From Brachionus manjavacas (lineage: Eukaryota; Rotifera; Eurotatoria; Ploima; Brachionidae): a DNA stretch of 64,000 bases. The notes beneath the pieces are model-generated. The model was not told where the DNA came from. It searched no databases and saw only the letters and a program-made list of their open reading frames with translations. Position numbers and translations under genes: made by a program. Shown piece by piece: positions 1-64,000 of the stretch (its first letter is position 1; each line of letters opens with the position of its first letter). The DNA lies in the NCBI GenBank assembly GCA_019054805.1, contig JAHQIY010000002.1, positions 3,286,001 to 3,350,000 of the forward strand. The letters run 5' to 3'.

Positions 1-189
1 ATAAACAATCTTGTTTTTACCAAAAGAATAAATTTGGAAAATTTTTTAACAAATACCAATGTTTGGACAAAGCGGCTTTATTTGAATGAAAATATAAACG
101 GATCGGTTTTATTTGTTTCCCTTGTTTTTTTAAACTTTGGTATTTTAATTTATTTAAAAAAAATGAGCGATTTTAATTTTTTCTCTTAG

Positions 190-602
190 TTGGTTTGGAT
201 CTCCACGAAACATTTGAAGTTTTTCCAAAAAAAAACCTACCAGAAAACCTACCAACTAACAAAAAAGAAGAAATACAAAGTGATAAAAAATCTAAAGAAA
301 TTCAACTTAGACTAACTAGATCAAAGTCAAAGAATATGTCACTAACTCAGACTAATAAGCGAAAAATTGAATCTGAAAGTGAGTCTGTGGAACCAAAAGT
401 ACTAAAAAAAGATTCGAGAATAATCACTTTCGATGAGTATAAAAAACAAAATGCTAATGTTGAGCAACCTAGACTATTTAAGTTCAAAATAAAAAATAAA
501 GAAAATTTTGAAAATGACAAAACATTAAAATCTACTCAAGATTTTGAAAATAAAAAAGAACATTACCCGAGAAGTATTTTAAGTGGAATTTATAATTTTT
601 AA
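190..602 (+). CDS. 3' terminal exon of an unrecognised Lys/Glu-rich gene
   Basis: The reading frame is open from a splice acceptor (TTCTCTTAG ending at 189) to a stop at 602, about 137 residues, and there is no convincing ATG at its start. This looks like the last coding exon of a gene that enters from the left edge. The product is very hydrophilic, rich in Lys, Glu, Ser and Asn, with an RSKSK/KRKIESESESVEPK stretch typical of a disordered nuclear or RNA/DNA-associated tail. No domain is recognised. Another open frame covers 1-186, but I could not join it in phase to this exon by an obvious GT donor, so the upstream structure is unresolved. The gene ends about 260 bp before a tRNA-Lys. Confidence 0.45.
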
Positions 603-860
603 TCATTCATGTTTCATTTTTTTTCTTTTAGTCTGCTATATTTAGTGTTAATAAAGTTTCTTCTGTTAACTATTTTTTTTAATTACAAGCTTGAAAAATT
701 AATTAATTTAAAAATGAGATTTTTTGGAAAAAAAATTAAAGAAATTTTAAAGTTTGTTAGCTTTTTTGTTTTAATACAAATCAATTATTCTTGTTTTTTT
801 TTGATGTTACTTGAATTTCAATATGATATTAATTATAGATGTTAAAAATATTAAGTGTAG

Positions 861-933
861 GCCCGGCTAGCTCAGTCGGTAGAGCATGGGACTCTTAATC
901 CCAGGGTCGTGGGTTCGAGCCCCACGTTGGGCG
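861..933 (+). tRNA. tRNA-Lys (CTT)
   Basis: 73 bases forming a complete cloverleaf: acceptor GCCCGGC pairs with GTTGGGC, the D-arm contains AGCTCAGTCGGTAGAGC, the anticodon loop CTCTTAA carries CTT, and the T-arm is GTGGG-TTCGAGC-CCCAC. There is no intron. A run of T follows at once as a Pol III terminator. The same gene recurs at 3745 and, inverted, at 4270. Confidence 0.97.
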
Positions 934-1932
934 ATTTTTTTAATAGAAAAAAAAATATATTTTAAAATTTAAACTCATAATTTAAACATTCGAATATTTT
1001 CCCGCGATTTTTCAAATATTTTAATAGCAATTTTTAACAAGATAGACTAACTTGAGTTTTTGACTATATCAGAAAATTCAAATTAACAATTTTTACTTTT
1101 TTCTTAAATTTATCTATGTTATCCACTAAAAGATTTTGATTGAACTATAATTCTATGACATTTTAAATGAAATTCCAAGTGGATCAATTGATTTCTATAA
1201 AAAGGTTCTAATTGAAAAGATTCACAAATTTTATACCATTTGGATCTATCCGAGAGCCATATTATTTTTTTATCTTCACAAATGACACCTTTGAAAGCAT
1301 ATTTACTTTTTATAATTCTTGGTCAACTAAACTTTACTAAATTTAATTTGTAAATTCTATTTTCTTTCTATTTTTTTTTTCTTTTACTACTTATTTTATC
1401 TATTTGTATATCTGTATCGAGCATGAGCTCTTTCATGAGCATAAATTTAATTGACTTTTTTACACTTATTTAAACTCTAATTTTTTTTTTTAATTTACTT
1501 CTCCTGAAGGAGGTTAATTATAAACAAATAAATAAATAAATATTTTAATGGTATTAATAAATTAAAGATTCTGAATAAAATAACACTTTTCTTGATGATG
1601 TTTAAAAAAAGAAAATGTCTTTAATATCTCATGATAAAATTGACAAGATTTTTATTTCATGAATACATTTTTTACTTTAAATTTTAATGGTATTAATAAA
1701 TTAAAAATTCTGAACAAAATTTAATTTCAAAAAGAAAATTTTATATTATATTAGATTAAGGAAAAAAAAAATAAATTATTTTAAAATTAAAATCTTTTAA
1801 AATTATGGAAATAGTTAGATAATATTTAGTACGTATTTTTAGTATCTGAATGAGACATTTTAATTACATATTTTCCTTTAAACAATTTTAATTTGACTAA
1901 ACTAGAATTTTGATTTAAATAATTATAAAAAA
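934..1932. other. AT-rich intergenic stretch
   Basis: No gene is seen. The only structure is a LINE-like 3' tail near 1380-1545 and a short duplicated phrase (TTTTAATGGTATTAATAAATT) at about 1543 and 1683. Confidence 0.6.
1380..1545 (+). repeat. Probable non-LTR retrotransposon 3' end
   Basis: AT-rich sequence ending in CTCCTGAAGGAGG and then ACAAATAAATAAATAAAT. The (AAAT)n tail matches the tails of clearer LINE copies in this window, at 14.5, 18.3 and 49.1 kb. No coding part remains, so the assignment rests on the tail alone. Confidence 0.4.
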
Positions 1933-2005
1933 AGGCATCGCCGGGAATCGAACCCGGGATCTCCTGTTTACTAGACAGGCGCTTTAGCCACTAAGCCACG
2001 ACGCC
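1933..2005 (-). tRNA. tRNA-Thr (AGT)
   Basis: A complete cloverleaf on the minus strand. Acceptor GGCGTCG pairs with CGATGCC, and the anticodon stem CCTGT/ACAGG encloses CTAGTAA with anticodon AGT. The T-arm has TTCGATTCC, and a T-rich terminator follows on the minus strand. Further copies are at 4046 (+) and 4554 (-). Confidence 0.97.
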
Positions 2006-2094
2006 ACTTGTTTAGCAAAAATATTTTAAAGTCAATTGGATCATGTAAAATTTTAAATAACAAAAAAAAAATAAAAAACTTTTTATGTTTTATT

Positions 2095-3633
2095 TTATTC
2101 AGAAAAAACTCTTATGATACCCGTTTTGTCACATGTAGCCAAGACACCAGTTGGTAATAATTTCAAACAAACAAATTCAGCACTATCTACTTTCAACTCA
2201 CAAAGTGGCTTGTCAGATAATTCCGTCCACAATTTTATGTTTCCATCTTCAGAGCAACTTACAAATTCTTTATTTTCACATACTTGAAATTCTCTCACAG
2301 CTTTTTCATGTCCATTAAGAGTCAACAAGCATTCATTTGTATCAACATTCCAAATTTTTATCTTGCCATCTTTTGAACCACTAATAAAACTATTTCCATC
2401 AAGAATATTCAAGCACATGACCGGACTATAATGTCCCGAGAATACTTTTAAACTTCTAAAAGCTTCCAAGTCCCAGAGAATGATTTTTTTATCATTTGAA
2501 CCCGATATTAATCTATTCGATCCAATTAGACCCAAACAATAGACTAAGCTTTCATGGTCATTTAACATTTGAATGCATTCTCCGCTGTGGAGATCCCAAA
2601 TTCTAATAACCTCACTCCAATCACATGATATAATATTGTCTTTCCACAATTCAATTATTTCTAGAGAACAATTAGGAGATAGAATAGTTTTAACACGTTT
2701 TCTTGTCTCTTTATCCCAAATTTTTATTGAGCCATCACTCGAACAAGTATAGATTCTTTGGTTTTCTCCCAACTTTATACAGTTGACAAATTTGTTGTGA
2801 GCTTTTATTTTATGAATACATTTACCGACCATTGGGTCCCATATTTTGATCATTCCACCTTTTGTACCACAAACTATTTCTCCTGATTTGAAAAAGGTTA
2901 AACAAGTTGCACTTGCTTCAAAGTGATTGATCTCACGGGTCTTGGTTAAATCGGGTGCAATTGGTTGAGAATACAAACCAATTTTTAGTCGACCAAAGCA
3001 TTGGTCAAAATCTATTTGAATATCACTAAATTTAGGCTCAAAAACAACAGAATTTTGGTATAAATTATCCACATGTTCAAGCCTATGAGTCAAATTTTTT
3101 AATTTACTGATTTGTTCTGTATAATAATTTGATTCATTATCAGAGTAATCTCCATTGAATTGTTTTAAATCTGATTCCATTTGATCCAAATCGATATAAT
3201 TTAAATTTTCTGAAATAATTTTAAAGTATCTTGGACGAAATTTTTCCAAATCGTCCAGTAAAGCCTCACTGTAACTATCAATTTTTCTTAAAATAGATGA
3301 TCTAACACTATCTTTTTGTCTTTCAATGTTATCACGCAGATTCATAATAAAAATGTTCATATGAAATTCCGGGCTTTGTTTGATTGATTTTAATTTAAAA
3401 CATTTCTCTTTAACACTATTTAAATAGTTGGTAAATTGATGTTTGGATAAAATTGAGCGGTTCTTGTTCATATTGAATAACGTCTGTTTGTTAATTACGT
3501 GATTTTTGCAGATAGTACACTGGAAGTTGTTTCCAAGATTGTGAACATGTTCCAAACAGACTGTGTACCCGCACGTTAGAACTATTTTTACTGAATCTTC
3601 TTTTCCACAATATTCGCAGATCATTTTTCCCAA
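2095..3633 (-). CDS. RING-like zinc finger / coiled-coil / WD40 repeat protein
   Basis: Intronless gene of 512 residues. The N-terminus carries a RING-like zinc-binding pattern: C6-x2-C9, C21-x-Y23, C26-x2-H29, C39-x2-C42. The usual His of the CGH motif is Tyr and the sixth ligand is His, so it is a variant RING and E3 activity is uncertain. Residues about 75-235 are charged and helix-prone, like the coiled coil of RING/B-box/TRAF proteins. From about residue 240 there are seven WD40 repeats, each ending in IKIWD/IRIWD/ILWD-type strands with GH dipeptides, enough for one closed propeller and a likely protein-interaction surface. I do not recognise a one-to-one ortholog. The gene sits alone among tRNA genes. 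Being single-exon while its neighbours have introns, it could descend from a retrocopy or belong to an expanded intron-poor family. Confidence 0.85.
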   Translation of the reverse strand: MGKMICEYCGKEDSVKIVLTCGYTVCLEHVHNLGNNFQCTICKNHVINKQTLFNMNKNRSILSKHQFTNYLNSVKEKCFKLKSIKQSPEFHMNIFIMNLRDNIERQKDSVRSSILRKIDSYSEALLDDLEKFRPRYFKIISENLNYIDLDQMESDLKQFNGDYSDNESNYYTEQISKLKNLTHRLEHVDNLYQNSVVFEPKFSDIQIDFDQCFGRLKIGLYSQPIAPDLTKTREINHFEASATCLTFFKSGEIVCGTKGGMIKIWDPMVGKCIHKIKAHNKFVNCIKLGENQRIYTCSSDGSIKIWDKETRKRVKTILSPNCSLEIIELWKDNIISCDWSEVIRIWDLHSGECIQMLNDHESLVYCLGLIGSNRLISGSNDKKIILWDLEAFRSLKVFSGHYSPVMCLNILDGNSFISGSKDGKIKIWNVDTNECLLTLNGHEKAVREFQVCENKEFVSCSEDGNIKLWTELSDKPLCELKVDSAEFVCLKLLPTGVLATCDKTGIIRVFSE

Positions 3634-3744
3634 AATTAATTAAAATTTTTGAAATGAAAGATCTAGGCTTTTTTAAAGATATCTATTTTTAGACTATAAC
3701 AATATTCTGAATAATTCTGGTTGAAAGTTACGATTAAAAGAAAA

Positions 3745-3817
3745 GCCCGGCTAGCTCAGTCGGTAGAGCATGGGACTCTTAATCCCAGGGTCGTGGGTTC
3801 GAGCCCCACGTTGGGCG
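3745..3817 (+). tRNA. tRNA-Lys (CTT)
   Basis: Same 73-base gene as at 861, with anticodon CTT and an intact cloverleaf. It is followed by GAATTTTTTTG as the terminator. It starts 111 bp upstream of the WD40 gene's ATG, on the opposite strand. Confidence 0.97.
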
Positions 3818-4045
3818 AATTTTTTTGATATTATTTTCTAGTACTAGTATAAAATTAAAAATCTTAAAGTAAAATTTAAGTCATAATTAATTTTTTTTTC
3901 ATGCCTATCAGAAAAAAATAAGATTAAAAGTGCTTAGTAATATAAAAAAAATTAAATATTCAAAATGTTTATTTAAATTTTGATAGAATATTTTATTTCC
4001 TAGTTAAGAAATTTTTCAAAGGTAAATTTAAGTATTTTGAACCAC

Positions 4046-4118
4046 GGCGTCGTGGCTTAGTGGCTAAAGCGCCTGTCTAGTAAACAGGAGATCCCGGGTT
4101 CGATTCCCGGCGATGCCT
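4046..4118 (+). tRNA. tRNA-Thr (AGT)
   Basis: Plus-strand copy of the tRNA-Thr at 1933, with GGCGTCG paired to CGATGCC and anticodon AGT. It is followed by a T run (GCCTTTTTTT). Confidence 0.97.
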
Positions 4119-4269
4119 TTTTTTATTTAGCTATTTTTAGTTCTAAAATTGAAAAAAATCACTTTTTTCATAAATAGAAATTGTTAATGGAATCCGAATG
4201 AAAATTGCTAAACAAAATTAAATTTGTTAAAAACAAAATAAAAAAAGATTGTATATTTGTAGAAAAAAT

Positions 4270-4342
4270 CGCCCAACGTGGGGCTCGAACCCACGACCCT
4301 GGGATTAAGAGTCCCATGCTCTACCGACTGAGCTAGCCGGGC
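4270..4342 (-). tRNA. tRNA-Lys (CTT)
   Basis: Reverse-complement copy of the tRNA-Lys at 861 and 3745, with an intact cloverleaf, anticodon CTT and a TTTTTT terminator on the minus strand. Confidence 0.97.
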
Positions 4343-4553
4343 TTGTTTAACTATTCTAAATATAAATTTTTATAAATTATTAATTCAATCTTTATTTAAC
4401 AATGGTTTTTATTCTTAGATTTATTTTTTCAATTTTTTATAAAATTATGAAAAAAAATTTAATTTTCAATATTTCATATAAATTTAAATATTTGAATTTT
4501 AAATTTTAAAAAATAAATGAAAGTTTTCACTGATTTTCGTTTTTAGGCAAAAA

Positions 4554-4626
4554 AGGCATCGCCGGGAATCGAACCCGGGATCTCCTGTTTACTAGACAGG
4601 CGCTTTAGCCACTAAGCCACGACGCC
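4554..4626 (-). tRNA. tRNA-Thr (AGT)
   Basis: Minus-strand copy of the tRNA-Thr, apparently the same sequence as at 1933, with anticodon AGT and a TTTTTTG terminator on the minus strand. Confidence 0.97.
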
Positions 4627-5344
4627 GCTTAATCATGTCTAAAGTAATATTGTTAATATTTTTCAAATTTTTTTGAAAATTCGAATTATTAATTTATTTT
4701 CTTAAATTTTTAATTAAGTTAAATAAATTTTTTTTATAAAAAAAGAAATTAATTTTAAAATTTTTAAAGGTTTCAGATTTTGGATACTTAGAAAATCGTC
4801 AATTATCCCTGAACTGGATAAAATAAAGACTAATTTGGCGTCTAAGATACATAAATTTAGATTTTAGAAATTTTATTTTTGTGGATGATACAAGCCTTTC
4901 TTCGACAAACAAATTTTGTCAAAAAGTAATCTTTTCTGGTGGAATTTCTTTAAAGGAGCAACATAGCTTTCTGTATAAAATTTATTGTTTTAATAAAAAA
5001 AAAATAATTTATTAAAATATATGAAAGGATCGATAAATCTCAAAAAATATCTGGTTATTCTTTTAAATAGTGCTTTTTTTTTTGATCATATATTTTTGAT
5101 GCCAAAATTTAAAGCCAGATTTTGTCTGTTTTTTAAAGGTTTTTGAAGATTTGTTAATGAATTTGGTAATAAAAATAGGTAACAAAGTTTGTTTACGTAA
5201 ATAAAGTAATTTTAACAATTATGTGCTTTTTGTATAACCACTGTTTTAATTTAGTCTATGTAATAATTTTGCAGACAAATTTCATGTATTTCGTAATTTC
5301 GTTTTTTGCTTTTTTCCTTAATAATTTTGACGAAATTTTAGAGA
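4627..5344. other. AT-rich intergenic stretch
   Basis: I see no gene, tRNA or clear repeat between the tRNA cluster and the LINE tail. Confidence 0.6.
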
Positions 5345-5431
5345 TAGTAGTAGTAGTAATAGGAGTTCTTGCTGCGAAATCCTAACAAGTAGGAAATCTG
5401 AGCTCATCACCGCTTAAAGGCGTATGAAGCT

Positions 5432-6950
5432 TTAACAGCCAATTCTGTTGAACCTATCTAATGCTACTTTGAAGCCATTAACTGTCTTAGCTTTAACCAC
5501 CTCCTCAGGAAGTCTATTCCATTGCGGAGCTACTCTGTTCGAGAAAAAAACGTGTCTAGCACTCACTGCGGCAGAAAAATCATTTCTTTTTTTTGCTGGA
5601 AAACTACCTCTTTGAAATTTTGCGCTGTGTCCTCTTAACCTCATTTTCGGTCCATTCCTGCCAACAGGATCCAGAAGTTCTCTGGTAAACGACACTTTTT
5701 CATGACCGTTAATCACTTTAAAAACCTCAATCAAATTACCTCTCACCCTTCTCTCACTAAGTTTTGTTAAGCCTAGTATGGCAAGCCTTTCCTCGTATGA
5801 AATTTCTCTTAGTGACCAAGGAATTTTCGTTGCACGCTTTTGTACTTTTTCTAACACTTTTACGTCACCTTTTTTGCTCGGATTCCAAACTTGAACTGCA
5901 TAGTCGAGGTGAGGTCTAACCAAAGACATATAAAGTTTCAACCAAAGAGTTTCTTCTCTACTTAAAAATGTTCTTTTAAGAATTCCGAGTACTTTATTTG
6001 CTTTCGGGCACGCGTTCTTTACTTGACATGTCCATTTAAGTCTGAAGACACCATAACGCCTAGATCCTTTTCACACTCAGTGGTACACAGCTGATTTTTA
6101 TCCAAACCCTCTTTTCCCGATGTTTCATACGAAAATCTAGCATTTATCCTTCCAAAATGCATAATCTTACATTTTTGAACACAGAGACCCATTCTCCATA
6201 CATCAATCCATTCACACAGAGCATCTAGGTCTTTCTGCATATTTGCCCTATCACACAAGTTGTTAATTACTCCAAGAATCTTCGAGTCATCGGCATAAAT
6301 TTTTATTTTGTTTGAAATGATGTCAGGTAGCTCGATTATATAAATAACAAAAAAGCAAAGGGCTTAGCACAGACCCTTGAGGTACGCCACTCAGTACTTG
6401 TGACCAATCCGAAACTGAATCTCAAAGCACAACTTGCTGAACCCTTCCGCTTAAAAAGTCTTTAAACCATTCGATCAATCGTTTACTCAGTCCGTAACTG
6501 CTCAATTTATGTAGGAGGCGTTTATGCGGAACTGTGTCAAAGGCTTTCGAAAGATCGAGGTAAATTTCGCCAACGCTATTTCCCTTAGCTAACTCAATCG
6601 TGATCATGTCAAAAGTCTCCAAGAGATTAAATACGCATCCTTTTTTGGGAACAAAGCCATGTTGACTTCAGGATATCAGATTATTCTCTAAAATAAGACA
6701 TAAGTCGATCTTTTATAATACCTTCAAGCACTTAACAAGCCACTGATGTCAGGCTTGTTAAACATTTGCTATTTTCCATCGTTCAGGAATTCTGCCCAAT
6801 TCAATAGACCGCTTAAAAATAATTTCCAACGGCTTAGACATCTCTTCGGCACAATTTTTCAAAATAAGAGGATGAACCTCATCAAATCCAATAGATACTA
6901 CCGTTAAGTTTCTCAAGTTTTTCTTGAATGATTTTACTATTCAAATAACT
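5432..6950 (-). pseudogene. LINE reverse transcriptase remnant
   Basis: Frame-broken RT pieces in order. At about 6422-6622: DLSKAFDTVPHKRLL. At about 6370-6420: VPQGSVLSP. At about 6265-6300: YADDSKILGVINNL, carrying the catalytic YADD. At 6019-6258: the region after the palm domain. At 5432-5941: LYMSLVRPHLDYAVQVWNP, then NRVAPQWNRLPEEVV, the usual C-terminal motif of this RT class. Stops and frameshifts separate the pieces. Confidence 0.9.
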
Positions 6951-7599
6951 CGACACATCTTCAATGTCAAAAGTTGCTGAAGTTCGAAGCGGAAACAAAG
7001 GAAGTTCATCATCTGGTTCATTTTTGAAAACTGAACGTAATTGTTCATTTAAAAGCTCTGCAACTTATTTCGGTCTACAGTAATGGTTCCATATTTTTTT
7101 CTCATAGCACGGATTTGATCTTTGCCACCCATTTTGCTTCTAATATATTCGTATACAAGCTTTGGATCATTCTTTGCTTTACTAGCTAGTGTATTCTCAT
7201 ATTTAAGTTTCGTTCTCATTAAGACTTTTTTAACTTCTCTTCATGAAATCTTGTACTTTATTTTATACTCAGATTTTAAGTCCTTCTTGCAAGACTTGAG
7301 TCTATACCACACTTGATGTTTTTTCTTTTAAACATTTTCTCGTCTCGTAAGTCATCCATTTCTCTCCAAACCTTTTTTTTTACTTTTTTTCTGGTATAAG
7401 AGATTCACATAAAGATGAATATGAACTAAGAAATTTCGAGTAACATCGTCCACCTCCAGCCCACTATACTCCACGTTCCAACATTGCAAATTTTCCATTC
7501 TAACACCACATGGGCTTTATCTAAAGAAAAGAGCGGTGGAAGATGATTAACTTCAAGGACTCGTTCAGGATCACTAGTTAAAATAAGATCAAGAAGGCT

Positions 7600-8095
7600 T
7601 CATCCATTATTTTCTCCATGTAAGAAAGTAGGAAAATCCACGCACTGAACCAAGAACGCTTCTTCTAGGCCCTCGATAAATCGCTGTTCGTTTACGCCAT
7701 TCGCAATCCCACCAGCATCAGTCCAAACAATTTCTGGAAAATTAAAATCTCCACAGACCAACAACGAGTCATAAATTCCCTCCTCTATCTCTTCTCTCGC
7801 AGAATTAAAACAGTTGTTCAAATACTCTGTTACGTCCAAGCTGCTTAAAGGTTTTCTATACAGACAGCCCACCAATACACTTTCCGATCCACTTTTTACG
7901 GCACACCAGATTTGTTCCACACTCTCGTAACAAAGATCCTTATTACTCACTTCAATCGAACAGAGATCCGCTCTTACATATATAAAGACGCCACCACCTC
8001 GTCCCATTCAGTCTTTCCGGTACAAAGTGTACCCACATATGTTCGCGACCGAAGTCTTAACAAACCAAGGCAACGTTCCGAGAAAAAACTGCTAT
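7600..8095 (-). pseudogene. LINE AP-endonuclease remnant
   Basis: Minus-strand frame containing GYTLYRKD, a stop, then GRGGGVFIYVRADL, GCLYRKP, LLVCGDFNFPEIVW and, further on, SLLDLILTSDP. These are conserved blocks of the exonuclease-endonuclease-phosphatase domain of LINEs (GGV.IYVR, GDFN, DLILT). The first roughly 60-80 residues of the domain are not found. Confidence 0.85.
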
Positions 8096-8117
8096 TTTCT
8101 CCAAAAGAAAAATAATT

Positions 8118-8372
8118 AATGACTTTTTTACTAAAGGAGAAAATTTAGTTCTGTAAAATGCTCAATGGTTAAGCAACTTTGCTTAATCCAAAAATATATG
8201 TCTGCAAAAACCTTGCAATGTAATTGCACACTTGATTGTAATACTCAAATGGGGTGCAAAATGCAGAAAATTGCAGAGTATTTTGCAGACTTATTTTACT
8301 GCATTAAGCAAATTTGCTTATAATTAAGCATTTTACAGAAATGAAATATCTCTTTTAGTAAAAAAGTTATTC
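8118..8372. mobile_element. Foldback MITE, about 255 bp
   Basis: Long imperfect inverted repeats of about 70 bp. The left arm begins ATGACTTTTTTACTAAAGG (8119). The complement of the right arm begins AATAACTTTTTTACTAAAAG (read from 8371). Both continue through CTGTAAAATGCT and AGCAA-TTTGCTTAAT. There is no coding capacity. The DNA-transposon superfamily cannot be assigned. Confidence 0.75.
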
Positions 8373-8399
8373 AAGTTTTTCTGAATTGAAATGATCGAA

Positions 8400-8560
8400 T
8401 TGAAACGAACTTCACAACCCCAAGGAAATATTAGTTGTTTGCTTTATTTCTTTTTGGTATGTCATTTATGAAAATGCTAAAAAAAAGTGGACTAATCACT
8501 GAGCCTTGTGGAACGCCTGCTTTAAATGTGTATTGATTACTCAAATTTCGATTTTAATTT
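8400..8560 (-). pseudogene. Small LINE reverse-transcriptase fragment
   Basis: The minus-strand frame reads KAGVPQGSVISPLFFSIFIN followed by DIPKRN, the RT block around GVPQGS. It resembles the copy in the VPS13D intron at 17320 more than the LINE at 5.3-8.1 kb. Nothing else of the element is recognisable around it. Confidence 0.8.
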
Positions 8561-8789
8561 ACTCTAAAAGATTTTAAATGAAGAAATGAAAAAAAACCAC
8601 AAACAACAATTTTATTATTGTTCGTTCTTCGATATCGAACACTAATATCACAACCTTTTGATATTTGCTTTTTAACACTATATATTAATTTTATACTAAA
8701 TATAATTCTTTCTTCTCTTAAAAGAATTTATTTCCAGTTTTTTTATTCTTGTAAAAATTAATTAACTTTTTTAACCCTAAAATTTTTAT

Positions 8790-8914
8790 TGTATATTTCT
8801 ATCAGTGTTTTATCTCATTATGTGCAACGAGCTACCATAGGCGACCTCTCATGTAGGCCGCCTCCGAAAGCTAGTCTTGCTGTAGCTTTTTTATAATAAT
8901 AATAATAATAATAA
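8790..8914 (+). repeat. Solo LINE 3' end with (ATA)n tail
   Basis: A GC-richer island (about 8822-8890, including GGCGACCTCTCATGTAGGCC) that ends in seven ATA-type repeats (8892-8914). Isolated GC-richer 3' UTR followed by a short microsatellite is typical of a severely 5'-truncated non-LTR insertion. Confidence 0.55.
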
Positions 8915-9522
8915 ATGCGGAATAATTAGAGACATATTAAGTATCCTTAGAGTGCTTGGACTGTTTTTTTTAAAGTTTTGATTGTCACACCAAAAATGCG
9001 ACTTCCTTTGTTGGCAAACTATCTCGCTTAGTTTTTAAATTTAAAAATTGTTTTGAATTCTTAAAACATTTTCTAGATTTATCTAACTCAACAAACAAAT
9101 TACCTAATTTTCATATTTAAATTTTTTTAATTATATCTTGATAAAAAGTATGAAATTTGGCAAAATTATATCTTGATGATTATTTCATTTTAGCTAGTAT
9201 AATTTAATTAAAAATTGAAAGACTAAAAAATTTACTCTAATTTAAAAATCTTTTGTTTAATTCAATAGTTCATATGACTTGACTAAAAAAAATAAAAAGT
9301 GTGAGTCAACATTTTAAAAAATATCACTTTGATCCAAAAATTAAAAAAATTAAAAACTTGTAATCCTTATTTTGCATCTAGTTTAAAACAAAATTTCAAA
9401 CACACGGATTTAGAATTTCAATACTTATAAACAAGCATAATTTTGAAATAAAAATTATTTATTGTAATTAAAAAAAGGGGAAAAAAAACAAAAAAATTTT
9501 TTTATTAATGGGCTAGAACGCA
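8915..9522. other. Region upstream of VPS13D
   Basis: AT-rich, without an ORF or repeat that I can recognise. It must contain the VPS13D promoter, but no TATA-like element stands out. Confidence 0.5.
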
Positions 9523-12500
9523 ATGTTAGAAGGATTAGCTGCATGGGTCTTAAAGACCTACATCGGTAAATACATAAACGTAAATCCGGATAAACTGTCA
9601 ATTGGCTTGTTGAGTGGTGTGGTCGAGCTAGAAAATGTACCACTTAATCCTGACGTTTTCAATGACCTAAACTTTCCATTCGAATTAAAAACCGGTTTTT
9701 TTGGCAAAATAAAACTAAATGTTTCGCTCAACACCCTCCGAACCAGTCCATGGCTTCTCCAAGCCGAAAAACTATGCATAAAACTTGGCCCTAAAAACTA
9801 CCAGAAAACAGTATACAAACCTTTTGATGTGAGCCAAAAACTGAATGAACTGGAATCAAAATGGTTCAAAGAGGTAGAACTACTTGGCCTAGACGAGTCA
9901 AAAAGCGACAAAAAATCAGTTTTATTCAAATACCTGACACCTATAGCTTATAGCTTATTAAACAATATAAATGTAAGCATCAACGAGCTTGATATTAGAT
10001 ACGAGGATGAGGCGAACAACATTTCATTCGGTCTCAAAATTGAGTCGATTTCGATCAAAAACGACGCTGAAGCTCAAAAAATGGCAAATTTAGACCATTT
10101 GGAAAATTTGTCTTCCAAATTGTTCGAGTTGAAAAACTTTTCTGTTTATTCCAATTCATTCACAAGTGACAATGTGGATTTGTTAATCGAACCGACTTCG
10201 TTCAAAGCCCATCTCATTCGCGATCTAAGCCAGAAGCCTCTCAGAAGACGGAAACAGGCGCGAATTCGCATACAAACCCAACTGGCCACTTTAAAAATGA
10301 ACATTGGTCAAAAAAATCTGGAAAATTTGTGCCAAATAATCCAATTTTGTAATACATACTCGAATTATGTGTTCAATAATCGATTTAGATCAGCATGCAA
10401 TACTCGATGGAATTTGCTACTGAAAAGCATTAGTTACCATGTAAAAAAAGCCTCTTGGCAAGACATAATAAAATGGGCTCATGATGTATCTGTGTACCGG
10501 CGAATAATTCAAAAGGTCTATCTGGGCGATGGTTTAGATGATGCTTTGGTGGACGAGAAGAAGCGCATTGAGACCGAGTGGGAGTACGATCGTCTGCTTA
10601 TAATAAGAAGGGCTGTTTTCGAGAAATTTGTCCTTTCGGAACAATTTATAAGCAGCAAACGAGCGCAGCCGGCCACTGTCAAAACAACCATGTTTAATTA
10701 TTTAAATTTTTACGGACTTTTTTCAAAAAATTCCAAAAGTGACCCTAAATTAGAAGAAGAAGTGATGACTTTGATTAATGACACCATAGAAAATGACACA
10801 TTGCTCAGGCGTGACTATCTACTGGCAGTTCTTGAGTTCAAGCTTGACCAGTGGCAAATAAATGTTGATCAAATAGCCAAATTCAAACTGGAGCACACTG
10901 AGCTTATAATGGAAGCGTTGCCTCGATTCGATTCATTTTTGTTCGAGATGAATTTATCATCGTTCTATCTAATAGATTCCGTCAACGAATGCACAACTTT
11001 TTTTCCCAATTTAGTATATCCTCAAAAAGTAAAGGGTCCAGCGCAGGTTTTTTCGCTCAGCTATGAACACAATCCGGTAAACTCGACAAATTCCCATCTT
11101 ACAATCAAAAGTTGCGGTTTCGACTGCATATTCAATCGCGATTTCTATTCACAATTGTTCAATTTCAGTCATGATGTTTCTGTTTTATTCCAAAAAGCGG
11201 GACAAGTCCTGTTGGCAAAAAATCTAAAGCCAACCAAGTCATTTAGTCTGAAAACTTCGCCAATTCACAAAATGACTTTTAACTTTGAAATAATAGCACC
11301 TAAAATCCTTGTGCCCAAAGAGTACTACAACCAAGACTCCAACTGTCTAATACTTGACTTTGGCAAGCTTACATTTAAAAATAAGGATTTAGTGATACAA
11401 AGAAATGATTATTTGGATAATGATGATGACAATGATGATGATGATAGTGAAGAATTTGTGACTCCAGTGAGCACGCCACCGAATGAGCCTGAAGATGAAT
11501 TCGACCCCGATTTGAGCAAGTACTACTCCAATTTTGATCTTGACCTGAATAGCCTGCAAGTGCTCAGTGGTAAATTACTGTCCAACAATCTTAGAAATCA
11601 ACTAACCAAGAGTCATTCAGACTTTCACCTGTTGGAAAAATTTAACATCAACATTCAGCTTGGTATTCTGATGAAAATAAATCCGAATCAGCAAGTGAGC
11701 TTTTTGTTCAATTCACAGTTGGCACCAGTGCGACTTGTGGCCAATGTAAAGCTGCTTAAATTAAATATCGATGATTTTAAATTGATCAATTTGTATGAAA
11801 CAAGTCAATTGTTTAATAATTTGATGCACAAAAATGACAAAACCAAACGAGACAAGTTCAAACTTCCGTTCAGGCATCGAAATGTGAAGAAATTTGTTGA
11901 AATGGAATTGAAACTAAATGAAGTTGATATTACTATGAGTGTACAAAACGCCGACTTGCACCAAACATTTGGTCACATCGATCCAAAGAGTATATGCGAG
12001 CTTAAATTTTACATGATAAGCTCTCTGCTCGAGCTAAATAACAAATTTGACGTGGATTTCCGGCTTAGCTTGTACAACATGCTGTTAATCGATGCCAGAC
12101 AAATATACGGACCGGATTATCAACTATTGGCCGCGAGTCACGAGCACATATTGCTCGATTCTAGCACAGGCAGTATCACTAGCCAAGTAGGAAGCGAATT
12201 TACGCGTAACCAAAAGCCCTTGATTTGTATAGACATGGCTATTACTAGTCAAATCGAGGAGAATATGGCCAAGTATGATGAGCTTAGCATTGATGCCAGT
12301 TTCAGCACTCTTGACCTGGTACTTAATCCCGAGACTCTATCCGAAATTATAATTCTACTTTACGGTGTTTATTTGAACATAAAACCGAATGACTTCAAGA
12401 TAGATGCCGAGTTGAAGAATGGCCAAAAGTCTGAGCTCAAGTCAAGCGTTAATTTTAGATTTAAGCGCTTGACAGGTTTGATGTTCAAAATAGAGGACGA

Positions 12501-15500
12501 AGACAAAGCTCGCAAAGTGGCACTGTTCTCTCTGGACGGAGTTTTGCTTAATTTAACTTTGGCACCGAATGATCGGTTTTTGGACATGAGCGCTCAAGTA
12601 GATGGCTTCAATGTGACTAGTTTGTTGTCTAATTCGACCACTGTTTTTACCATTGGTCAACTACAGGACAAGGCATCGACTGGATCTTTCATGTCCAGAG
12701 GGGTTTTTAATCTGGACTTTTGCAAAAAGTGTATTGATAGCCAAGAGGTCAAAGAACTTGAGCTTAAGATTGCTTCTTTATGCTATTTACACAAGCCGGA
12801 GTTGATAAATGAACTTCAGTCGTGTTTTAAAGATTTTATGAGATTTCATGAAAAAATTATGGAAGAGGTAGCAGACAAGGCGGCAAGATTGGCTCTGGAA
12901 ATGCTCAACAAAGGAAAGACATATTTAAAAGACAAATTGGCCAGAAGAAATTCGAAATGGATTAAGATTACAGTACAACTTCAGACACCTGTTGTGGGAG
13001 TGCGCTTGAAAAAGACTAGCCAATACTTTGTGGCTCATTTGGGAAAAATTACCATTGAAAATGACATCAAAGATCATTCGTTGACCAAGTTTAGCATTCG
13101 GTTAAGTGATATGACTGTTTTTTCCATGTTTCTAGACAGGCAAGATATTCAAAATTTATTCAAGTTGTTCTATAATCCTGTGAAACGAGAAAATTTAATG
13201 GACAAGACAAGTATTGGTTTGAGTCTAAGCTATGATCATAAGCAGGACAATGCACGTCTTCTAATTCAATCAGTGATCGATAATTGCTCAATAACATTGT
13301 CAAAGCTTGGACTTGAGCAGTTGGTCAAAATATCAGATAGTCTTGTGTATGACGAAAAGACGGATGAAATTAGATGTGAGAGTAAAAGTAAACCGATCGA
13401 TATCAAAAATCATTTTAAAGTTTCTTCCAAATTTGAAAAAAACGTAATTATCTATTTACTTATTTAGATTTTTTTTAAAGGGAATTATTTTAATGTTCAG
13501 TACATAAAAATGTAAATGAACAATAAATAAATTCAAACCATTTTTAAATTACAGATAAACTCTAGTAAAAAGTAAATAAATGATCAGTAACAATTAGGAT
13601 TTATTTATAATTTTATGCAATCAAAAAATAGAAAAGTAATGATTGATTTTATATTTTAATTTTACATTTGTTTTTTTTTCAAACAAAATTAGAAAAGCAT
13701 GAAAAAATTATTTACTCAGCAATAAAAGCTTTTGTGGATTTACTTGGTCTGCCTCTTTTACGTTTTTCTTCAATTGGAACTTGTTTGGCAGCGGAAGGTG
13801 GCTTGACATATTTAAGATGAATTGATAATTCATAATATTTGAAACCACAGCCAATGTTGAAATTTGAATTTTTTTAATTTTACTTTTTAATTTAATTTTT
13901 GATTTTTATTCATAATTTTAAATTGCTAAAATCTTGATTTATTTATATCAATTACTTTTGACATTAAAAATTGGTTACTGTTTCTGTCTTAACAATGAAT
14001 CTTTATGACTCTTTCTTTTTTTTTTCAATTTATTTCTTTGCTTTTTTTAATAATTCATTTTTCTCTAATCTTTATTAACAAAAACGAAACCAAAATTTAT
14101 TCATTTCGAAATAAATTAAACGTCACAAATTAGGTTTTTATTATTTTACTTTTTAATGATTAAAAAGGGAAAACAAAGCAACATTGTTTGATTATTTGCA
14201 ATAATGAAAAAAAAAATATTTTTACTAAACAACCGTAATAAAAATACTGATCATTTGAAAAAATAACCTATAATTTAATCAAGATATATTATATTTTCGA
14301 AGATATATTGAATACAAGATATATTGAATACTTAACTCAATTGTGTAATTGCTGCCTTACTATTTCCTCTTTTTTTTCCTGAAATTTAAAATTTGTAATC
14401 ATGTGTCACATGTAGCACTAGATTGCAATATATATCTTTGTAAATTTCTTTTCAAAGATTTTTTTTTATTTTTATTTTAATTTCTCGAGCTCGATACAAA
14501 AAACAAATAAATAAATTTAATTAATATATTGATTTAATAGATACTGATCATTTAAATGACAGCCTTTTTTAAATCATTTTTAGATCTAAATTAATAGATA
14601 AGAATTAATAAAAATTTGCTAATTTTTTTCTTAATTTTCTCGTTTGATGACACTTAGTAAAAAAAGATTGACAGAATTTTACAATTTACTTTTTTTTTCT
14701 TTATTTAGTCTTATCTATGTTTTCGCTATTCTCGGCAAAATTTAATTATGTCCAAACACTTCTTTTTACAAGCATCAAATAGTTTTCAACACATTGCCAA
14801 GTCAATTACTGACCAAACTTCTTTTTACAAACTACATCATTGAACCATAGAATTTAAAACAATATTTTTTCAAATCAATTTGGTTGTCAGATTCTACACT
14901 AAAATTACATCAAAAATTTTAAAAAAATTTACATAGATCAGACTAAAGATTCACACCGACAAAACATTCAAAGTAATTTGAATTCAAATGACTTTGAACA
15001 TTAAAAGAATAATATATAAGCCAAATAAATATTTTATGATTCTAAATAAGAATCAGAATTTTTGTCTATTTAATTAAAATATATTTTCTTAATCCATTAT
15101 AGTTCTCAAAAACTTTAATCTATGATTTAGTTGTGCTATTTTATCTTTCTGATTTTGCTGCGCCTCAAGCTTATGCACCCTTTTGAACTATGCACTAAAG
15201 TATTAATAGTTAAGACTTAATTAATAAAAAATCCGTTTTTCTAATATTTTTTAAATTGTTGGTGCTTCACCAAATGCATCAACAAATAAAGACTTTATTC
15301 TACAAAAAAATAAAAACAGTTTTTTTTATTTTGCATTTGGTGAAGAACCAAAAATTTAGAAAAATAGACTATTTATTAATTAAGTCTTAATAACGCATTA
15401 AGTAAAGAGTTTCAGAGTTTAATGCGGACCTAATTCTAAAAAATTAAAGTGGAGTACAATTAAAATTTTTCTCTGCACTAATACAACCATCTCAATTCAA

Positions 15501-18500
15501 AGCGTAACTGACTTTTTATCGTCTAATTTTCATTTTCTCTATAAAATGAAGAACTTATATAAAACATTTTTCATGTTATCTTTTTATTATTTGAAATGTA
15601 ATGTACTTATACATAATTGATTTAACTTTTAATTTATTAATAAAATTAAATAAATCGCTCCCTAACTTAGGTATTTTCATTTAAAATTTAAATATTTTAA
15701 TAAATTTTTTATTATTCTAAGGGAATTTTTGTTGACAAAGCCGAAAGTCTAAATGACTATGAGAAGATATTCCAATCAATTTCTGATGATGAAGTTTCAG
15801 AAATTGAGGGCGAAGAAAGTTTAAATATTCAAACAGATATATTATTTAAAATTGAAAAGCTTCAGATAGATTTTTTGGCTGATGTTGAGAAAGCAAATCA
15901 GCTTATAGCCGAGCTTTGTTTCAAAGAATATGAACTTAACATCAGCAAACATTACCAAAATTTGACCTATGTATCAATGACATTAAAATCGATGCATTTA
16001 ATTGATAAATTAATCAAAAGCGATGATAAAGCATATCTTCTTTGGAGTGGTACTTCATCCAAACTTCGACCAGATGTATCTAGCAAGCATCTGATCGAAA
16101 ATCTAAGCTTTTCTGCACCAAGTCTTGGCAAAAACATGAATTTTATTAAATATTACCGCAAATCGAAAAAAATCAAGAAAAATGATGAATTTTTAAAAAA
16201 CATTTTTGAAATGAGTAAATTTTACCAATGTGAGTCGATCTCACTACCTACTGAACTTAGCAAACCAAAAATGCTAAATGAGAAATCAGAAAATGTTCAA
16301 CCAAAACCATTTGGCATTAGGATGTCTGAATCGGCATCGAACATTAGTTCAATAACTGAAGAAAATACAAATCCTCTGGTTAGAATAAATTTAATAATTA
16401 TTGACGAAAAAAATCCGAATTTCAGAGAAAAATATCAAAAAATAAATCGCTTTATTGATGTCAAATTTTCTCGACTAAAACTAATTGTTAATCCTGAGAC
16501 TTGGATTTTAGTTTTAGACATGCTTGGTCTTGGCGCTAAGTCTTATCCAGTTGGCACTCAGGCTAAAGATTTTGATGAAAAAAAAAGTAGCACTGGAATA
16601 AAATTTATGGTCGAAGAATTTAGTATTGAACTGAACGAGGACAAAAGCTATCGACCTTTAGCTAAGTTAAAAATTGATGACGTTAGAGCATTGATTGAGT
16701 CAAGACCTGAATATTTGAATGCTAGTGGTCAATTGGGAAGTCTTGGAATCCATGATGTTTCAGCTTATCAAGGCTTGTATCCAGACAAATTTTTGACATC
16801 TGGAGACCAAGCGCTAAAATTCGAGTTCTTTAAACACACTGGTCCATTGGATCACCTTTTGAGTCGTGAGAGTTTTGATACTAGCCTAAAACTTAATATG
16901 AATTCGGTTAAATATGTTCATACTCAAAGATTTTTGTCGTCATTAACCCAGTATTTTCAGCAGTTTAACAAATTGCAAGAAGCTTTGGGTAAAATGAATG
17001 CTATTTCATCAGGTGAAAAAAATATCTCGTTCGAGCCACAACGAAGTTCTAGGATTAAATTGGACATTCAAACAGAATCACCTATTATTGTTATACCTGT
17101 AAATTCAAACTCGGACCAAGTTCTCGTATTTAATTTAGGTAATCTTAAAATTTAAATCTAATAAATAAGTAGCAAAAATATAAATTAAAAAGAGACTGAG
17201 ACTGAATTCAGTTAATCTCTTACTATTAATTGATTTTATTTTAAAAAACTTTAGTTTTGAAAAATAGTTAAATTATATGATTTTTAATTTAAATTTTTAA
17301 TTATTAATTTTCAACTGCAGGTGTTCCTCAGGGTTCAGTAATTAGTCCTCTTTTATTTAGTATATATAAAACAAAACAAATAACGAATACTCTCTGCTTT
17401 TCGCAGATGATCTAGTTACATTCTTCATTTATAACAAAAAGGGGAACCTAGAAAATAAGATAAATAAATACATCAACGAACTAGAACAATGGCTTATTAA
17501 ATAGAAAATGAAGATATCAGTTGAAAAGTCGTGTTCAGTAGTCTTCTCTAGGTACAAAAAAGAGAGTGATAATCTAAACTTAAAAATCTATGAAAACAGA
17601 ATAATGAACCAAAAAGAAATCAAGTTTCTTGGTATAAAATTTGATTCTAAATTAAATTTTAATATATTATTAGACGAAATTAAAGAACGCTGCAACAAAA
17701 GGCGAAATATTATTAAGATTTTGTCAAATAAAAAATGGGGTCTTACTCAAAACACACTAGTAAATTTTTACAAATCTTTAGTCGGATAAATTTTAGACTT
17801 TTTGTCGGATCTATCCTAGACTATTCTTTTCCTTGCTTGAATTCATTTTCAGAAAATAATATCAAAAAACTACAAGCAATTCAGAATACAGCAGTAAGAT
17901 CTACCCTTAAGTTAAAATATGATACTCCCTCCAACATCGTGCATCATGAAGTTTATAATAAACTTAATTACTAACAGTCTCAAATCGGCTTTTTGAGTTG
18001 AGTGAGAGATATGTTGGGACAGGACTGAGTCATTCTATTTTATTGGTTGTCAGACTGGTGGAGGAATATAAAGAAGGTTTCGAATCGAGATATATTGAAT
18101 ACCCAAATCCATTGTGTAATTGCTACCTTACTCCATTTCCTCCATTTTTCCTGAAACCTGAACTATGTAAACATGTGCCACATGTAACAATCTATGTCTT
18201 CTAAACTTTCATTTTTTTTTAGCTTATTTACTTTATTTTGATTTTTTTTTCTCATTTTATTAACTTTAATTTTATTTTTTATTTTGATTTTGATTTTGAT
18301 TCTTTTAATTTATTCTGAAGTAGCCATAGCTCGGTAAGAAAACAAATAAATAAATAAAATAATATCATTTCTTCGAATCTTGTCAATCCGACTTTTGACA
18401 CCTTTCATTAGGGTCTTCATTATTTAAAACTGATGGAGTAATGACCTTTTGGAAAAATACCCAACACTTTGTCTTCACCCGTTAGTTAGCTGAAATTTTA

Positions 18501-21500
18501 ATTTATACGAAGGGTTGCAGGTTTTAATAGAACCTACAAGAACCTTTAAGAAATTAATTAAAATTCTCTTAAAATTTAACATCAATTTTGTAATAATAAG
18601 CAAAAAATTTTAGTTAAATTAGAAAATAAATACTTTTGCTACCATTTCAAAATTTTTCAAAAAAGATATTAATAAAAAATCTTATTTGTGTTAAGGTAAC
18701 ATCGAAGTAAGCAATAAATTTGAGTCGTCCGAAAACATAGACTCACTAAACTTATCCGATTTATCTAATACAAGTTCTGCAAACAATTCACTGTGCCTTA
18801 ATGATGACCAAAAGCACTGTCTTCTCGACTTAATAGACGTCAAGTTCAGAAACACACAGTTGTATTCGGCTGAACGATACTCTCTAACTCAAAATTCTAG
18901 CCCAACATCAGATTTAATTTTTATCACATTTGGTTTTAAAAGCACTGGAACAATTCTCAAAACCGAAAACATCATTCAATTTCACTTGGAACGCAATTTG
19001 GAAAATGAAATTTCACATCGGTCACCAGATTGGTATGTTTACTCTAAATTCAGCTCTGTACAATTAAAAATAAACCTGGGCCAATATAAATTAATCCGCG
19101 GCTTACTTGACCAAAACATTGGCGAACAAATACAAACCGAACTAAATCCAGCTTTTGCACTCACCCACTATGCAGACACTGAAACAAGTGTAAATCAATG
19201 GAAAAAAATTAGCCTTATGTTTGACTTGGAGAATGTTTTTATCGAGCTATTAAATGAAGGTGACAAACCATTGGCATCAGCTGTGTTCATTATTTCTTCG
19301 TTGATATTCGAGAGTTTCTCAGATGATTCCAAACTGGTCGATTTGGTATCAAATGAAATTCAGATAAAAGATACGCGAGAGCCCAGTTTTGATGTGCTGC
19401 TAAAAAAAAATCTCACCAAAAGAGACTCACAGCGTCTTCAATTGGAAGTGCACTACAAATCCAAGAAAAATTCCAACAAGTACTCAATTTTGTTCAATAA
19501 TTGTCGCGTCATTACCATAATGGACTGGCTAATGGAAATGCACAATTTCATCAAAAAATATGAGAACCAAAGTGTCCAAAACAGCAATCAAGTCCAAGTT
19601 CCCAATGAACTTAAAGTAAACTTGATCAACACTGATTTTGTTCTTGCCGAACAACTATCCGAGCCTCAATCGCAAGCAATCATACTCCGATTGACAGCTT
19701 ATTTCGAGTACAGCGAGCTCAAAACAGACCCGGTTGACACTCGTTTGCAGTCGTTTGAGTTGTTCACTTGTCAAATGAATGACATTGAACAAACTGCCCT
19801 GTCCATCATTGAGCCCAGCACTTTAAGCATTGCTCTAAAGAAAAGAAACGAATTCAAGCACATGGTTGAAATGAATGCGGAAAAACTACGCCTCAGATTT
19901 TCCTATTTGGATTTTAAACTGTTTATTAGAGTTATTAAATCGGTTAAAAATCAGATAGAATCAAGCAACGAAAATGATGGCAATAATGACCATGGACCAG
20001 TGGTCAAAAACAAAAATTCTTCTATTGACCTGAATAACTTAGTAGTGTCTATAGACTCATTTTCAGTGTGTATCATTGACGACTGCAATGACATAGACAT
20101 ACCACTGGGCGACATTCAATTTAAAAAACTCAAACTAAACCAAGTAGTTTCGTCGCCAAGTCACGGATCGGTCGAGTTTGCTTTGAACATTGACTATTTC
20201 AATCGATTGCTGTCCGATTGGGAGCCGTTGGTTGAACCATGGTTGGCCAAGCTTTTTTGGAAATCAAAAATAGCCTCCAATGTGCTCACAGTGACTTCAA
20301 TGGACGTTCTCAATGTAAACTTGACCAATCCTTTTGTGAACATTTTGACCGAGACTTTGACAAATTGGAAAAAGGACTTTGACACATTGGCTGCCAAAAA
20401 TCACAAAGTATTCTACCCATTTGTTCTGGTAAACTCGACTGGACAAGCCATTCAATTTATGAAATTGGACACAGACTCCGAATGGACTCAATTGGCAGCC
20501 GGGTCAACGATCGAGTTCAATTTTTTCAAAAAGAAAACTCTTTACGGCCAAAAAAGCCACAATAACCAGCTGAGAAATTTGTCTAGGAACAAAATTCGTC
20601 TGAAATTGGACGATTGGTGCGAGATTAGACCATTGACTGTGGACAAAGTGGGCACTTATTTCAGAGACATTTACCCCATGTCAGGCTCGGGGCTTACTCG
20701 GCTAATATTCGACATTTCTCTGCAGCAAAATGCCACCAAATACATTGAAATAAAATCTCCGGTCACTATCAAAAACAAACTTGATCATGTGCTGGAGTGC
20801 CGCATCGAGTGTGGTAAGCTAGAGCCGATAGTACTCGATCTTGGTCGCGACAAAGAAATATCCGTGCCTATAAAATATTTGCCATGCTATGTGAGCCTTA
20901 GGCCGGCACATTTAAATTCTCAGTTTAGCTCTTGTCTATTGAATTTGTGTGAATGCGAACCGGGACATGTGGAATATGTGCCATTGACTTGTCAACTGGA
21001 CGAGCAAAAATTGTTCTTTTTTTTTGCTAGAATAATGCGCCACAAGTTTGAGTCGGACCCGAAGCTTAGTCGAAAATTTGATTTTGTCCCTGGACATTCG
21101 ATTCAAATCGAACCTGCCTTTAGCATACAAAATTTGCTGCCAATTGAGCTGCGCTATTTTTTTAGCGCTTTTTCGGGACGCATCGATTCCGACAATGTCC
21201 TAAATTTTTACAATGTCGATGTGTCCAAACCAGTCGAGTTAAATTTGGAAATCGATAATTATCACATGAACAAACCGCTTGAAATAAACCACAACAGACT
21301 GTTGGCAAATTTGGTACAAAATAACCAAGTACCAAATCGAAAGTACACTGTTTTTAGGCGAGTTAATTTTTTCGATGAAAACAACCGCGGTTTGTTTTTG
21401 ATAGGCCGTATCGAGTTCAGAATAGGCACTAACAGAAAAAATACTGCTGCCAGTGGATCGCGTCCGGCTTCCCTAGACGAAACCTTTGTCTATCCTATAA

Positions 21501-24500
21501 CTCTATACCTTTCGGCAGTGTACTGTTTTTTCAACTTGACCGGTTTGCCACTAATCTTCAGACAGTACAATTGTGATGAAGCGTCCGGTCAATCGGATGA
21601 ACACGAGTCCGTGTGCAGCACCCAACCACTGCTGTTCTCGTTCAATGATTGTGACTCGCCGTACGCGTGCTCAATGCGCATTGGCAAATACTGCATTGAA
21701 TTCAACAAAGAGCCAGGCCACGTCTTTACTCCGAAGTGGTGCAGAGCATTCGGTCTGGACTCGGGCTCTAGTTACCGGCCAGTTCACGTAAACTTCGATG
21801 AAACAGATGACGAACATCACAAACCAGACTGGGTCTACTACATTGGCATAGACATTAAACCTGGCAAAGATCTACACAGAGACACCACTTATGTTTACTT
21901 CAGCACTAGATATTATCTAGTCAATAGGTCCACTCGGGACTTGTTGATTTCCCAGTACAATTTTGTCAAACCAGAGCGTGAAAACATTCTAAATTGGAAA
22001 GCTAATCAAAATTTGAGCGAGTCTAAATTGAAAAATTCCATTCTGCTCCTAAAAGAATCAATGTCCCAGTATCACTGGTCTAGGGCCGACCTGGACCAAT
22101 TGTTAAGTCTGAGACCAAATGATGGCTTTGGCTACAATTGGTGCGGTGGCTTTAAAATTGATCAAATCGATGCTTTCTACATCAATTGTCGCCACTTGAA
22201 CAAAAATGAATTTGTTTGCTTTAAAGTGGAGATTTTTCTTGACGGTGGCACATTCTACATTGTTTTCACGGACAATTTAGACTATCCATTTCCGGTTCGA
22301 ATCGAAAACATGAGCCAAGTGCCCGTTCAAATTTATCAGCCATCTACTCTAGAGGAATCAAATCAAATACTAATCAAATCCAAGCAGAATTTTAACTACT
22401 GCTGGGACGAGCATGTTTGTGAGCACAAGTTGGTCATTGGTGTCAAAGGTGGCACCAGTGCTCTGTTTGATCTAGCTCTCAATGAAGAGAAAAAAACTCT
22501 GTTTTACGAAGACTTTTTTTATGTGGTCTTTGCCAGGCTGGACAGTCACCAAGCTGAAACAGATGATTTGAAGTCCGAGCAAGAGCTGGTGCTTACTTGC
22601 TCGGGAAAAAGGGTTTATTTGGATCTGAAGCAAACCTATAACCGGAATCAATTGTGGAGCTTTAGTCAAGAGGGACATTTGGTGCATGTGATGAGCTCGC
22701 CGCCTAAGGAAATGGGCGCACCGCTCGATCTGGCCACGAGCTACGTGCTGGACATAGAAGAAATTGCACCCAGGCCTCAGAGCTTCATGTCGCTGTCTCT
22801 AAACCGTCCGGATCCTCGGCGCCGAAACACCCAGTGCTGGCTCTTCGACCCGAACGGCAAGCTTTGCTGTAATGTAAAAAACATGTGCTTGCAAGTGATC
22901 GGTGACTTGAAGCACAAGGCCGAAGTTGTGCTCGGCCCTGGAACCAAAATGACCTATCAAGTAGTCAAACAGCAGCTAAGACCCGGCTCTGGTCAGGTGT
23001 GTGTGTCAATGAGCACCGATGGACCTTCTAGATTGGTCAGAATTTCCAATGTAAAAGATAAATCCTATCTTTCGATTAATTGGGAAAAATTGGACGAGAG
23101 CAGACCGGTGCGAAAGTCATTTGAGCTCTATGTTAATTTGAGTGGCGGAATTGGCTTGTCTGTAATCAATTGGAAGCAACAGGAATACGAAGAGCTTTTG
23201 TACGCCTATTTTAAATCGATTGAACTTTCGTTCGATCAGAGTCAAAGTGAACAAAAGCTTATTTTAGGAATACAAAGCATTCAGGTATGCAATCAATTGG
23301 TGGATGCAAGCAGACAAAACTTGGCCTATTCCATTCAGACTGGCGCCAAGCATGATCTAGCACTCAAGATTGATTTTTTGCGCAAATTACGTCCCGATCG
23401 TTCGCCAATTTTCATCGAACATTTGATTGTGAACCTACTGGATTTGAATGTTCAATTGGAAGAAAAACTTTTGTGGAAGTTGATCCAATTTTTGCACGCA
23501 ACCAAGCAACTACCCGAACGAAAACAAAATTTGTCCATCGAGTCAAATAGCTCCTATTATCGCAACCAAATAGGCAAATTGTGGCGCGATTCCCAAACGC
23601 TCCGATTCTCATTTGCCAAACTGCACATATCCGAGATACGCATGAGCCTTAGCGTGTTCAAAACAGCCAAATTGAGCGCTGATCTGCAAACTATAAAGTC
23701 CGATCTTGGCATTCCGTTGGTTCAATTTGAAAATGCGGCAATTGTTTGCAAATCATTTATGATCATTAATGAACACGACACGGCTAGTTGCCTGATTAAG
23801 TTAATAAGTAAACACTATGGTCAAGAGTTGCGCTCACATGCGATCAGAATTCTTGGCTCAGTTGACTTTTTGGGTAATCCGATCGGGCTAGTAGTTGATT
23901 TTAAAGAAAGTCTGACCAATGTGATATCGAACGGTCATGTGCCAGATTTTGTCTTTTCCATAACTCATGGCGTGGCCAATTCGGTTTCGAAATTTTCCGG
24001 CTCCTTGTCCGATGAGCTAAATGGCTTGACTATGGACGAAAATTATCAGCAAGTTCGCGAACAAATTAGAACTTTGTATAGCAATGGTTCGATGGATCAT
24101 TTTGTTGGCGGAGCTCTGGGCTTCGCGGCCGGAGTCTTTGGCGGAATGATTTCTTTGGGCACTCAAACTTATCAGGGTTTTAGTAAAGACGGAATTGGTG
24201 GAGCTTTCACGGGCATGATGCGTGGGGCAGTTGGAACAGTGTCTAAGCCAGTAGTGGGTGTGCTTGACTTTGCCACTGGGATAGCGTCTGCCATTAAGGA
24301 AACATCCAAGACTGGGAGCAAAATGGAGCTTCCAAAAATTAGGGAAAGTCGCTGTTGCTCCACATCAGGAGGATTGCTCAGTCTTTTTTCCCGTTTTGAT
24401 GCCAATGGTCAAAAAATTCTCTACCAAGTTAACGATTTGGACCTGTGCGAGAAGTTTATTGCCATGGAACAAATTAGATCAAGTGACAAAACCGAGCAAA

Positions 24501-24848
24501 ATATTGTGAGAGTTTTTTTGTGTCATTTTTTGTGTCATTTTTTTATATTGTTTTGATTAGATTCTGGTGACAGATAAAAGAATTTTGTTTGTTAGAGATA
24601 TTGAGTCAAATATCCAAGTGCTGTATGAGTATAAATATGAGCAGCTAAAAGGAAACAGGGGCACGAGTGTATCTCAGACGAAAAATCATGCGAATGTGAT
24701 CCTGCATCTTGAAGGTGACAAGCAATTTAAAATTCAGAGTCAAAATTTGGACATGGCCATTGCTTTGGAGAGCAAAATTCGTTCGGCAAAAGAGAATTTT
24801 GACGAAAAACTATACATTTTACACAATTATAAAGAGGAAGAAAATTAG
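9523..24848 (+). CDS. VPS13D: VPS13D, bridge-like lipid transfer protein
   Basis: Four exons joined in phase: 9523-13443, 15722-17138, 18696-24505, 24561-24848, giving 3811 residues (human VPS13D is about 4,390). The start MLEGLAAWVLKTYIGKYI is the chorein N-terminus in the VPS13D version. Other landmarks are the VPS13 adaptor-binding/SHR-BD region (about 2450-3000); a beta-trefoil, ricin-type lectin-like insert (about 3077-3225) that distinguishes VPS13D from other VPS13 paralogs; the Gly-rich C-terminal segment (FVGGALGFAAG, GIGGAFTGMMRG) of the VPS13_C/ATG2_C region; and a C-terminal PH-like end (ILVTDKRILFVRD). VPS13 proteins are rod-like lipid channels at membrane contacts; VPS13D is linked to mitochondria, peroxisomes and ER. 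I could not find the UBA domain. Exon 1 ends at N-GTAATT, and a Gly codon is split across intron 2. Intron 3 is only 55 bp. Introns 1 and 2 carry transposon relics. Confidence 0.95.
13725..13860 (-). pseudogene. MULE transposase C-terminal relic with AT-hook
   Basis: In VPS13D intron 1, minus strand, a frame reads LKYVKPPSAAKQVPIEEK, then KRKRGRPSKSTKAFIAE and a stop. The GRP core between basic residues is an AT-hook. The order "P-SAK-VPI-x-x-KRKRGRP" resembles the tail that follows the SWIM zinc finger of Mutator-like transposases. The relic at 41.7-42.0 kb has the same order. The rest of the protein is absent here. Confidence 0.5.
14300..14525 (+). mobile_element. LINE 3' fragment in VPS13D intron 1
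   Basis: The segment from ATATTGAATACTTAACTCAA through ATGTGTCACATGTAGCA to the tail ACAAATAAATAAATTT aligns by eye with the 3' part of the LINE in intron 2 (about 18092-18358). It is a short, 5'-truncated copy of the same family. Confidence 0.75.
15197..15402. mobile_element. Foldback MITE in VPS13D intron 1
   Basis: Arms of about 70-80 bp are inverted. The left arm holds TTAAGACTTAATTAATAAA and TGCTTCACCAAATGCA (ending 15278). The right arm (from 15332) is its reverse complement with small indels. The loop is about 53 bp. No coding sequence; ends not precisely defined. Confidence 0.75.
17318..18358 (+). mobile_element. 5'-truncated LINE in VPS13D intron 2, sense strand
   Basis: Starts inside the RT domain at AGVPQGSVISPLLFSIY, then after a frameshift gives LLFADDLVTFF with the catalytic FADD. 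It continues through 17508-17789 and 17735-17974 (KFLGIKFDSKLNFN; GSILDYSFPCLNSFS; IQNTAVRSTLKLKYDTPSNI) and the C-terminal piece at 17998-18204. It ends with AGCTCGGTAAGAAAACAAAT and an (AAAT)n tail. Stops and frameshifts show it is inactive. It lies wholly within the intron (17139-18695), so it does not break the VPS13D frame. Confidence 0.9.
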
Positions 24849-25248
24849 GTGAATAACTAAATTTTATTTATTTTAAGTCCAGAAATTTGTTGATTTTTTT
24901 GTTGCTTATTTTTTTCGTTCTTGACGATAATTTTTTTAGTAATTTTCAAAATTTTTTGAGTAAATTTTTTTAAAAATTTATTTATTTTATTTTTTTGAAT
25001 AAAAATTAAAATGGAAATTTTCAAAATAAAGCAAACTTTGCTTCTTTTAATTAATCTTTTGAATAAGAAAAATAACTTTGAATCAACTAAAACTCATTTT
25101 ATTATAAATTGTATAAATAAAAATGCATACAGATTAAACCACATGTTTAAAAGGTTCACAAGGATCTTTGTGAAACGTTTAGCAATAATTGCATGAATTA
25201 TTGAAAAATTTAACTTTTGCTTAAATAACAGCTTAAATTTTAGAAATT
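24849..25248. other. Short intergenic spacer
   Basis: AT-rich. A 61-codon open frame at 25011-25196 has low-complexity composition and no recognisable feature, so I do not call it a gene. Confidence 0.5.
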
Positions 25249-26679
25249 ATGAATTTTATTTTTGCGACCATTTTTTGCCTGACACTCTATCTTGAAAATG
25301 TCCATTGCCAAGCTTTAGCTGATTCAAAATCAAATTACATTAATTTTTACAAAGAAATGCTGTATCCTGCTTTTCGAAGGCATCGAGGAAGAATCAGACC
25401 TAATCACGGTAATAGAGGATCCCCAATAAACAAAATAAGAGGCTCACGAAGTGCTGATAAAAAATGTAATTACTCTTTAGATTTATTTGTAAAAAAAAAA
25501 TTTTAAAATTTATCTCTGTTTCTGAAATTGTTTCTCTAAAGGTAAAATAAATATTGGTAAAATTTTAATCAATTGATAGAAAATTCTGAATGCAGAGTTC
25601 AAACTATAAACATTAATTTTGTTTATAGAATAGTTTTTGTAAAAATTACTCTATTTAAAGTATGCTTATTTTTATTTTATCTTTTAGTTTAAATTAAGCT
25701 AAATCAAGTTAAAAATTTCAAAAATAAAGAAATAACATTGCCGTTTTTCCCAATTTACAATAATTCTTTTGTTCTACTTTAAGTTCTAGCTATTTTTATG
25801 TTGGAAAATATAATTTTTTATGAAAATATTTTTATGAAACTTTAGGTTTTGTGAAATTCAGTCCTAAATAATAAAAAGAAAAGAAAAAAACGTAAAAATA
25901 TTGAATAAATTTTCTTCTAAAGGTCTAAACTAAATATAAATACCTGCTAAATTTGCAGAGTTTAACACAAATTAAATTTCAATATAATCGAGCGTAGTGC
26001 ATTTTGCAGAGATTTTGCCCACCATTTGCATACTTTTACAGTTGATGCAACTTTGAATGTTTCACCATGCTGCATCCACAGAATTAATTTTAAACTTTTA
26101 GAAAAAAACTTATTTAATTTTTTTTACGATATTTTATGTAAATTGTTTGAGAAACGAGAAGCGGAACATCTCTGTATATAAATTTTGTTTTGACAGTATT
26201 TTAACTAAATTTAGCCTTTTAATGTAACGTTTTTAATTTAGTTTTTACCATTCTGTAAAAATTAAATTTTAAATAATTTTCTTTTTATAGCCAGTGATTC
26301 AGATAATGCAGAATGTGTTTTTTACAAAAATTCATTGATTTGTTCTGGCTTCGATTCCAAGAATTCTAAGATTAGTTTTGAATGTGACGCTGATGTGAGC
26401 ACTCAACTTGGATCAAAAATTTTAGTCGGAAATTTAAAAATTTATTCAAAAGATTATTCAAAAGTAAAATTAGATCTGTTTAGTTCTAATCAGATTGAGT
26501 CAAAGAATTCAAATAATTCTATACAATATAAATATAGTGATTCTAATGATCAAGGAATCAAAATTCGTGATAAAAATTGTTGGACAAAAGTTGTTGATTT
26601 TTTTATTGATGTGACTTTTAAAAAAATATTTAATTTTTTGGATCCATTTGACTATTTGGCCTCTATTTTATTTATTTGA
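25249..26679 (+). CDS. Secreted four-cysteine family protein, member 1 (two exons)
   Basis: Exons 25249-25465 and 26291-26679 join in phase through a split Ser codon and give 201 residues. The protein starts with a signal peptide (MNFIFATIFCLTLYLENVHC), followed by a basic Arg/Gly/Pro/Asn-rich stretch (RRHRGRIRPNHGNRG) and then the family domain: C-x8-C, a third Cys in FECDADV, and the fourth in DKNCW near the C-terminus. This is the most divergent member, the only one with a coding intron (825 bp) and the only one with a long hydrophobic C-terminal extension after the fourth cysteine. It lacks a clean K-R site before the domain but has basic residues (SRSADKK) at the same place. I do not recognise the family; extracellular or vesicular location is inferred from the signal peptide. 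Confidence 0.8.
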
Positions 26680-26849
26680 AATAAATTAAAAATTTTAAAA
26701 TTTTATAGACTTGGTATATTTTGCTTTGCTCAATTATTATAAAAAAAATGGAGAGAAAATTATATACATGCGTGATTAAAATTTAAAAATTGAAAGGACT
26801 AGCTAAAATCTTAATCTTTGATCTATCTTAAAACCAAAAATAAAGAAAA

Positions 26850-27353
26850 ATGAAAAGAACAGCTATATCCATAGTGATTTTTAGTTGGATTTATTTAGTA
26901 ATTTGCCAAATTGAATTTGATAAAAAAATCACTAGAAGGGATCTTAATTTGGAATCGATTGAAAATATTCTAAGACATGATATTCAATTTTTGAACGAGA
27001 AACCAGGTCTGTGTGTCTATTCAACAAAAACAAATTTTTTAAACTGCTTTGGAGTTAATGAAACCTTCGGTTGCCAAGTAATCCCACGACTGAATGATTT
27101 GAAAAATGTTTCTGTCGAATTGACCAATTTGAAAATTGCTGAAAACAATTCTACTCTAAGTTTATTTGAAGGAGAATCAAATATTACATTGGTAACCTCG
27201 GAAAATAAAAGACAAGTTATTGTTAGCATTAAAAATACTGATGATTTTCCAGAACCCGGAATTTTAGTAGAAAACGAGAGATGCTGGTCAAATTTATTCT
27301 TTTTTGTAGAAAATTTAGCTGAGGTGAATTTTAATTTAAGTCTGTTTCTATAA
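26850..27353 (+). CDS. Secreted four-cysteine family protein, member 2
   Basis: Single exon, 167 residues. Signal peptide MKRTAISIVIFSWIYLVIC, then a very short spacer with a dibasic site (ITRRDLN) and the family domain: GLCVYSTKTNFLNCFG, FGCQVIPRLNDL, and RCWSNLFFFVE at the end, with two NxT/S-type glycosylation sites between. Unlike its paralogs it has almost no low-complexity N-terminal segment, so it is close to the bare domain. The closing LSLFL is the same as in members 4-5. Its domain is nearest to the minus-strand copy at 32048. Function unknown. Confidence 0.85.
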   Translation: MKRTAISIVIFSWIYLVICQIEFDKKITRRDLNLESIENILRHDIQFLNEKPGLCVYSTKTNFLNCFGVNETFGCQVIPRLNDLKNVSVELTNLKIAENNSTLSLFEGESNITLVTSENKRQVIVSIKNTDDFPEPGILVENERCWSNLFFFVENLAEVNFNLSLFL

Positions 27354-27855
27354 TACTTAGCAATTTATAATTAATAATACAATTTTTATTTCGAATTATC
27401 TTAACTGTATTTTTAAGGACTAAATTTTAATTTTTTTTTCAAAAACTAATTTTATTGATCACAATTTTTTAATCAAAATAAAAGATTTCTATTCTAGATC
27501 TAATTTTTGATTTTTTGATTTAAAATAAAATTATTTCCTTAATTTGAATATTTTTTATTTTAATTTTTTTTTATCAGCTTAAAACTTAAAATATATTTGG
27601 TATTATTAATCTTAAATTTTAAGCCAATTTTTACAAAGTTAACTCTCTTACACGCTTTATAGATACTAAAAAATCAACTAAATAAAAAACGAGTGATCTT
27701 AAAAGTTGTAGAATATTCTACTTTATCCATGTTTTAAAAAATGCATGCTGTAAATCTCTCAATTTTTTTTAAATCGTATGAAAACTAAATCATCTAAGTT
27801 ATAAATTTCGATTGAAAAAGCTCTAAATAGGCTTAGTAAAGTGTTGTCTGATGCA
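27354..27855. other. Spacer between members 2 and 3
   Basis: AT-rich with no ORF of note. It ends with the TATA box of the next gene. Confidence 0.5.
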
Positions 27856-27863
27856 TATAAAAG
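27856..27863 (+). promoter_or_regulatory. TATA box of member 3
   Basis: TATAAAAG 64 bp upstream of the ATG at 27928. Several paralogs have a TATA box at a similar distance. Confidence 0.6.
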
Positions 27864-27927
27864 CATGATAACAAAATCTCAAAGCTTTAGTTTACACAAG
27901 ATTTCTTCAAGCGTCCAAAATTAAAAG

Positions 27928-28467
27928 ATGAAATTTATTGTTGCTATTGGTATATTGTGCTTGTCACAAGCATGCTTTGGATTTTTAGTACCTCCGATTA
28001 TTCCACCTGCTCTTTTGGTCGCTCATCCACTTTTGGCCAGAAATCTCTTATTATCTTCACTTCTATTAGGAAAACGTGAAATTTTACCATCAATTGAAGA
28101 TACAGTTGAGCCTAGCGATTGTGAATACACTGTGGGAAGTTCAGTATTAGAATGTAGAGGTCTAAATGAAACCATCAAATGTGATGTCACCGAAAGATTG
28201 AACGATTTGCCAAAATTTGATTCAACCATTAAAGATTTATTTTTGGTCAGAAAAAATGAGACCGATGCCAGTGTATTGAACATTGTTAGCGAAGAAACAG
28301 ACTTCACATTTACTAGACCAGATACACAAGACGAAATTTCTTTATCTATTTACAATGCTGAAGATATCAGTCTACCAGGTTTAGTAATCACAGACCAGGA
28401 ATGTTGGAATCAATTGGAAAAGATGTATGAAGAGTCTTCGTTTGTGTCAGTGAATTTAAATTTATAA
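27928..28467 (+). CDS. Secreted four-cysteine family protein, member 3
   Basis: Single exon, 179 residues. Signal peptide MKFIVAIGILCLSQACFG, then a hydrophobic Pro/Leu/Ala-rich stretch (LVPPIIPPALLVAHP), the dibasic site LLLGKRE, and the family domain: DCEYTVGSSVLECRG, IKCDVTERLNDL, ITDQECWNQL. GKR followed by an acidic residue is a prohormone-convertase site; if cut, the exposed Gly could donate an amide to the peptide before it. The C-terminus ends in NLNL rather than LSLFL. Transcribed towards RPUSD3, whose ATG is 218 bp further on. Function unknown. Confidence 0.87.
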   Translation: MKFIVAIGILCLSQACFGFLVPPIIPPALLVAHPLLARNLLLSSLLLGKREILPSIEDTVEPSDCEYTVGSSVLECRGLNETIKCDVTERLNDLPKFDSTIKDLFLVRKNETDASVLNIVSEETDFTFTRPDTQDEISLSIYNAEDISLPGLVITDQECWNQLEKMYEESSFVSVNLNL

Positions 28468-28684
28468 ATCAATTAAAAATATTTTTTTTCAATTTGTAGT
28501 AATTTTCTATTTTTAATTCGAATTTCATAATCAATTTTAGTCTGCAATACTTAATTTTTAATAAAATTAAATTTAATTCAATAAACTTTCTTTTTTCAAA
28601 AATTCCCAAAACTAGTCAAGTTTAATCTGCTTTTGATTTTAAATAAGATTCAGAATTAATTTAAAAAAATTAAAATTAAAAAAC

Positions 28685-29878
28685 ATGAATGCTGCCGCTC
28701 AAACCAGCCGCGCTCATTATTTAATTAGAGCAAATCCATTCAAAACAGTGGACTCACTCTCCCAACTAATCAACCAAAATTTGCATTTGACCAAAGATAA
28801 AAATATAGCTTTACTTAACAAACCACCTGGTTTTATTTTGTCAAGTAATTAATCGAAAATTCAAAAGAAATTTAATTAACTTTTACAGATAAGGGAAAAG
28901 ACATCCAAGGTTTTATACCCATAATCTGCCAAAACATTAAAGAAAAGCTTGGTTGGGCCAATGTATTACGAATTCCGATAGTTACCGAGTATATTCTTAA
29001 CTTTTTGATCTTTATTTTTTATCTAAAATTAATAAAGTGACCAAGCCGGGATTTTTATGCTAGCATCGAATAAGAACACATTCGATTTGGCAAAGAAAAC
29101 AATGAGAGACATGTGTCCTTCCCGACACATACCTTTTTTGAAATTTTAGTATGATTTTTAACTATTTGAATCTTTTAATAAAAAAATTATCTTTAGTGGA
29201 ATAACTTGTTTTATTCCGGGTTTGAAACACTCAAAACAAATTTTGCATCTCAGCTATGAAAATATTCACAATGATCTGTTAAATTTTGAGGTAATGGATC
29301 CATCTAAGAATGCATTCAAAACTAATCGAGTAGTCACCTACCAAATCGAGCATGACGTGGTTGATGTAAACAAGGATTTAAATGTGGCTTTAGTCCGTTT
29401 TACCACATCTTGGCGTAATTTTTGCATTCAAACATTGTTTAATTGATTTAACATTTTTTTAATTAGATAACGGTGATGGCATTTTGTTTTATGCAATGAA
29501 AAATTTGTTCCCAATTTTAGGAGACCATCGATATTCACCGAGAGTTAAAACTATTATGGGTAAACCAGTTTTGTTGGCCAACCAACATGACCAAAAACCA
29601 TCAGCACAAGTAATCTTTTTTTAAATAAAAAAAATAATTTTTTTGTAAAATTTATTCTAAAGATGCTAAACAGGCACGTTCAAAAGTGCTTACAAATTAA
29701 TGACTACATACGAGACATAGTGCCATTGCACTTACAACTTTATGAAATTAATTTAGAAAAAAAGTTCAAAAAACAAACAATTGTCTTTAAAGAGTCTGTC
29801 CAAATACAAGATTATTTTAAACAAACTTTGGAAAATTTTTTTCTAAAAATTCCAAAAGATGATTTAAATAAAGCTTAA
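28685..29878 (+). CDS. RPUSD3: Mitochondrial RNA pseudouridine synthase RPUSD3
   Basis: Six exons joined by eye: 28685-28844, 28889-28988, 29038-29148, 29197-29414, 29467-29609, 29663-29878, giving 315 residues (human RPUSD3 is about 350). All introns are 44-53 bp. Recognisable parts are IALLNKPPGF near the N-terminus, AGIFMLASNKNTFDLAKK in the position of the RLD..TSG block, FYGITCFIPGL, PILGDHRYSPRVKTIMGKP, and the C-terminal VPLHLQLYEI, all as in RPUSD3/4-type enzymes. The catalytic RLD motif reads TDDQAG here, and RPUSD3 proteins are also degenerate at this site, which favours RPUSD3 over RPUSD4. Known role: part of the mitochondrial 16S rRNA pseudouridylation/mitoribosome assembly module. 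The stop codon overlaps that of the convergent gene. Confidence 0.82.
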
Positions 29879-30780
29879 AAATCAAAATCTTTTTTAAATT
29901 CAGTGTATATATCTATTTTACCATTAGATAGATTTTCCCAATAGTAATCGGGAATACTGATCAATTCATCGTCCTGAATTATTCTAATAGTCACATTCTT
30001 GGAGCTCTTAACAATAGACTGACTGTCTGGAATGGTAAGGGACGTATAATTTTGCTCAATATTTTTGTCTTTTTCAAATTGTTTTTCTTTCGGCTTCCTG
30101 TCTATCGCAGCTACAGAAATGGGTCTTGATTTTTTTGGATTTGATGGCACAAATGAGCATACTGGTTCCTTAAAGTTTTTGGCTTTTGTACATGGCTTTT
30201 TTTGTGACAAGCTTTTTGATCTATGCTCACTTTTTCGTACAATGCTTTGCGACCTTGAATTTTTCAGATTCTGCGAGTTCTGCAGTTCGCATTTAGTTGT
30301 TTGTGAATCAAAATCATTTATATAAAAATTTTCAATTGAAACTTGATCATCATATTTTATTTTTTGAAAGCTAAATGAACTGAAAAAATTGCTTAAACAG
30401 CTTAATTTCTTGCTAAATTGTTCATATTCTTTATCTTTTTGAAAATTTAAAAATTGGCTTGAAATAAATTTTTAAAAATATACTTTCAATGCGAAAGCGA
30501 ATTTTGGACAAATTATGCCTAACTTTTTCTAAATTCTGCACCGCTTCTTTGACGATCTTTTCCGAATCTAAACGCAAAAAATTAGATATTTACAAAGTGA
30601 AAAATTTTCTTTTTACAATACCTTTCCGGTTAGGATTTTTCTCAAAATCATCCTTTATTGATTCAATTTGGGCTAAGCTGACCAATATTTCATCTGCCTA
30701 TTAATTTTTTATTAATTTTTTTTTAAATCTGCTTAATTAAGTTTTCCTACATGAGTGAATACTGTTTTTCGAGAAGTCAT
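29875..30780 (-). CDS. Unrecognised coiled-coil-like protein (four exons)
   Basis: Predicted exons on the minus strand are 30780-30751, 30697-30622, 30567-30484 and 30434-29875, joined in phase with introns of 46-54 bp, giving 249 residues. The N-terminal third (SLAQIESIKDDF, AVQNLEKVRHNLSKIRFRI) is helix-forming and heptad-like. The middle is basic, Ser/Lys-rich and probably disordered. The C-terminus is a short, more conserved-looking block (ISIPDYYWENLSNGKIDIY). I do not recognise the family. A small kinetochore or microtubule-associated protein is one possibility, but this is only an impression from the layout. The exon 3/4 junction is the least certain, because a shorter intron there would be out of phase. 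Convergent with RPUSD3. Confidence 0.6.
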
Positions 30781-30918
30781 GATGAAAGAAATATTTTGTT
30801 TTAAAGTTACAATTTATTATTAAAAAATTATGGCTAAAATTTGATTTTACAAAAAAAAAAAAAATTTTTACAATTCATGCGATTCTAATTTTAAAAAATG
30901 ACTAAAAAATTTGTTAAG

Positions 30919-31677
30919 TTATAAAAATAAAGCAATTTGAATGTCTTCTCTTTTGTTTTCTTTGACTAAATTTTCCACTTTTTCCCAACATTGAGAGTCA
31001 CTGATCATCAAGCCTGGATCGTTGATTTTTTTTGAATTAAACAATGATAAAACTATTTTTCGTTTAGTCAATGGCTCTACAACCGTAAAATCTGACTCAG
31101 GGGTAAAAAGTCTGAGGACACTTAGATTGTCTTCCTCAGCAGGAACCAACTCCAATCTGGATAATCTTAACCTAAGTTTTTCTAGGCCTGATAATTTTTG
31201 GGTTACATCACAATCAAAGCTACTATTCGCTCCATTGCAGGATAAAATTTTTCTATCACTTGAATAATTGCAAAATGTTTTGTTAAATGGAAACTCTTCT
31301 TCATCCATTACTTCCTCAGATACACCGTCTTCGGTCGAATTTGTAAGATCACGTTTAAAAAAATCTCGACGGAAAGGCCTAGGTCTTCTTCTTCTTAAGC
31401 TTCTAAATCTACCAAATCCACCGTGGTGAAAACCAACGAGGGGACTAGCCATTAATGGAACAGCAACAGGTACAGGGACTGGATGTGCTACAGGTACAGC
31501 AACTGGGTGAGCTACTGGAACAGGTACTGGATGAGCAACCGGAACAGAATTCATAAGAGGCATTGAATGAGCCATTGTCAATGGTTGGGACATCGCCAAC
31601 GAGTGATCAGGAAACATCTGAGAAGTACCTAAGTTATAAAAGCAACTCAAAACTACCAAAGCCAAAAATTTTATCAT
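30919..31677 (-). CDS. Secreted four-cysteine family protein, member 4 (PVAHP-repeat form)
   Basis: Single exon, 252 residues. Signal peptide MIKFLALVVLSCFYNLGTSQ, then a Met/Pro/His-rich region with tandem VPVAHP-like units (residues about 45-74), an Arg-rich stretch (FRSLRRRRPRPFRRD), the dibasic site FFKRD, an acidic linker and the family domain: FCNYSSDRKILSCNG, FDCDVTQKLSGL, SDSQCWEKV, ending IALFL. The longest member because of its N-terminal repeats. Potential N-glycosylation sites (NST, NKT, NYS, NSS) lie after the KR site. Unknown function; the layout is signal peptide, low-complexity propeptide-like region, convertase site, cysteine domain. Confidence 0.87.
   Translation of the reverse strand: MIKFLALVVLSCFYNLGTSQMFPDHSLAMSQPLTMAHSMPLMNSVPVAHPVPVPVAHPVAVPVAHPVPVPVAVPLMASPLVGFHHGGFGRFRSLRRRRPRPFRRDFFKRDLTNSTEDGVSEEVMDEEEFPFNKTFCNYSSDRKILSCNGANSSFDCDVTQKLSGLEKLRLRLSRLELVPAEEDNLSVLRLFTPESDFTVVEPLTKRKIVLSLFNSKKINDPGLMISDSQCWEKVENLVKENKREDIQIALFL
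31456..31545 (-). repeat. In-gene PV/AHP codon repeat
   Basis: About five imperfect units of VPVAHP or VPVPVAHP encoded by short tandem repeats, a substrate for replication slippage. It gives member 4 its extra length. Confidence 0.8.
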
Positions 31678-31731
31678 TCTCGATAAGTTAAGCTCAAAGA
31701 TTTAATATTAAAATGAACAATTATCAAAAAG

Positions 31732-31739
31732 TATTTATA
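31732..31739 (-). promoter_or_regulatory. TATA box of member 4
   Basis: TATAAATA on the minus strand, 55 bp upstream of the ATG, preceded by ACTAG exactly as in member 5. Confidence 0.6.
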
Positions 31740-32047
31740 CTAGTTTATAAGAAAAAATTGAGACTTTGAAAAAGCGTGTTTTTGTTGAATAAAATGAATC
31801 TTTTATTTGGTGGTAAGCTTTAAAAAAGGATTGACAGGAGATTTGTCCTGAATTTACTAATTTTTCTATAAAAAATTGGTTATCATTATTATATGATTTA
31901 TTCTGACATTAAAAAAAAATTTAAATCACTCAAAAATTGGAATCTTTAATTATTTAAAATTTTAAATTGAATTAATTAGAGGTAAATTAAAAATTAATTA
32001 CAAGAAAAGTTAAAATTACATTATAGGATATAATTATTAATTTTAAT

Positions 32048-32767
32048 TTACAAAAAAAGGCTTAATCTAAAATTGACATTAATAAATCTTTCTAAAAAAT
32101 ATACTAGATTAGACCAGCATTCATCATTATCGATAAAAATACCTGGTCCTGAAAAGTTATCTACATTTTTCAAACTAACTAATATTTTGGTACTGTTCTC
32201 AGGAGCCTCTAGTGTAAAATTAGATCCTTTTTCAACTAATTTCAACATATTTTCTTCTTCGACCATTTCCAAATTTGTCAATTTGACTGTAACATTCTTC
32301 AATTGATCAAATCTTGGTTCAACCTCACAAGCAATTGTTTCATTTTGGCCGAAACAGTTCATAAAATTGAATTTTGTTGAAAAGAAACAAATGTTTTTGT
32401 CAGTTTCGTTTAATAGCTTGATGTCATCAGTGTCTAAAAGATCTACAGTTGGGTTGGAATCAGAAGCATCACGTTTAAAAAAGCCAAAATTGTTTCCAAA
32501 ACCTCGACCAAAACTACGTCCGAACCCATGACCCAATCCATGATCAAAACCATGTCCGAAGCCATGACCAAAACCATGATCAAAACCATGTCCGAAGCCA
32601 TGACCAAATCCATGCTTCAAGCCATGTCCAGAACCCCGACCAAATCCGCGACCAGAATGTCCGAAACGAGAGCGTCGGCGAAAAAAAGGTCGTCTAAAAA
32701 ATTCACTATGAGAACTTGCCAATTTAAATAAAATTATTAATATTAGCAAAAAGCTTAATTTCTCCAT
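32048..32767 (-). CDS. Secreted four-cysteine family protein, member 5 (GHGF-repeat form)
   Basis: Single exon, 239 residues. Signal peptide MEKLSFLLILIILFKLASSH, an Arg-rich piece (RRPFFRRRSRFG), a Gly/His/Phe repeat (GHGFGHGFDHGF units, residues about 40-91), the dibasic site FFKRDASD, and the domain starting NPTVDLLDTDDIKLL. The middle of that domain is almost identical, in DNA as well, to members 6 and 7, but the last 25 residues (ECWSNLVYFLERF..LSLFL) are not: they resemble members 2 and 4 and keep Cys-Trp. So this gene is a mosaic. The Gly/His-rich segment could bind metal or form a gel or matrix, which is inference only. Confidence 0.88.
   Translation of the reverse strand: MEKLSFLLILIILFKLASSHSEFFRRPFFRRRSRFGHSGRGFGRGSGHGLKHGFGHGFGHGFDHGFGHGFGHGFDHGLGHGFGRSFGRGFGNNFGFFKRDASDSNPTVDLLDTDDIKLLNETDKNICFFSTKFNFMNCFGQNETIACEVEPRFDQLKNVTVKLTNLEMVEEENMLKLVEKGSNFTLEAPENSTKILVSLKNVDNFSGPGIFIDNDECWSNLVYFLERFINVNFRLSLFL
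32495..32650 (-). repeat. In-gene Gly-His-Phe tandem repeat
   Basis: Tandem 12-bp units encoding GHGF or DHGF, with higher-order units of about 36-48 bp (the phrase CCATGTCCGAAGCCATGACC occurs twice). Expansion by slippage or unequal exchange is likely. Confidence 0.85.
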
Positions 32768-32821
32768 TTTCTTTTTGTTGCTGGCTTCTTGATTATATTG
32801 CAGATTAATCTTATTTTACTA

Positions 32822-32829
32822 CTTTTATA
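32822..32829 (-). promoter_or_regulatory. TATA box of member 5
   Basis: TATAAAAG on the minus strand, 55 bp upstream of the ATG, in the context ACTAGTATAAAAG shared with member 4. Confidence 0.6.
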
Positions 32830-32962
32830 CTAGTCTAATACATTTTTCTAGATTCTTCGACTTGAATTTCTTTTAAGTATAAATTTAAATTTTTAATGTG
32901 TAACTTTTTTGATTCGATTTTGAGCCTTTTGGATGTTTTTTTAAAAGCAAATATTATAACAG

Positions 32963-33184
32963 AAAATATTGCAGCCTCATAAGCTGAAACACAGCTTTGG
33001 TGCGTGCAGCTAACTCAATTTCGCTCATTTTAAACATTCTAAACTTATACCGCATGTTCAAAACTGAAAACAAATAATAAATTCAGAAAAAATATCAAGC
33101 TTTAATGCCACATTAAATTTAAAAAAATGATTGAACATCATTTTTTTCACCAAAGGTTTGGTCAGTTTAGGAGGCTGCAATATC
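32963..33184. mobile_element. Short MITE-like inverted repeat element
   Basis: ATATTGCAGCCTCATAAGC at the left and, on the complement of the right end, ATATTGCAGCCTCCTAAAC: about 22 bp of imperfect inverted repeat bounding about 220 bp with no ORF. Target-site duplication unclear. Confidence 0.6.
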
Positions 33185-34418
33185 GAAAAAGGGATTGCGG
33201 TAATAATATTATTATAAATTTAATTTAAAGGTACTACCCAGCTTATTTGAATTCAATTTAAAAGTCCGAAAACTAAGTTTTTCAAATATTAGAAATTTAT
33301 ATTAAATTACAATAAAAATTTAAGATCAACAAAAGGGAGCATAAAAGGCCTTTAAAAAATTAAAAATATAATTACTTTAAATATTGAGCGTGGCCATTTT
33401 GTGATCGATCTTTTACAAAAAATGTAAACAGAGTTAACAAATCCAAAATGTGAACTCATTGTTAATAGAGTCTTCCTTCACAAATTGGACCAATATTTTC
33501 AAGTGTGCATTATATAAAATTATTATGAAACTGAAATTCATTTTACTCGAAAATTTACTTTTTTTAGATTAAGGAAAAATGAAAAAATTGAAAAAAAAAT
33601 GACTAAACAAAGTTTTTCCCTTATTAAATAACTTTTATATATAAATAATTAAGAAAAAATAATTAAAAAAAAATAATTTAACACTAGAATACCCTAAAAA
33701 GATTTTAGACTTTTTTCACAAAAAGTTTTATTTAATAAAAACCCAACAAAATATAATCGAATTTTTTTACCCCCTAATTTAATGTTAAAAAAGTGTTATA
33801 AATTTTAAAAAGATTTAATTATTTTTAAACATCATTAAAAAATATTAACATAAAAAACCATAGTTTTTTAAAACATGCCAAAAATTTTGTAATGTTTTTC
33901 ACCAATATTGTCCTTAGATTCAGCAATTTTTTCAAAATTTGAAAAAAAATAATTATTTTTATATTCATGATTACAAAAAATTGCAATTAAAGAAAGAAAA
34001 GCAGTAATAAAAACTTTTTGTTCTATCCTAAATAAAAAGAGATTTTAAAGTATCAATGATAAAAAAATTTTGTGCTCTAAAATTTTTACTTAGTTTTAAT
34101 CATTTTTTCTATGATACAGCAATTTTTACAGTGCTTGAATTAATTCATTAATGTTATTTTTATTATTGTATAAAATTTTAAATTCTAAGATAAAAATAGC
34201 CAAAAACAATTTTTTTAATTTAATGTTATAAAAATGTTTTTTAAACTTCTAGAGTCTTAAAAGTAAAAAAAAAATGGATTCTCAAAAGTCAATAGTTATA
34301 AAAAAATATTTAAATGACCATAAATATCAAAAATTGTCACTGATTGAAATAAAAATTTAAATTGAAAAAATTCAATTTAATTAGAAAGTTTTTTCTTCAA
34401 ACTTCACTGCCAAATTAA
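33185..34418. other. AT-rich spacer between members 5 and 6
   Basis: No gene, tRNA or clear inverted repeat found. Composition is extremely AT-rich. Confidence 0.5.
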
Positions 34419-35024
34419 ATGTGATTCTAGAAAGATTGAATTAAATTAGATTAAATTGTTTTATTAAAGGATTTTTATAAACAGAAATTAAATAAAATAA
34501 TGTCATTTATTCACAAATATATTTTAGTAAAAAAAAAGATAAAAATAAAAAATTTGATAGAAATTTTTGATGAAATTTTGCAAAATTTTACAATTAAAAT
34601 ATAAATTTACAAAAAAATACTTAAAATAAAATCTATTTTATCAAATTTACGTACAAATAAGAGTAAGCTCGACAAGCATTCATCATTATCGATAAAAATA
34701 CCTGGTCCTGAAAAGTCATCTACATTTTTCAAACTAACTAATATTTTGGTACTGTTCTCAGGAGCCTCTAGTGTAAAATTAGATCCTTTTTCAACTAATT
34801 TCAACGTATTTTCTTCTTCGACCATTTCCAAATTTGTCAATTTGACTGTAACATTCTTCAATTGATCAAATCTTGGTTCAACCTCACAAGCAATTGTTTC
34901 ATTTTGGCCGAAACAGTTCATAAAATTGAATTTTGTTGAAAAGAAACAAATGTTTTTGTCAGTTTCGTTTAATAGCTTGATGTCATCAGTGTCTAAAAGA
35001 TCTACAGTTGGGTTGGAAATCTCT
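34419..35024 (-). repeat. Recently duplicated block, copy A
   Basis: Nearly identical to 36839-37431. It covers the last about 140 codons of member 6, the 3' UTR and about 180 bp beyond. It begins near ATGTGATTCTAG and ends inside the coding sequence at the TTGGAAAT just after the KR site. Upstream the two genes differ completely. Confidence 0.9.
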
Positions 35025-35173
35025 CGTTTACCAAATCTATTTAATATTGGTCTTCGTTGACCAAGAGCGGATATTCCAAAATTTAAAAAGGGCATTCTGA
35101 AAAACCCTCCGGGACAACAGACAACTGAAATAAATATGCTCAGAATTAACAAAATTAAGCTTATTTTTTTCAT
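34607..35173 (-). CDS. Secreted four-cysteine family protein, member 6 (RFGKR form)
   Basis: 188 residues from the ATG at 35173. The frame is open further to an ATG at 35269, but the TATA box lies only 16 bp from that codon, so transcripts should start after it, and the downstream ATG begins a proper signal peptide (MKKISLILLILSIFISVVCC). A short spacer ends in GQRRPILNRFGKRE: Arg-Phe-Gly before Lys-Arg is the standard layout of an RFamide precursor (cleavage, then amidation). The family domain follows, near-identical to members 5 and 7, but the fourth motif is ECLSSLLLFVRKF instead of CW. Function unknown; a neuropeptide-like role for the N-terminal piece is a hypothesis. Confidence 0.85.
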   Translation of the reverse strand: MKKISLILLILSIFISVVCCPGGFFRMPFLNFGISALGQRRPILNRFGKREISNPTVDLLDTDDIKLLNETDKNICFFSTKFNFMNCFGQNETIACEVEPRFDQLKNVTVKLTNLEMVEEENTLKLVEKGSNFTLEAPENSTKILVSLKNVDDFSGPGIFIDNDECLSSLLLFVRKFDKIDFILSIFL

Positions 35174-35284
35174 TTTTTTCTCTTCAATATTATTTCTTAA
35201 AGCCAAAATTTTAAAATAGTTTAGCTTAAATGAATGTAAAATGCTTTTGTGTACGATTATTAGCTTCAAAATGTTTCTGTAAGT

Positions 35285-35292
35285 TTTTTATA
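35285..35292 (-). promoter_or_regulatory. TATA box of member 6
   Basis: TATAAAAA on the minus strand, 112 bp upstream of the chosen ATG and too close to the first in-frame ATG (35269) for that codon to be used. Confidence 0.45.
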
Positions 35293-35550
35293 GTGTTAAA
35301 AATTTATTCTTAAAATTTTTTTCCACTGTAATTTAAGAAAATAATTCCTCTTTAAATTTTTATTCGATTTTACATTTTTATCGGCAGTGAAGAATTGATT
35401 TCATTTAAATTATCTTTTAAACATCATTAAAATTTAAATGTAATCAATCTTAAAATCTTAAAATCTATCTTAAAATTCTATGTCTTTTAAATAACTGGCA
35501 ACTTGAAGTTCATTAATATGATCACATCATCAAAACTTAATTGAAAATTA

Positions 35551-35877
35551 GTGTTGGCATTCGATTATCAATAGTCGATTCAATAGTTGACTAATTTTTT
35601 TTAGTTAACTATTAAATCGACTAAATTTTTTTAGTAAATTTGGTTTTATTACGTTTTATTACGTTAATTTACGTAAAATAATCATGTCGTAGCACTGTTT
35701 AATCAATTTGGGACAATTGTTTCTAAAAATTTTTCAAATTTACAAATTAAAAAACCCTTATACCGCAATTTTTTTAATTCCATATTGAATATACAGTGTT
35801 ACTACGACTTTATTATTACACGTAAATTAACGTAATGAAACCAATTCGACTAAACAAAATTAGTCGATTACCAACAC
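35551..35877. mobile_element. MITE with long inverted repeats and TA flanks
   Basis: The ends are GTGTTGG...CCAACAC, flanked on both sides by TA. Inverted arms of about 90-100 bp include ATCGACTAA-like segments, a TTACGTTAATTTACGT core and GTCGTAG..CACTGT. TA target duplication fits Tc1/mariner-type mobilisation. No coding sequence. Confidence 0.8.
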
Positions 35878-35965
35878 TAATAAAAATCTTAATAAAATTA
35901 GGAAATTGGCTTTTTTTAATTTTTTTTAATTAAAAATTAAATTTTAATTATTTAATTAACATTAA

Positions 35966-36430
35966 GGCTCAGTTGTACCAAGCGTACGTAAGACCAGTGC
36001 TCCTTTTTGTGCTGGATGCTCTAGAAATTAATCAGACAAAAATAAGGAGAATACAAGTCACTGAATCAAGCATTCTTAAAAGCATTTTCGGACTACCTAG
36101 AAATTCAAAGAGCATTTGCAAACGCCTTAGGAATTGACAAAATTGAATCTCGAATGTCTCACGTCAAAGTGTTGTCTTTTAATAAGATTATGTGAAAATT
36201 CGCTGACTTTTTGCTTTTTAAATAGCGATTATAAACAGCTTACCGATGATCTTTATGGTAAATCTTTTTTAAGCTCTTAAAATCAGAAAAGATGCAAGAA
36301 AACCAATAATGTCTTTATTATTGGTGGTCGAACCTACAAATGTTTTCTATTTTTAAATTCTAAAAATTTTTGTACCTATTTTTTTTACGACGCTTTTTGG
36401 TAATTTTTTTCAAATAAAATAAATAAATAA
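35966..36430 (+). mobile_element. LINE RT C-terminal fragment
   Basis: The plus-strand frame reads QLYQAYVRPVLLFVLDALEI, NQTKIRRIQVTESSILKSIF and GLPRNSKS, then, after disruption, LGIDKIESRMSHVKVLSF. The "LYxAYVRPVLLYGLE" block follows the RT palm domain in many LINEs. The piece ends with an (AAAT)n tail near 36415-36434. This is a second LINE family, distinct from the copy at 5.3-8.1 kb. Confidence 0.75.
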
Positions 36431-36838
36431 ATAAGAAATTTTAATTAAAATTTTTTTTTTTCAAATTGAGTTTAAATGATTTCTTCTAAAATCTTTTTTT
36501 TGAAAATTTAAAGATGAATTTAGAATCTAGATTGAAAAATTTAAATAATGGCTTTTAAAATATTTTACAGCGAAACTAAGTCAAATTTTGTATTGGAATT
36601 TTGGTATGAAAATTTACAATGCCAAGTAATAGGGATTGCTTTTTTTTATTATTTATGGTTGAATAAATATTTTTGGACAACAGGGTCGCAAATGAAGTTT
36701 ACAGAAATTCGAATTTCAATAGAAACTAAACTCGATGGCTTTAAAAGGCCGCGGTGAAGTTTGGAGCAAAAAAAATTAAAGCAAAGCAAAATATTTAAAG
36801 ATTTTTTTCAATTTTAAGAAATTGAAAATTATTTTAGA

Positions 36839-37431
36839 TGTGATTCTAGTAAAGATTGAATATTAAATTGTTTTATTAAAGGATTTTTATAAACAGAAAT
36901 TAAATAAAATAAAGTCATTTATTCACAAATATATTTTAGTAAAAAAAAAGATAAAAATAAAAAATTTGATAGAAATTTTTGATGAAATTTTGCAAAATTT
37001 TACAATTAAAATATAAATTTACAAAAAAATACTTAAAATAAAATCTATTTTATCAAATTTACGTACAAATAAGAGTAAGCTCGACAAGCATTCATCATTA
37101 TCGATAAAAATACCTGGTCCTGAAAAGTCATCTACATTTTTCAAACTAACTAATATTTTGGTACTGTTCTCAGGAACCTCTAGTGTAAAATTAGATCCTT
37201 TTTCAACTAATTTCAACGTATTTTCTTCTTCGACCATTTCCAAATTTGTCAATTTGACTGTAACATTCTTCAATTGATCAAATCTTGGTTCAACCTCACA
37301 AGCAATTGTTTCATTTTGGCCGAAACAGTTCATAAAATTGAATTTTGTTGAAAAGAAACAAATGTTTTTGTCAGTTTCGTTTAATAGCTTGATGTCATCA
37401 GTGTCTAAAAGATCTACAGTTGGGTTGGAAA
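36839..37431 (-). repeat. Recently duplicated block, copy B
   Basis: Partner of 34419-35024 (see there). The differences seen by eye are few, e.g. AATAAAGTC versus AATAATGTC in the 3' flank and one coding change giving Val for Ala in LEAPENSTK. Confidence 0.9.
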
Positions 37432-37603
37432 TTATTTCACGCTTTCCGAATGGTCTTCTGAATGGACGGAATTGACGAAATGGACGAAAAAATGGTCTTC
37501 TAAACGGCCGAAATAAACCAGGGCGTCTAAACCCAAATCTCTGACTATTTGATATTACAATTGAACAGCAAATTAAAAATAATATCAAAGCAATATTTTT
37601 CAT
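37019..37603 (-). CDS. Secreted four-cysteine family protein, member 7 (RPF-rich form)
   Basis: Single exon, 194 residues. Signal peptide MKNIALILFLICCSIVISNS, then an Arg/Pro/Phe-rich segment built from RPF-type units (FRRPGLFRPFRRPFFRPF), ending in RRPFGKRE, so a Gly precedes the dibasic site as in members 3 and 6. The domain from NPTVDLLDTDD to the stop is almost identical to member 6, including ECLSSLLLFVRKF. The N-terminal part is unrelated to member 6 apart from the signal-peptide style. A processed, amidated RPF peptide is possible but not shown. Confidence 0.87.
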   Translation of the reverse strand: MKNIALILFLICCSIVISNSQRFGFRRPGLFRPFRRPFFRPFRQFRPFRRPFGKREIISNPTVDLLDTDDIKLLNETDKNICFFSTKFNFMNCFGQNETIACEVEPRFDQLKNVTVKLTNLEMVEEENTLKLVEKGSNFTLEVPENSTKILVSLKNVDDFSGPGIFIDNDECLSSLLLFVRKFDKIDFILSIFL

Positions 37604-37651
37604 TTTTAGATTTTTTGATCAAAATTTATTTAAATCTTAATTTTTTAGTCA

Positions 37652-37659
37652 TTTTTATA
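37652..37659 (-). promoter_or_regulatory. TATA box of member 7
   Basis: TATAAAAA on the minus strand, 49 bp upstream of the ATG at 37603, a spacing like that of members 4 and 5. Confidence 0.55.
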
Positions 37660-38554
37660 CTTAATTTTCAAAAAATACTGTCTCATTTTTTTTTTCTCTG
37701 TTAAAAACTTGTAGTTCTTTTAAATAATTTTTAAAACTTAACAATGATTTTTTTTTCGAAATTTCTGCATGCATTTAGATTCTTTTGTGGTGTTATTATA
37801 AGCTCATCGTTTTGTTTGTAAAAATAAGTAAACCTTTTTCGCTGATGTTTAAATTTTATCATAAATAGATTTTGAAATTCTTTTTTTTAATTGAAATCTT
37901 TGTATCTTTGTCTTTTTAGAAATTATAATATCATTTGAAATTCTTGCCAAAGAATTTGCAAGCATTATTTCACTTAACTAATATAAACTATGAAAATTTA
38001 AATAAATAAATTTTTAGAAAAATCACATCGTAAAAATGTTTCATTGATGATATTCTTAAAAATCTAATTTCTCTCTTTTCACAATCTTTTATTTTTTTTA
38101 ATTTTATTGTCAATTTTTTTAAGAAATATCCTATTTCTTTTTTGACAAATATCCTAAAAATTTCTCTTTAAAATTTTTAAAAGAAGTAAAAGATACTTTT
38201 TGATTTTTTTTAAAAATAAAAATAAAAATATAATTAATTGTGATTGAAATGATACCTTTATTGATATATTGTTAATCAATTAGTATTTACAGTTTCTTTT
38301 ATTTTAAAAAGAATTTTTTATTAAATTAATCAAACTGTTCAGCCTGATGAAATTTTAGAGAGCTTGCGGAATTAATCGATATTTTATTTAAATATTTCGT
38401 TATATTACATTATGTTGCGAGAGTTAAGAATTTTTTTTTTCTTATTTAATAATTATTATTAGAAATTAAAAATAAATAAAAATCTGACAACACTATTTTA
38501 AATCTTTTTTTTCTCTTTAATTTTAAGAAAGCCATTTCTTACTGCGAAAGATAG
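37660..38554. other. AT-rich intergenic stretch
   Basis: No gene or repeat recognised. Confidence 0.5.
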
Positions 38555-39010
38555 GCAAAAAAAATGTAAGTGGTATAAGGAAAGGATTGATCAGTTAATG
38601 ACTGGGCGAAGGTAATCTATAGAGATGAGTCTAATTTTGAGGATTTTAATCGTAAAACAAGAATAAAAGTTAAAAGGTGTAAAAATAAAAAATATAACCC
38701 AAAGTTTTATATACCAAGTTTAATAAAAAGAGTAGGATCAGCACGATTATGTGGATGCATTTCTTATAAATTAACCAGTCTTTGACTAAGAATTTTGAAA
38801 AAAAACTTTTTGACTTGAGACTTGTGACTTTTAAACATGGATGAAAAATTGGTCAGCGCCAATTACCTCAATTGAACCTCTGGAAAAAATTCTTCACAAC
38901 AAGTGCCTGAAAATTCCGAGAGAATTCATTAAGAAACTAATTGAAATTATCCCAAAAAGAGTTCTGGCTTGTTATAAAACTAAAGGCGGTCACTTGAGAT
39001 ATTGAAATTA
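38555..39010 (+). pseudogene. Tc1/mariner transposase relic
   Basis: The plus-strand frame contains DWAKVIYRDESNFEDFNRK, then a GSARLCGCISYK block: the DES..F and VWGC-like motifs around the second catalytic Asp of Tc1 transposases. After a disrupted stretch come NWSAPITSIEPLEKILHNK and IPKRVLACYKTKGGHLRY followed by a stop, matching W.A.SPDLNPIE.lW and the GG-(T)-x-Y C-terminus. The third catalytic region is altered (SIEPLE), and stops separate the two parts. The N-terminal DNA-binding half is missing. A short hAT-MITE-like phrase (GACTTGTGACTT) interrupts it. Confidence 0.75.
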
Positions 39011-39510
39011 AAAAATTTCTAAACTTTTGCAACATGCCGTATTTATCAAATTTAACCTTTAACATTAGAAATGATAAAATATTATAAATTTTAAATTTTT
39101 CATTTAAATCGTGAATTAAATAGAAATTAATTCTATATAAAGACTTTTATTTTTGTCTTAAATAACCCTAAACAAGCATTTAAATTTAAAAATATTTTAG
39201 GAATGAAAATTTAGGTTCAATTTAATTTTGAAATAAAAGGGTTTGATGTTTAACATGTATTGACGGAATATCTCTTTAAAAAAAAGTCCAAAATTTTTTT
39301 TGAAATCTCATAATATTCATTTTAAAATACCTTTAGAAAAACCTAGAATTCATTTTCTTTAAAAATCGCAAAACAAAATGCTGAGCTGAAAAATTCAGAA
39401 AACAGACACACACCCTACTTGAAGTTTTGAATGCAAAATTATTTTTATAAAAAATTTACATTTTAGTTTGAAAAAAGTGAAACTAAAAAAATTCAAGTTT
39501 TTTGCTTAAT
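39011..39510. other. Region upstream of HGD
   Basis: AT-rich. No gene seen; presumably includes the HGD promoter. Confidence 0.5.
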
Positions 39511-41292
39511 ATGAATAAAATTGAGTGGACTGATTTAAAGGTAGATCTAAATTTTTCAATATTCTTTTTAATAGAATATTTATTATCAGTATTTATCCGG
39601 TTTTGGAAATGAATTCGCTTCTGAAACTCCATCGCATCCAAATGCACTGCCAAAAGGACAAGTAAAATTGGAAAGAACTTTTATTTAAATGCATCTTAAA
39701 TTAAAAACTGCAGAACACACCACAAAAAGCACCATACAACCTTTACATGGAACAGCTCTCTGGTACAGCTTTTACTGCTCCGCGCGAGACCAACAAAAGA
39801 AGCTGGCTGTATAGAATCTTACCCTCTGTTAAACACTTTCCATTCAAGAAAATAGACAACGGCTTGGTTACTCATAACTGGAATGATGAAGAGCCAAATC
39901 CAAATCAATTAAGATGGAAACCATTCGATCTTCCGTCTAATGAAAAACAGGTCGATTTTGTTCAAGTAAATTTTTTCCACATTTTAATCAAAATAGTCTA
40001 AATAAATTGAACTTAGGGTTTGGCAACATTATGTGGTGCTGGTGATGCTCGCATACGTCATGGAATCGCCATACATGTCTACTCATGCAACGTTTCTATG
40101 ATTGATAAAGCTTTCTGTAATTCGGACGGAGACTTTTTAATTGGTATAAATTGATTTAGCTAAGCTATTTAATAAATCACAAATCTTTTCGGCTATAAAG
40201 TTGAAATATTTAGGACTAAGTAACCCAAAATTGCCCTAGAGGCCACCTCGAAAATTATTTTTCAAAAAAAATATTTTTAAAAAAATTATTTTTTTAGTAC
40301 CTCAAAAGGGATGCTTGTTTATCAAGACGGAATTCGGAAAGATGACTGTAGCACCAAATGAAATTTGTGTCATTCAGGTATCTGAATTTGATTTAATTGA
40401 AAAAAAATATTTCTTTTTATTTAAAGAATGGAATGCGTTTCAGTGTCGAGGTTGAAGAGGCATCGCGAGGCTACATACTAGAGGTTTTTGATAGTCATTT
40501 TGTTTTACCGAATCTAGGACCTATTGGTGCAAATGGTCTTGCCAATCCACGAGACTTTCAAACTCCTGTTGCCTGGTTTGAGAATGTTAAAGCGATCCAT
40601 TTTAAAATTATCTTGAAATTCCAAGGTAATTTATTTGAATCGCATCAGGATCACTCGTGTTTTAATGTAGTTGCTTGGCATGGAAATTATGCACCATTCA
40701 AATATAATCTGGAATATTTCATGGCACTAAATACTGTTACCTTTGATCATGCGGTTAGATTTGTATCTGAAAAGGTAGAAAGTTAATTTTTTTTTTAAGG
40801 ATCCATCTATATTTACCGTTTTAACATGCCCATCACTAAAACCTGGCACTGCTATTGCTGACTTTGTGATATTTCCTCCAAGATGGTCTGTAGCTGAAAA
40901 CACTTTTCGACCTCCATATTATCACAGGAATTGCATGAGTGAATTTATGGGCTTGATCAAAGGAAATTATGAAGCTAAAAAAGAGGGTTTTCAGCCTGGT
41001 GGTGCGTCGCTGCACAATTTAATGATACCACATGGTCCTGATTTTGATTGCCATAGAAATGCCATAAGCGAAGAGCTCAAGCCTGTGAGAGTAGCAGATG
41101 GAACAATGGTATACACGTTAATTTCTATTTTTAATGCTTACAATTTTTGAATTTTTTTAGTCGTTTATGTTTGAAACTTGTCTTGGCCTTGCCGTGACCA
41201 AATGGGCCAATAAAACATGTGAAAAGCTTGATGGTGAATACTACAAATGTTGGCAAACTTTAGAGGATAATTTTAGCAAACTTAGTGTTTGA
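39511..41292 (+). CDS. HGD: Homogentisate 1,2-dioxygenase
   Basis: Eight exons in phase: 39511-39540, 39575-39661, 39714-39965, 40017-40143, 40298-40377, 40427-40753, 40800-41108, 41161-41292, giving 447 residues (human 445). It opens the aromatic ring of homogentisate to maleylacetoacetate in Phe/Tyr breakdown, using Fe(II), in the cytosol. Signatures: [40 protein letters not shown]-like [15 protein letters not shown], and the iron ligands His about 343 and Glu about 349 in [11 protein letters not shown] and His about 379 in LMIPHGPD, each eight residues later than human H335/E341/H371. The first exon codes only ten residues. The 3' end of exon 6 has two in-frame donors (after 40753 or after 40774); the first restores the conserved FDHADPSIF. 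A possible poly(A) signal AATAAA lies at 41332. Confidence 0.95.
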
Positions 41293-41679
41293 TTTTTTCC
41301 TTTCCATTAAGAATAATGCTCTTTTAATTTTAATAAATTAGATTGGAAATTTAATTTTTATTTGTAAAGCTGATTGTGCTAAAATTCATTCAGTAAAAAA
41401 TTTAATAAAATAATTAAATAAGGTTTAAACACAAATTTTAACAAATTCACAAAAATTCAAACATAAGAAATTAAAATGGCTAGTACACACATAATTGAGG
41501 AGGGGATAAGATTAACTTTATTAGATAAAAAGATGAAATCTAATAGATATTAAATTAGAATATAGAAAAAAAAAGACAAAACACTATATAATAATATTTT
41601 TTACTAGATAAAGAAATTATTTGATAGACAAGAAAATGAAAAAAAATATTTAAAATAAATCATTACTTAATTATTTTTT
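41293..41679. other. 3' flank of HGD
   Basis: AT-rich with a poly(A) signal near 41332. Otherwise nothing recognised. Confidence 0.5.
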
Positions 41680-42060
41680 CGTTTATTGAGAGACTCAAGA
41701 ACATTTGATTATTGTTTGAAGCAGGTTTTTTTGATTGAGTGGTTTGAATATCGTTGACACTTTTTTTTGGTCTACCACAACCACGTTTACCACGTTTGGG
41801 TTGAGTTGTTTCTATACAAGCAGGAATTCTTCTTCCTCTTCGTTTTCATAAATGATTTCTGTTGTATTATTGATTTGTATATTTGTTTGCTTATTTACCG
41901 GTATATCTTCATCGGGTTGTCTTTCCAAGCCATTTGCCGTATTTTTTGGTCTACCCGATCGTCTTTTCTGGTCAATTGGTATTGATTTGACACTTGCTGG
42001 GAATTCGAAGAGAGCAGTGCGCTCAGCTAGTCCGATTACGTGTTTGCACCTGTAATGTTT
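41680..42060 (-). pseudogene. MULE transposase C-terminal relic (SWIM tail, AT-hook)
   Basis: The minus-strand frame reads RCKHVIGLAERTALFEFPA, SVKSIPIDQKRRSGRPKNT and NGLERQPDEDIPVN. CKH-(V/I)-IGLA is the end of a SWIM-type zinc finger. The PA-S-K-x-(V/I)-PI-x-x-KR-GRP stretch is the AT-hook that follows it in Mutator-like transposases. Two further basic AT-hook-like segments follow with stops (KTKRKKNSCLYRN; a disrupted GKRGCGRPKKK-like piece). Only this C-terminal end is present. Related to the relic at 13.7 kb. Confidence 0.6.
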
Positions 42061-42337
42061 CGGTCATGGGTGCCGAGAGAAATCATTAATATTTAAAATA
42101 TTCGATTTATGAATGTTCCGCTAAAAGACTACTTGCTTTATGTAATTCTACAGTTATGAATAATTGCCATTCATCAATCTAGAGCAAAGCCGCCATAGAA
42201 ATTTTGCAACTGCTCTTCCTAGATGAACCATTAGAAAAAAGAAAGTTAAACTCTACAATTCACTTACTAACTCGATTAGAATACAAAATGCGGTTTTAGT
42301 AACACCATTTGTGTTAAATCTCCTTATAAGCGCCAGA

Positions 42338-43050
42338 GTATTAGCCATGAAGTAAATGAACCTAATTTAATATTTTTTTACTAAATTATTATACCGTAAA
42401 CTCACGTTGTGAACTCTAAGAGAAAAGCCCAAATCCAAACTTTTTTATTTTTGAATATATTTCATAGTTTCTTTACTATAATAATTAAAATTGAATTAGA
42501 TGGACAATACCCTGAAAATAGGATATTTGAATCTAATAAGTTTAATGTTAGATGCTATTATTTTCCCATATTTCAGAAAGTGATCTTGAAATCTCAGATA
42601 TGGTATATTCATTTCGCCTTTTCATACAAAATTCCTTTCATTCAGAAAAATAAACTTAAAAAACGAAAACGCTCTTAGAGAAAAGAGCAAAAAAAGAAAA
42701 AAGCTTATAATTGACTAATCGTCTTTTTTTCGTCGAATTTAGCTCTAAAATATTTTTAAATTTTAATCTTTTTTGATGAGAATAAAAAATGTTTTTTTTT
42801 TTGAATAAAAGCTAAATTTAGACTTTATTTTTGGAAAATATCCCATATTGAGGATATTTACCAGATAATTAATTTTTAATTATTATAATATGGAAACTAT
42901 GTAATTTACTCTAAAAAAAACAGTTTGAATTTGAGTTTTACTCCTAGAGTTCACAACGTGAGTTAACGGTATAATAATTTAGTAAAAATGTTTAATTTTA
43001 AATTTTTTACCGAATTATTAAATTAGGTTGATTTTCTTTATGGCTAATCC
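42338..43050. mobile_element. Large foldback element (about 0.7 kb)
   Basis: The arms are inverted over about 90-110 bp. The left arm runs TATTAGCCATGAAG..GAACCTAATTTAATA, then ACTAAATTATTATACC, then AACTCACGTTGTGAACTC. The right arm is its reverse complement with an insertion of about 20 bp. The phrase GTAAACTCACGT recurs inverted at about 43064, hinting at nesting. The interior, including the 89-codon open frame at 42409-42678, looks non-coding. Confidence 0.8.
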
Positions 43051-43577
43051 TCGACGTGAGTTTACAATACCTCCTATTAATATTTTCACAAATTAAATAA
43101 ATTTTATTTCTTTTTTTTTGCTTTGATGTAAACTATCGTCTACAAAAATTTTCGTTATTATATTTTAATAATAATTTTTAAACATGAAAAATTTTAAAAT
43201 TACAAATGTAAAATTTTGTTCACATTAGTAGATGAAAACCAGAGAAGAAAATGTAAGCATATCATAGAGCATTTGAAGTAATTTAAATTTTTACAAAAAT
43301 TTTGATTGACAATGAAATAAATTAAATTTTATGAATTCAAATAAAAAATATTTTAATGAATTTTTTTATTTTTCATTACGAAATTTATTCAATTATAACT
43401 TAAGTTGTTATCATAACTTATTAAATATTTATTAATAAATAATAAAAATAATAAACAAATAAAAAAAAATGCTTTTTAAAATTTAAAATTATCCTGTCGT
43501 TAAATATTCTACTTTTAACGAAATTAAGCAAAATTAGATTCCTAAAAATCGATTTAAATAAGTTCAATTGAGATATT
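43051..43577. other. 3' flank of the GalNAc-transferase gene
   Basis: AT-rich, no feature recognised. Confidence 0.5.
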
Positions 43578-46327
43578 TTAATAATAAATCTCTTTCCAGT
43601 CCCATTTTTGACTTAAATTTGAATCATCGCACTCGTCTAGTTTTAAATTAGACCCATCTGTGGTCAGACATGTCTTTTCCTTTGAACTTTTAATTGTTTT
43701 TTTCTCCTTAACAAAAAAAATTATTTTTGAATATTTAATAAAAAGCATCTTAAATACAGTATCATATTGCCATTCACCAATTGGATTCCATACACCTTCA
43801 TAATTGAGGCAAAATTTCTTCTTTACAATATTTCGGTCACTCACAAAACAATGTTCACCTGAAGATAACTCTCCTTCGACATTCAATCTGAACAACTTTA
43901 AAAAAATTATTTAATTTCTTTAATTCTATTTATTTTCATCTAAATACTTCTCCATGACATCGGCTAATTTTTAAAGGTTGACCAAAATCAATCGACCATC
44001 CGCTCAGACAGACTTTATGCTGTGAGTTTCTGCACTGTCATGGAGAATTAAAAAAAAAATATTAATTACTTGATTTCCAAGTTGATGATGACAACCTGAA
44101 ACGCCGATTGGCTGTCCGAAGCCAGCACCTCTAACATCTAGGCAAACTTTATGCTGTACATTTTGACACTTAATCGACGTTTATAAATTTGCCTTCATCC
44201 AAAAAAAAAGCAAACTTACCTCTCCCCAAACTTTATTTTTAGGGGGCAGTGGAAATTTTTTAGGCAAATCATAGGCAACATTTTCCATAAACCATTTGAA
44301 CGATTTGCACTGTAGTTTTTCTCTAATGGCCAATTGTTCAGATATATCACCAAAATCTAGTCTTCTTATTTGAGGTTCCCTGATATAATAATACTCCTTG
44401 TATTCATCCATCCAAGTTTCAGCAAGTCTCATATGATTTATACTAGTCTGATGAGGATTACCATCTGGTGGATGAACTGATTCGGTCCTAGGGCCTCGGT
44501 AGATATGTGCTACATGCGAACATGGCACCCATTCGACCATGCCTCCACACTGCCACACTTTAAATGACAATTCGTATTGTTCGCCTCCCCAGATTTTTAT
44601 GCCCGGGTCGTAGCCTCCTAATTCAAAAAACCATTTTTTTTCTATTGCCAAAAGACCTCCAGCGTGAGTGGGAGACCTTTTTAAATTTATTTAAATTTTC
44701 ATATTTAAACGTGTCATCAAAAGTCTGAAATTGCTCACCAATAAGGCTCTGAATAGTGTTTGTGCATTTTAGACTCTTTTTCAGGCACTTGAGTTTCTTT
44801 GTATAAAAATCCCCATTCCCAAATACCGCGGTTAAGTGCACCGCCGTAAATATCAGTGTGCTCAAGTGTATTCCAATCTATTCCGTCAACAATCGGAACT
44901 GCGAGAGTTTTTCTAAAATGAAGATTATGACTCTCAAATAAAAAAATCATATCTTAACCAAAAACCGGATTTTTACACAAAAACAAACTCAAGCGCTTTA
45001 CCTAGTATAAAACTAAATACCCATAAGGATCAGAATATTTTTTGCCTGGTCTTTCTTCGAAAGGTGGCAAAGTCATTTCTTTGTACAAAAATCCCCACTC
45101 GAAAACGCCTTTATAGCGCGTATTCTCTCTGTACACCACTTTATGCTCTAAATTCTGCCAACTTATCTTATCAACTATAGGCACAGCTACAATTTTTCTA
45201 AGAAAAAAATTTTAAATAAAAGCAACAAAGCAAGAAAAATTTTAGCCGAAAAATGGAGGAGAAAATTCAAACCAGCAATGACACATTAAAAAAGTCTCAA
45301 TTTACCAAGTAGGTTCGGTAGCGTATTTTTTTTTGGCAAAATCTTGACTTGAAATTTCCATTTCTTTATACAGAAACCCCCATTCCCAAATGCCAGCCAT
45401 TTTGGTATCTCTATTATAGCCTTCATGCTCTAATGTATCCCATTTTATTCCGTCCACTATGGGAACAGCTAAAATTTTTCTTTAATTATTTGGTTACGGT
45501 TTTTGGTTAACTCCACTAGTTTTAGCTTTAACCTACCTGTTCACTGCTATCCGGGTTAGCAAAGGTGGCAACCAATTTGCTGAACATTCACAGTGAGCAT
45601 CCAAGATTACAATCACATCACCAGCAGCCTTCTCAGCACCAATTACTCTGGCGCGGACAAGGCCTTCGCGCTTAGAGGTCCTGATCAATTTAACCTTGCC
45701 ATTAAATCTTGTGATGTAATTTTCTAACTTTTCTTTTAAATGATCTTTATTGCTGTAATCATCTACTAAAACTATGTCAGCGATTAGTTCGGGTGGACTT
45801 GTGTTAAGCACGCTGTGGACGGTTCTCATCAATGTAGACCAACCTTCGTTGACAAACACTATGACTACACTAGCTGTAGGAAGCTTTGCTATTTCTGGAT
45901 AATGCCAATATTTGCACTCAGCAGGACGGGTGTCTTTTATTCGTCGGTCAAGCGAAATTTTATCGCTGGCAACCATGTTAAAGCCAAATTCGCGTACTGT
46001 CCTATCTGCGGCACTTTTCTCCTCAGGACTTAAATTAACGCCGACGCCTCCTTCACCCGGTCCACTCCTGGGCTCCAAAATAGGTTCATAGTTGCCAAGT
46101 TGACCCTCTTTGAAAACAGCTGCATTTTCCGTATTTTCTCCATACCTGTTCGGAAGCTGGCCGTCGTTTTGGACTAGTCGCTTTTGTTCGATGTTCCTGG
46201 GATGATCATTGAAATCACTCAAGTCCGAAGATGAATCGAACAGGTTAAAAAATGATGGCAAGATGAAAAAAACAACAAAAAATACGGCGAATAGTTTCGC
46301 TATTGATGAATACTTTAGACGAACCAT
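43578..46327 (-). CDS. Polypeptide N-acetylgalactosaminyltransferase with duplicated alternative exons
   Basis: A Golgi type II enzyme that starts mucin-type O-glycosylation (UDP-GalNAc to Ser/Thr). Exon 1 (46327-45537) codes a cytosolic tip, a membrane anchor (SIAKLFAVFFVVFFILPSFF), a stem, and the GT-A start with VVIVFVNEGWSTLMRTVHSVL and ILDAHCECSANW (the D-x-H metal site). Three homologous exons follow: 2a 45479-45306, 2b 45197-45021, 2c 44912-44739. Next is exon 3 (44676-44220; GGLLAIEKKWFFELGGYD, IWGGEQYELSFKVWQCGG, SHVAHIYRG). Then two homologous lectin exons: 4 (44168-44070) and 5 (44034-43948). Last are 6a (43895-43758; LFRLNVEGEL) and 6b (43706-43578; QKW motif). Every version of exon 2 enters and leaves in the same phase, and 4 and 5 are both phase 0, so one of each gives an intact protein: 2c+4 gives 595 residues, a normal GALNT size. 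Divergent from FAU. Exact vertebrate ortholog not assigned. Confidence 0.9.
43948..44034 (-). other. GalNAc-transferase alternative lectin exon 5
   Basis: 87 nt, phase 0. Encodes CRNSQHKVCLSGWSIDFG and ISRCHGE. Homologous to exon 4 (C-x-N-x-Q-H-K-V-C-L, FGQP) but lacking the LD of CLD and the GNQ end, so its sugar binding should differ. Confidence 0.75.
44070..44168 (-). other. GalNAc-transferase alternative lectin exon 4
   Basis: 99 nt, phase 0. Encodes CQNVQHKVCLDVRGAGFG and CHHQLGNQ. With exon 6a it gives GNQ-LFRLN, the usual end of the lectin alpha repeat. Separated by only 35 bp from exon 5. Confidence 0.8.
44739..44912 (-). other. GalNAc-transferase alternative exon 2c
   Basis: 174 nt, phase 2 in and 2 out, acceptor CATTTTAG, donor GTGAGC. 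Encodes VPIVDGIDWNTLEHTDIY and NRGIWEWGFLYKETQVPE, ending HYSEPYW. It is followed after 62 bp by constitutive exon 3. Confidence 0.85.
45021..45197 (-). other. GalNAc-transferase alternative exon 2b
   Basis: 177 nt, phase 2 in and 2 out, acceptor TTCTTAG, donor GTATTT. Encodes VPIVDKISWQNLEHKVVY and YKGVFEWGFLYKEMTLPP. It has Phe where 2a and 2c have Trp (GVFEW versus GIWEW), at the position that aligns with the acceptor-binding Phe/Trp pair of GALNT2. Confidence 0.85.
45306..45479 (-). other. GalNAc-transferase alternative exon 2a
   Basis: 174 nt, phase 2 in and 2 out, from AG at 45480 to donor GTAAAT. Encodes VPIVDGIKWDTLEHEGY and MAGIWEWGFLYKEMEI, ending YATEPTW with exon 3. One of three paralogous exons. 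Confidence 0.85.
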
Positions 46328-46709
46328 TCAAAGCATAAATATTTTTGGTGAAAAGTGACGAAAACAATTTATTTATTGGAAAAAAAGTTAAGAAAAATTT
46401 TCAACAAATGACACTGAGTATTTGACGTGTCTTTTCAAATGTGAGTTTAAGTTAATTTTTTTTTAATTTTAAGAAAAAAGTTTATTCTTTTGCTCTTAAT
46501 TAATGCACGTGCATTTTGCAGGTATTTTTGTGTGCCAAATTGGATTTAGACGAGTATATGTGTAGTGGTAGAAGGCATTTGAGGTCTAGGACGCATGTTA
46601 TTTCTCTTAGTGTTGCAATAGCATGCTTTAAACAATTTTTTTTTGAAAAAATTCTCTCCAAAATAAATTATATTATAAAATTAATTGATTTTTAGAAAAA
46701 ATTGTGATC
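46328..46709. promoter_or_regulatory. Divergent promoter region and FAU 5' UTR intron
   Basis: Only 382 bp separate the GalNAc-transferase ATG (46327) from the FAU ATG (46710). A splice acceptor (TTTTTAG ending 46695) just before the FAU start implies a 5' UTR intron. A candidate donor GTGAGT at 46440 follows CTTTTC at 46431, which could be a TOP-type transcription start as in ribosomal protein genes; this pairing is inferred. Confidence 0.4.
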
Positions 46710-47135
46710 ATGCAATTGATTGTCCGTGGTAACGAAATCAAGGCTGTCGAGTGCGACAACTTGCAACAAGTAACACAGTTGAAACTCGCCATTGCCAAGG
46801 CCTACAATGTAAACGATGTCAGTTCAATGAATTTGTATTTGAACGGCCAGCCGATGCAAGATGAGCAAATATTGGCAAACTATGGTCTCTTCGAAACTGC
46901 TGCCATCGATATGGATTTTGGTCTTGCTGGTGGTAAAGTGCACGGTTCGTTGGCTCGTGCTGGTAAAGTAAGAGGTCAAACACCAAAAGTTTCCAAGCAA
47001 GAAGACAAGAAAAAGCCAAAAACCGGACGTGCCAAAAGACGAATCCAATACAATCGTCGTTTTGTAAATGTTGTTGCTGGTCCAGGTGGAAGACGAAAGG
47101 GACCAAATGCTGGTGCTGGTGTTCAAGCGTCATAA
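46710..47135 (+). CDS. FAU: FAU: ubiquitin-like protein fused to ribosomal protein eS30
   Basis: 141 residues in one coding exon. Residues 1-75 are a ubiquitin-like fold ([15 protein letters not shown]) ending in GLAGG, the processing site. Residues 76-141 are the basic ribosomal protein eS30 ([32 protein letters not shown]). After cleavage the C-terminal part joins the 40S subunit. The real start is the ATG at 46710, which opens the canonical N-terminus; a splice acceptor 14 bp before it suggests a non-coding first exon. Possible poly(A) signal near 47193. Codon choice is more GC-rich than in the neighbours, as expected for a highly expressed gene. Confidence 0.97.
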
Positions 47136-48221
47136 AGCTGAAATATAAAAAAATCAACAAAATTAATTTTTGTTTTTTTATATTTGAGTAAAAAATAAAT
47201 TAAAAAAAAAACATTTTTTTATTTCTTATTCAAATAAAATTTTCGATGAGCTGCTAAAAAATGTCAAATCATTAAAAAATTAATTTAATTGGTATAATTA
47301 ATAAGGAAATTTATTAAATAATTTTGATCAGTTTGTTTTTTATAGAAAATCATTGTTAATTTCTAAATTTAGAATGTTGGATAAAAGCTAATATCTTTTT
47401 CATTTAAAAATAGTCAATTTAAGAAAGAAAAATAAATTTTATAATTTAAATTTCAAATTTTAAATAAAACTGTTAATTTGATTTTGAGTCATTTATCCTT
47501 TTTAATAAGAAAATTATTTTAATTTACTTTAATTACTTTAGTTCTTTAATTTTTTAGGCAGAAGTTTCGTTAGATTTCTCAATTCTGAATATTGTTAAAT
47601 TCTTAAGGTAGCATAAAATTCATTTATTTTAGTTTTTACGAAAAGGTGATCAATTATTAATTTTTTTAAGTTTAAATAAAAAATGGTGATTTAACATTTT
47701 CATTTTTAACCAGATTTCTGATTGCCTTACTAAGAATATAAAATCCAAAAATTATTTATTATCTTATTTCATTTTTTATTAATTTTAATTACATGATAAA
47801 TTCTCATTTCGCATATTTTTCCTGAGTTTGAACAAATAATGCTTAATATCGAAAATATCCTTTCTAGAAATTAAAATTAATTTTTTTTAAAGAGAATTGA
47901 GCTAAATCTGAAATTTTGGAATTATTCTTTATTGATTCATAAATATTATTAAATATAATAGAAAAAATTGTATTATATCTTTTTAATTTTTTTTAAATTA
48001 AGCTTATATTTGAAAGTCATCTTATTTGCGAGTCTAAAATTTTAAATTGAAATTATAAAAATTAAAAGATTAAAATTTATGATTAAAATCAAAAAATTTC
48101 AAAAAGGATAATAGACACTGGAAAAAAGTCTTTTTTTCTAGAAAACGAAAATTGTCTTTTTAATTATTATATTTATTTGTAAATCTAGATCCTTCAGAAT
48201 AAAAATATATAAATTAATTAA
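47136..48221. other. AT-rich intergenic stretch downstream of FAU
   Basis: No gene, tRNA or repeat recognised apart from the FAU 3' end. Confidence 0.5.
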
Positions 48222-48500
48222 AGCAGTCGTATCAATTGGTGTTGGTCATATTTGATTTTAAAGGAGTCTACTGTCTCAGTTGCGACTACTTCGTCTGGTA
48301 GTCCATTCCATTCATTTGCTATCCGATTGATGAAGAAGTTGTGTCTTTGCTGACAAGACGCCACGATCTCATGCCTTAATTGATTTCTCTTCGTGTCTCT
48401 CGGACTCGACCAACTAGGCTTGTTGTACCACTTTATGTCGTCTTTGCTCTTGTTGACTTTGAAAAGTTGAATTTAGTCACCACGTTGTCGTCTTGTCTCT
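48222..48500 (-). pseudogene. LINE RT C-terminal fragment
   Basis: The minus-strand frame reads KWYNKPSWSSPRDTKRNQL, HEIVASCQQRHNFFINRIAN and EWNGLPDEVVATETVDSFK, then a stop. NFF.NR...WN.LP.EVV...TV..FK is the standard C-terminus of the same LINE type as at 5.4-5.9 kb. One stop upstream (after RGD). Confidence 0.85.
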
Positions 48501-48799
48501 AAAGATGTAAGATGTAAGGGATGTAATGTAAAATAAGATAAAATAAATAAAGAAGGATTAAATAATGAAAAAAAATTTAATTAATTAATTTGAATTCATA
48601 TTTAAGCATATTCATATTCATATAAAGCGACAAATAAGTTGGGAAAAACTAAGATTAACTTTTAAGTCGAAGATTGAGTATTAAATGAAGTGATGACTAT
48701 TTTTATTTTAGATAAATGCCGATTTTTTAAAAAGGTTTTTTTTTGTTAGATATCACTTTTTTTCCACTGTTCAATTAACCGTCTTTAAAGAGAGGTTCA

Positions 48800-49160
48800 T
48801 TTATATTTTTTGAATTGAGCGAAAGATATGTAGCGGGAGGACTGCGTCATTCTGTTCCATTGGTTGTCAAGCTGGTTGATGAATACAAAGCGGGTTTTGA
48901 ATCAAGGTATGTTGAATACCCAACTCCATTGTTTAATTGCTATCTTACTATTCTTTCTTTCATGAACTGTTCAATTCTTAAAGAATTATAACCTCTTACA
49001 ATTTATCAATTTTTAATTTTCTTTTTATTATATTTTAACTTATTTTAATTTCTTATATTTTTTCTTTACATTATTATTTTATTTTGTCTTAATTTTTTTT
49101 TTTAATCTGAAGGACCTTTAGCTCGGCACAGATAAAACAAATAAAAAAATAAAATAATAA
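48800..49160 (+). mobile_element. LINE 3' fragment, same family as VPS13D intron 2
   Basis: Aligns by eye with 18000-18358: GCGAAAGATATGTAGCGGG, GTCATTCTGTTCCATTGGTT, then TATGTTGAATACCCAACTCC, ending CTTTAGCTCGGCACAGATAA and an A-rich (AAAT)-like tail. A 5'-truncated, non-coding copy. Confidence 0.85.
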
Positions 49161-49615
49161 TTAATCTTAGTCCTGAGAAAAATTCAAATAAGTGATAGAA
49201 ATGTAGGGTAAAATTTTTATTTTCGTTTTAATTGATTATTCAATCTTCTATGTTTCAGTAAAATATAATACATTATAATAAATCAACTCAATTGAAAACC
49301 TCCATGTGTTGTTCTTCATGTCAAGATTTATTCTCTTGTATTGAGGAATAAAAAATGTAAGTAAAAGCGGTTGTTCATGAACAACAAAAAATAAATTTGT
49401 TGAATTTTTAAAAATCCACATATTAGTAATTCGGTCAACAAAACTGTGAGAAATGTGGCAATTGGATTTGTGGAGATTATTGGCCTAAAGGTTCGAGGCC
49501 AAATCAATCATATTATTACAAGTTGCACTTTTTTTCAAGAATAACTTTTTATTAAAATAAATTTTTCTTTAATTCTCTTTACTCAATTTATTAAAATTAA
49601 GAAAGCATAATTAAG

Positions 49616-49795
49616 CTTACTGACATGTCACTAATGTCGAAACAAAAATTTCGAAAAACTTTCAATTTTAGGCTATTTTCGACATTAGTGAAATGTCATT
49701 ATATCATTTTGAAAACCAGTGTTCGATATTTAACGACATGTCAAAATAGATGGGTATCCGGACATACTGACATGTCGCTAAAATCGAGATTGTAC
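49616..49795. repeat. Compact palindromic element built on TGACATGTC
   Basis: Two consecutive stem-loops. TGACATGTCACTAATGTCGA (49621) pairs with the reverse complement ending at about 49708. A second pair, around ACGACATGTCA and TGACATGTCGCT, follows. The phrase TACTGACATGTC is also a direct repeat at 49619 and 49767. Probably a small MITE; the 91-codon open frame across it is not taken as a gene. Confidence 0.65.
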
Positions 49796-52137
49796 GTTCA
49801 GAAAAAATTAAAAGGCTTTAAATTGATCTCATATTTTAATTCAGTTTTTATTCATAATTATATATTTTTAAATACAATTTTCTGTATTAAATATTTTTAA
49901 TCAGAATATTTTAATATTTTCAATTCTTTGTTTCACCAAAAAAAATTGATTTTAATTGCTAAACTGGATTCTAGTGTTGAATTTAATATTCAACTCCTTT
50001 GAAGAATAGCTACTTTAAAATAATTTTTTTTCACAAAATATTTACACGATTGATTTTTTAATCACTGAGTTAATTAATTCCTTTTTTAAATTTAAATTTA
50101 TCATTTTTATTCTATAACCGATAAAATTTTAGGAATAAACAACATTAATTTTTTAGTAAAAAATAAAATTTAAAAATTAAATAAAAGATGAAAATGCATC
50201 GACAGTTGAGATTAGAAAAAAGTCTCAAAGATCGTGTTTTTGCAAAAAAAAAGATGCTGTTAAAAAAAATAATTGTGACTTGAAAACAACCCGTCGTAAG
50301 TCAACATACATACTAGAGATACAAATTAATCATTCTAAAAATCGAATACATAATTTTTTTATTTTTCAATCAATTAAATATCATATCTTTTTATAATACT
50401 TTATTATTAGACATTAAAACATTGGTTGATAAAATTTTGCAAAAGGAAGACTTTTCAAATCATCAAGCATAAAATAATACAGAGAGGTTAATAAATAATC
50501 ATTTTTTGATTCAAAATGCATTTTTTGGCGAATAAATGATTCAAAAGTAAAGAAAAAAAACTAATAAAATTTGGTTGAAAATAAGTTTTTTTGTTGTTGG
50601 ACAATTTCAAGTACAATAATTTTTTTTAAATTATTTATTCATCTAAAAATATTATTTTTTGAATGCTTTTATAAGAAGGTTAAATTGATATCACGAATTA
50701 GTTCGCAAAATGTACGTTTACCTTAGGTACTTAAAAAGACATAAACCGGATAATAGAAATCTGTTACTTTTTTTAATAATTTATTCATCAAATTTAAAAT
50801 TGAAATAACCACTTTTATCATTTCATTTTAATATAAATAAAAATAATATCCTATTTAATTTAAATCATAAAAACAATACTTCCATTTGAGAAGTATTTCG
50901 TTTCATCATCTAAATATTTTTTTATTAGCAAATAATTTTAAATAATTAAAATAAATTTTCTATATAATTTTAAAAGCATTCTTTTGCAGCAAATTTTTTT
51001 TATAGAAGAATTACTTTGTCACTAAAAAACAAAAAACTCAAAAATGTGAAGCCAAAAATACCAAAAAAAATAATAATTTTTTGGTCTTCCTCTTTATTTT
51101 TTTATTTATTAGTAAAAATTCTGCTTGTAGCGGGACTTAGCCTACTCTACACCGCTATGAAATGTTTACAAAAGGAGTTTTTTAGCTAGAATTTACATCT
51201 ACTTTTAAACCACATTTTTATCAATTTCTATTCTTCAAACTGAGGTTAGCTCTTTTAAATAAAATTAAAATGGAGACCAAGAATTTTTGCTGGGAAAAAA
51301 ATTAGAGAATAAATGAATAAATTTTCAGAAAAAAAATAGCTGATGAAAGGAATATAAGCCCTTCTATTTTTGATAAGGGTTTATCTGAATTTTTTGGCAT
51401 TCAGTAATATTTTCTTTTTACCAAGAATACAATAATTTTTTTTAAAAAGTTTAAAACTCAATAAGAATTAAAAATAAAAAATTCTGCTCAAAATAATTAT
51501 AATTTTTAAACGAAAAATTTAACAATAATAAAAAAAAATTAACTTTTTAAAATTTAATTCATTCATTTAAAAAGTTCCAAAGAAGAAATTACAAGTCATA
51601 ATTAAACTTATCTCTAAGCCGATAATTATACTTGAATTTTGCTAACATACGATAATGCCTTCTCGAAAACAAATAGTAATTACAATGTTTTTTTGGACTC
51701 TTAGTCTCTCCAGCCACTCGAACCACCAAATTACAGATTAAGTATTCCAAGCATAGTTTTGTTTTCATAAGCTATAATTAAGTGACAATTTAAATATTGT
51801 TTTTATTTTGTATATTATGACTTGTATTACATAACATTGATATTTATGCCTTAATTATACAAGGCTTGATTTCGTCCAACTGAGTTGAAATTTTAAATGT
51901 TATTAAAAAAGATTATTTCAATGCTCAGCTTCGAGAGGGGATAATTGTTGTGATAAAGACAAAATGTCTATAATTATACAATTAAACAAATTTGCAGTCT
52001 ATTTTTTTTCAAATATTAGATAAGAATTTTCGTCTTTATAAACATGTTGAAAATGAGACAGCAAATATTTAATTTGTGTCTTGGTCAAGATTAATTATAT
52101 CAACACCGGTTAATATATAATCTGTATTTATTTTAAA
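49796..52137. other. Long AT-rich intergenic region
   Basis: 2.3 kb in which I see no ORF, tRNA or well-defined repeat. A GC-richer phrase near 51128-51160 (GCGGGACTTAGCCTACTC) could be a repeat tail but is unsupported. Confidence 0.5.
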
Positions 52138-52880
52138 ATGTTGCGATCATTACACATGGCTCTATCAAAAAAAGGTAATTGTCTAATAGAAAAAAACATT
52201 TTGATTAAAATTCTCTTAACAGATATCGACTCAAAAGAAGGTAAAAATTTGGTGGAAAATTCACATTTTTTATCGTCCGAAATTCAATTTTCAAGTAAAA
52301 TAATTAATTAAATGTCTAATTTGATTATTTGATTATTATGCAATTGATTTTAGTAAAAGAAAAAATATACGCTCATACATATCTAAGATGGTGTTCTATT
52401 ATCTATTGGGAATATGATTGTGTGTCAAGCAAGCAGTTTCATGTCTTCGATAATCAATTATGGGTATATCAAGAGAATGAAAAGGTGAATAAAAGATCGA
52501 ATTTGTGCCTTCAACAAAGTCAAAGATATACTGAAAAATGTGAATTAATCAAAACTAGAGAACTAATACGAAACGGAATTTTGATTAGATTAACAAAAAA
52601 TCGAGTTTTTGTTGAAAACAAAAGCTGTTCGTCAGTGTTTTGGATCAAACCAAGTCTTAAGACAAACTTAAATGATTTTCGGCCTAATGAAATTAAGAAA
52701 GACAGCAGTATGCAGATCTTTAACCTAAGAAATTTAGATGATGATAACTATTACATAAATACTAATGTTGTTAATCTAAGCTTTGGAAAACAATGGGGTT
52801 CGAATAATACAAAGAGACCATCTATTGAATTTTGTCCATGCTGGATCAGTATTAATTTTAATAAAAATTTTTATTGTTAG
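52138..52880 (+). CDS. Divergent MH2-only, inhibitory-SMAD-like protein
   Basis: Exons 52138-52174, 52223-52294 and 52354-52880 join in phase (introns 48 and 59 bp) to 211 residues. Almost the whole protein is an MH2-like domain: LRWCSIIYWEYDCVSSKQF (SMAD: W..+.YWE...RVG..F), RSNLCLQQ (GLCLG), RNGILIRLTKNRVFVEN (IG.GI.L....VWVYN.S), VFWIKPSL, VVNLSFGKQWG (+.SFVKGWG), and EFCPCWISINFNKNFYC then stop. Ending right after CPCW-(L/I)-E-x-x-FN, with no SSxS phosphorylation tail, matches SMAD6/7. There is no MH1 domain. I-SMADs block TGF-beta/BMP receptor signalling; whether this copy does is unknown because many signature residues (e.g. RVG) are lost. Confidence 0.75.
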
Positions 52881-53229
52881 TTCTGTCATAATAAAATGTA
52901 ATTGAAATTTTTTTTAATTTTTAAAATTTATTTAAAAGGAAGTAAGGAAATTTTTTATTCTCCAAATAAATGCCAACTCGATACTCTTAATTAAGGTTGA
53001 TTTTTCAATCAATACGAGTAAAATAAATTTTTGAAATTTTTTATTTTTTAAAAGTGTGCATGTGAATAATTTATATTAATTAATAAAAATAAAGAATAAT
53101 GTGATAACTTGTTTAAATATTTATTTAAAATTCAGTAAAAGTCTATCACTCTACTCAAATCTTCTAACTTCAAGGGACAGTTGCCTCTTTTGAACTAGTT
53201 CTCTCTTCTAGAACTGCAATGTCTTTATT
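52881..53229. other. 3' flank of the SMAD-like gene
   Basis: AT-rich, no feature recognised. Confidence 0.5.
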
Positions 53230-53640
53230 TAGTTATGGATTCTGAATATGTGCACCATATTCCAAATTTAGTATAACAAGGTTTACTAAAAGATTAAATA
53301 TTTTGAAATTAAAGTGTTCTCTTGTCCCTATTCGCTTTACTAACACCACATGCATTTTTGAGACCATTTCAAATCGTTTGCAACCACAATACTGAAGTTG
53401 CTCTCTTAAGTTGTTTGTTAAATCTGGGTTTTTGTCACCAAGGTGCACACTTTTTAGTTTTCTGATAAACCAGCCAATCTTTACTCCAATCCAATATTCT
53501 TTGAATATCTCTTTCGAGAGATCTATGTCCAATACCTCCTTTAATTTGAATTTTAGATTTCTATTTTAGAAATCTAAAGCATTTTTTGAAAAGCTAGATT
53601 TTTCAATTTTACCATTTTAGACTTTTGAACTATTACCTAG
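53230..53640 (-). pseudogene. Decayed LINE RT fragment
   Basis: A minus-strand open frame at 53233-53532 (99 codons) with frameshifted extensions. WIGVKIGWFIRKLKSVHLGD corresponds to the W..+W.....KC...HLG block after the palm domain. SKMHVVLVKRIGTREHFNF and LVNLVILNLEYGAHIQNP correspond to KAN..LGLIKRTF..R and LVRP.LEY...WNP. Heavily substituted. Confidence 0.65.
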
Positions 53641-54180
53641 ATTTCGCTGAAAAGGTTAGCCAATTACTAATACCTTCCTCAGAATGACCACCCCTACTAG
53701 ACGGGACTATTGGTGGTATATTAGCCTGACCCTAAGAATGGACAGGTTAAGATTTTGGAGCGAGCCTAGAATCCAGCATGTCTGATTCATTGATGCAAGT
53801 GAATATCAACGGTAGTATGTCGTGACTCAGGAAGGGATTTCTCAGCGATAGCTCCCACTGAACCCATTCTATTGAATGAAGCATCAGCTTCGGTTCTTAC
53901 AGAAAATTTTTGTAGCCACCCAGCTATCTTGAAACTATACATCGACAATCAATAATCGTTAATTTGGCTCTGAGAAGAGTGAGAAGGAAATGGAGAAAGT
54001 TTTATAGCGCTGAGGACTCTAATATTCATCGCTTCATGTTTCTCATGGTGAACTGGATAAAAACCGTCTTCCAAGTGAAGTTGTCACGGAGGTCCATAAA
54101 TACAAGCTGCTCTTAGTCAATCGGGCAGCTCTCGTACTTTATTTTAACACTTTTTGGTTGGTTTCTAGTTTTTTGACCTG
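53641..54180 (+). repeat. GC-richer degenerate retroelement-like stretch
   Basis: Clearly less AT-rich than the flanks, with no intact frame. Short pieces resemble LINE peptides on the plus strand: ALRRVRRKWRKFYSAED (the basic region between endonuclease and RT) and, in another frame, NRLPSEVVTEVHKYKL. Assignment is tentative. Confidence 0.35.
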
Positions 54181-54873
54181 AAAGTTATTAAATAAATTAT
54201 TTTTCAAATTAGCAGTTTTTAAATAAAACTTGCCGCTAACAGAAGATTTTACTAAAAAAATTTGTCTAATAATAAATTAAAATATTTGTTCTTTACATAT
54301 TCTGAATTAAAAAAAAAATCATGAATAAAATCTATCAAAATTTAAAAAATTATAAAATAAATCAAGTCTGTCAGTAAATCTTTAAATAAAAACAAAAAAT
54401 GATTTTTTTATCGGACAGAATTTCTGAATTTTTTGTCAAAAATTATGAATTTTCTTTTGCAGTAAATAAAGCGCAAAATCTAAAATTTAAAAATTTAATT
54501 ATTCTCAAAAATGAATATGTATCTAAATATAAAGATTCGGTTTTAAATTTATGCAGTGATGTCACGGAGTAGTTTTTTTTAAGAAAGGGTTAATTTATTA
54601 TTTAAATAGAATAAATAGAATAAGGTTGATAACACGTTAAATATGGATTATCTGAAATCAAGTATTCAGTTTAAACATCTTTTCAAAAATATGAAACAAA
54701 GATTGCATTGCAAATTTTAATAAAATATTTCAAAAAAAATAATCTATAAGTTCCTTGATCAAAGAACATTTATTAGCATTGCTTGCAAATTTTAAGCTTT
54801 AATTTAGAGCACGCATTTTTACAATAGAATTTATTACTAAAAATTAATTTTTAGATTTAGGAAGCTTTAGCAA
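54181..54873. other. Region upstream of the calcium-sensor gene
   Basis: AT-rich. A splice acceptor (TTTTTAG ending 54854) shortly before the ATG suggests a 5' UTR intron. Nothing else seen. Confidence 0.45.
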
Positions 54874-55567
54874 ATGGGTGGAAAAGGATCAAAATCAGGC
54901 AAGAAAAAAAATCCTGCCGAACTAACCGAACAAGAAATTCAACTTTTGTTGAATAACACAAATTTTACTCGTGAAGAAATAAATAAGTGGCATGAAGGTA
55001 TCTAATTCTTGTTACCTTTTAAATTTTACAAGAATATTTTTAACACAATTTTAAGGCTTCATCAAAGACTGCCCGAAGGGTCAGTTGAACAAAAAACAAT
55101 TCATCGAAGCTTACCAGGCATTTTATCCACAAGGTAAAGCAGACAAATTCTGCAGTCATGTTTTTAAAGTATTCGATTCGGACAACAGCGGTCAAATTGA
55201 CTTTACCGAATTCTTAATTGCAATTTCTGTGACTGCTCAAGGAGATGCCAAGAAAAAAATCTCAATGGCATTCAAAATGTGAGCAAAAACTTTAAAAATA
55301 AAATTTTTATTAGAATTTATAATTTCAAGGTATGACGTGGATAAAAATGGAAAAGTTGACAAGAAAGAAATGGAGAAAATAATAGAAGCTATTTATGATT
55401 TGCTTGGTGAAGAACAAAGAAAAGGTGAAAATTCACCATCTGAGCGAGTAAAGACTATTATGAGTAAATTGGACAAAGATCAAAATGGTTACTTAAGCGA
55501 AGATGAATTTGTCTCTGGCTGTTTGGAAGACTCTGTTCTAAGATCAATGCTCGCACCAAATGCTTAA
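54874..55567 (+). CDS. Neuronal calcium sensor (visinin/neurocalcin-like) protein
   Basis: Exons 54874-54997, 55056-55278 and 55330-55567 give 194 residues, the usual NCS length. The start MGGKGSK is an N-myristoylation signal (Gly2, Ser6), as expected for a calcium-myristoyl switch protein. EF-hand 1 is non-functional with the family's Cys-Pro (KDCPKG). EF2 ([12 protein letters not shown]), EF3 ([12 protein letters not shown]) and EF4 ([12 protein letters not shown]) keep the calcium-binding loop residues, so three calcium ions are likely. The loop between EF3 and EF4 is short. The Lys-rich N-terminal insert (SGKKKNP) is unusual and could help membrane binding. It probably acts at membranes of excitable or secretory cells. 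Poly(A) signal AATAAA near 55610. Which NCS subfamily it belongs to is not decided. Confidence 0.93.
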
Positions 55568-58277
55568 ACTCAAAGAATTTTAGTCATAATTTTTTATTTT
55601 TAAATGTCTAATAAAACTATCTAAATTATGTAGTAACTTCAGAAGTTTTCTAGTATTTTTTTATTCCGTGTTACTAAGGTAACCTATTAAAACTTGAAAA
55701 ATTAATGATTACTTTATAATTGATTTAAATTGAGTTATTTTCTTTTAGTTTTCATTTGTTCTAGCAGGTTTTTGTTATTGAATAATATTGACAAACTCAA
55801 GAACGAAAAACAATAGAGGCCGTCGATAGTCGCTAATTTTTTTTCATTCATTTAAAAATAAATTGAATCAACTGAGTTAAAGGTTGAACTTTTCTTACCA
55901 AGAGAGTTAATTTTAGGGATTTCTTAAGGTTATTTATTCTTTTTAAATAACCAACGACTTAATATTTTTGAAATGAATAAAAATAGCCAAACGCTTCGAG
56001 AAATTTTTTATTTTTTCCAAAATTTTAATTTCACTATTTCAAAAATCAGTCTTGAAAAAATACGAGAACCTTTTTTTGTTGAGTAAAAAAGGATATGTAG
56101 AAAAAATAATTTTAAAGCATTTTATTTTTAGTTCTAAAATTTAATTGTGAAGCCTAATTAATTCAAGCCTAGCTGTTTTTATGTATACTAATACCTGTAA
56201 TTACTTTACTGAACAAAAATTTCAAAATAAATAGAAAAATTTCAGTCGAGTTTTATTAAATTTAAAGAGTGTTTAAAAATGCGGATTTTTAAGCGTCTAA
56301 TGTAAATGCAATATTTTTCTAAATTTTTAAAAGTATTATAAATTTAAAAAATTCTAAACTCGAACTTTTTTGAATAACAGTTTAGTAATTTTTTAGCTGT
56401 TGGCGAGTATTGTTTCAATTCCATTAGGTATACAATACAAAAAACAAAGATAGGCCTTGAAATAAAAAAAATATATACTATTTTTATTTATTGTTATTTT
56501 TATCTAAAGATTATGCAATTATTTTGAAAAATAGTAACTTTTAATTAAAGAAAAATTTGCTTTAATTTTTTTAACTAATCAGTTAAATTTGAGAATAAGC
56601 CGAAAATTTCCCTAAGAATCAGCTCGGCTCAAAATACATCAGTATCCATATACAGACAATGAATTTGCAAAAATAAAGTATGAAACTATTAGAACTTAAT
56701 TCATTTTATGTCATATATTAAAAGAATTGTCAACAAATAAGTAAAGCTTAATAAAAAAAGAAAGGTTAGTAGAAAATTGCTTATTTGAAAGGTAATGACG
56801 GGGTTTGATTAATTTCATTAATTTATTAAAAAGAATCCTATAAAACTTTAGGCTTAGTAGAGCCAGTCTGTACAAGATTCAAGATTAGAATATTTTTTAA
56901 ATTATCTTTAATAATATTATTTAATTTTTTAAAATTTAAATACTTTAATAAAGGAGCTATGTCAATAGAAAAAGACTTGGTTGTGGGCGAGTCGATTACC
57001 ATAAAATTACAGATCTGGAAGAATAGGAAATTAAATTTTATTGATTCATTAAAAGATAGCTTAGAATAAATATAAAGCTCATTGAAACTAAAAAATTTTC
57101 CAATTTTTAGATTCTCGACATGGCTTGATGATTTAACATTTGGCTTAATTAATTGTTTATTGAGTCTTTTGTGACAACATTCATTGCTGAGAGCTCTAAA
57201 TCATTTTTATATTATTAATATTAATATTAATATTAAACATCTATTGTATTAAAAATTTGTCGTAGTAAATTCGGAAAAGCCTGCCAGTTAATTTTTAATT
57301 TTTAACTGGGCTATTTTTTGGTTGTTAAGTTTGACGCTTTTTATATGCTGGTTTAGAAAATAAATGTGAACGAAAGTATTAAGAGTAAAAAACAAAAACC
57401 AAGGATAAATTCTATTGATTTTCTATCAAAAGTTTGGTCTTTAAACCGGTCAGTTTTTTTTTTGTTTTTTTTTTCAGAAATCGTTTTTCTGAGTCTGTCA
57501 TTTAAAAAAGCCATAATTCAAGCTGAAAATTATTTATAAATAAAATTTTTCTGAGATAATTTTTTTAAAATAAATATTTAAATTTAAGATTAAGAAAAAA
57601 AATAAATTAGTTTTTTTTATCAAATAATAATTAACTCTATGATGTAAAAAATGTCAATTTGGTTTATTTTAATTTTTTTAATGCAATCAGTTTCTAGAAC
57701 GAAAAAATTTAATAAAATTAATTTTTGAATGGGATTCAAAAATTGAAAAAAATTCAAATTCAAAATCTTTTACTTTTTGTTATTTTTTAATTGCTAAAAA
57801 TTCAAGATACTCTGCCATTTATTCCATTCATTGTTTATCCGTAAAATCGAATTGAAGTCGGAAGTTTTTACGTAATAAAATAAATTTTCTAATCTAAATA
57901 ATAAATAAAAAAAAGTTGCCAAACAAACTAAAAAATCTTAAAATAACCAAATTTCGAAAGAAAAAAATTTCAAAGTTTTCTTTGATTGTGACCCCAAATA
58001 AACAAGTAATGTCTAGAGAAACCAAGTAGAAATTAAAAGCCAAATTTACAGTTTACTGCTAGCTTTGCGATTATTTCAGTTTTAAAAGCTTAGTGATGAC
58101 TGAACCCAATTTAGTCTTTTAATTAAATATTTGTCAATCTAAGTCAACACTTCGGATAATGATTTCGAATAATTTTTTAATAATTCAAGCATTTTGAGAG
58201 TCTAGTTTAAATTTAAATTTTATTTTTTTTTACTTCACCTGGAAACGAAATAGTATTTATGAGTTCAATTGGAAAAA
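55568..58277. other. Long AT-rich intergenic region
   Basis: No gene recognised. It holds a short AATATT-type microsatellite (57211-57236) and, at about 57269-57287, a 19-bp phrase (AATTCGGAAAAGCCTGCCA) also present in the coding sequence of the next gene. A short uORF (ATG at 58259) precedes that gene's start. Confidence 0.55.
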
Positions 58278-61200
58278 ATGGAAAGGATTAATAAAACTAT
58301 TAAGAGTTTTAGATTTAAAAAAATGGACTGCATCGGATATCGATTAAGTGGCGAATTGTCGGATATAACCGTAGTGGTAGACGATCAAGAGTTTCATTTG
58401 CACAAATTTCCGCTATTTGTCCGCAGTAATTATTTTAAAAATTTGTCAAGTCTTCAAAATGACTCGAGTCGACCAAAATCTCGAGTGGTTCTGGAAAATT
58501 TTCCTGGCGGACCAAGCACATTTGAAGTAATTGCCGACTACTGCTACAATAAAGAAGTGGACATAAACATGAACAATGTAGTGTCGGTAAAATGTGCAGC
58601 TGAGTATTTGGAAATGACCGGAGGAACAGGCCGAAGCGGACTTGTAATGCTCTCAGACAACATTCTTTTCGATCTAACCTACTCAGCAAAGACCAAACGA
58701 GATTTTTATTTACCTCTAGTCTTGCTTGACAAAGCAGCTAAGTACAAAGCTTACGCTGATAATTCTGGCTTAGCCAGCAAATTAATAGAATCGGTGGTAG
58801 AAAATTTGAATAATTTTCTTCAATCTTCGGCAGTCTATGACCGAATTGAGAACAACTCCAAGAGTCGTAAGCCATCGCGGATTTCCCTAAGCGAAGATAG
58901 CCTAAAAATATTGAATGATCTTCCATTGGACTGGATGAATGAGCTTATTAAGATAGGAGCTCGTGTGAGCTTGAATCGAGCCACCCTTTCAGTGATCATT
59001 GAGAACTACATTGACCACAACACTGGCTTAAACCCGCACTGTCAACCTAGAGCAGAAAAAAACGCTTCAAATCTTATGGCAATAGCTGCCAGCGTTTTAA
59101 AAGTTGACAAGAAATTAAGCAACATAGATAAATATGACTCTGATTCGGAACAAGGGCCTACAGGAGAATTTAATTTGATTAACATCGCTGCTGACATTCT
59201 CTCGCCCAAGACCGACAATTTAGCTTCCATAGCTAGTGACATTTTGAATTCGGAAAAGCCTGCCAATTTGATTTCAATTGCCAGCGATGTGTTGGCAGAA
59301 GAGCCGGCTCCATCAACTAATTTGAAACAAATTGCAGCAGACATTTTGGATAAAGAAGAGAAAAAAGAAAATTTGGTTTCGATTGCTGGAGAAATTTTGG
59401 AAAATGAGCAACCAACGCATTTGATCTCAATTGCTGGTCAAATGCTCGAGTCCAAAGATGACAATTTAAAATCCATAGCTGCTGAAATAATCAGACCAAA
59501 TTTTACCGATGCAAATAAATTAAAAATTATTGAAAAATTGAGTGCAACATTGGTCGATCTGAGGTTGGAGCCAGAATTTTCTATCTCTTGGCTTTTGATT
59601 TACATGAACATTTTGCATGAATTGAATGCCGATCAGCCAGTACGATCAGCATTCAATTCTTGGACATGGAATGCCATAAATGACTTAAAGTCGGATTCCA
59701 AAGAGCTTAGCTCAGTGCCATCGTCAGTCATGGTCGATCTAGCCAAGGATATATCTCACCGTGAATCGGTAAATGCCACCAATCTGATAGATTTACTGGA
59801 TAAGTACGTGAAAGATATGATTCAAGAGAATAAAATGGATACTGATACTTTTATTAAATTGGTATCCTCGATTCCTAAAGAAAAAAGATGTTCTTTTGAC
59901 CGTATTGCTGATTTAGTTCTTGACTTACTAAATAAAGAAAGTCGTAATATTGACTCTGAAAAGCAACAGCAATTGTTGGACTTGATCGATTTTGATAAAC
60001 TTAATGAGACTACTTTGATAAAATGTAACGAATGTGAATTTATTCCACAAAAATACGTGACCAGAGCTGCATTGAATTTGTGTGTTAAACTAAGAAAACA
60101 AGTTGATGATGCAAATCTTTTAGCCAAAAGCCATGACTACAAAAGTTATGATTATAGTAAACCGACAAAGATTAAAGTTGATATAGAACCGAGCTATTCG
60201 TTGACAAGCAAGTATTCGCAACCAAAATATGGCTCTTCATGTAAGTTTTTTTATTTTATTTTGAGCTTTAATACTAAAAAAAGTTAATATCTTATCAATC
60301 GTCTAAATTCCAGACTTGCTTATAAGACACATTTTTAAGTCTAAGTCACAAAAATTTAAGTCAAAGTCATGACTTGAACTAAATTTTTTTTTTTATAATT
60401 AACAATCACAAAAATCATAAAATATTAAAAAATTGAATTCTATTTCTTTAAGAAATGTATCACCTATTTATAAATGTGCGTTATTAAACGAAATATATTT
60501 TTGTCTGAAGGCTGAACCTTATGAATAAATGCAGAAAACTCTGACCGATAGAATTCTAAGATTATGGTTAATTTAGAAATTTATTTCATTAAAAAAAAAA
60601 ATTTTAGGTCACTGACTTGACTTGGAAAAAAAAATATTGAAGTCAAGTCATAAATTTGACTTAAAAAAAAACTAAGTCATTGACTTGACTTGACTTAATA
60701 CTTGTGACTTAAAAACAAATCTGCTAAATACTTAGTTCAGAATTCAAAAAACTAAAATAAAATAATATTTATTTATTTAAATTATTTTAAAAAAACGTCT
60801 GACAACTCAAAAAAACGTCTGAATCGAAGTTCTTTTTTTAGCCTAGTGATTGAATAAAATGTTTTTTTTTTATAATTAACAATCACAAAAATCATAAAAT
60901 GATCTGAGGATACCGAGTGTAACCTTTGGCAGAACAGATAAGAGCTGATATGATGTAGCCTTATAACCTACATCCACACAGGCACCTCTGTGTCACAGCT
61001 ATACTTACTACTACTACTACTACTAAGTATAGTTTGGGAGATCCTCGAATTTGTCCGAATGGCTTACGCCTTCGTCTAAACTTTACGTCTAAATTGTTAA
61101 AAAGTTATCATATGTGTATAAAAAGACTGATTTAAAAAAGAAGAGTTCAAAATTTAAGGAAATTAGTGAATTATGTTAAAATTTGATGTTAAAACGTTAA

Positions 61201-62642
61201 AAGATAAAAAGCATCTTTAAGTGTCTTGAATTTTATATTTTTAGATGGCAGCGTGTACTGAATAAGATTTAATGGTAAGCAAATAATAAAAAATAAATAT
61301 TAAGGAAAAAAAAGATATAAAAAAAAGTTATTTATGTTAAATTAGTTGGAAATTTTAATTACTAAACATAGTTCTATTTTATAAAACAAATTACATTAAA
61401 TTATCTAAAAATCAACAAAACGTAATTTCGTCGATCTTTTCATGATGTTCCCAGCGAGCCCACATATTGATTAAAAAATAACATTGTCATCAGTGTTAAT
61501 TTTTCTCGTAAACAATTGAACTCATTTGATCCTTATAATTTAAAAATTTTAATTATCTTTTAAATAATTGTAAAAATTTTGATGGCTTAAATTCATCAAA
61601 TTTTGTATTTTTCTCAACTAATTAAAAAAATAGAATTAATAAAATTATGACCAAAAAATTTTTTAATTTTTTGTTTTAATATCTTTAAGACGGAATTTTT
61701 TCAAGAATCTTTATTTTATCCTTTTATTTTTTTGAACTAAGTTGATTATAAAACCGAATAAAACCTAGAGCCGGTCTGCCTGTCCTACTTCTTTTAACCA
61801 ATATTTCTCATAATATCTATGCAATGTTATTTTTAAGCTGAAAATTATTTTGTGCACTTATTTAATCTTATTAAATTCAAAAAAGAGGGTTTAAACGAAT
61901 GCTAAACGCCATTCGGACGTTCCCGAGATCTACTAACTAACTTTTGAAAAAAAAAATTGAAATTATTTTTAATTGATTGTTAGGCATTTAAATATTTTAT
62001 TTTCTTGGTTTCGAAATTAACATTAAATTTATGAAGCATGTTTTAGAAAGGGTCGAGTTTTTGATAATAAATTTTATATTTTAATTTATGACAATATTTA
62101 ATTTTATTTCAGAAAAAATAATATTTTTTATAAATAAAATAAAACAAATTAAATTCTAATACTCTATTTACAGAAAACTTATTATAGTGATATTATTGAT
62201 TAAATTTTTTATTAAGAATTTAGACGAAAAGCTTTTTAGTTTTATTAATAGAACTAATCATCACTTTTTTCTAGCCACGGTTAAGAAAGATGATTATCTA
62301 TTTGATTATGAGAAAAAATACCCAAGCACAAAAACTAGCAAAACAACTTATACACCGTTGTTGAGCACACCATCATCAAATGCTACTAGCAAAAAACCTA
62401 CATATCCAAAATATGGCAGCACTTCGTCGAGTCTTAATAAAACGTCAAGTAAAGATAATTATACTAACAATTATAAGAGCAAATACTCAAAGAGCGTTTA
62501 CCAAACTTATCGCCAATATCATCACCATCACGACTGTTTAGATAACGGCTTCGATGATGTGTATGATTTTGTCGATTATTTTGATGACAATGACTCGGTC
62601 AACAATTACAGTTCATATTATGGATATTCAAAAATTTTCTAA
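58278..62642 (+). CDS. BTB-NPH3 domain protein with internal helical repeats
   Basis: Two exons, 58278-60240 and 62275-62642, joined through a split Ser codon, giving 776 residues. Residues about 25-115 are a BTB domain in the NPH3 style: SDITVVVDDQEFHLHKFPL, FPGGPSTFEVIADYCYNK, VVSVKCAAEYLEMT. The NPH3 region follows in two parts: LPLDWMNELIKIGARVSL, and later NATNLIDLLDKYVKDMI, FIKLVSSIPKEKR, RIADLVLDLLNKES and the LLDLIDFDKLN..A..N block, in the same order as plant NPH3/RPT2/NPY proteins. Between them lie eight NLxSIAxDIL repeats (residues about 265-408). The C-terminus is Ser/Thr/Tyr/Lys-rich, then HHHHD and an Asp/Tyr-rich tail. Plant members are CUL3 adaptors in phototropism and auxin signalling; the animal role is unknown. 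The ATG at 58278 is used because the upstream frame has none. Intron 1 (2 kb) contains a MITE and a LINE tail. Confidence 0.85.
59068..59500 (+). repeat. Eight in-gene repeats encoding NL-x-S-I-A-x-D-I-L
   Basis: Units in order: NLMAIAASVL, NLINIAADIL, NLASIASDIL, NLISIASDVL, NLKQIAADIL, NLVSIAGEIL, HLISIAGQML, NLKSIAAEII. They are spaced 15-20 residues apart with charged linkers. Hydrophobic residues fall on one face of a short helix. The DNA copies have diverged, so selection at the protein level is likely. Confidence 0.9.
60311..60723. mobile_element. hAT-type MITE in the NPH3 gene intron
   Basis: The ends are CAGACTTGCTTATAAG and, on the complement of the right end, CAGATTTGTTTTTAAG. The flanks CTAAATTC (left) and CTAAATAC (right) look like an 8-bp target-site duplication with one mismatch. 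CAG ends and an 8-bp duplication are typical of hAT elements. Subterminal AAGTCA/TGACTT motifs occur many times in both arms. No coding sequence. Confidence 0.8.
60901..61027 (+). repeat. Solo LINE 3' end with (TAC)n tail
   Basis: GC-richer sequence (ACCGAGTGTAACCTTTGGCA; CACACAGGCACCTCTGTG) ending in six or seven TAC/ACT units at about 61003-61025. The LINE at 5.3 kb ends with the same type of TAC microsatellite. Likely a severely 5'-truncated insertion in the intron. Confidence 0.6.
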
Positions 62643-63239
62643 TCAAAATTCGTTAGTCTTTTTTTATCTAATTGAATTTATTTTATATTTTAGTGTACGG
62701 ATTCAATAGATTTAGACGGTTCAAATAGCAATTTTTTTTAAAAACCCTACTTCCGAAATTTAAGCTTTATTGATTCAAAGAAAACCAAAAGCCATTTCGA
62801 TTTTAGAATTTACTTTTTCTAGTAGTAATCAACTAACACCATCATTAGAAGAAGCAAATTGTGTCTAGAAGTTAAGCTTTTATTTTTTTTTCAATTATTA
62901 ATAAGGTTTAAATTTTAAAATTAGTGATAAATAAAATTGAAAATCGCTTTAATAGTTAAATATTTTTCTTAAAATTTACCTTTCTATCTTTAATTTTTAA
63001 TAAATTATTTTAATAACTTTTATTTTTTTTAACTTTTATTTTGAAAAGATAATAATATAAAGCTGCAACGATAACCATGACACCATGAACACTGTAAGTG
63101 TTCACTGTGCCGACTTTTGAATCACGCTTTCGGCGAAATTTCCATTTTTTTGTGATTTTGTGTTTGATTGATAAAAAATTTAGTATTTAATTATTTCGGA
63201 TTTTTGATTTTGAATACTATCGTGGTTCGCTTTGAAAAT
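62643..63239. other. AT-rich 3' flank
   Basis: No gene recognised. A perfect 8-bp-arm hairpin (TGAACACTGTAAGTGTTCA) lies at 63086. Confidence 0.5.
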
Positions 63240-63680
63240 GTTCTTTGTTAAGGAATCGTCAAAAAATACGGTAGTCTGTTCCAAACTGGAATAATACTGT
63301 TTAGGAGGAAGTTTCCTCGTTGATCACAGATCCTATCATTTGCCTCATCTATCGATCCTATTTTACGGGTTCCAAATTGACTCTATTTCCGAGGTGAAGT
63401 CAAACGTACACACCATTATAAGTTCCTTATGAGCTAGATTCTGAGGTTCCTTTCGGACTCGGTTCCTGATAAATCATGTCTTGCCGTCTAAGTTCTTCAT
63501 TCAGTAAGTTATTGGTGGTATATTGGTTTTGGTGTTTTTGTATGATTTTCGAAAAAAGATATTTTTTTATTTTGGCAAATTAAATATCATTATCTATCTG
63601 AGATATTCTCTCTCTATCCGACATATTTCTAATTACCGCGATGATCTTACAATCTTCCGCGAAAAAGTTAAAAAGTGTGA
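63240..63680 (-). pseudogene. LINE RT fragment with internal deletion
   Basis: On the minus strand: LFAEDCKIIAVIRNMSDRER at about 63600-63670, corresponding to YADDSKILGVINNLCDR of the LINE at 6.2 kb but with the second catalytic Asp region altered (AED for ADD); and GNFLLNSIIPVWNRLPYFL near 63240-63320, corresponding to the NFF.NRV.P.WN.LP C-terminus. The part between is shortened and disrupted. Confidence 0.75.
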
Positions 63681-64000
63681 GATTATTTCTGGAAATTTTT
63701 AAGAAATTTAAAAATTTCAATTGAATTAGATTAGAAAAAAAATCAAAATAATTTTCTAAAATATTTTGAAGCTTAAACTTTCAAGAAATTAAAATGTTTT
63801 TAGCTGTGTTAAAAAACTTTTCTGATAAGTTATTTAATCACAGAATTGTTGGTATTTAATTTTTTAAGTTGGAATTTTAATAAAATAAAATAAAATTTTA
63901 ATTAAATATTTTTAAATGATTTTATAATACCGAAATCCTGTTTTTATCTATTAAAAATTAAAAACAACATTTTTAGATTTAAATTGAAACACAAGAATCA
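63681..64000. other. AT-rich right edge
   Basis: Nothing recognised. Confidence 0.5.

What the first reader, a model, noticed from the sequence alone, without database searches (positions are those of the whole stretch)
25249..37603. Cluster of seven secreted proteins: variable low-complexity N-terminus on a shared four-cysteine domain
All seven have a signal peptide and a C-terminal domain with C-x(8-9)-...-C, a third Cys in (F/I)-x-C-(D/E/Q)-V, a fourth in (E/Q/R/N)-C-W/L near the end, and a run of NxS/T sites. Between them lie unrelated compositions: RPNHG, PVAHP repeats, GHGF repeats, RPF repeats, a hydrophobic Pro/Leu stretch, or almost nothing. Most have a basic (KR or RR) site exactly at the boundary. 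I know no described family with this layout. It could be precursor proteins whose N-terminal parts are released, or structural/defence secretions with a common export or folding domain.
Basis: partly seen in the sequence, partly recalled or inferred. Interest (0 to 1): 0.87.

Follow-up and report, generated by a model that had tools for sequence, protein, structure and literature searches.

The report
Rotifer peptide precursors with swappable peptides
In a rotifer genome, one unknown, probably sugar-decorated protein domain is joined, through a likely protease cutting site, to very different peptides placed before or after it, which suggests a family of secreted peptide precursors whose active parts are exchanged between genes.

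The parts
25249..26679 (+). g1: exon 1 25249-25465 (signal peptide 25249-25308, Arg-rich peptide 25309-25449), predicted phase-1 intron 25466-26290, exon 2 26291-26679 (four-Cys domain)
   Evidence: exon-1 peptide partly kept in paralogues L059 and L155
26850..27353 (+). g2: signal peptide 26850-26906, 9-aa peptide plus RR 26907-26939, four-Cys domain 26940-27350
27928..28467 (+). g3: signal peptide 27928-27981, Pro/Leu-rich peptide ending GKR 27982-28077, domain 28078-28464
30919..31677 (-). g4: signal peptide 31621-31677, PVAHP-repeat and Arg-rich peptide ending FFKR 31351-31620, domain 30922-31350
   Evidence: AlphaFold model: peptide part of low confidence, domain folded
32048..32767 (-). 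g5: signal peptide 32711-32767, GHGF-repeat peptide ending FFKR 32471-32710, domain 32051-32470
   Evidence: domain 337/339 nt identical to g6 from SNPTVD to the fourth Cys, then 24 differences in 72 nt
34607..35173 (-). g6: signal peptide 35117-35173, peptide ending NRFGKR 35024-35116, domain 34610-35023
   Evidence: domain 410/411 nt identical to g7
37019..37603 (-). g7: signal peptide 37544-37603, Arg/Pro/Phe repeat peptide ending RPFGKR 37439-37543, domain 37022-37438

Best explanation
These are precursors of secreted peptides. A signal peptide sends the protein into the secretory pathway. A compact, mostly acidic, probably N-glycosylated domain with four conserved cysteines (probably two disulfides) acts as a constant carrier or pro-domain. 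A prohormone-convertase-type cut at KR/RR/RxxR frees a hypervariable peptide, which in some members is then amidated (GKR). The peptide sits before the domain in the window genes and after it in most members elsewhere. Gene conversion or ectopic recombination homogenises the domain and sets it next to different peptides. Most likely the peptides are antimicrobial or otherwise defensive surface/gut effectors, kept soluble and inactive by the domain. Shown by sequence: layout, basic joints, sequon richness of the domains, mosaic identity, peptide conservation in some paralogues. Inferred: signal-peptide cuts (set by eye), cleavage, glycosylation, amidation, disulfides, carrier role, antimicrobial role.
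For: Basic site at the peptide/domain joint in 19 of 19 precursors examined, in both layouts (joints picked by eye, g1 with weak GSR, L024 read from a fragment). For g5, g6 and g7 the joint is placed independently: BLAST identity of the domains begins 1-4 codons after the KR codons; basic pairs inside domains occur at 0.8% of residues. Sequons in 18 precursors: 76 in domains (29.0 expected from shuffles, maximum 45 of 1000); with near-copies left out (13) 49 against 19.7, maximum 34; peptides have 0. Net charge: domain negative in 17 of 19; peptide -1 to +11, at least +4 in 7 of 19. Mosaic identity: g6/g7 domain 410/411 nt while BLAST finds nothing upstream; B5/B6 signal-peptide-plus-domain 543/546 nt against peptide 86/129. 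Peptide better kept than domain: B1/B2 19/20 against 142/173 aa; g1/L059 26/47 against 39/105; weakly B3/B7, 13 of 19 aligned against 85/166. Folded domain and low-confidence peptide part in both models. Published analogue with measured activity: myticalins (PMC5577615 passages).
Against: No expression, peptidome or activity data. 12 of 19 peptides have net charge below +4, and several (B1-B5, B8, B9, B10) are near-neutral and very aromatic or Gly/Ser-rich, unlike classic cationic antimicrobial peptides. The lack of sequons in peptides is only weakly beyond chance: 4.7% of shuffles give 0, 9.4% with near-copies left out. g1 lacks a clean dibasic joint and its domain is not acidic (net 0; B9 +2). 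g2 would release only 9 residues and L156 has almost no tail. The signal-peptide-plus-peptide parts of g5-g7 align above shuffles (z 4.3-4.6), so they may be distantly related or merely share composition. Peptide conservation rests on few pairs, one of only 20 residues.
Confidence: 0.5

Rival explanations
1. Adhesive, mucus or lorica proteins: the low-complexity Gly/aromatic/His parts are structural or sticky segments and the glycosylated domain keeps them soluble until secretion. Cleavage may or may not occur.
For: GHGF, GYGSGWGRGF and GWGW-type repeats; very aromatic, near-neutral peptides in several class-B members.
Against: Peptides differ widely between near-identical domains. A search for Brachionus pedal-gland adhesive proteins returned one paper, on male anatomy (listing), so there is no molecular comparison either way.
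Confidence: 0.22
2. Neuropeptide or hormone precursors with a carrier domain, as vasopressin/oxytocin precursors carry neurophysin (recalled): SP, peptide, GKR, Cys-containing domain.
For: GKR in g3, g6 and g7, and a possible RF-type end in g6 and g8; KR sites are shown in an in-silico B. plicatilis neuropeptide precursor (PMC10730642 passages).
Against: Single long low-complexity peptides, extreme divergence between paralogues, many members without an amidation site, peptide at either end. No neurophysin in the Pfam scans.
Confidence: 0.12
3. Uncleaved secreted binding proteins: the four-Cys domain is the functional part and the variable segments are drifting linkers or tails.
For: g2 and L156 have almost no peptide; the domain is the only part common to all.
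Against: Peptide conserved more than domain in B1/B2 and g1/L059, weakly in B3/B7; basic joint in the 19 examined.
Confidence: 0.13

Closest known systems
Myticalins / modiocalins (mussel linear cationic antimicrobial peptides, PMC5577615, passages seen)
   Same: SP, hypervariable Pro/Arg-rich peptide, KR, negatively charged C-terminal extension; multigene. Myticalins have a phase-1 intron just after the joint, as predicted for g1 and, by eye, in L059/L155.
   Different: Here the extension is a folded four-Cys sequon-rich domain of about 130-140 aa; the signal peptides of the window genes differ (in myticalins they are conserved); other members put the peptide last; g2-g7 show no intron. Sequence homology not tested.
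Cathelicidins (recalled)
   Same: Constant four-Cys pro-domain of about 100 aa with a hypervariable peptide; domain-first order in class B.
   Different: No Pfam cathelicidin match; class A has the reverse order; the genes look mostly single-exon.
Vasopressin/oxytocin-neurophysin precursors (recalled)
   Same: SP, peptide, GKR, Cys-stabilised carrier domain.
   Different: Neurophysin has 14 Cys; no Pfam match; peptides here are mostly longer and diverse.
L,D-transpeptidases (YkuD fold)
   Different: No SxGC at the matching place, no Pfam match, profile comparison not significant.

Membership tests
Myticalins | SP, hypervariable peptide, KR, anionic C-terminal extension | tested here: met
   For class A window genes: g3-g7 end in KR, g2 in RR; domain charge -9 to -19 in g2-g7. 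g1: weak site, domain charge 0.
Myticalins | Conserved signal peptide | tested here: not met
   g1-g7 signal peptides differ; g5/g6/g7 share no BLAST-detectable DNA upstream of the domain.
Myticalins | Sequence homology of the precursor | not tested
   No myticalin sequence was on hand.
Cathelicidins | Cathelin domain (Pfam) | tested here: not met
   No cathelicidin family among hits up to E 1 for 7 window proteins and 9 others.
Cathelicidins | Cathelin (cystatin-like) fold | tested here: inconclusive
   Not among the rows listed for two models, which does not exclude it.
Cathelicidins | Pro-domain first, hypervariable peptide last | tested here: not met
   Met by class B (10 of 19 precursors) but reversed in class A, 9 of 19, including all seven window genes.
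L,D-transpeptidase (YkuD) | Catalytic His and S/T-x-G-C | tested here: not met
   Among 18 precursors and 21 domain rows the only [STG]xGC is TFGC at the third Cys of g2; a His lies 15-19 residues before the fourth Cys in 8 of 26 loci. The motif was found in 12 of 15 bacterial enzymes by the pattern used.
L,D-transpeptidase (YkuD) | Significant profile match | tested here: not met
   No YkuD in the Pfam scans up to E 1; hhalign P 0.12-0.55, probability at most 0.5%.
L,D-transpeptidase (YkuD) | YkuD fold | tested here: inconclusive
Neurophysin-type precursors | Neurophysin domain with 14 Cys (recalled) | tested here: not met
   No Pfam neurophysin; 4 Cys in 16 and 5 Cys in 2 of 18 domains.

The most novel reading that the evidence does not exclude
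The constant domain is a catalytically dead L,D-transpeptidase (YkuD) fold, possibly captured from bacteria, that rotifers turned into a secreted glycosylated pro-domain. It may still recognise peptidoglycan and so carry the attached peptide to bacteria, and gene conversion lets it be re-armed with new peptides at either end.
Probability: 0.12. Interest if true: 0.88.

Novelty: new variant of a known kind. Interest (0 to 1): 0.62.

Why it matters
Rotifers are laboratory and aquaculture animals, and my searches of an open-access library showed no endogenous antimicrobial-peptide family of theirs (capped listings: 15 of 36, 12 of 27 and 12 of 983 papers). A carrier domain that serves peptides on either side, with sharp sequence breaks at the processing site, would be a clear case of modular precursor evolution and gives about 20 candidate peptides to synthesise and test. 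If the fold link to L,D-transpeptidases were real, it would also be an unusual reuse of a bacterial cell-wall enzyme fold.

Tried and rejected
Known families: Pfam on 7 window and 9 other proteins, NCBIfam on 19 members, PDB sequence search with one protein and two profiles. Only weak scattered hits: Pfam best E 0.019, NCBIfam best 0.0053 (TonB, one member), PDB best 0.2. Pollen Ole e 1 was tried first as a guess (no match, but no control rang, so uninformative). A splice-leader sequence from memory gave no match. YkuD homology by profile: two bacterial sets, 11 enterobacterial and 14 more diverse, not significant. With the profile of all members and that of the non-g2-g8 members the best local fit lies at the active-site strand (P 0.15 and 0.12); with g2-g8 alone it lies elsewhere (P 0.17). 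Cystatin/cathelin fold: not in the listed rows. Rows dropped as not family: C13:2440179 (E 0.12, one stop, no profile hit) and C2:2934675 (E 2.3, one stop, not fetched). TATA-like boxes upstream of 16 of 18 genes were not pursued because the DNA is AT-rich and no background was computed. Tree: layout needs 3 changes (2-4 in bootstraps), but supported branches force only 1, so repeated switching of the peptide's side is not shown; two rows have long, unsure branches. An earlier sequon count included part of the L024 signal peptide; one search replaces it.
Full report
ORGANISM. The window lies in a 114-Mb genome of 61 contigs at C2:3286001-3350000. The forward primer for the mate-recognition gene mmr-b of the Brachionus plicatilis complex (read in passages of PMC3495898 and PMC2746195) matches exactly at C7:5027191 and with one mismatch at two more sites on C7, with no match of the control pattern. 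I take the genome as a member of that complex; the species is not determined.

OBSERVATION. Seven genes g1-g7 occupy 25249-37603. Each has a signal-type N-terminus (cut set by eye), a peptide of its own composition, a basic site (weak in g1), and a domain of about 130-140 residues with C-x10-C-x8-C-x(69-73)-C in g2-g7 (x8 between the first two in g1). g1 has a predicted phase-1 intron between peptide and domain.

FAMILY. Genome searches with single proteins give 26 loci: 7 in the window; on C2 also 2928320, 3275275, 3278491, 4976791, 4995410, 5004281; on C7 475600, 932281, 1677943, 4740933, 4745550, 4750197, 4755919, 4757009, 4757834, 4758961; C4 7722703; C14 199657 and 1563712. The tool calls such counts lower bounds. 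Some entered on weak E-values (C7:4758961 0.2; C7:1677943 0.26; C14:1563712 0.004). Five loci that were not in my profile score E 8.2e-12 or better with it: L031, L035, L044, L058, L155; L155 and L035 are close copies of rows in the profile. Reversed ORFs give none of 3423. Profiles of g2-g8 and of 14 other members match at probability 96.8%, E 2.3e-10; scored singly, the 14 range from E 6e-8 to 0.06 against g2-g8, the 7 from 1e-12 to 8e-4 the other way (database size set to 1000). Eighteen loci give a precursor in one frame (g1 with its predicted splice); L024 I joined by eye from two pieces; L059 and L155 are two-exon genes read separately; L031, L035, L044, L058 and L156 are partial or have almost no tail.

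TWO LAYOUTS. Class A (peptide, then domain): g1-g7, g8 at C2:2928320, and L032 on C4. Class B (domain, then KR/KK/RxxR, then an aromatic or Gly-rich peptide): ten precursors on C7, C2 (4.98-5.00 Mb) and C14. Examples of class B tails are WIGWGIGWNRGWGWG..., YFFGGYGSGWGRGFG... and WLWYGLGYGYYGYPFYFYGK. A tree of 21 domains puts g2-g8 in one group (100/100) and g1, L059 and L032 among class B; the layout needs three changes, but strongly supported branches force only one.

PRECURSOR FEATURES. A basic joint is present in all 19 examined; I picked the joints by eye, g1 counts with the weak GSR and g8 with RRFGR. Sequons in 18 precursors: 76 in 2663 domain residues against 29.0 expected from shuffled domains (maximum 45 of 1000); with near-copies left out, 49 against 19.7. 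Peptides have 0 in 666 residues against 2.6 expected, which 4.7% of shuffles also give, 9.4% with near-copies left out, so that half is weak. Domains are net negative in 17 of 19; peptides range from -1 to +11.

MOSAIC EVOLUTION. g6 and g7 domains share 410 of 411 nt, and g5 shares 337 of 339 nt with g6 up to the fourth-Cys codon and then differs at 24 of 72. BLAST similarity begins 1-4 codons after the KR codons and does not reach into signal peptide, peptide or the 600 nt upstream. By global alignment the upstream coding parts of g5-g7 score 4.3-4.6 sd above shuffles, so shared composition or an old relation is not excluded. In class B the copies B5/B6 share 543 of 546 nt of signal peptide and domain but 86 of 129 aligned nt of peptide; B5/B8 peptides share more, 87 of 109. 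In the g1-type genes L059 and L155 the first 98 peptide nt differ at one place, the rest of the peptide and the signal peptide differ more, and the domains are 98% identical. Conversely some peptides are better kept than their domains: B1/B2 19/20 against 142/173 for signal peptide and domain, g1/L059 26/47 against 39/105, and weakly B3/B7, 13 of 19 aligned against 85/166. This argues that the peptides are functional. Gene conversion or unequal exchange is my inference; concerted evolution is proposed for mmr-b in the same animals (PMC3495898 passages).

KNOWN KINDS. Myticalins have the class A layout: hypervariable cationic peptide, KR, anionic C-terminal extension, and a phase-1 intron after the joint (PMC5577615 passages). 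Cathelicidins have the class B order (recalled). The rotifer family matched no cathelicidin model in Pfam; myticalin homology was not tested. It differs in having one folded domain used on either side. Searches for rotifer antimicrobial or peptide precursors listed no paper that I recognised as describing this family (capped listings of an open-access library). PMC8878817 (passages) says rotifers encode several thousand proteins without known homology or domains.

JUDGEMENT. Precursor architecture: likely (about 0.75). Precursor with defence as the main role: about 0.5. Adhesive or structural and signalling roles remain open.

Noticed in passing
window 861-4626: Six tRNA genes in two score classes, three copies each, lie on both sides of a WD40-repeat gene at 2095-3633.
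   Followed up: no
window 5432-8007 (-): ORFs that look like pieces of a non-LTR retrotransposon (recalled likeness; Pfam gave no match for two of them).
   Followed up: no
window 9523-24556: VPS13-type gene directly upstream of the cluster (Pfam VPS13_N on the 9523-13464 ORF; the rest by look). Two more family genes lie further upstream at C2:3275275 and 3278491.
   Followed up: partly
window 28643-29878: Open frames of an apparently unrelated gene lie between g3 and g4, and the cluster's two halves are on opposite strands.
   Followed up: no
window 35615-35869: A region that matches its own reverse complement at 68%, between g6 and g7; possibly a small mobile element.
   Followed up: no
G000:C21:120555-121901 (L017): The only COX1 match in the genome is open for 667 aa in the standard code, so probably bacterial: contig C21 may be a contaminant or symbiont.
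   Followed up: no
G000:C7:5017989-5124088: mmr-b primer sites lie on C7, about 0.26-0.38 Mb from the class B cluster at C7:4.74-4.76 Mb.
   Followed up: no
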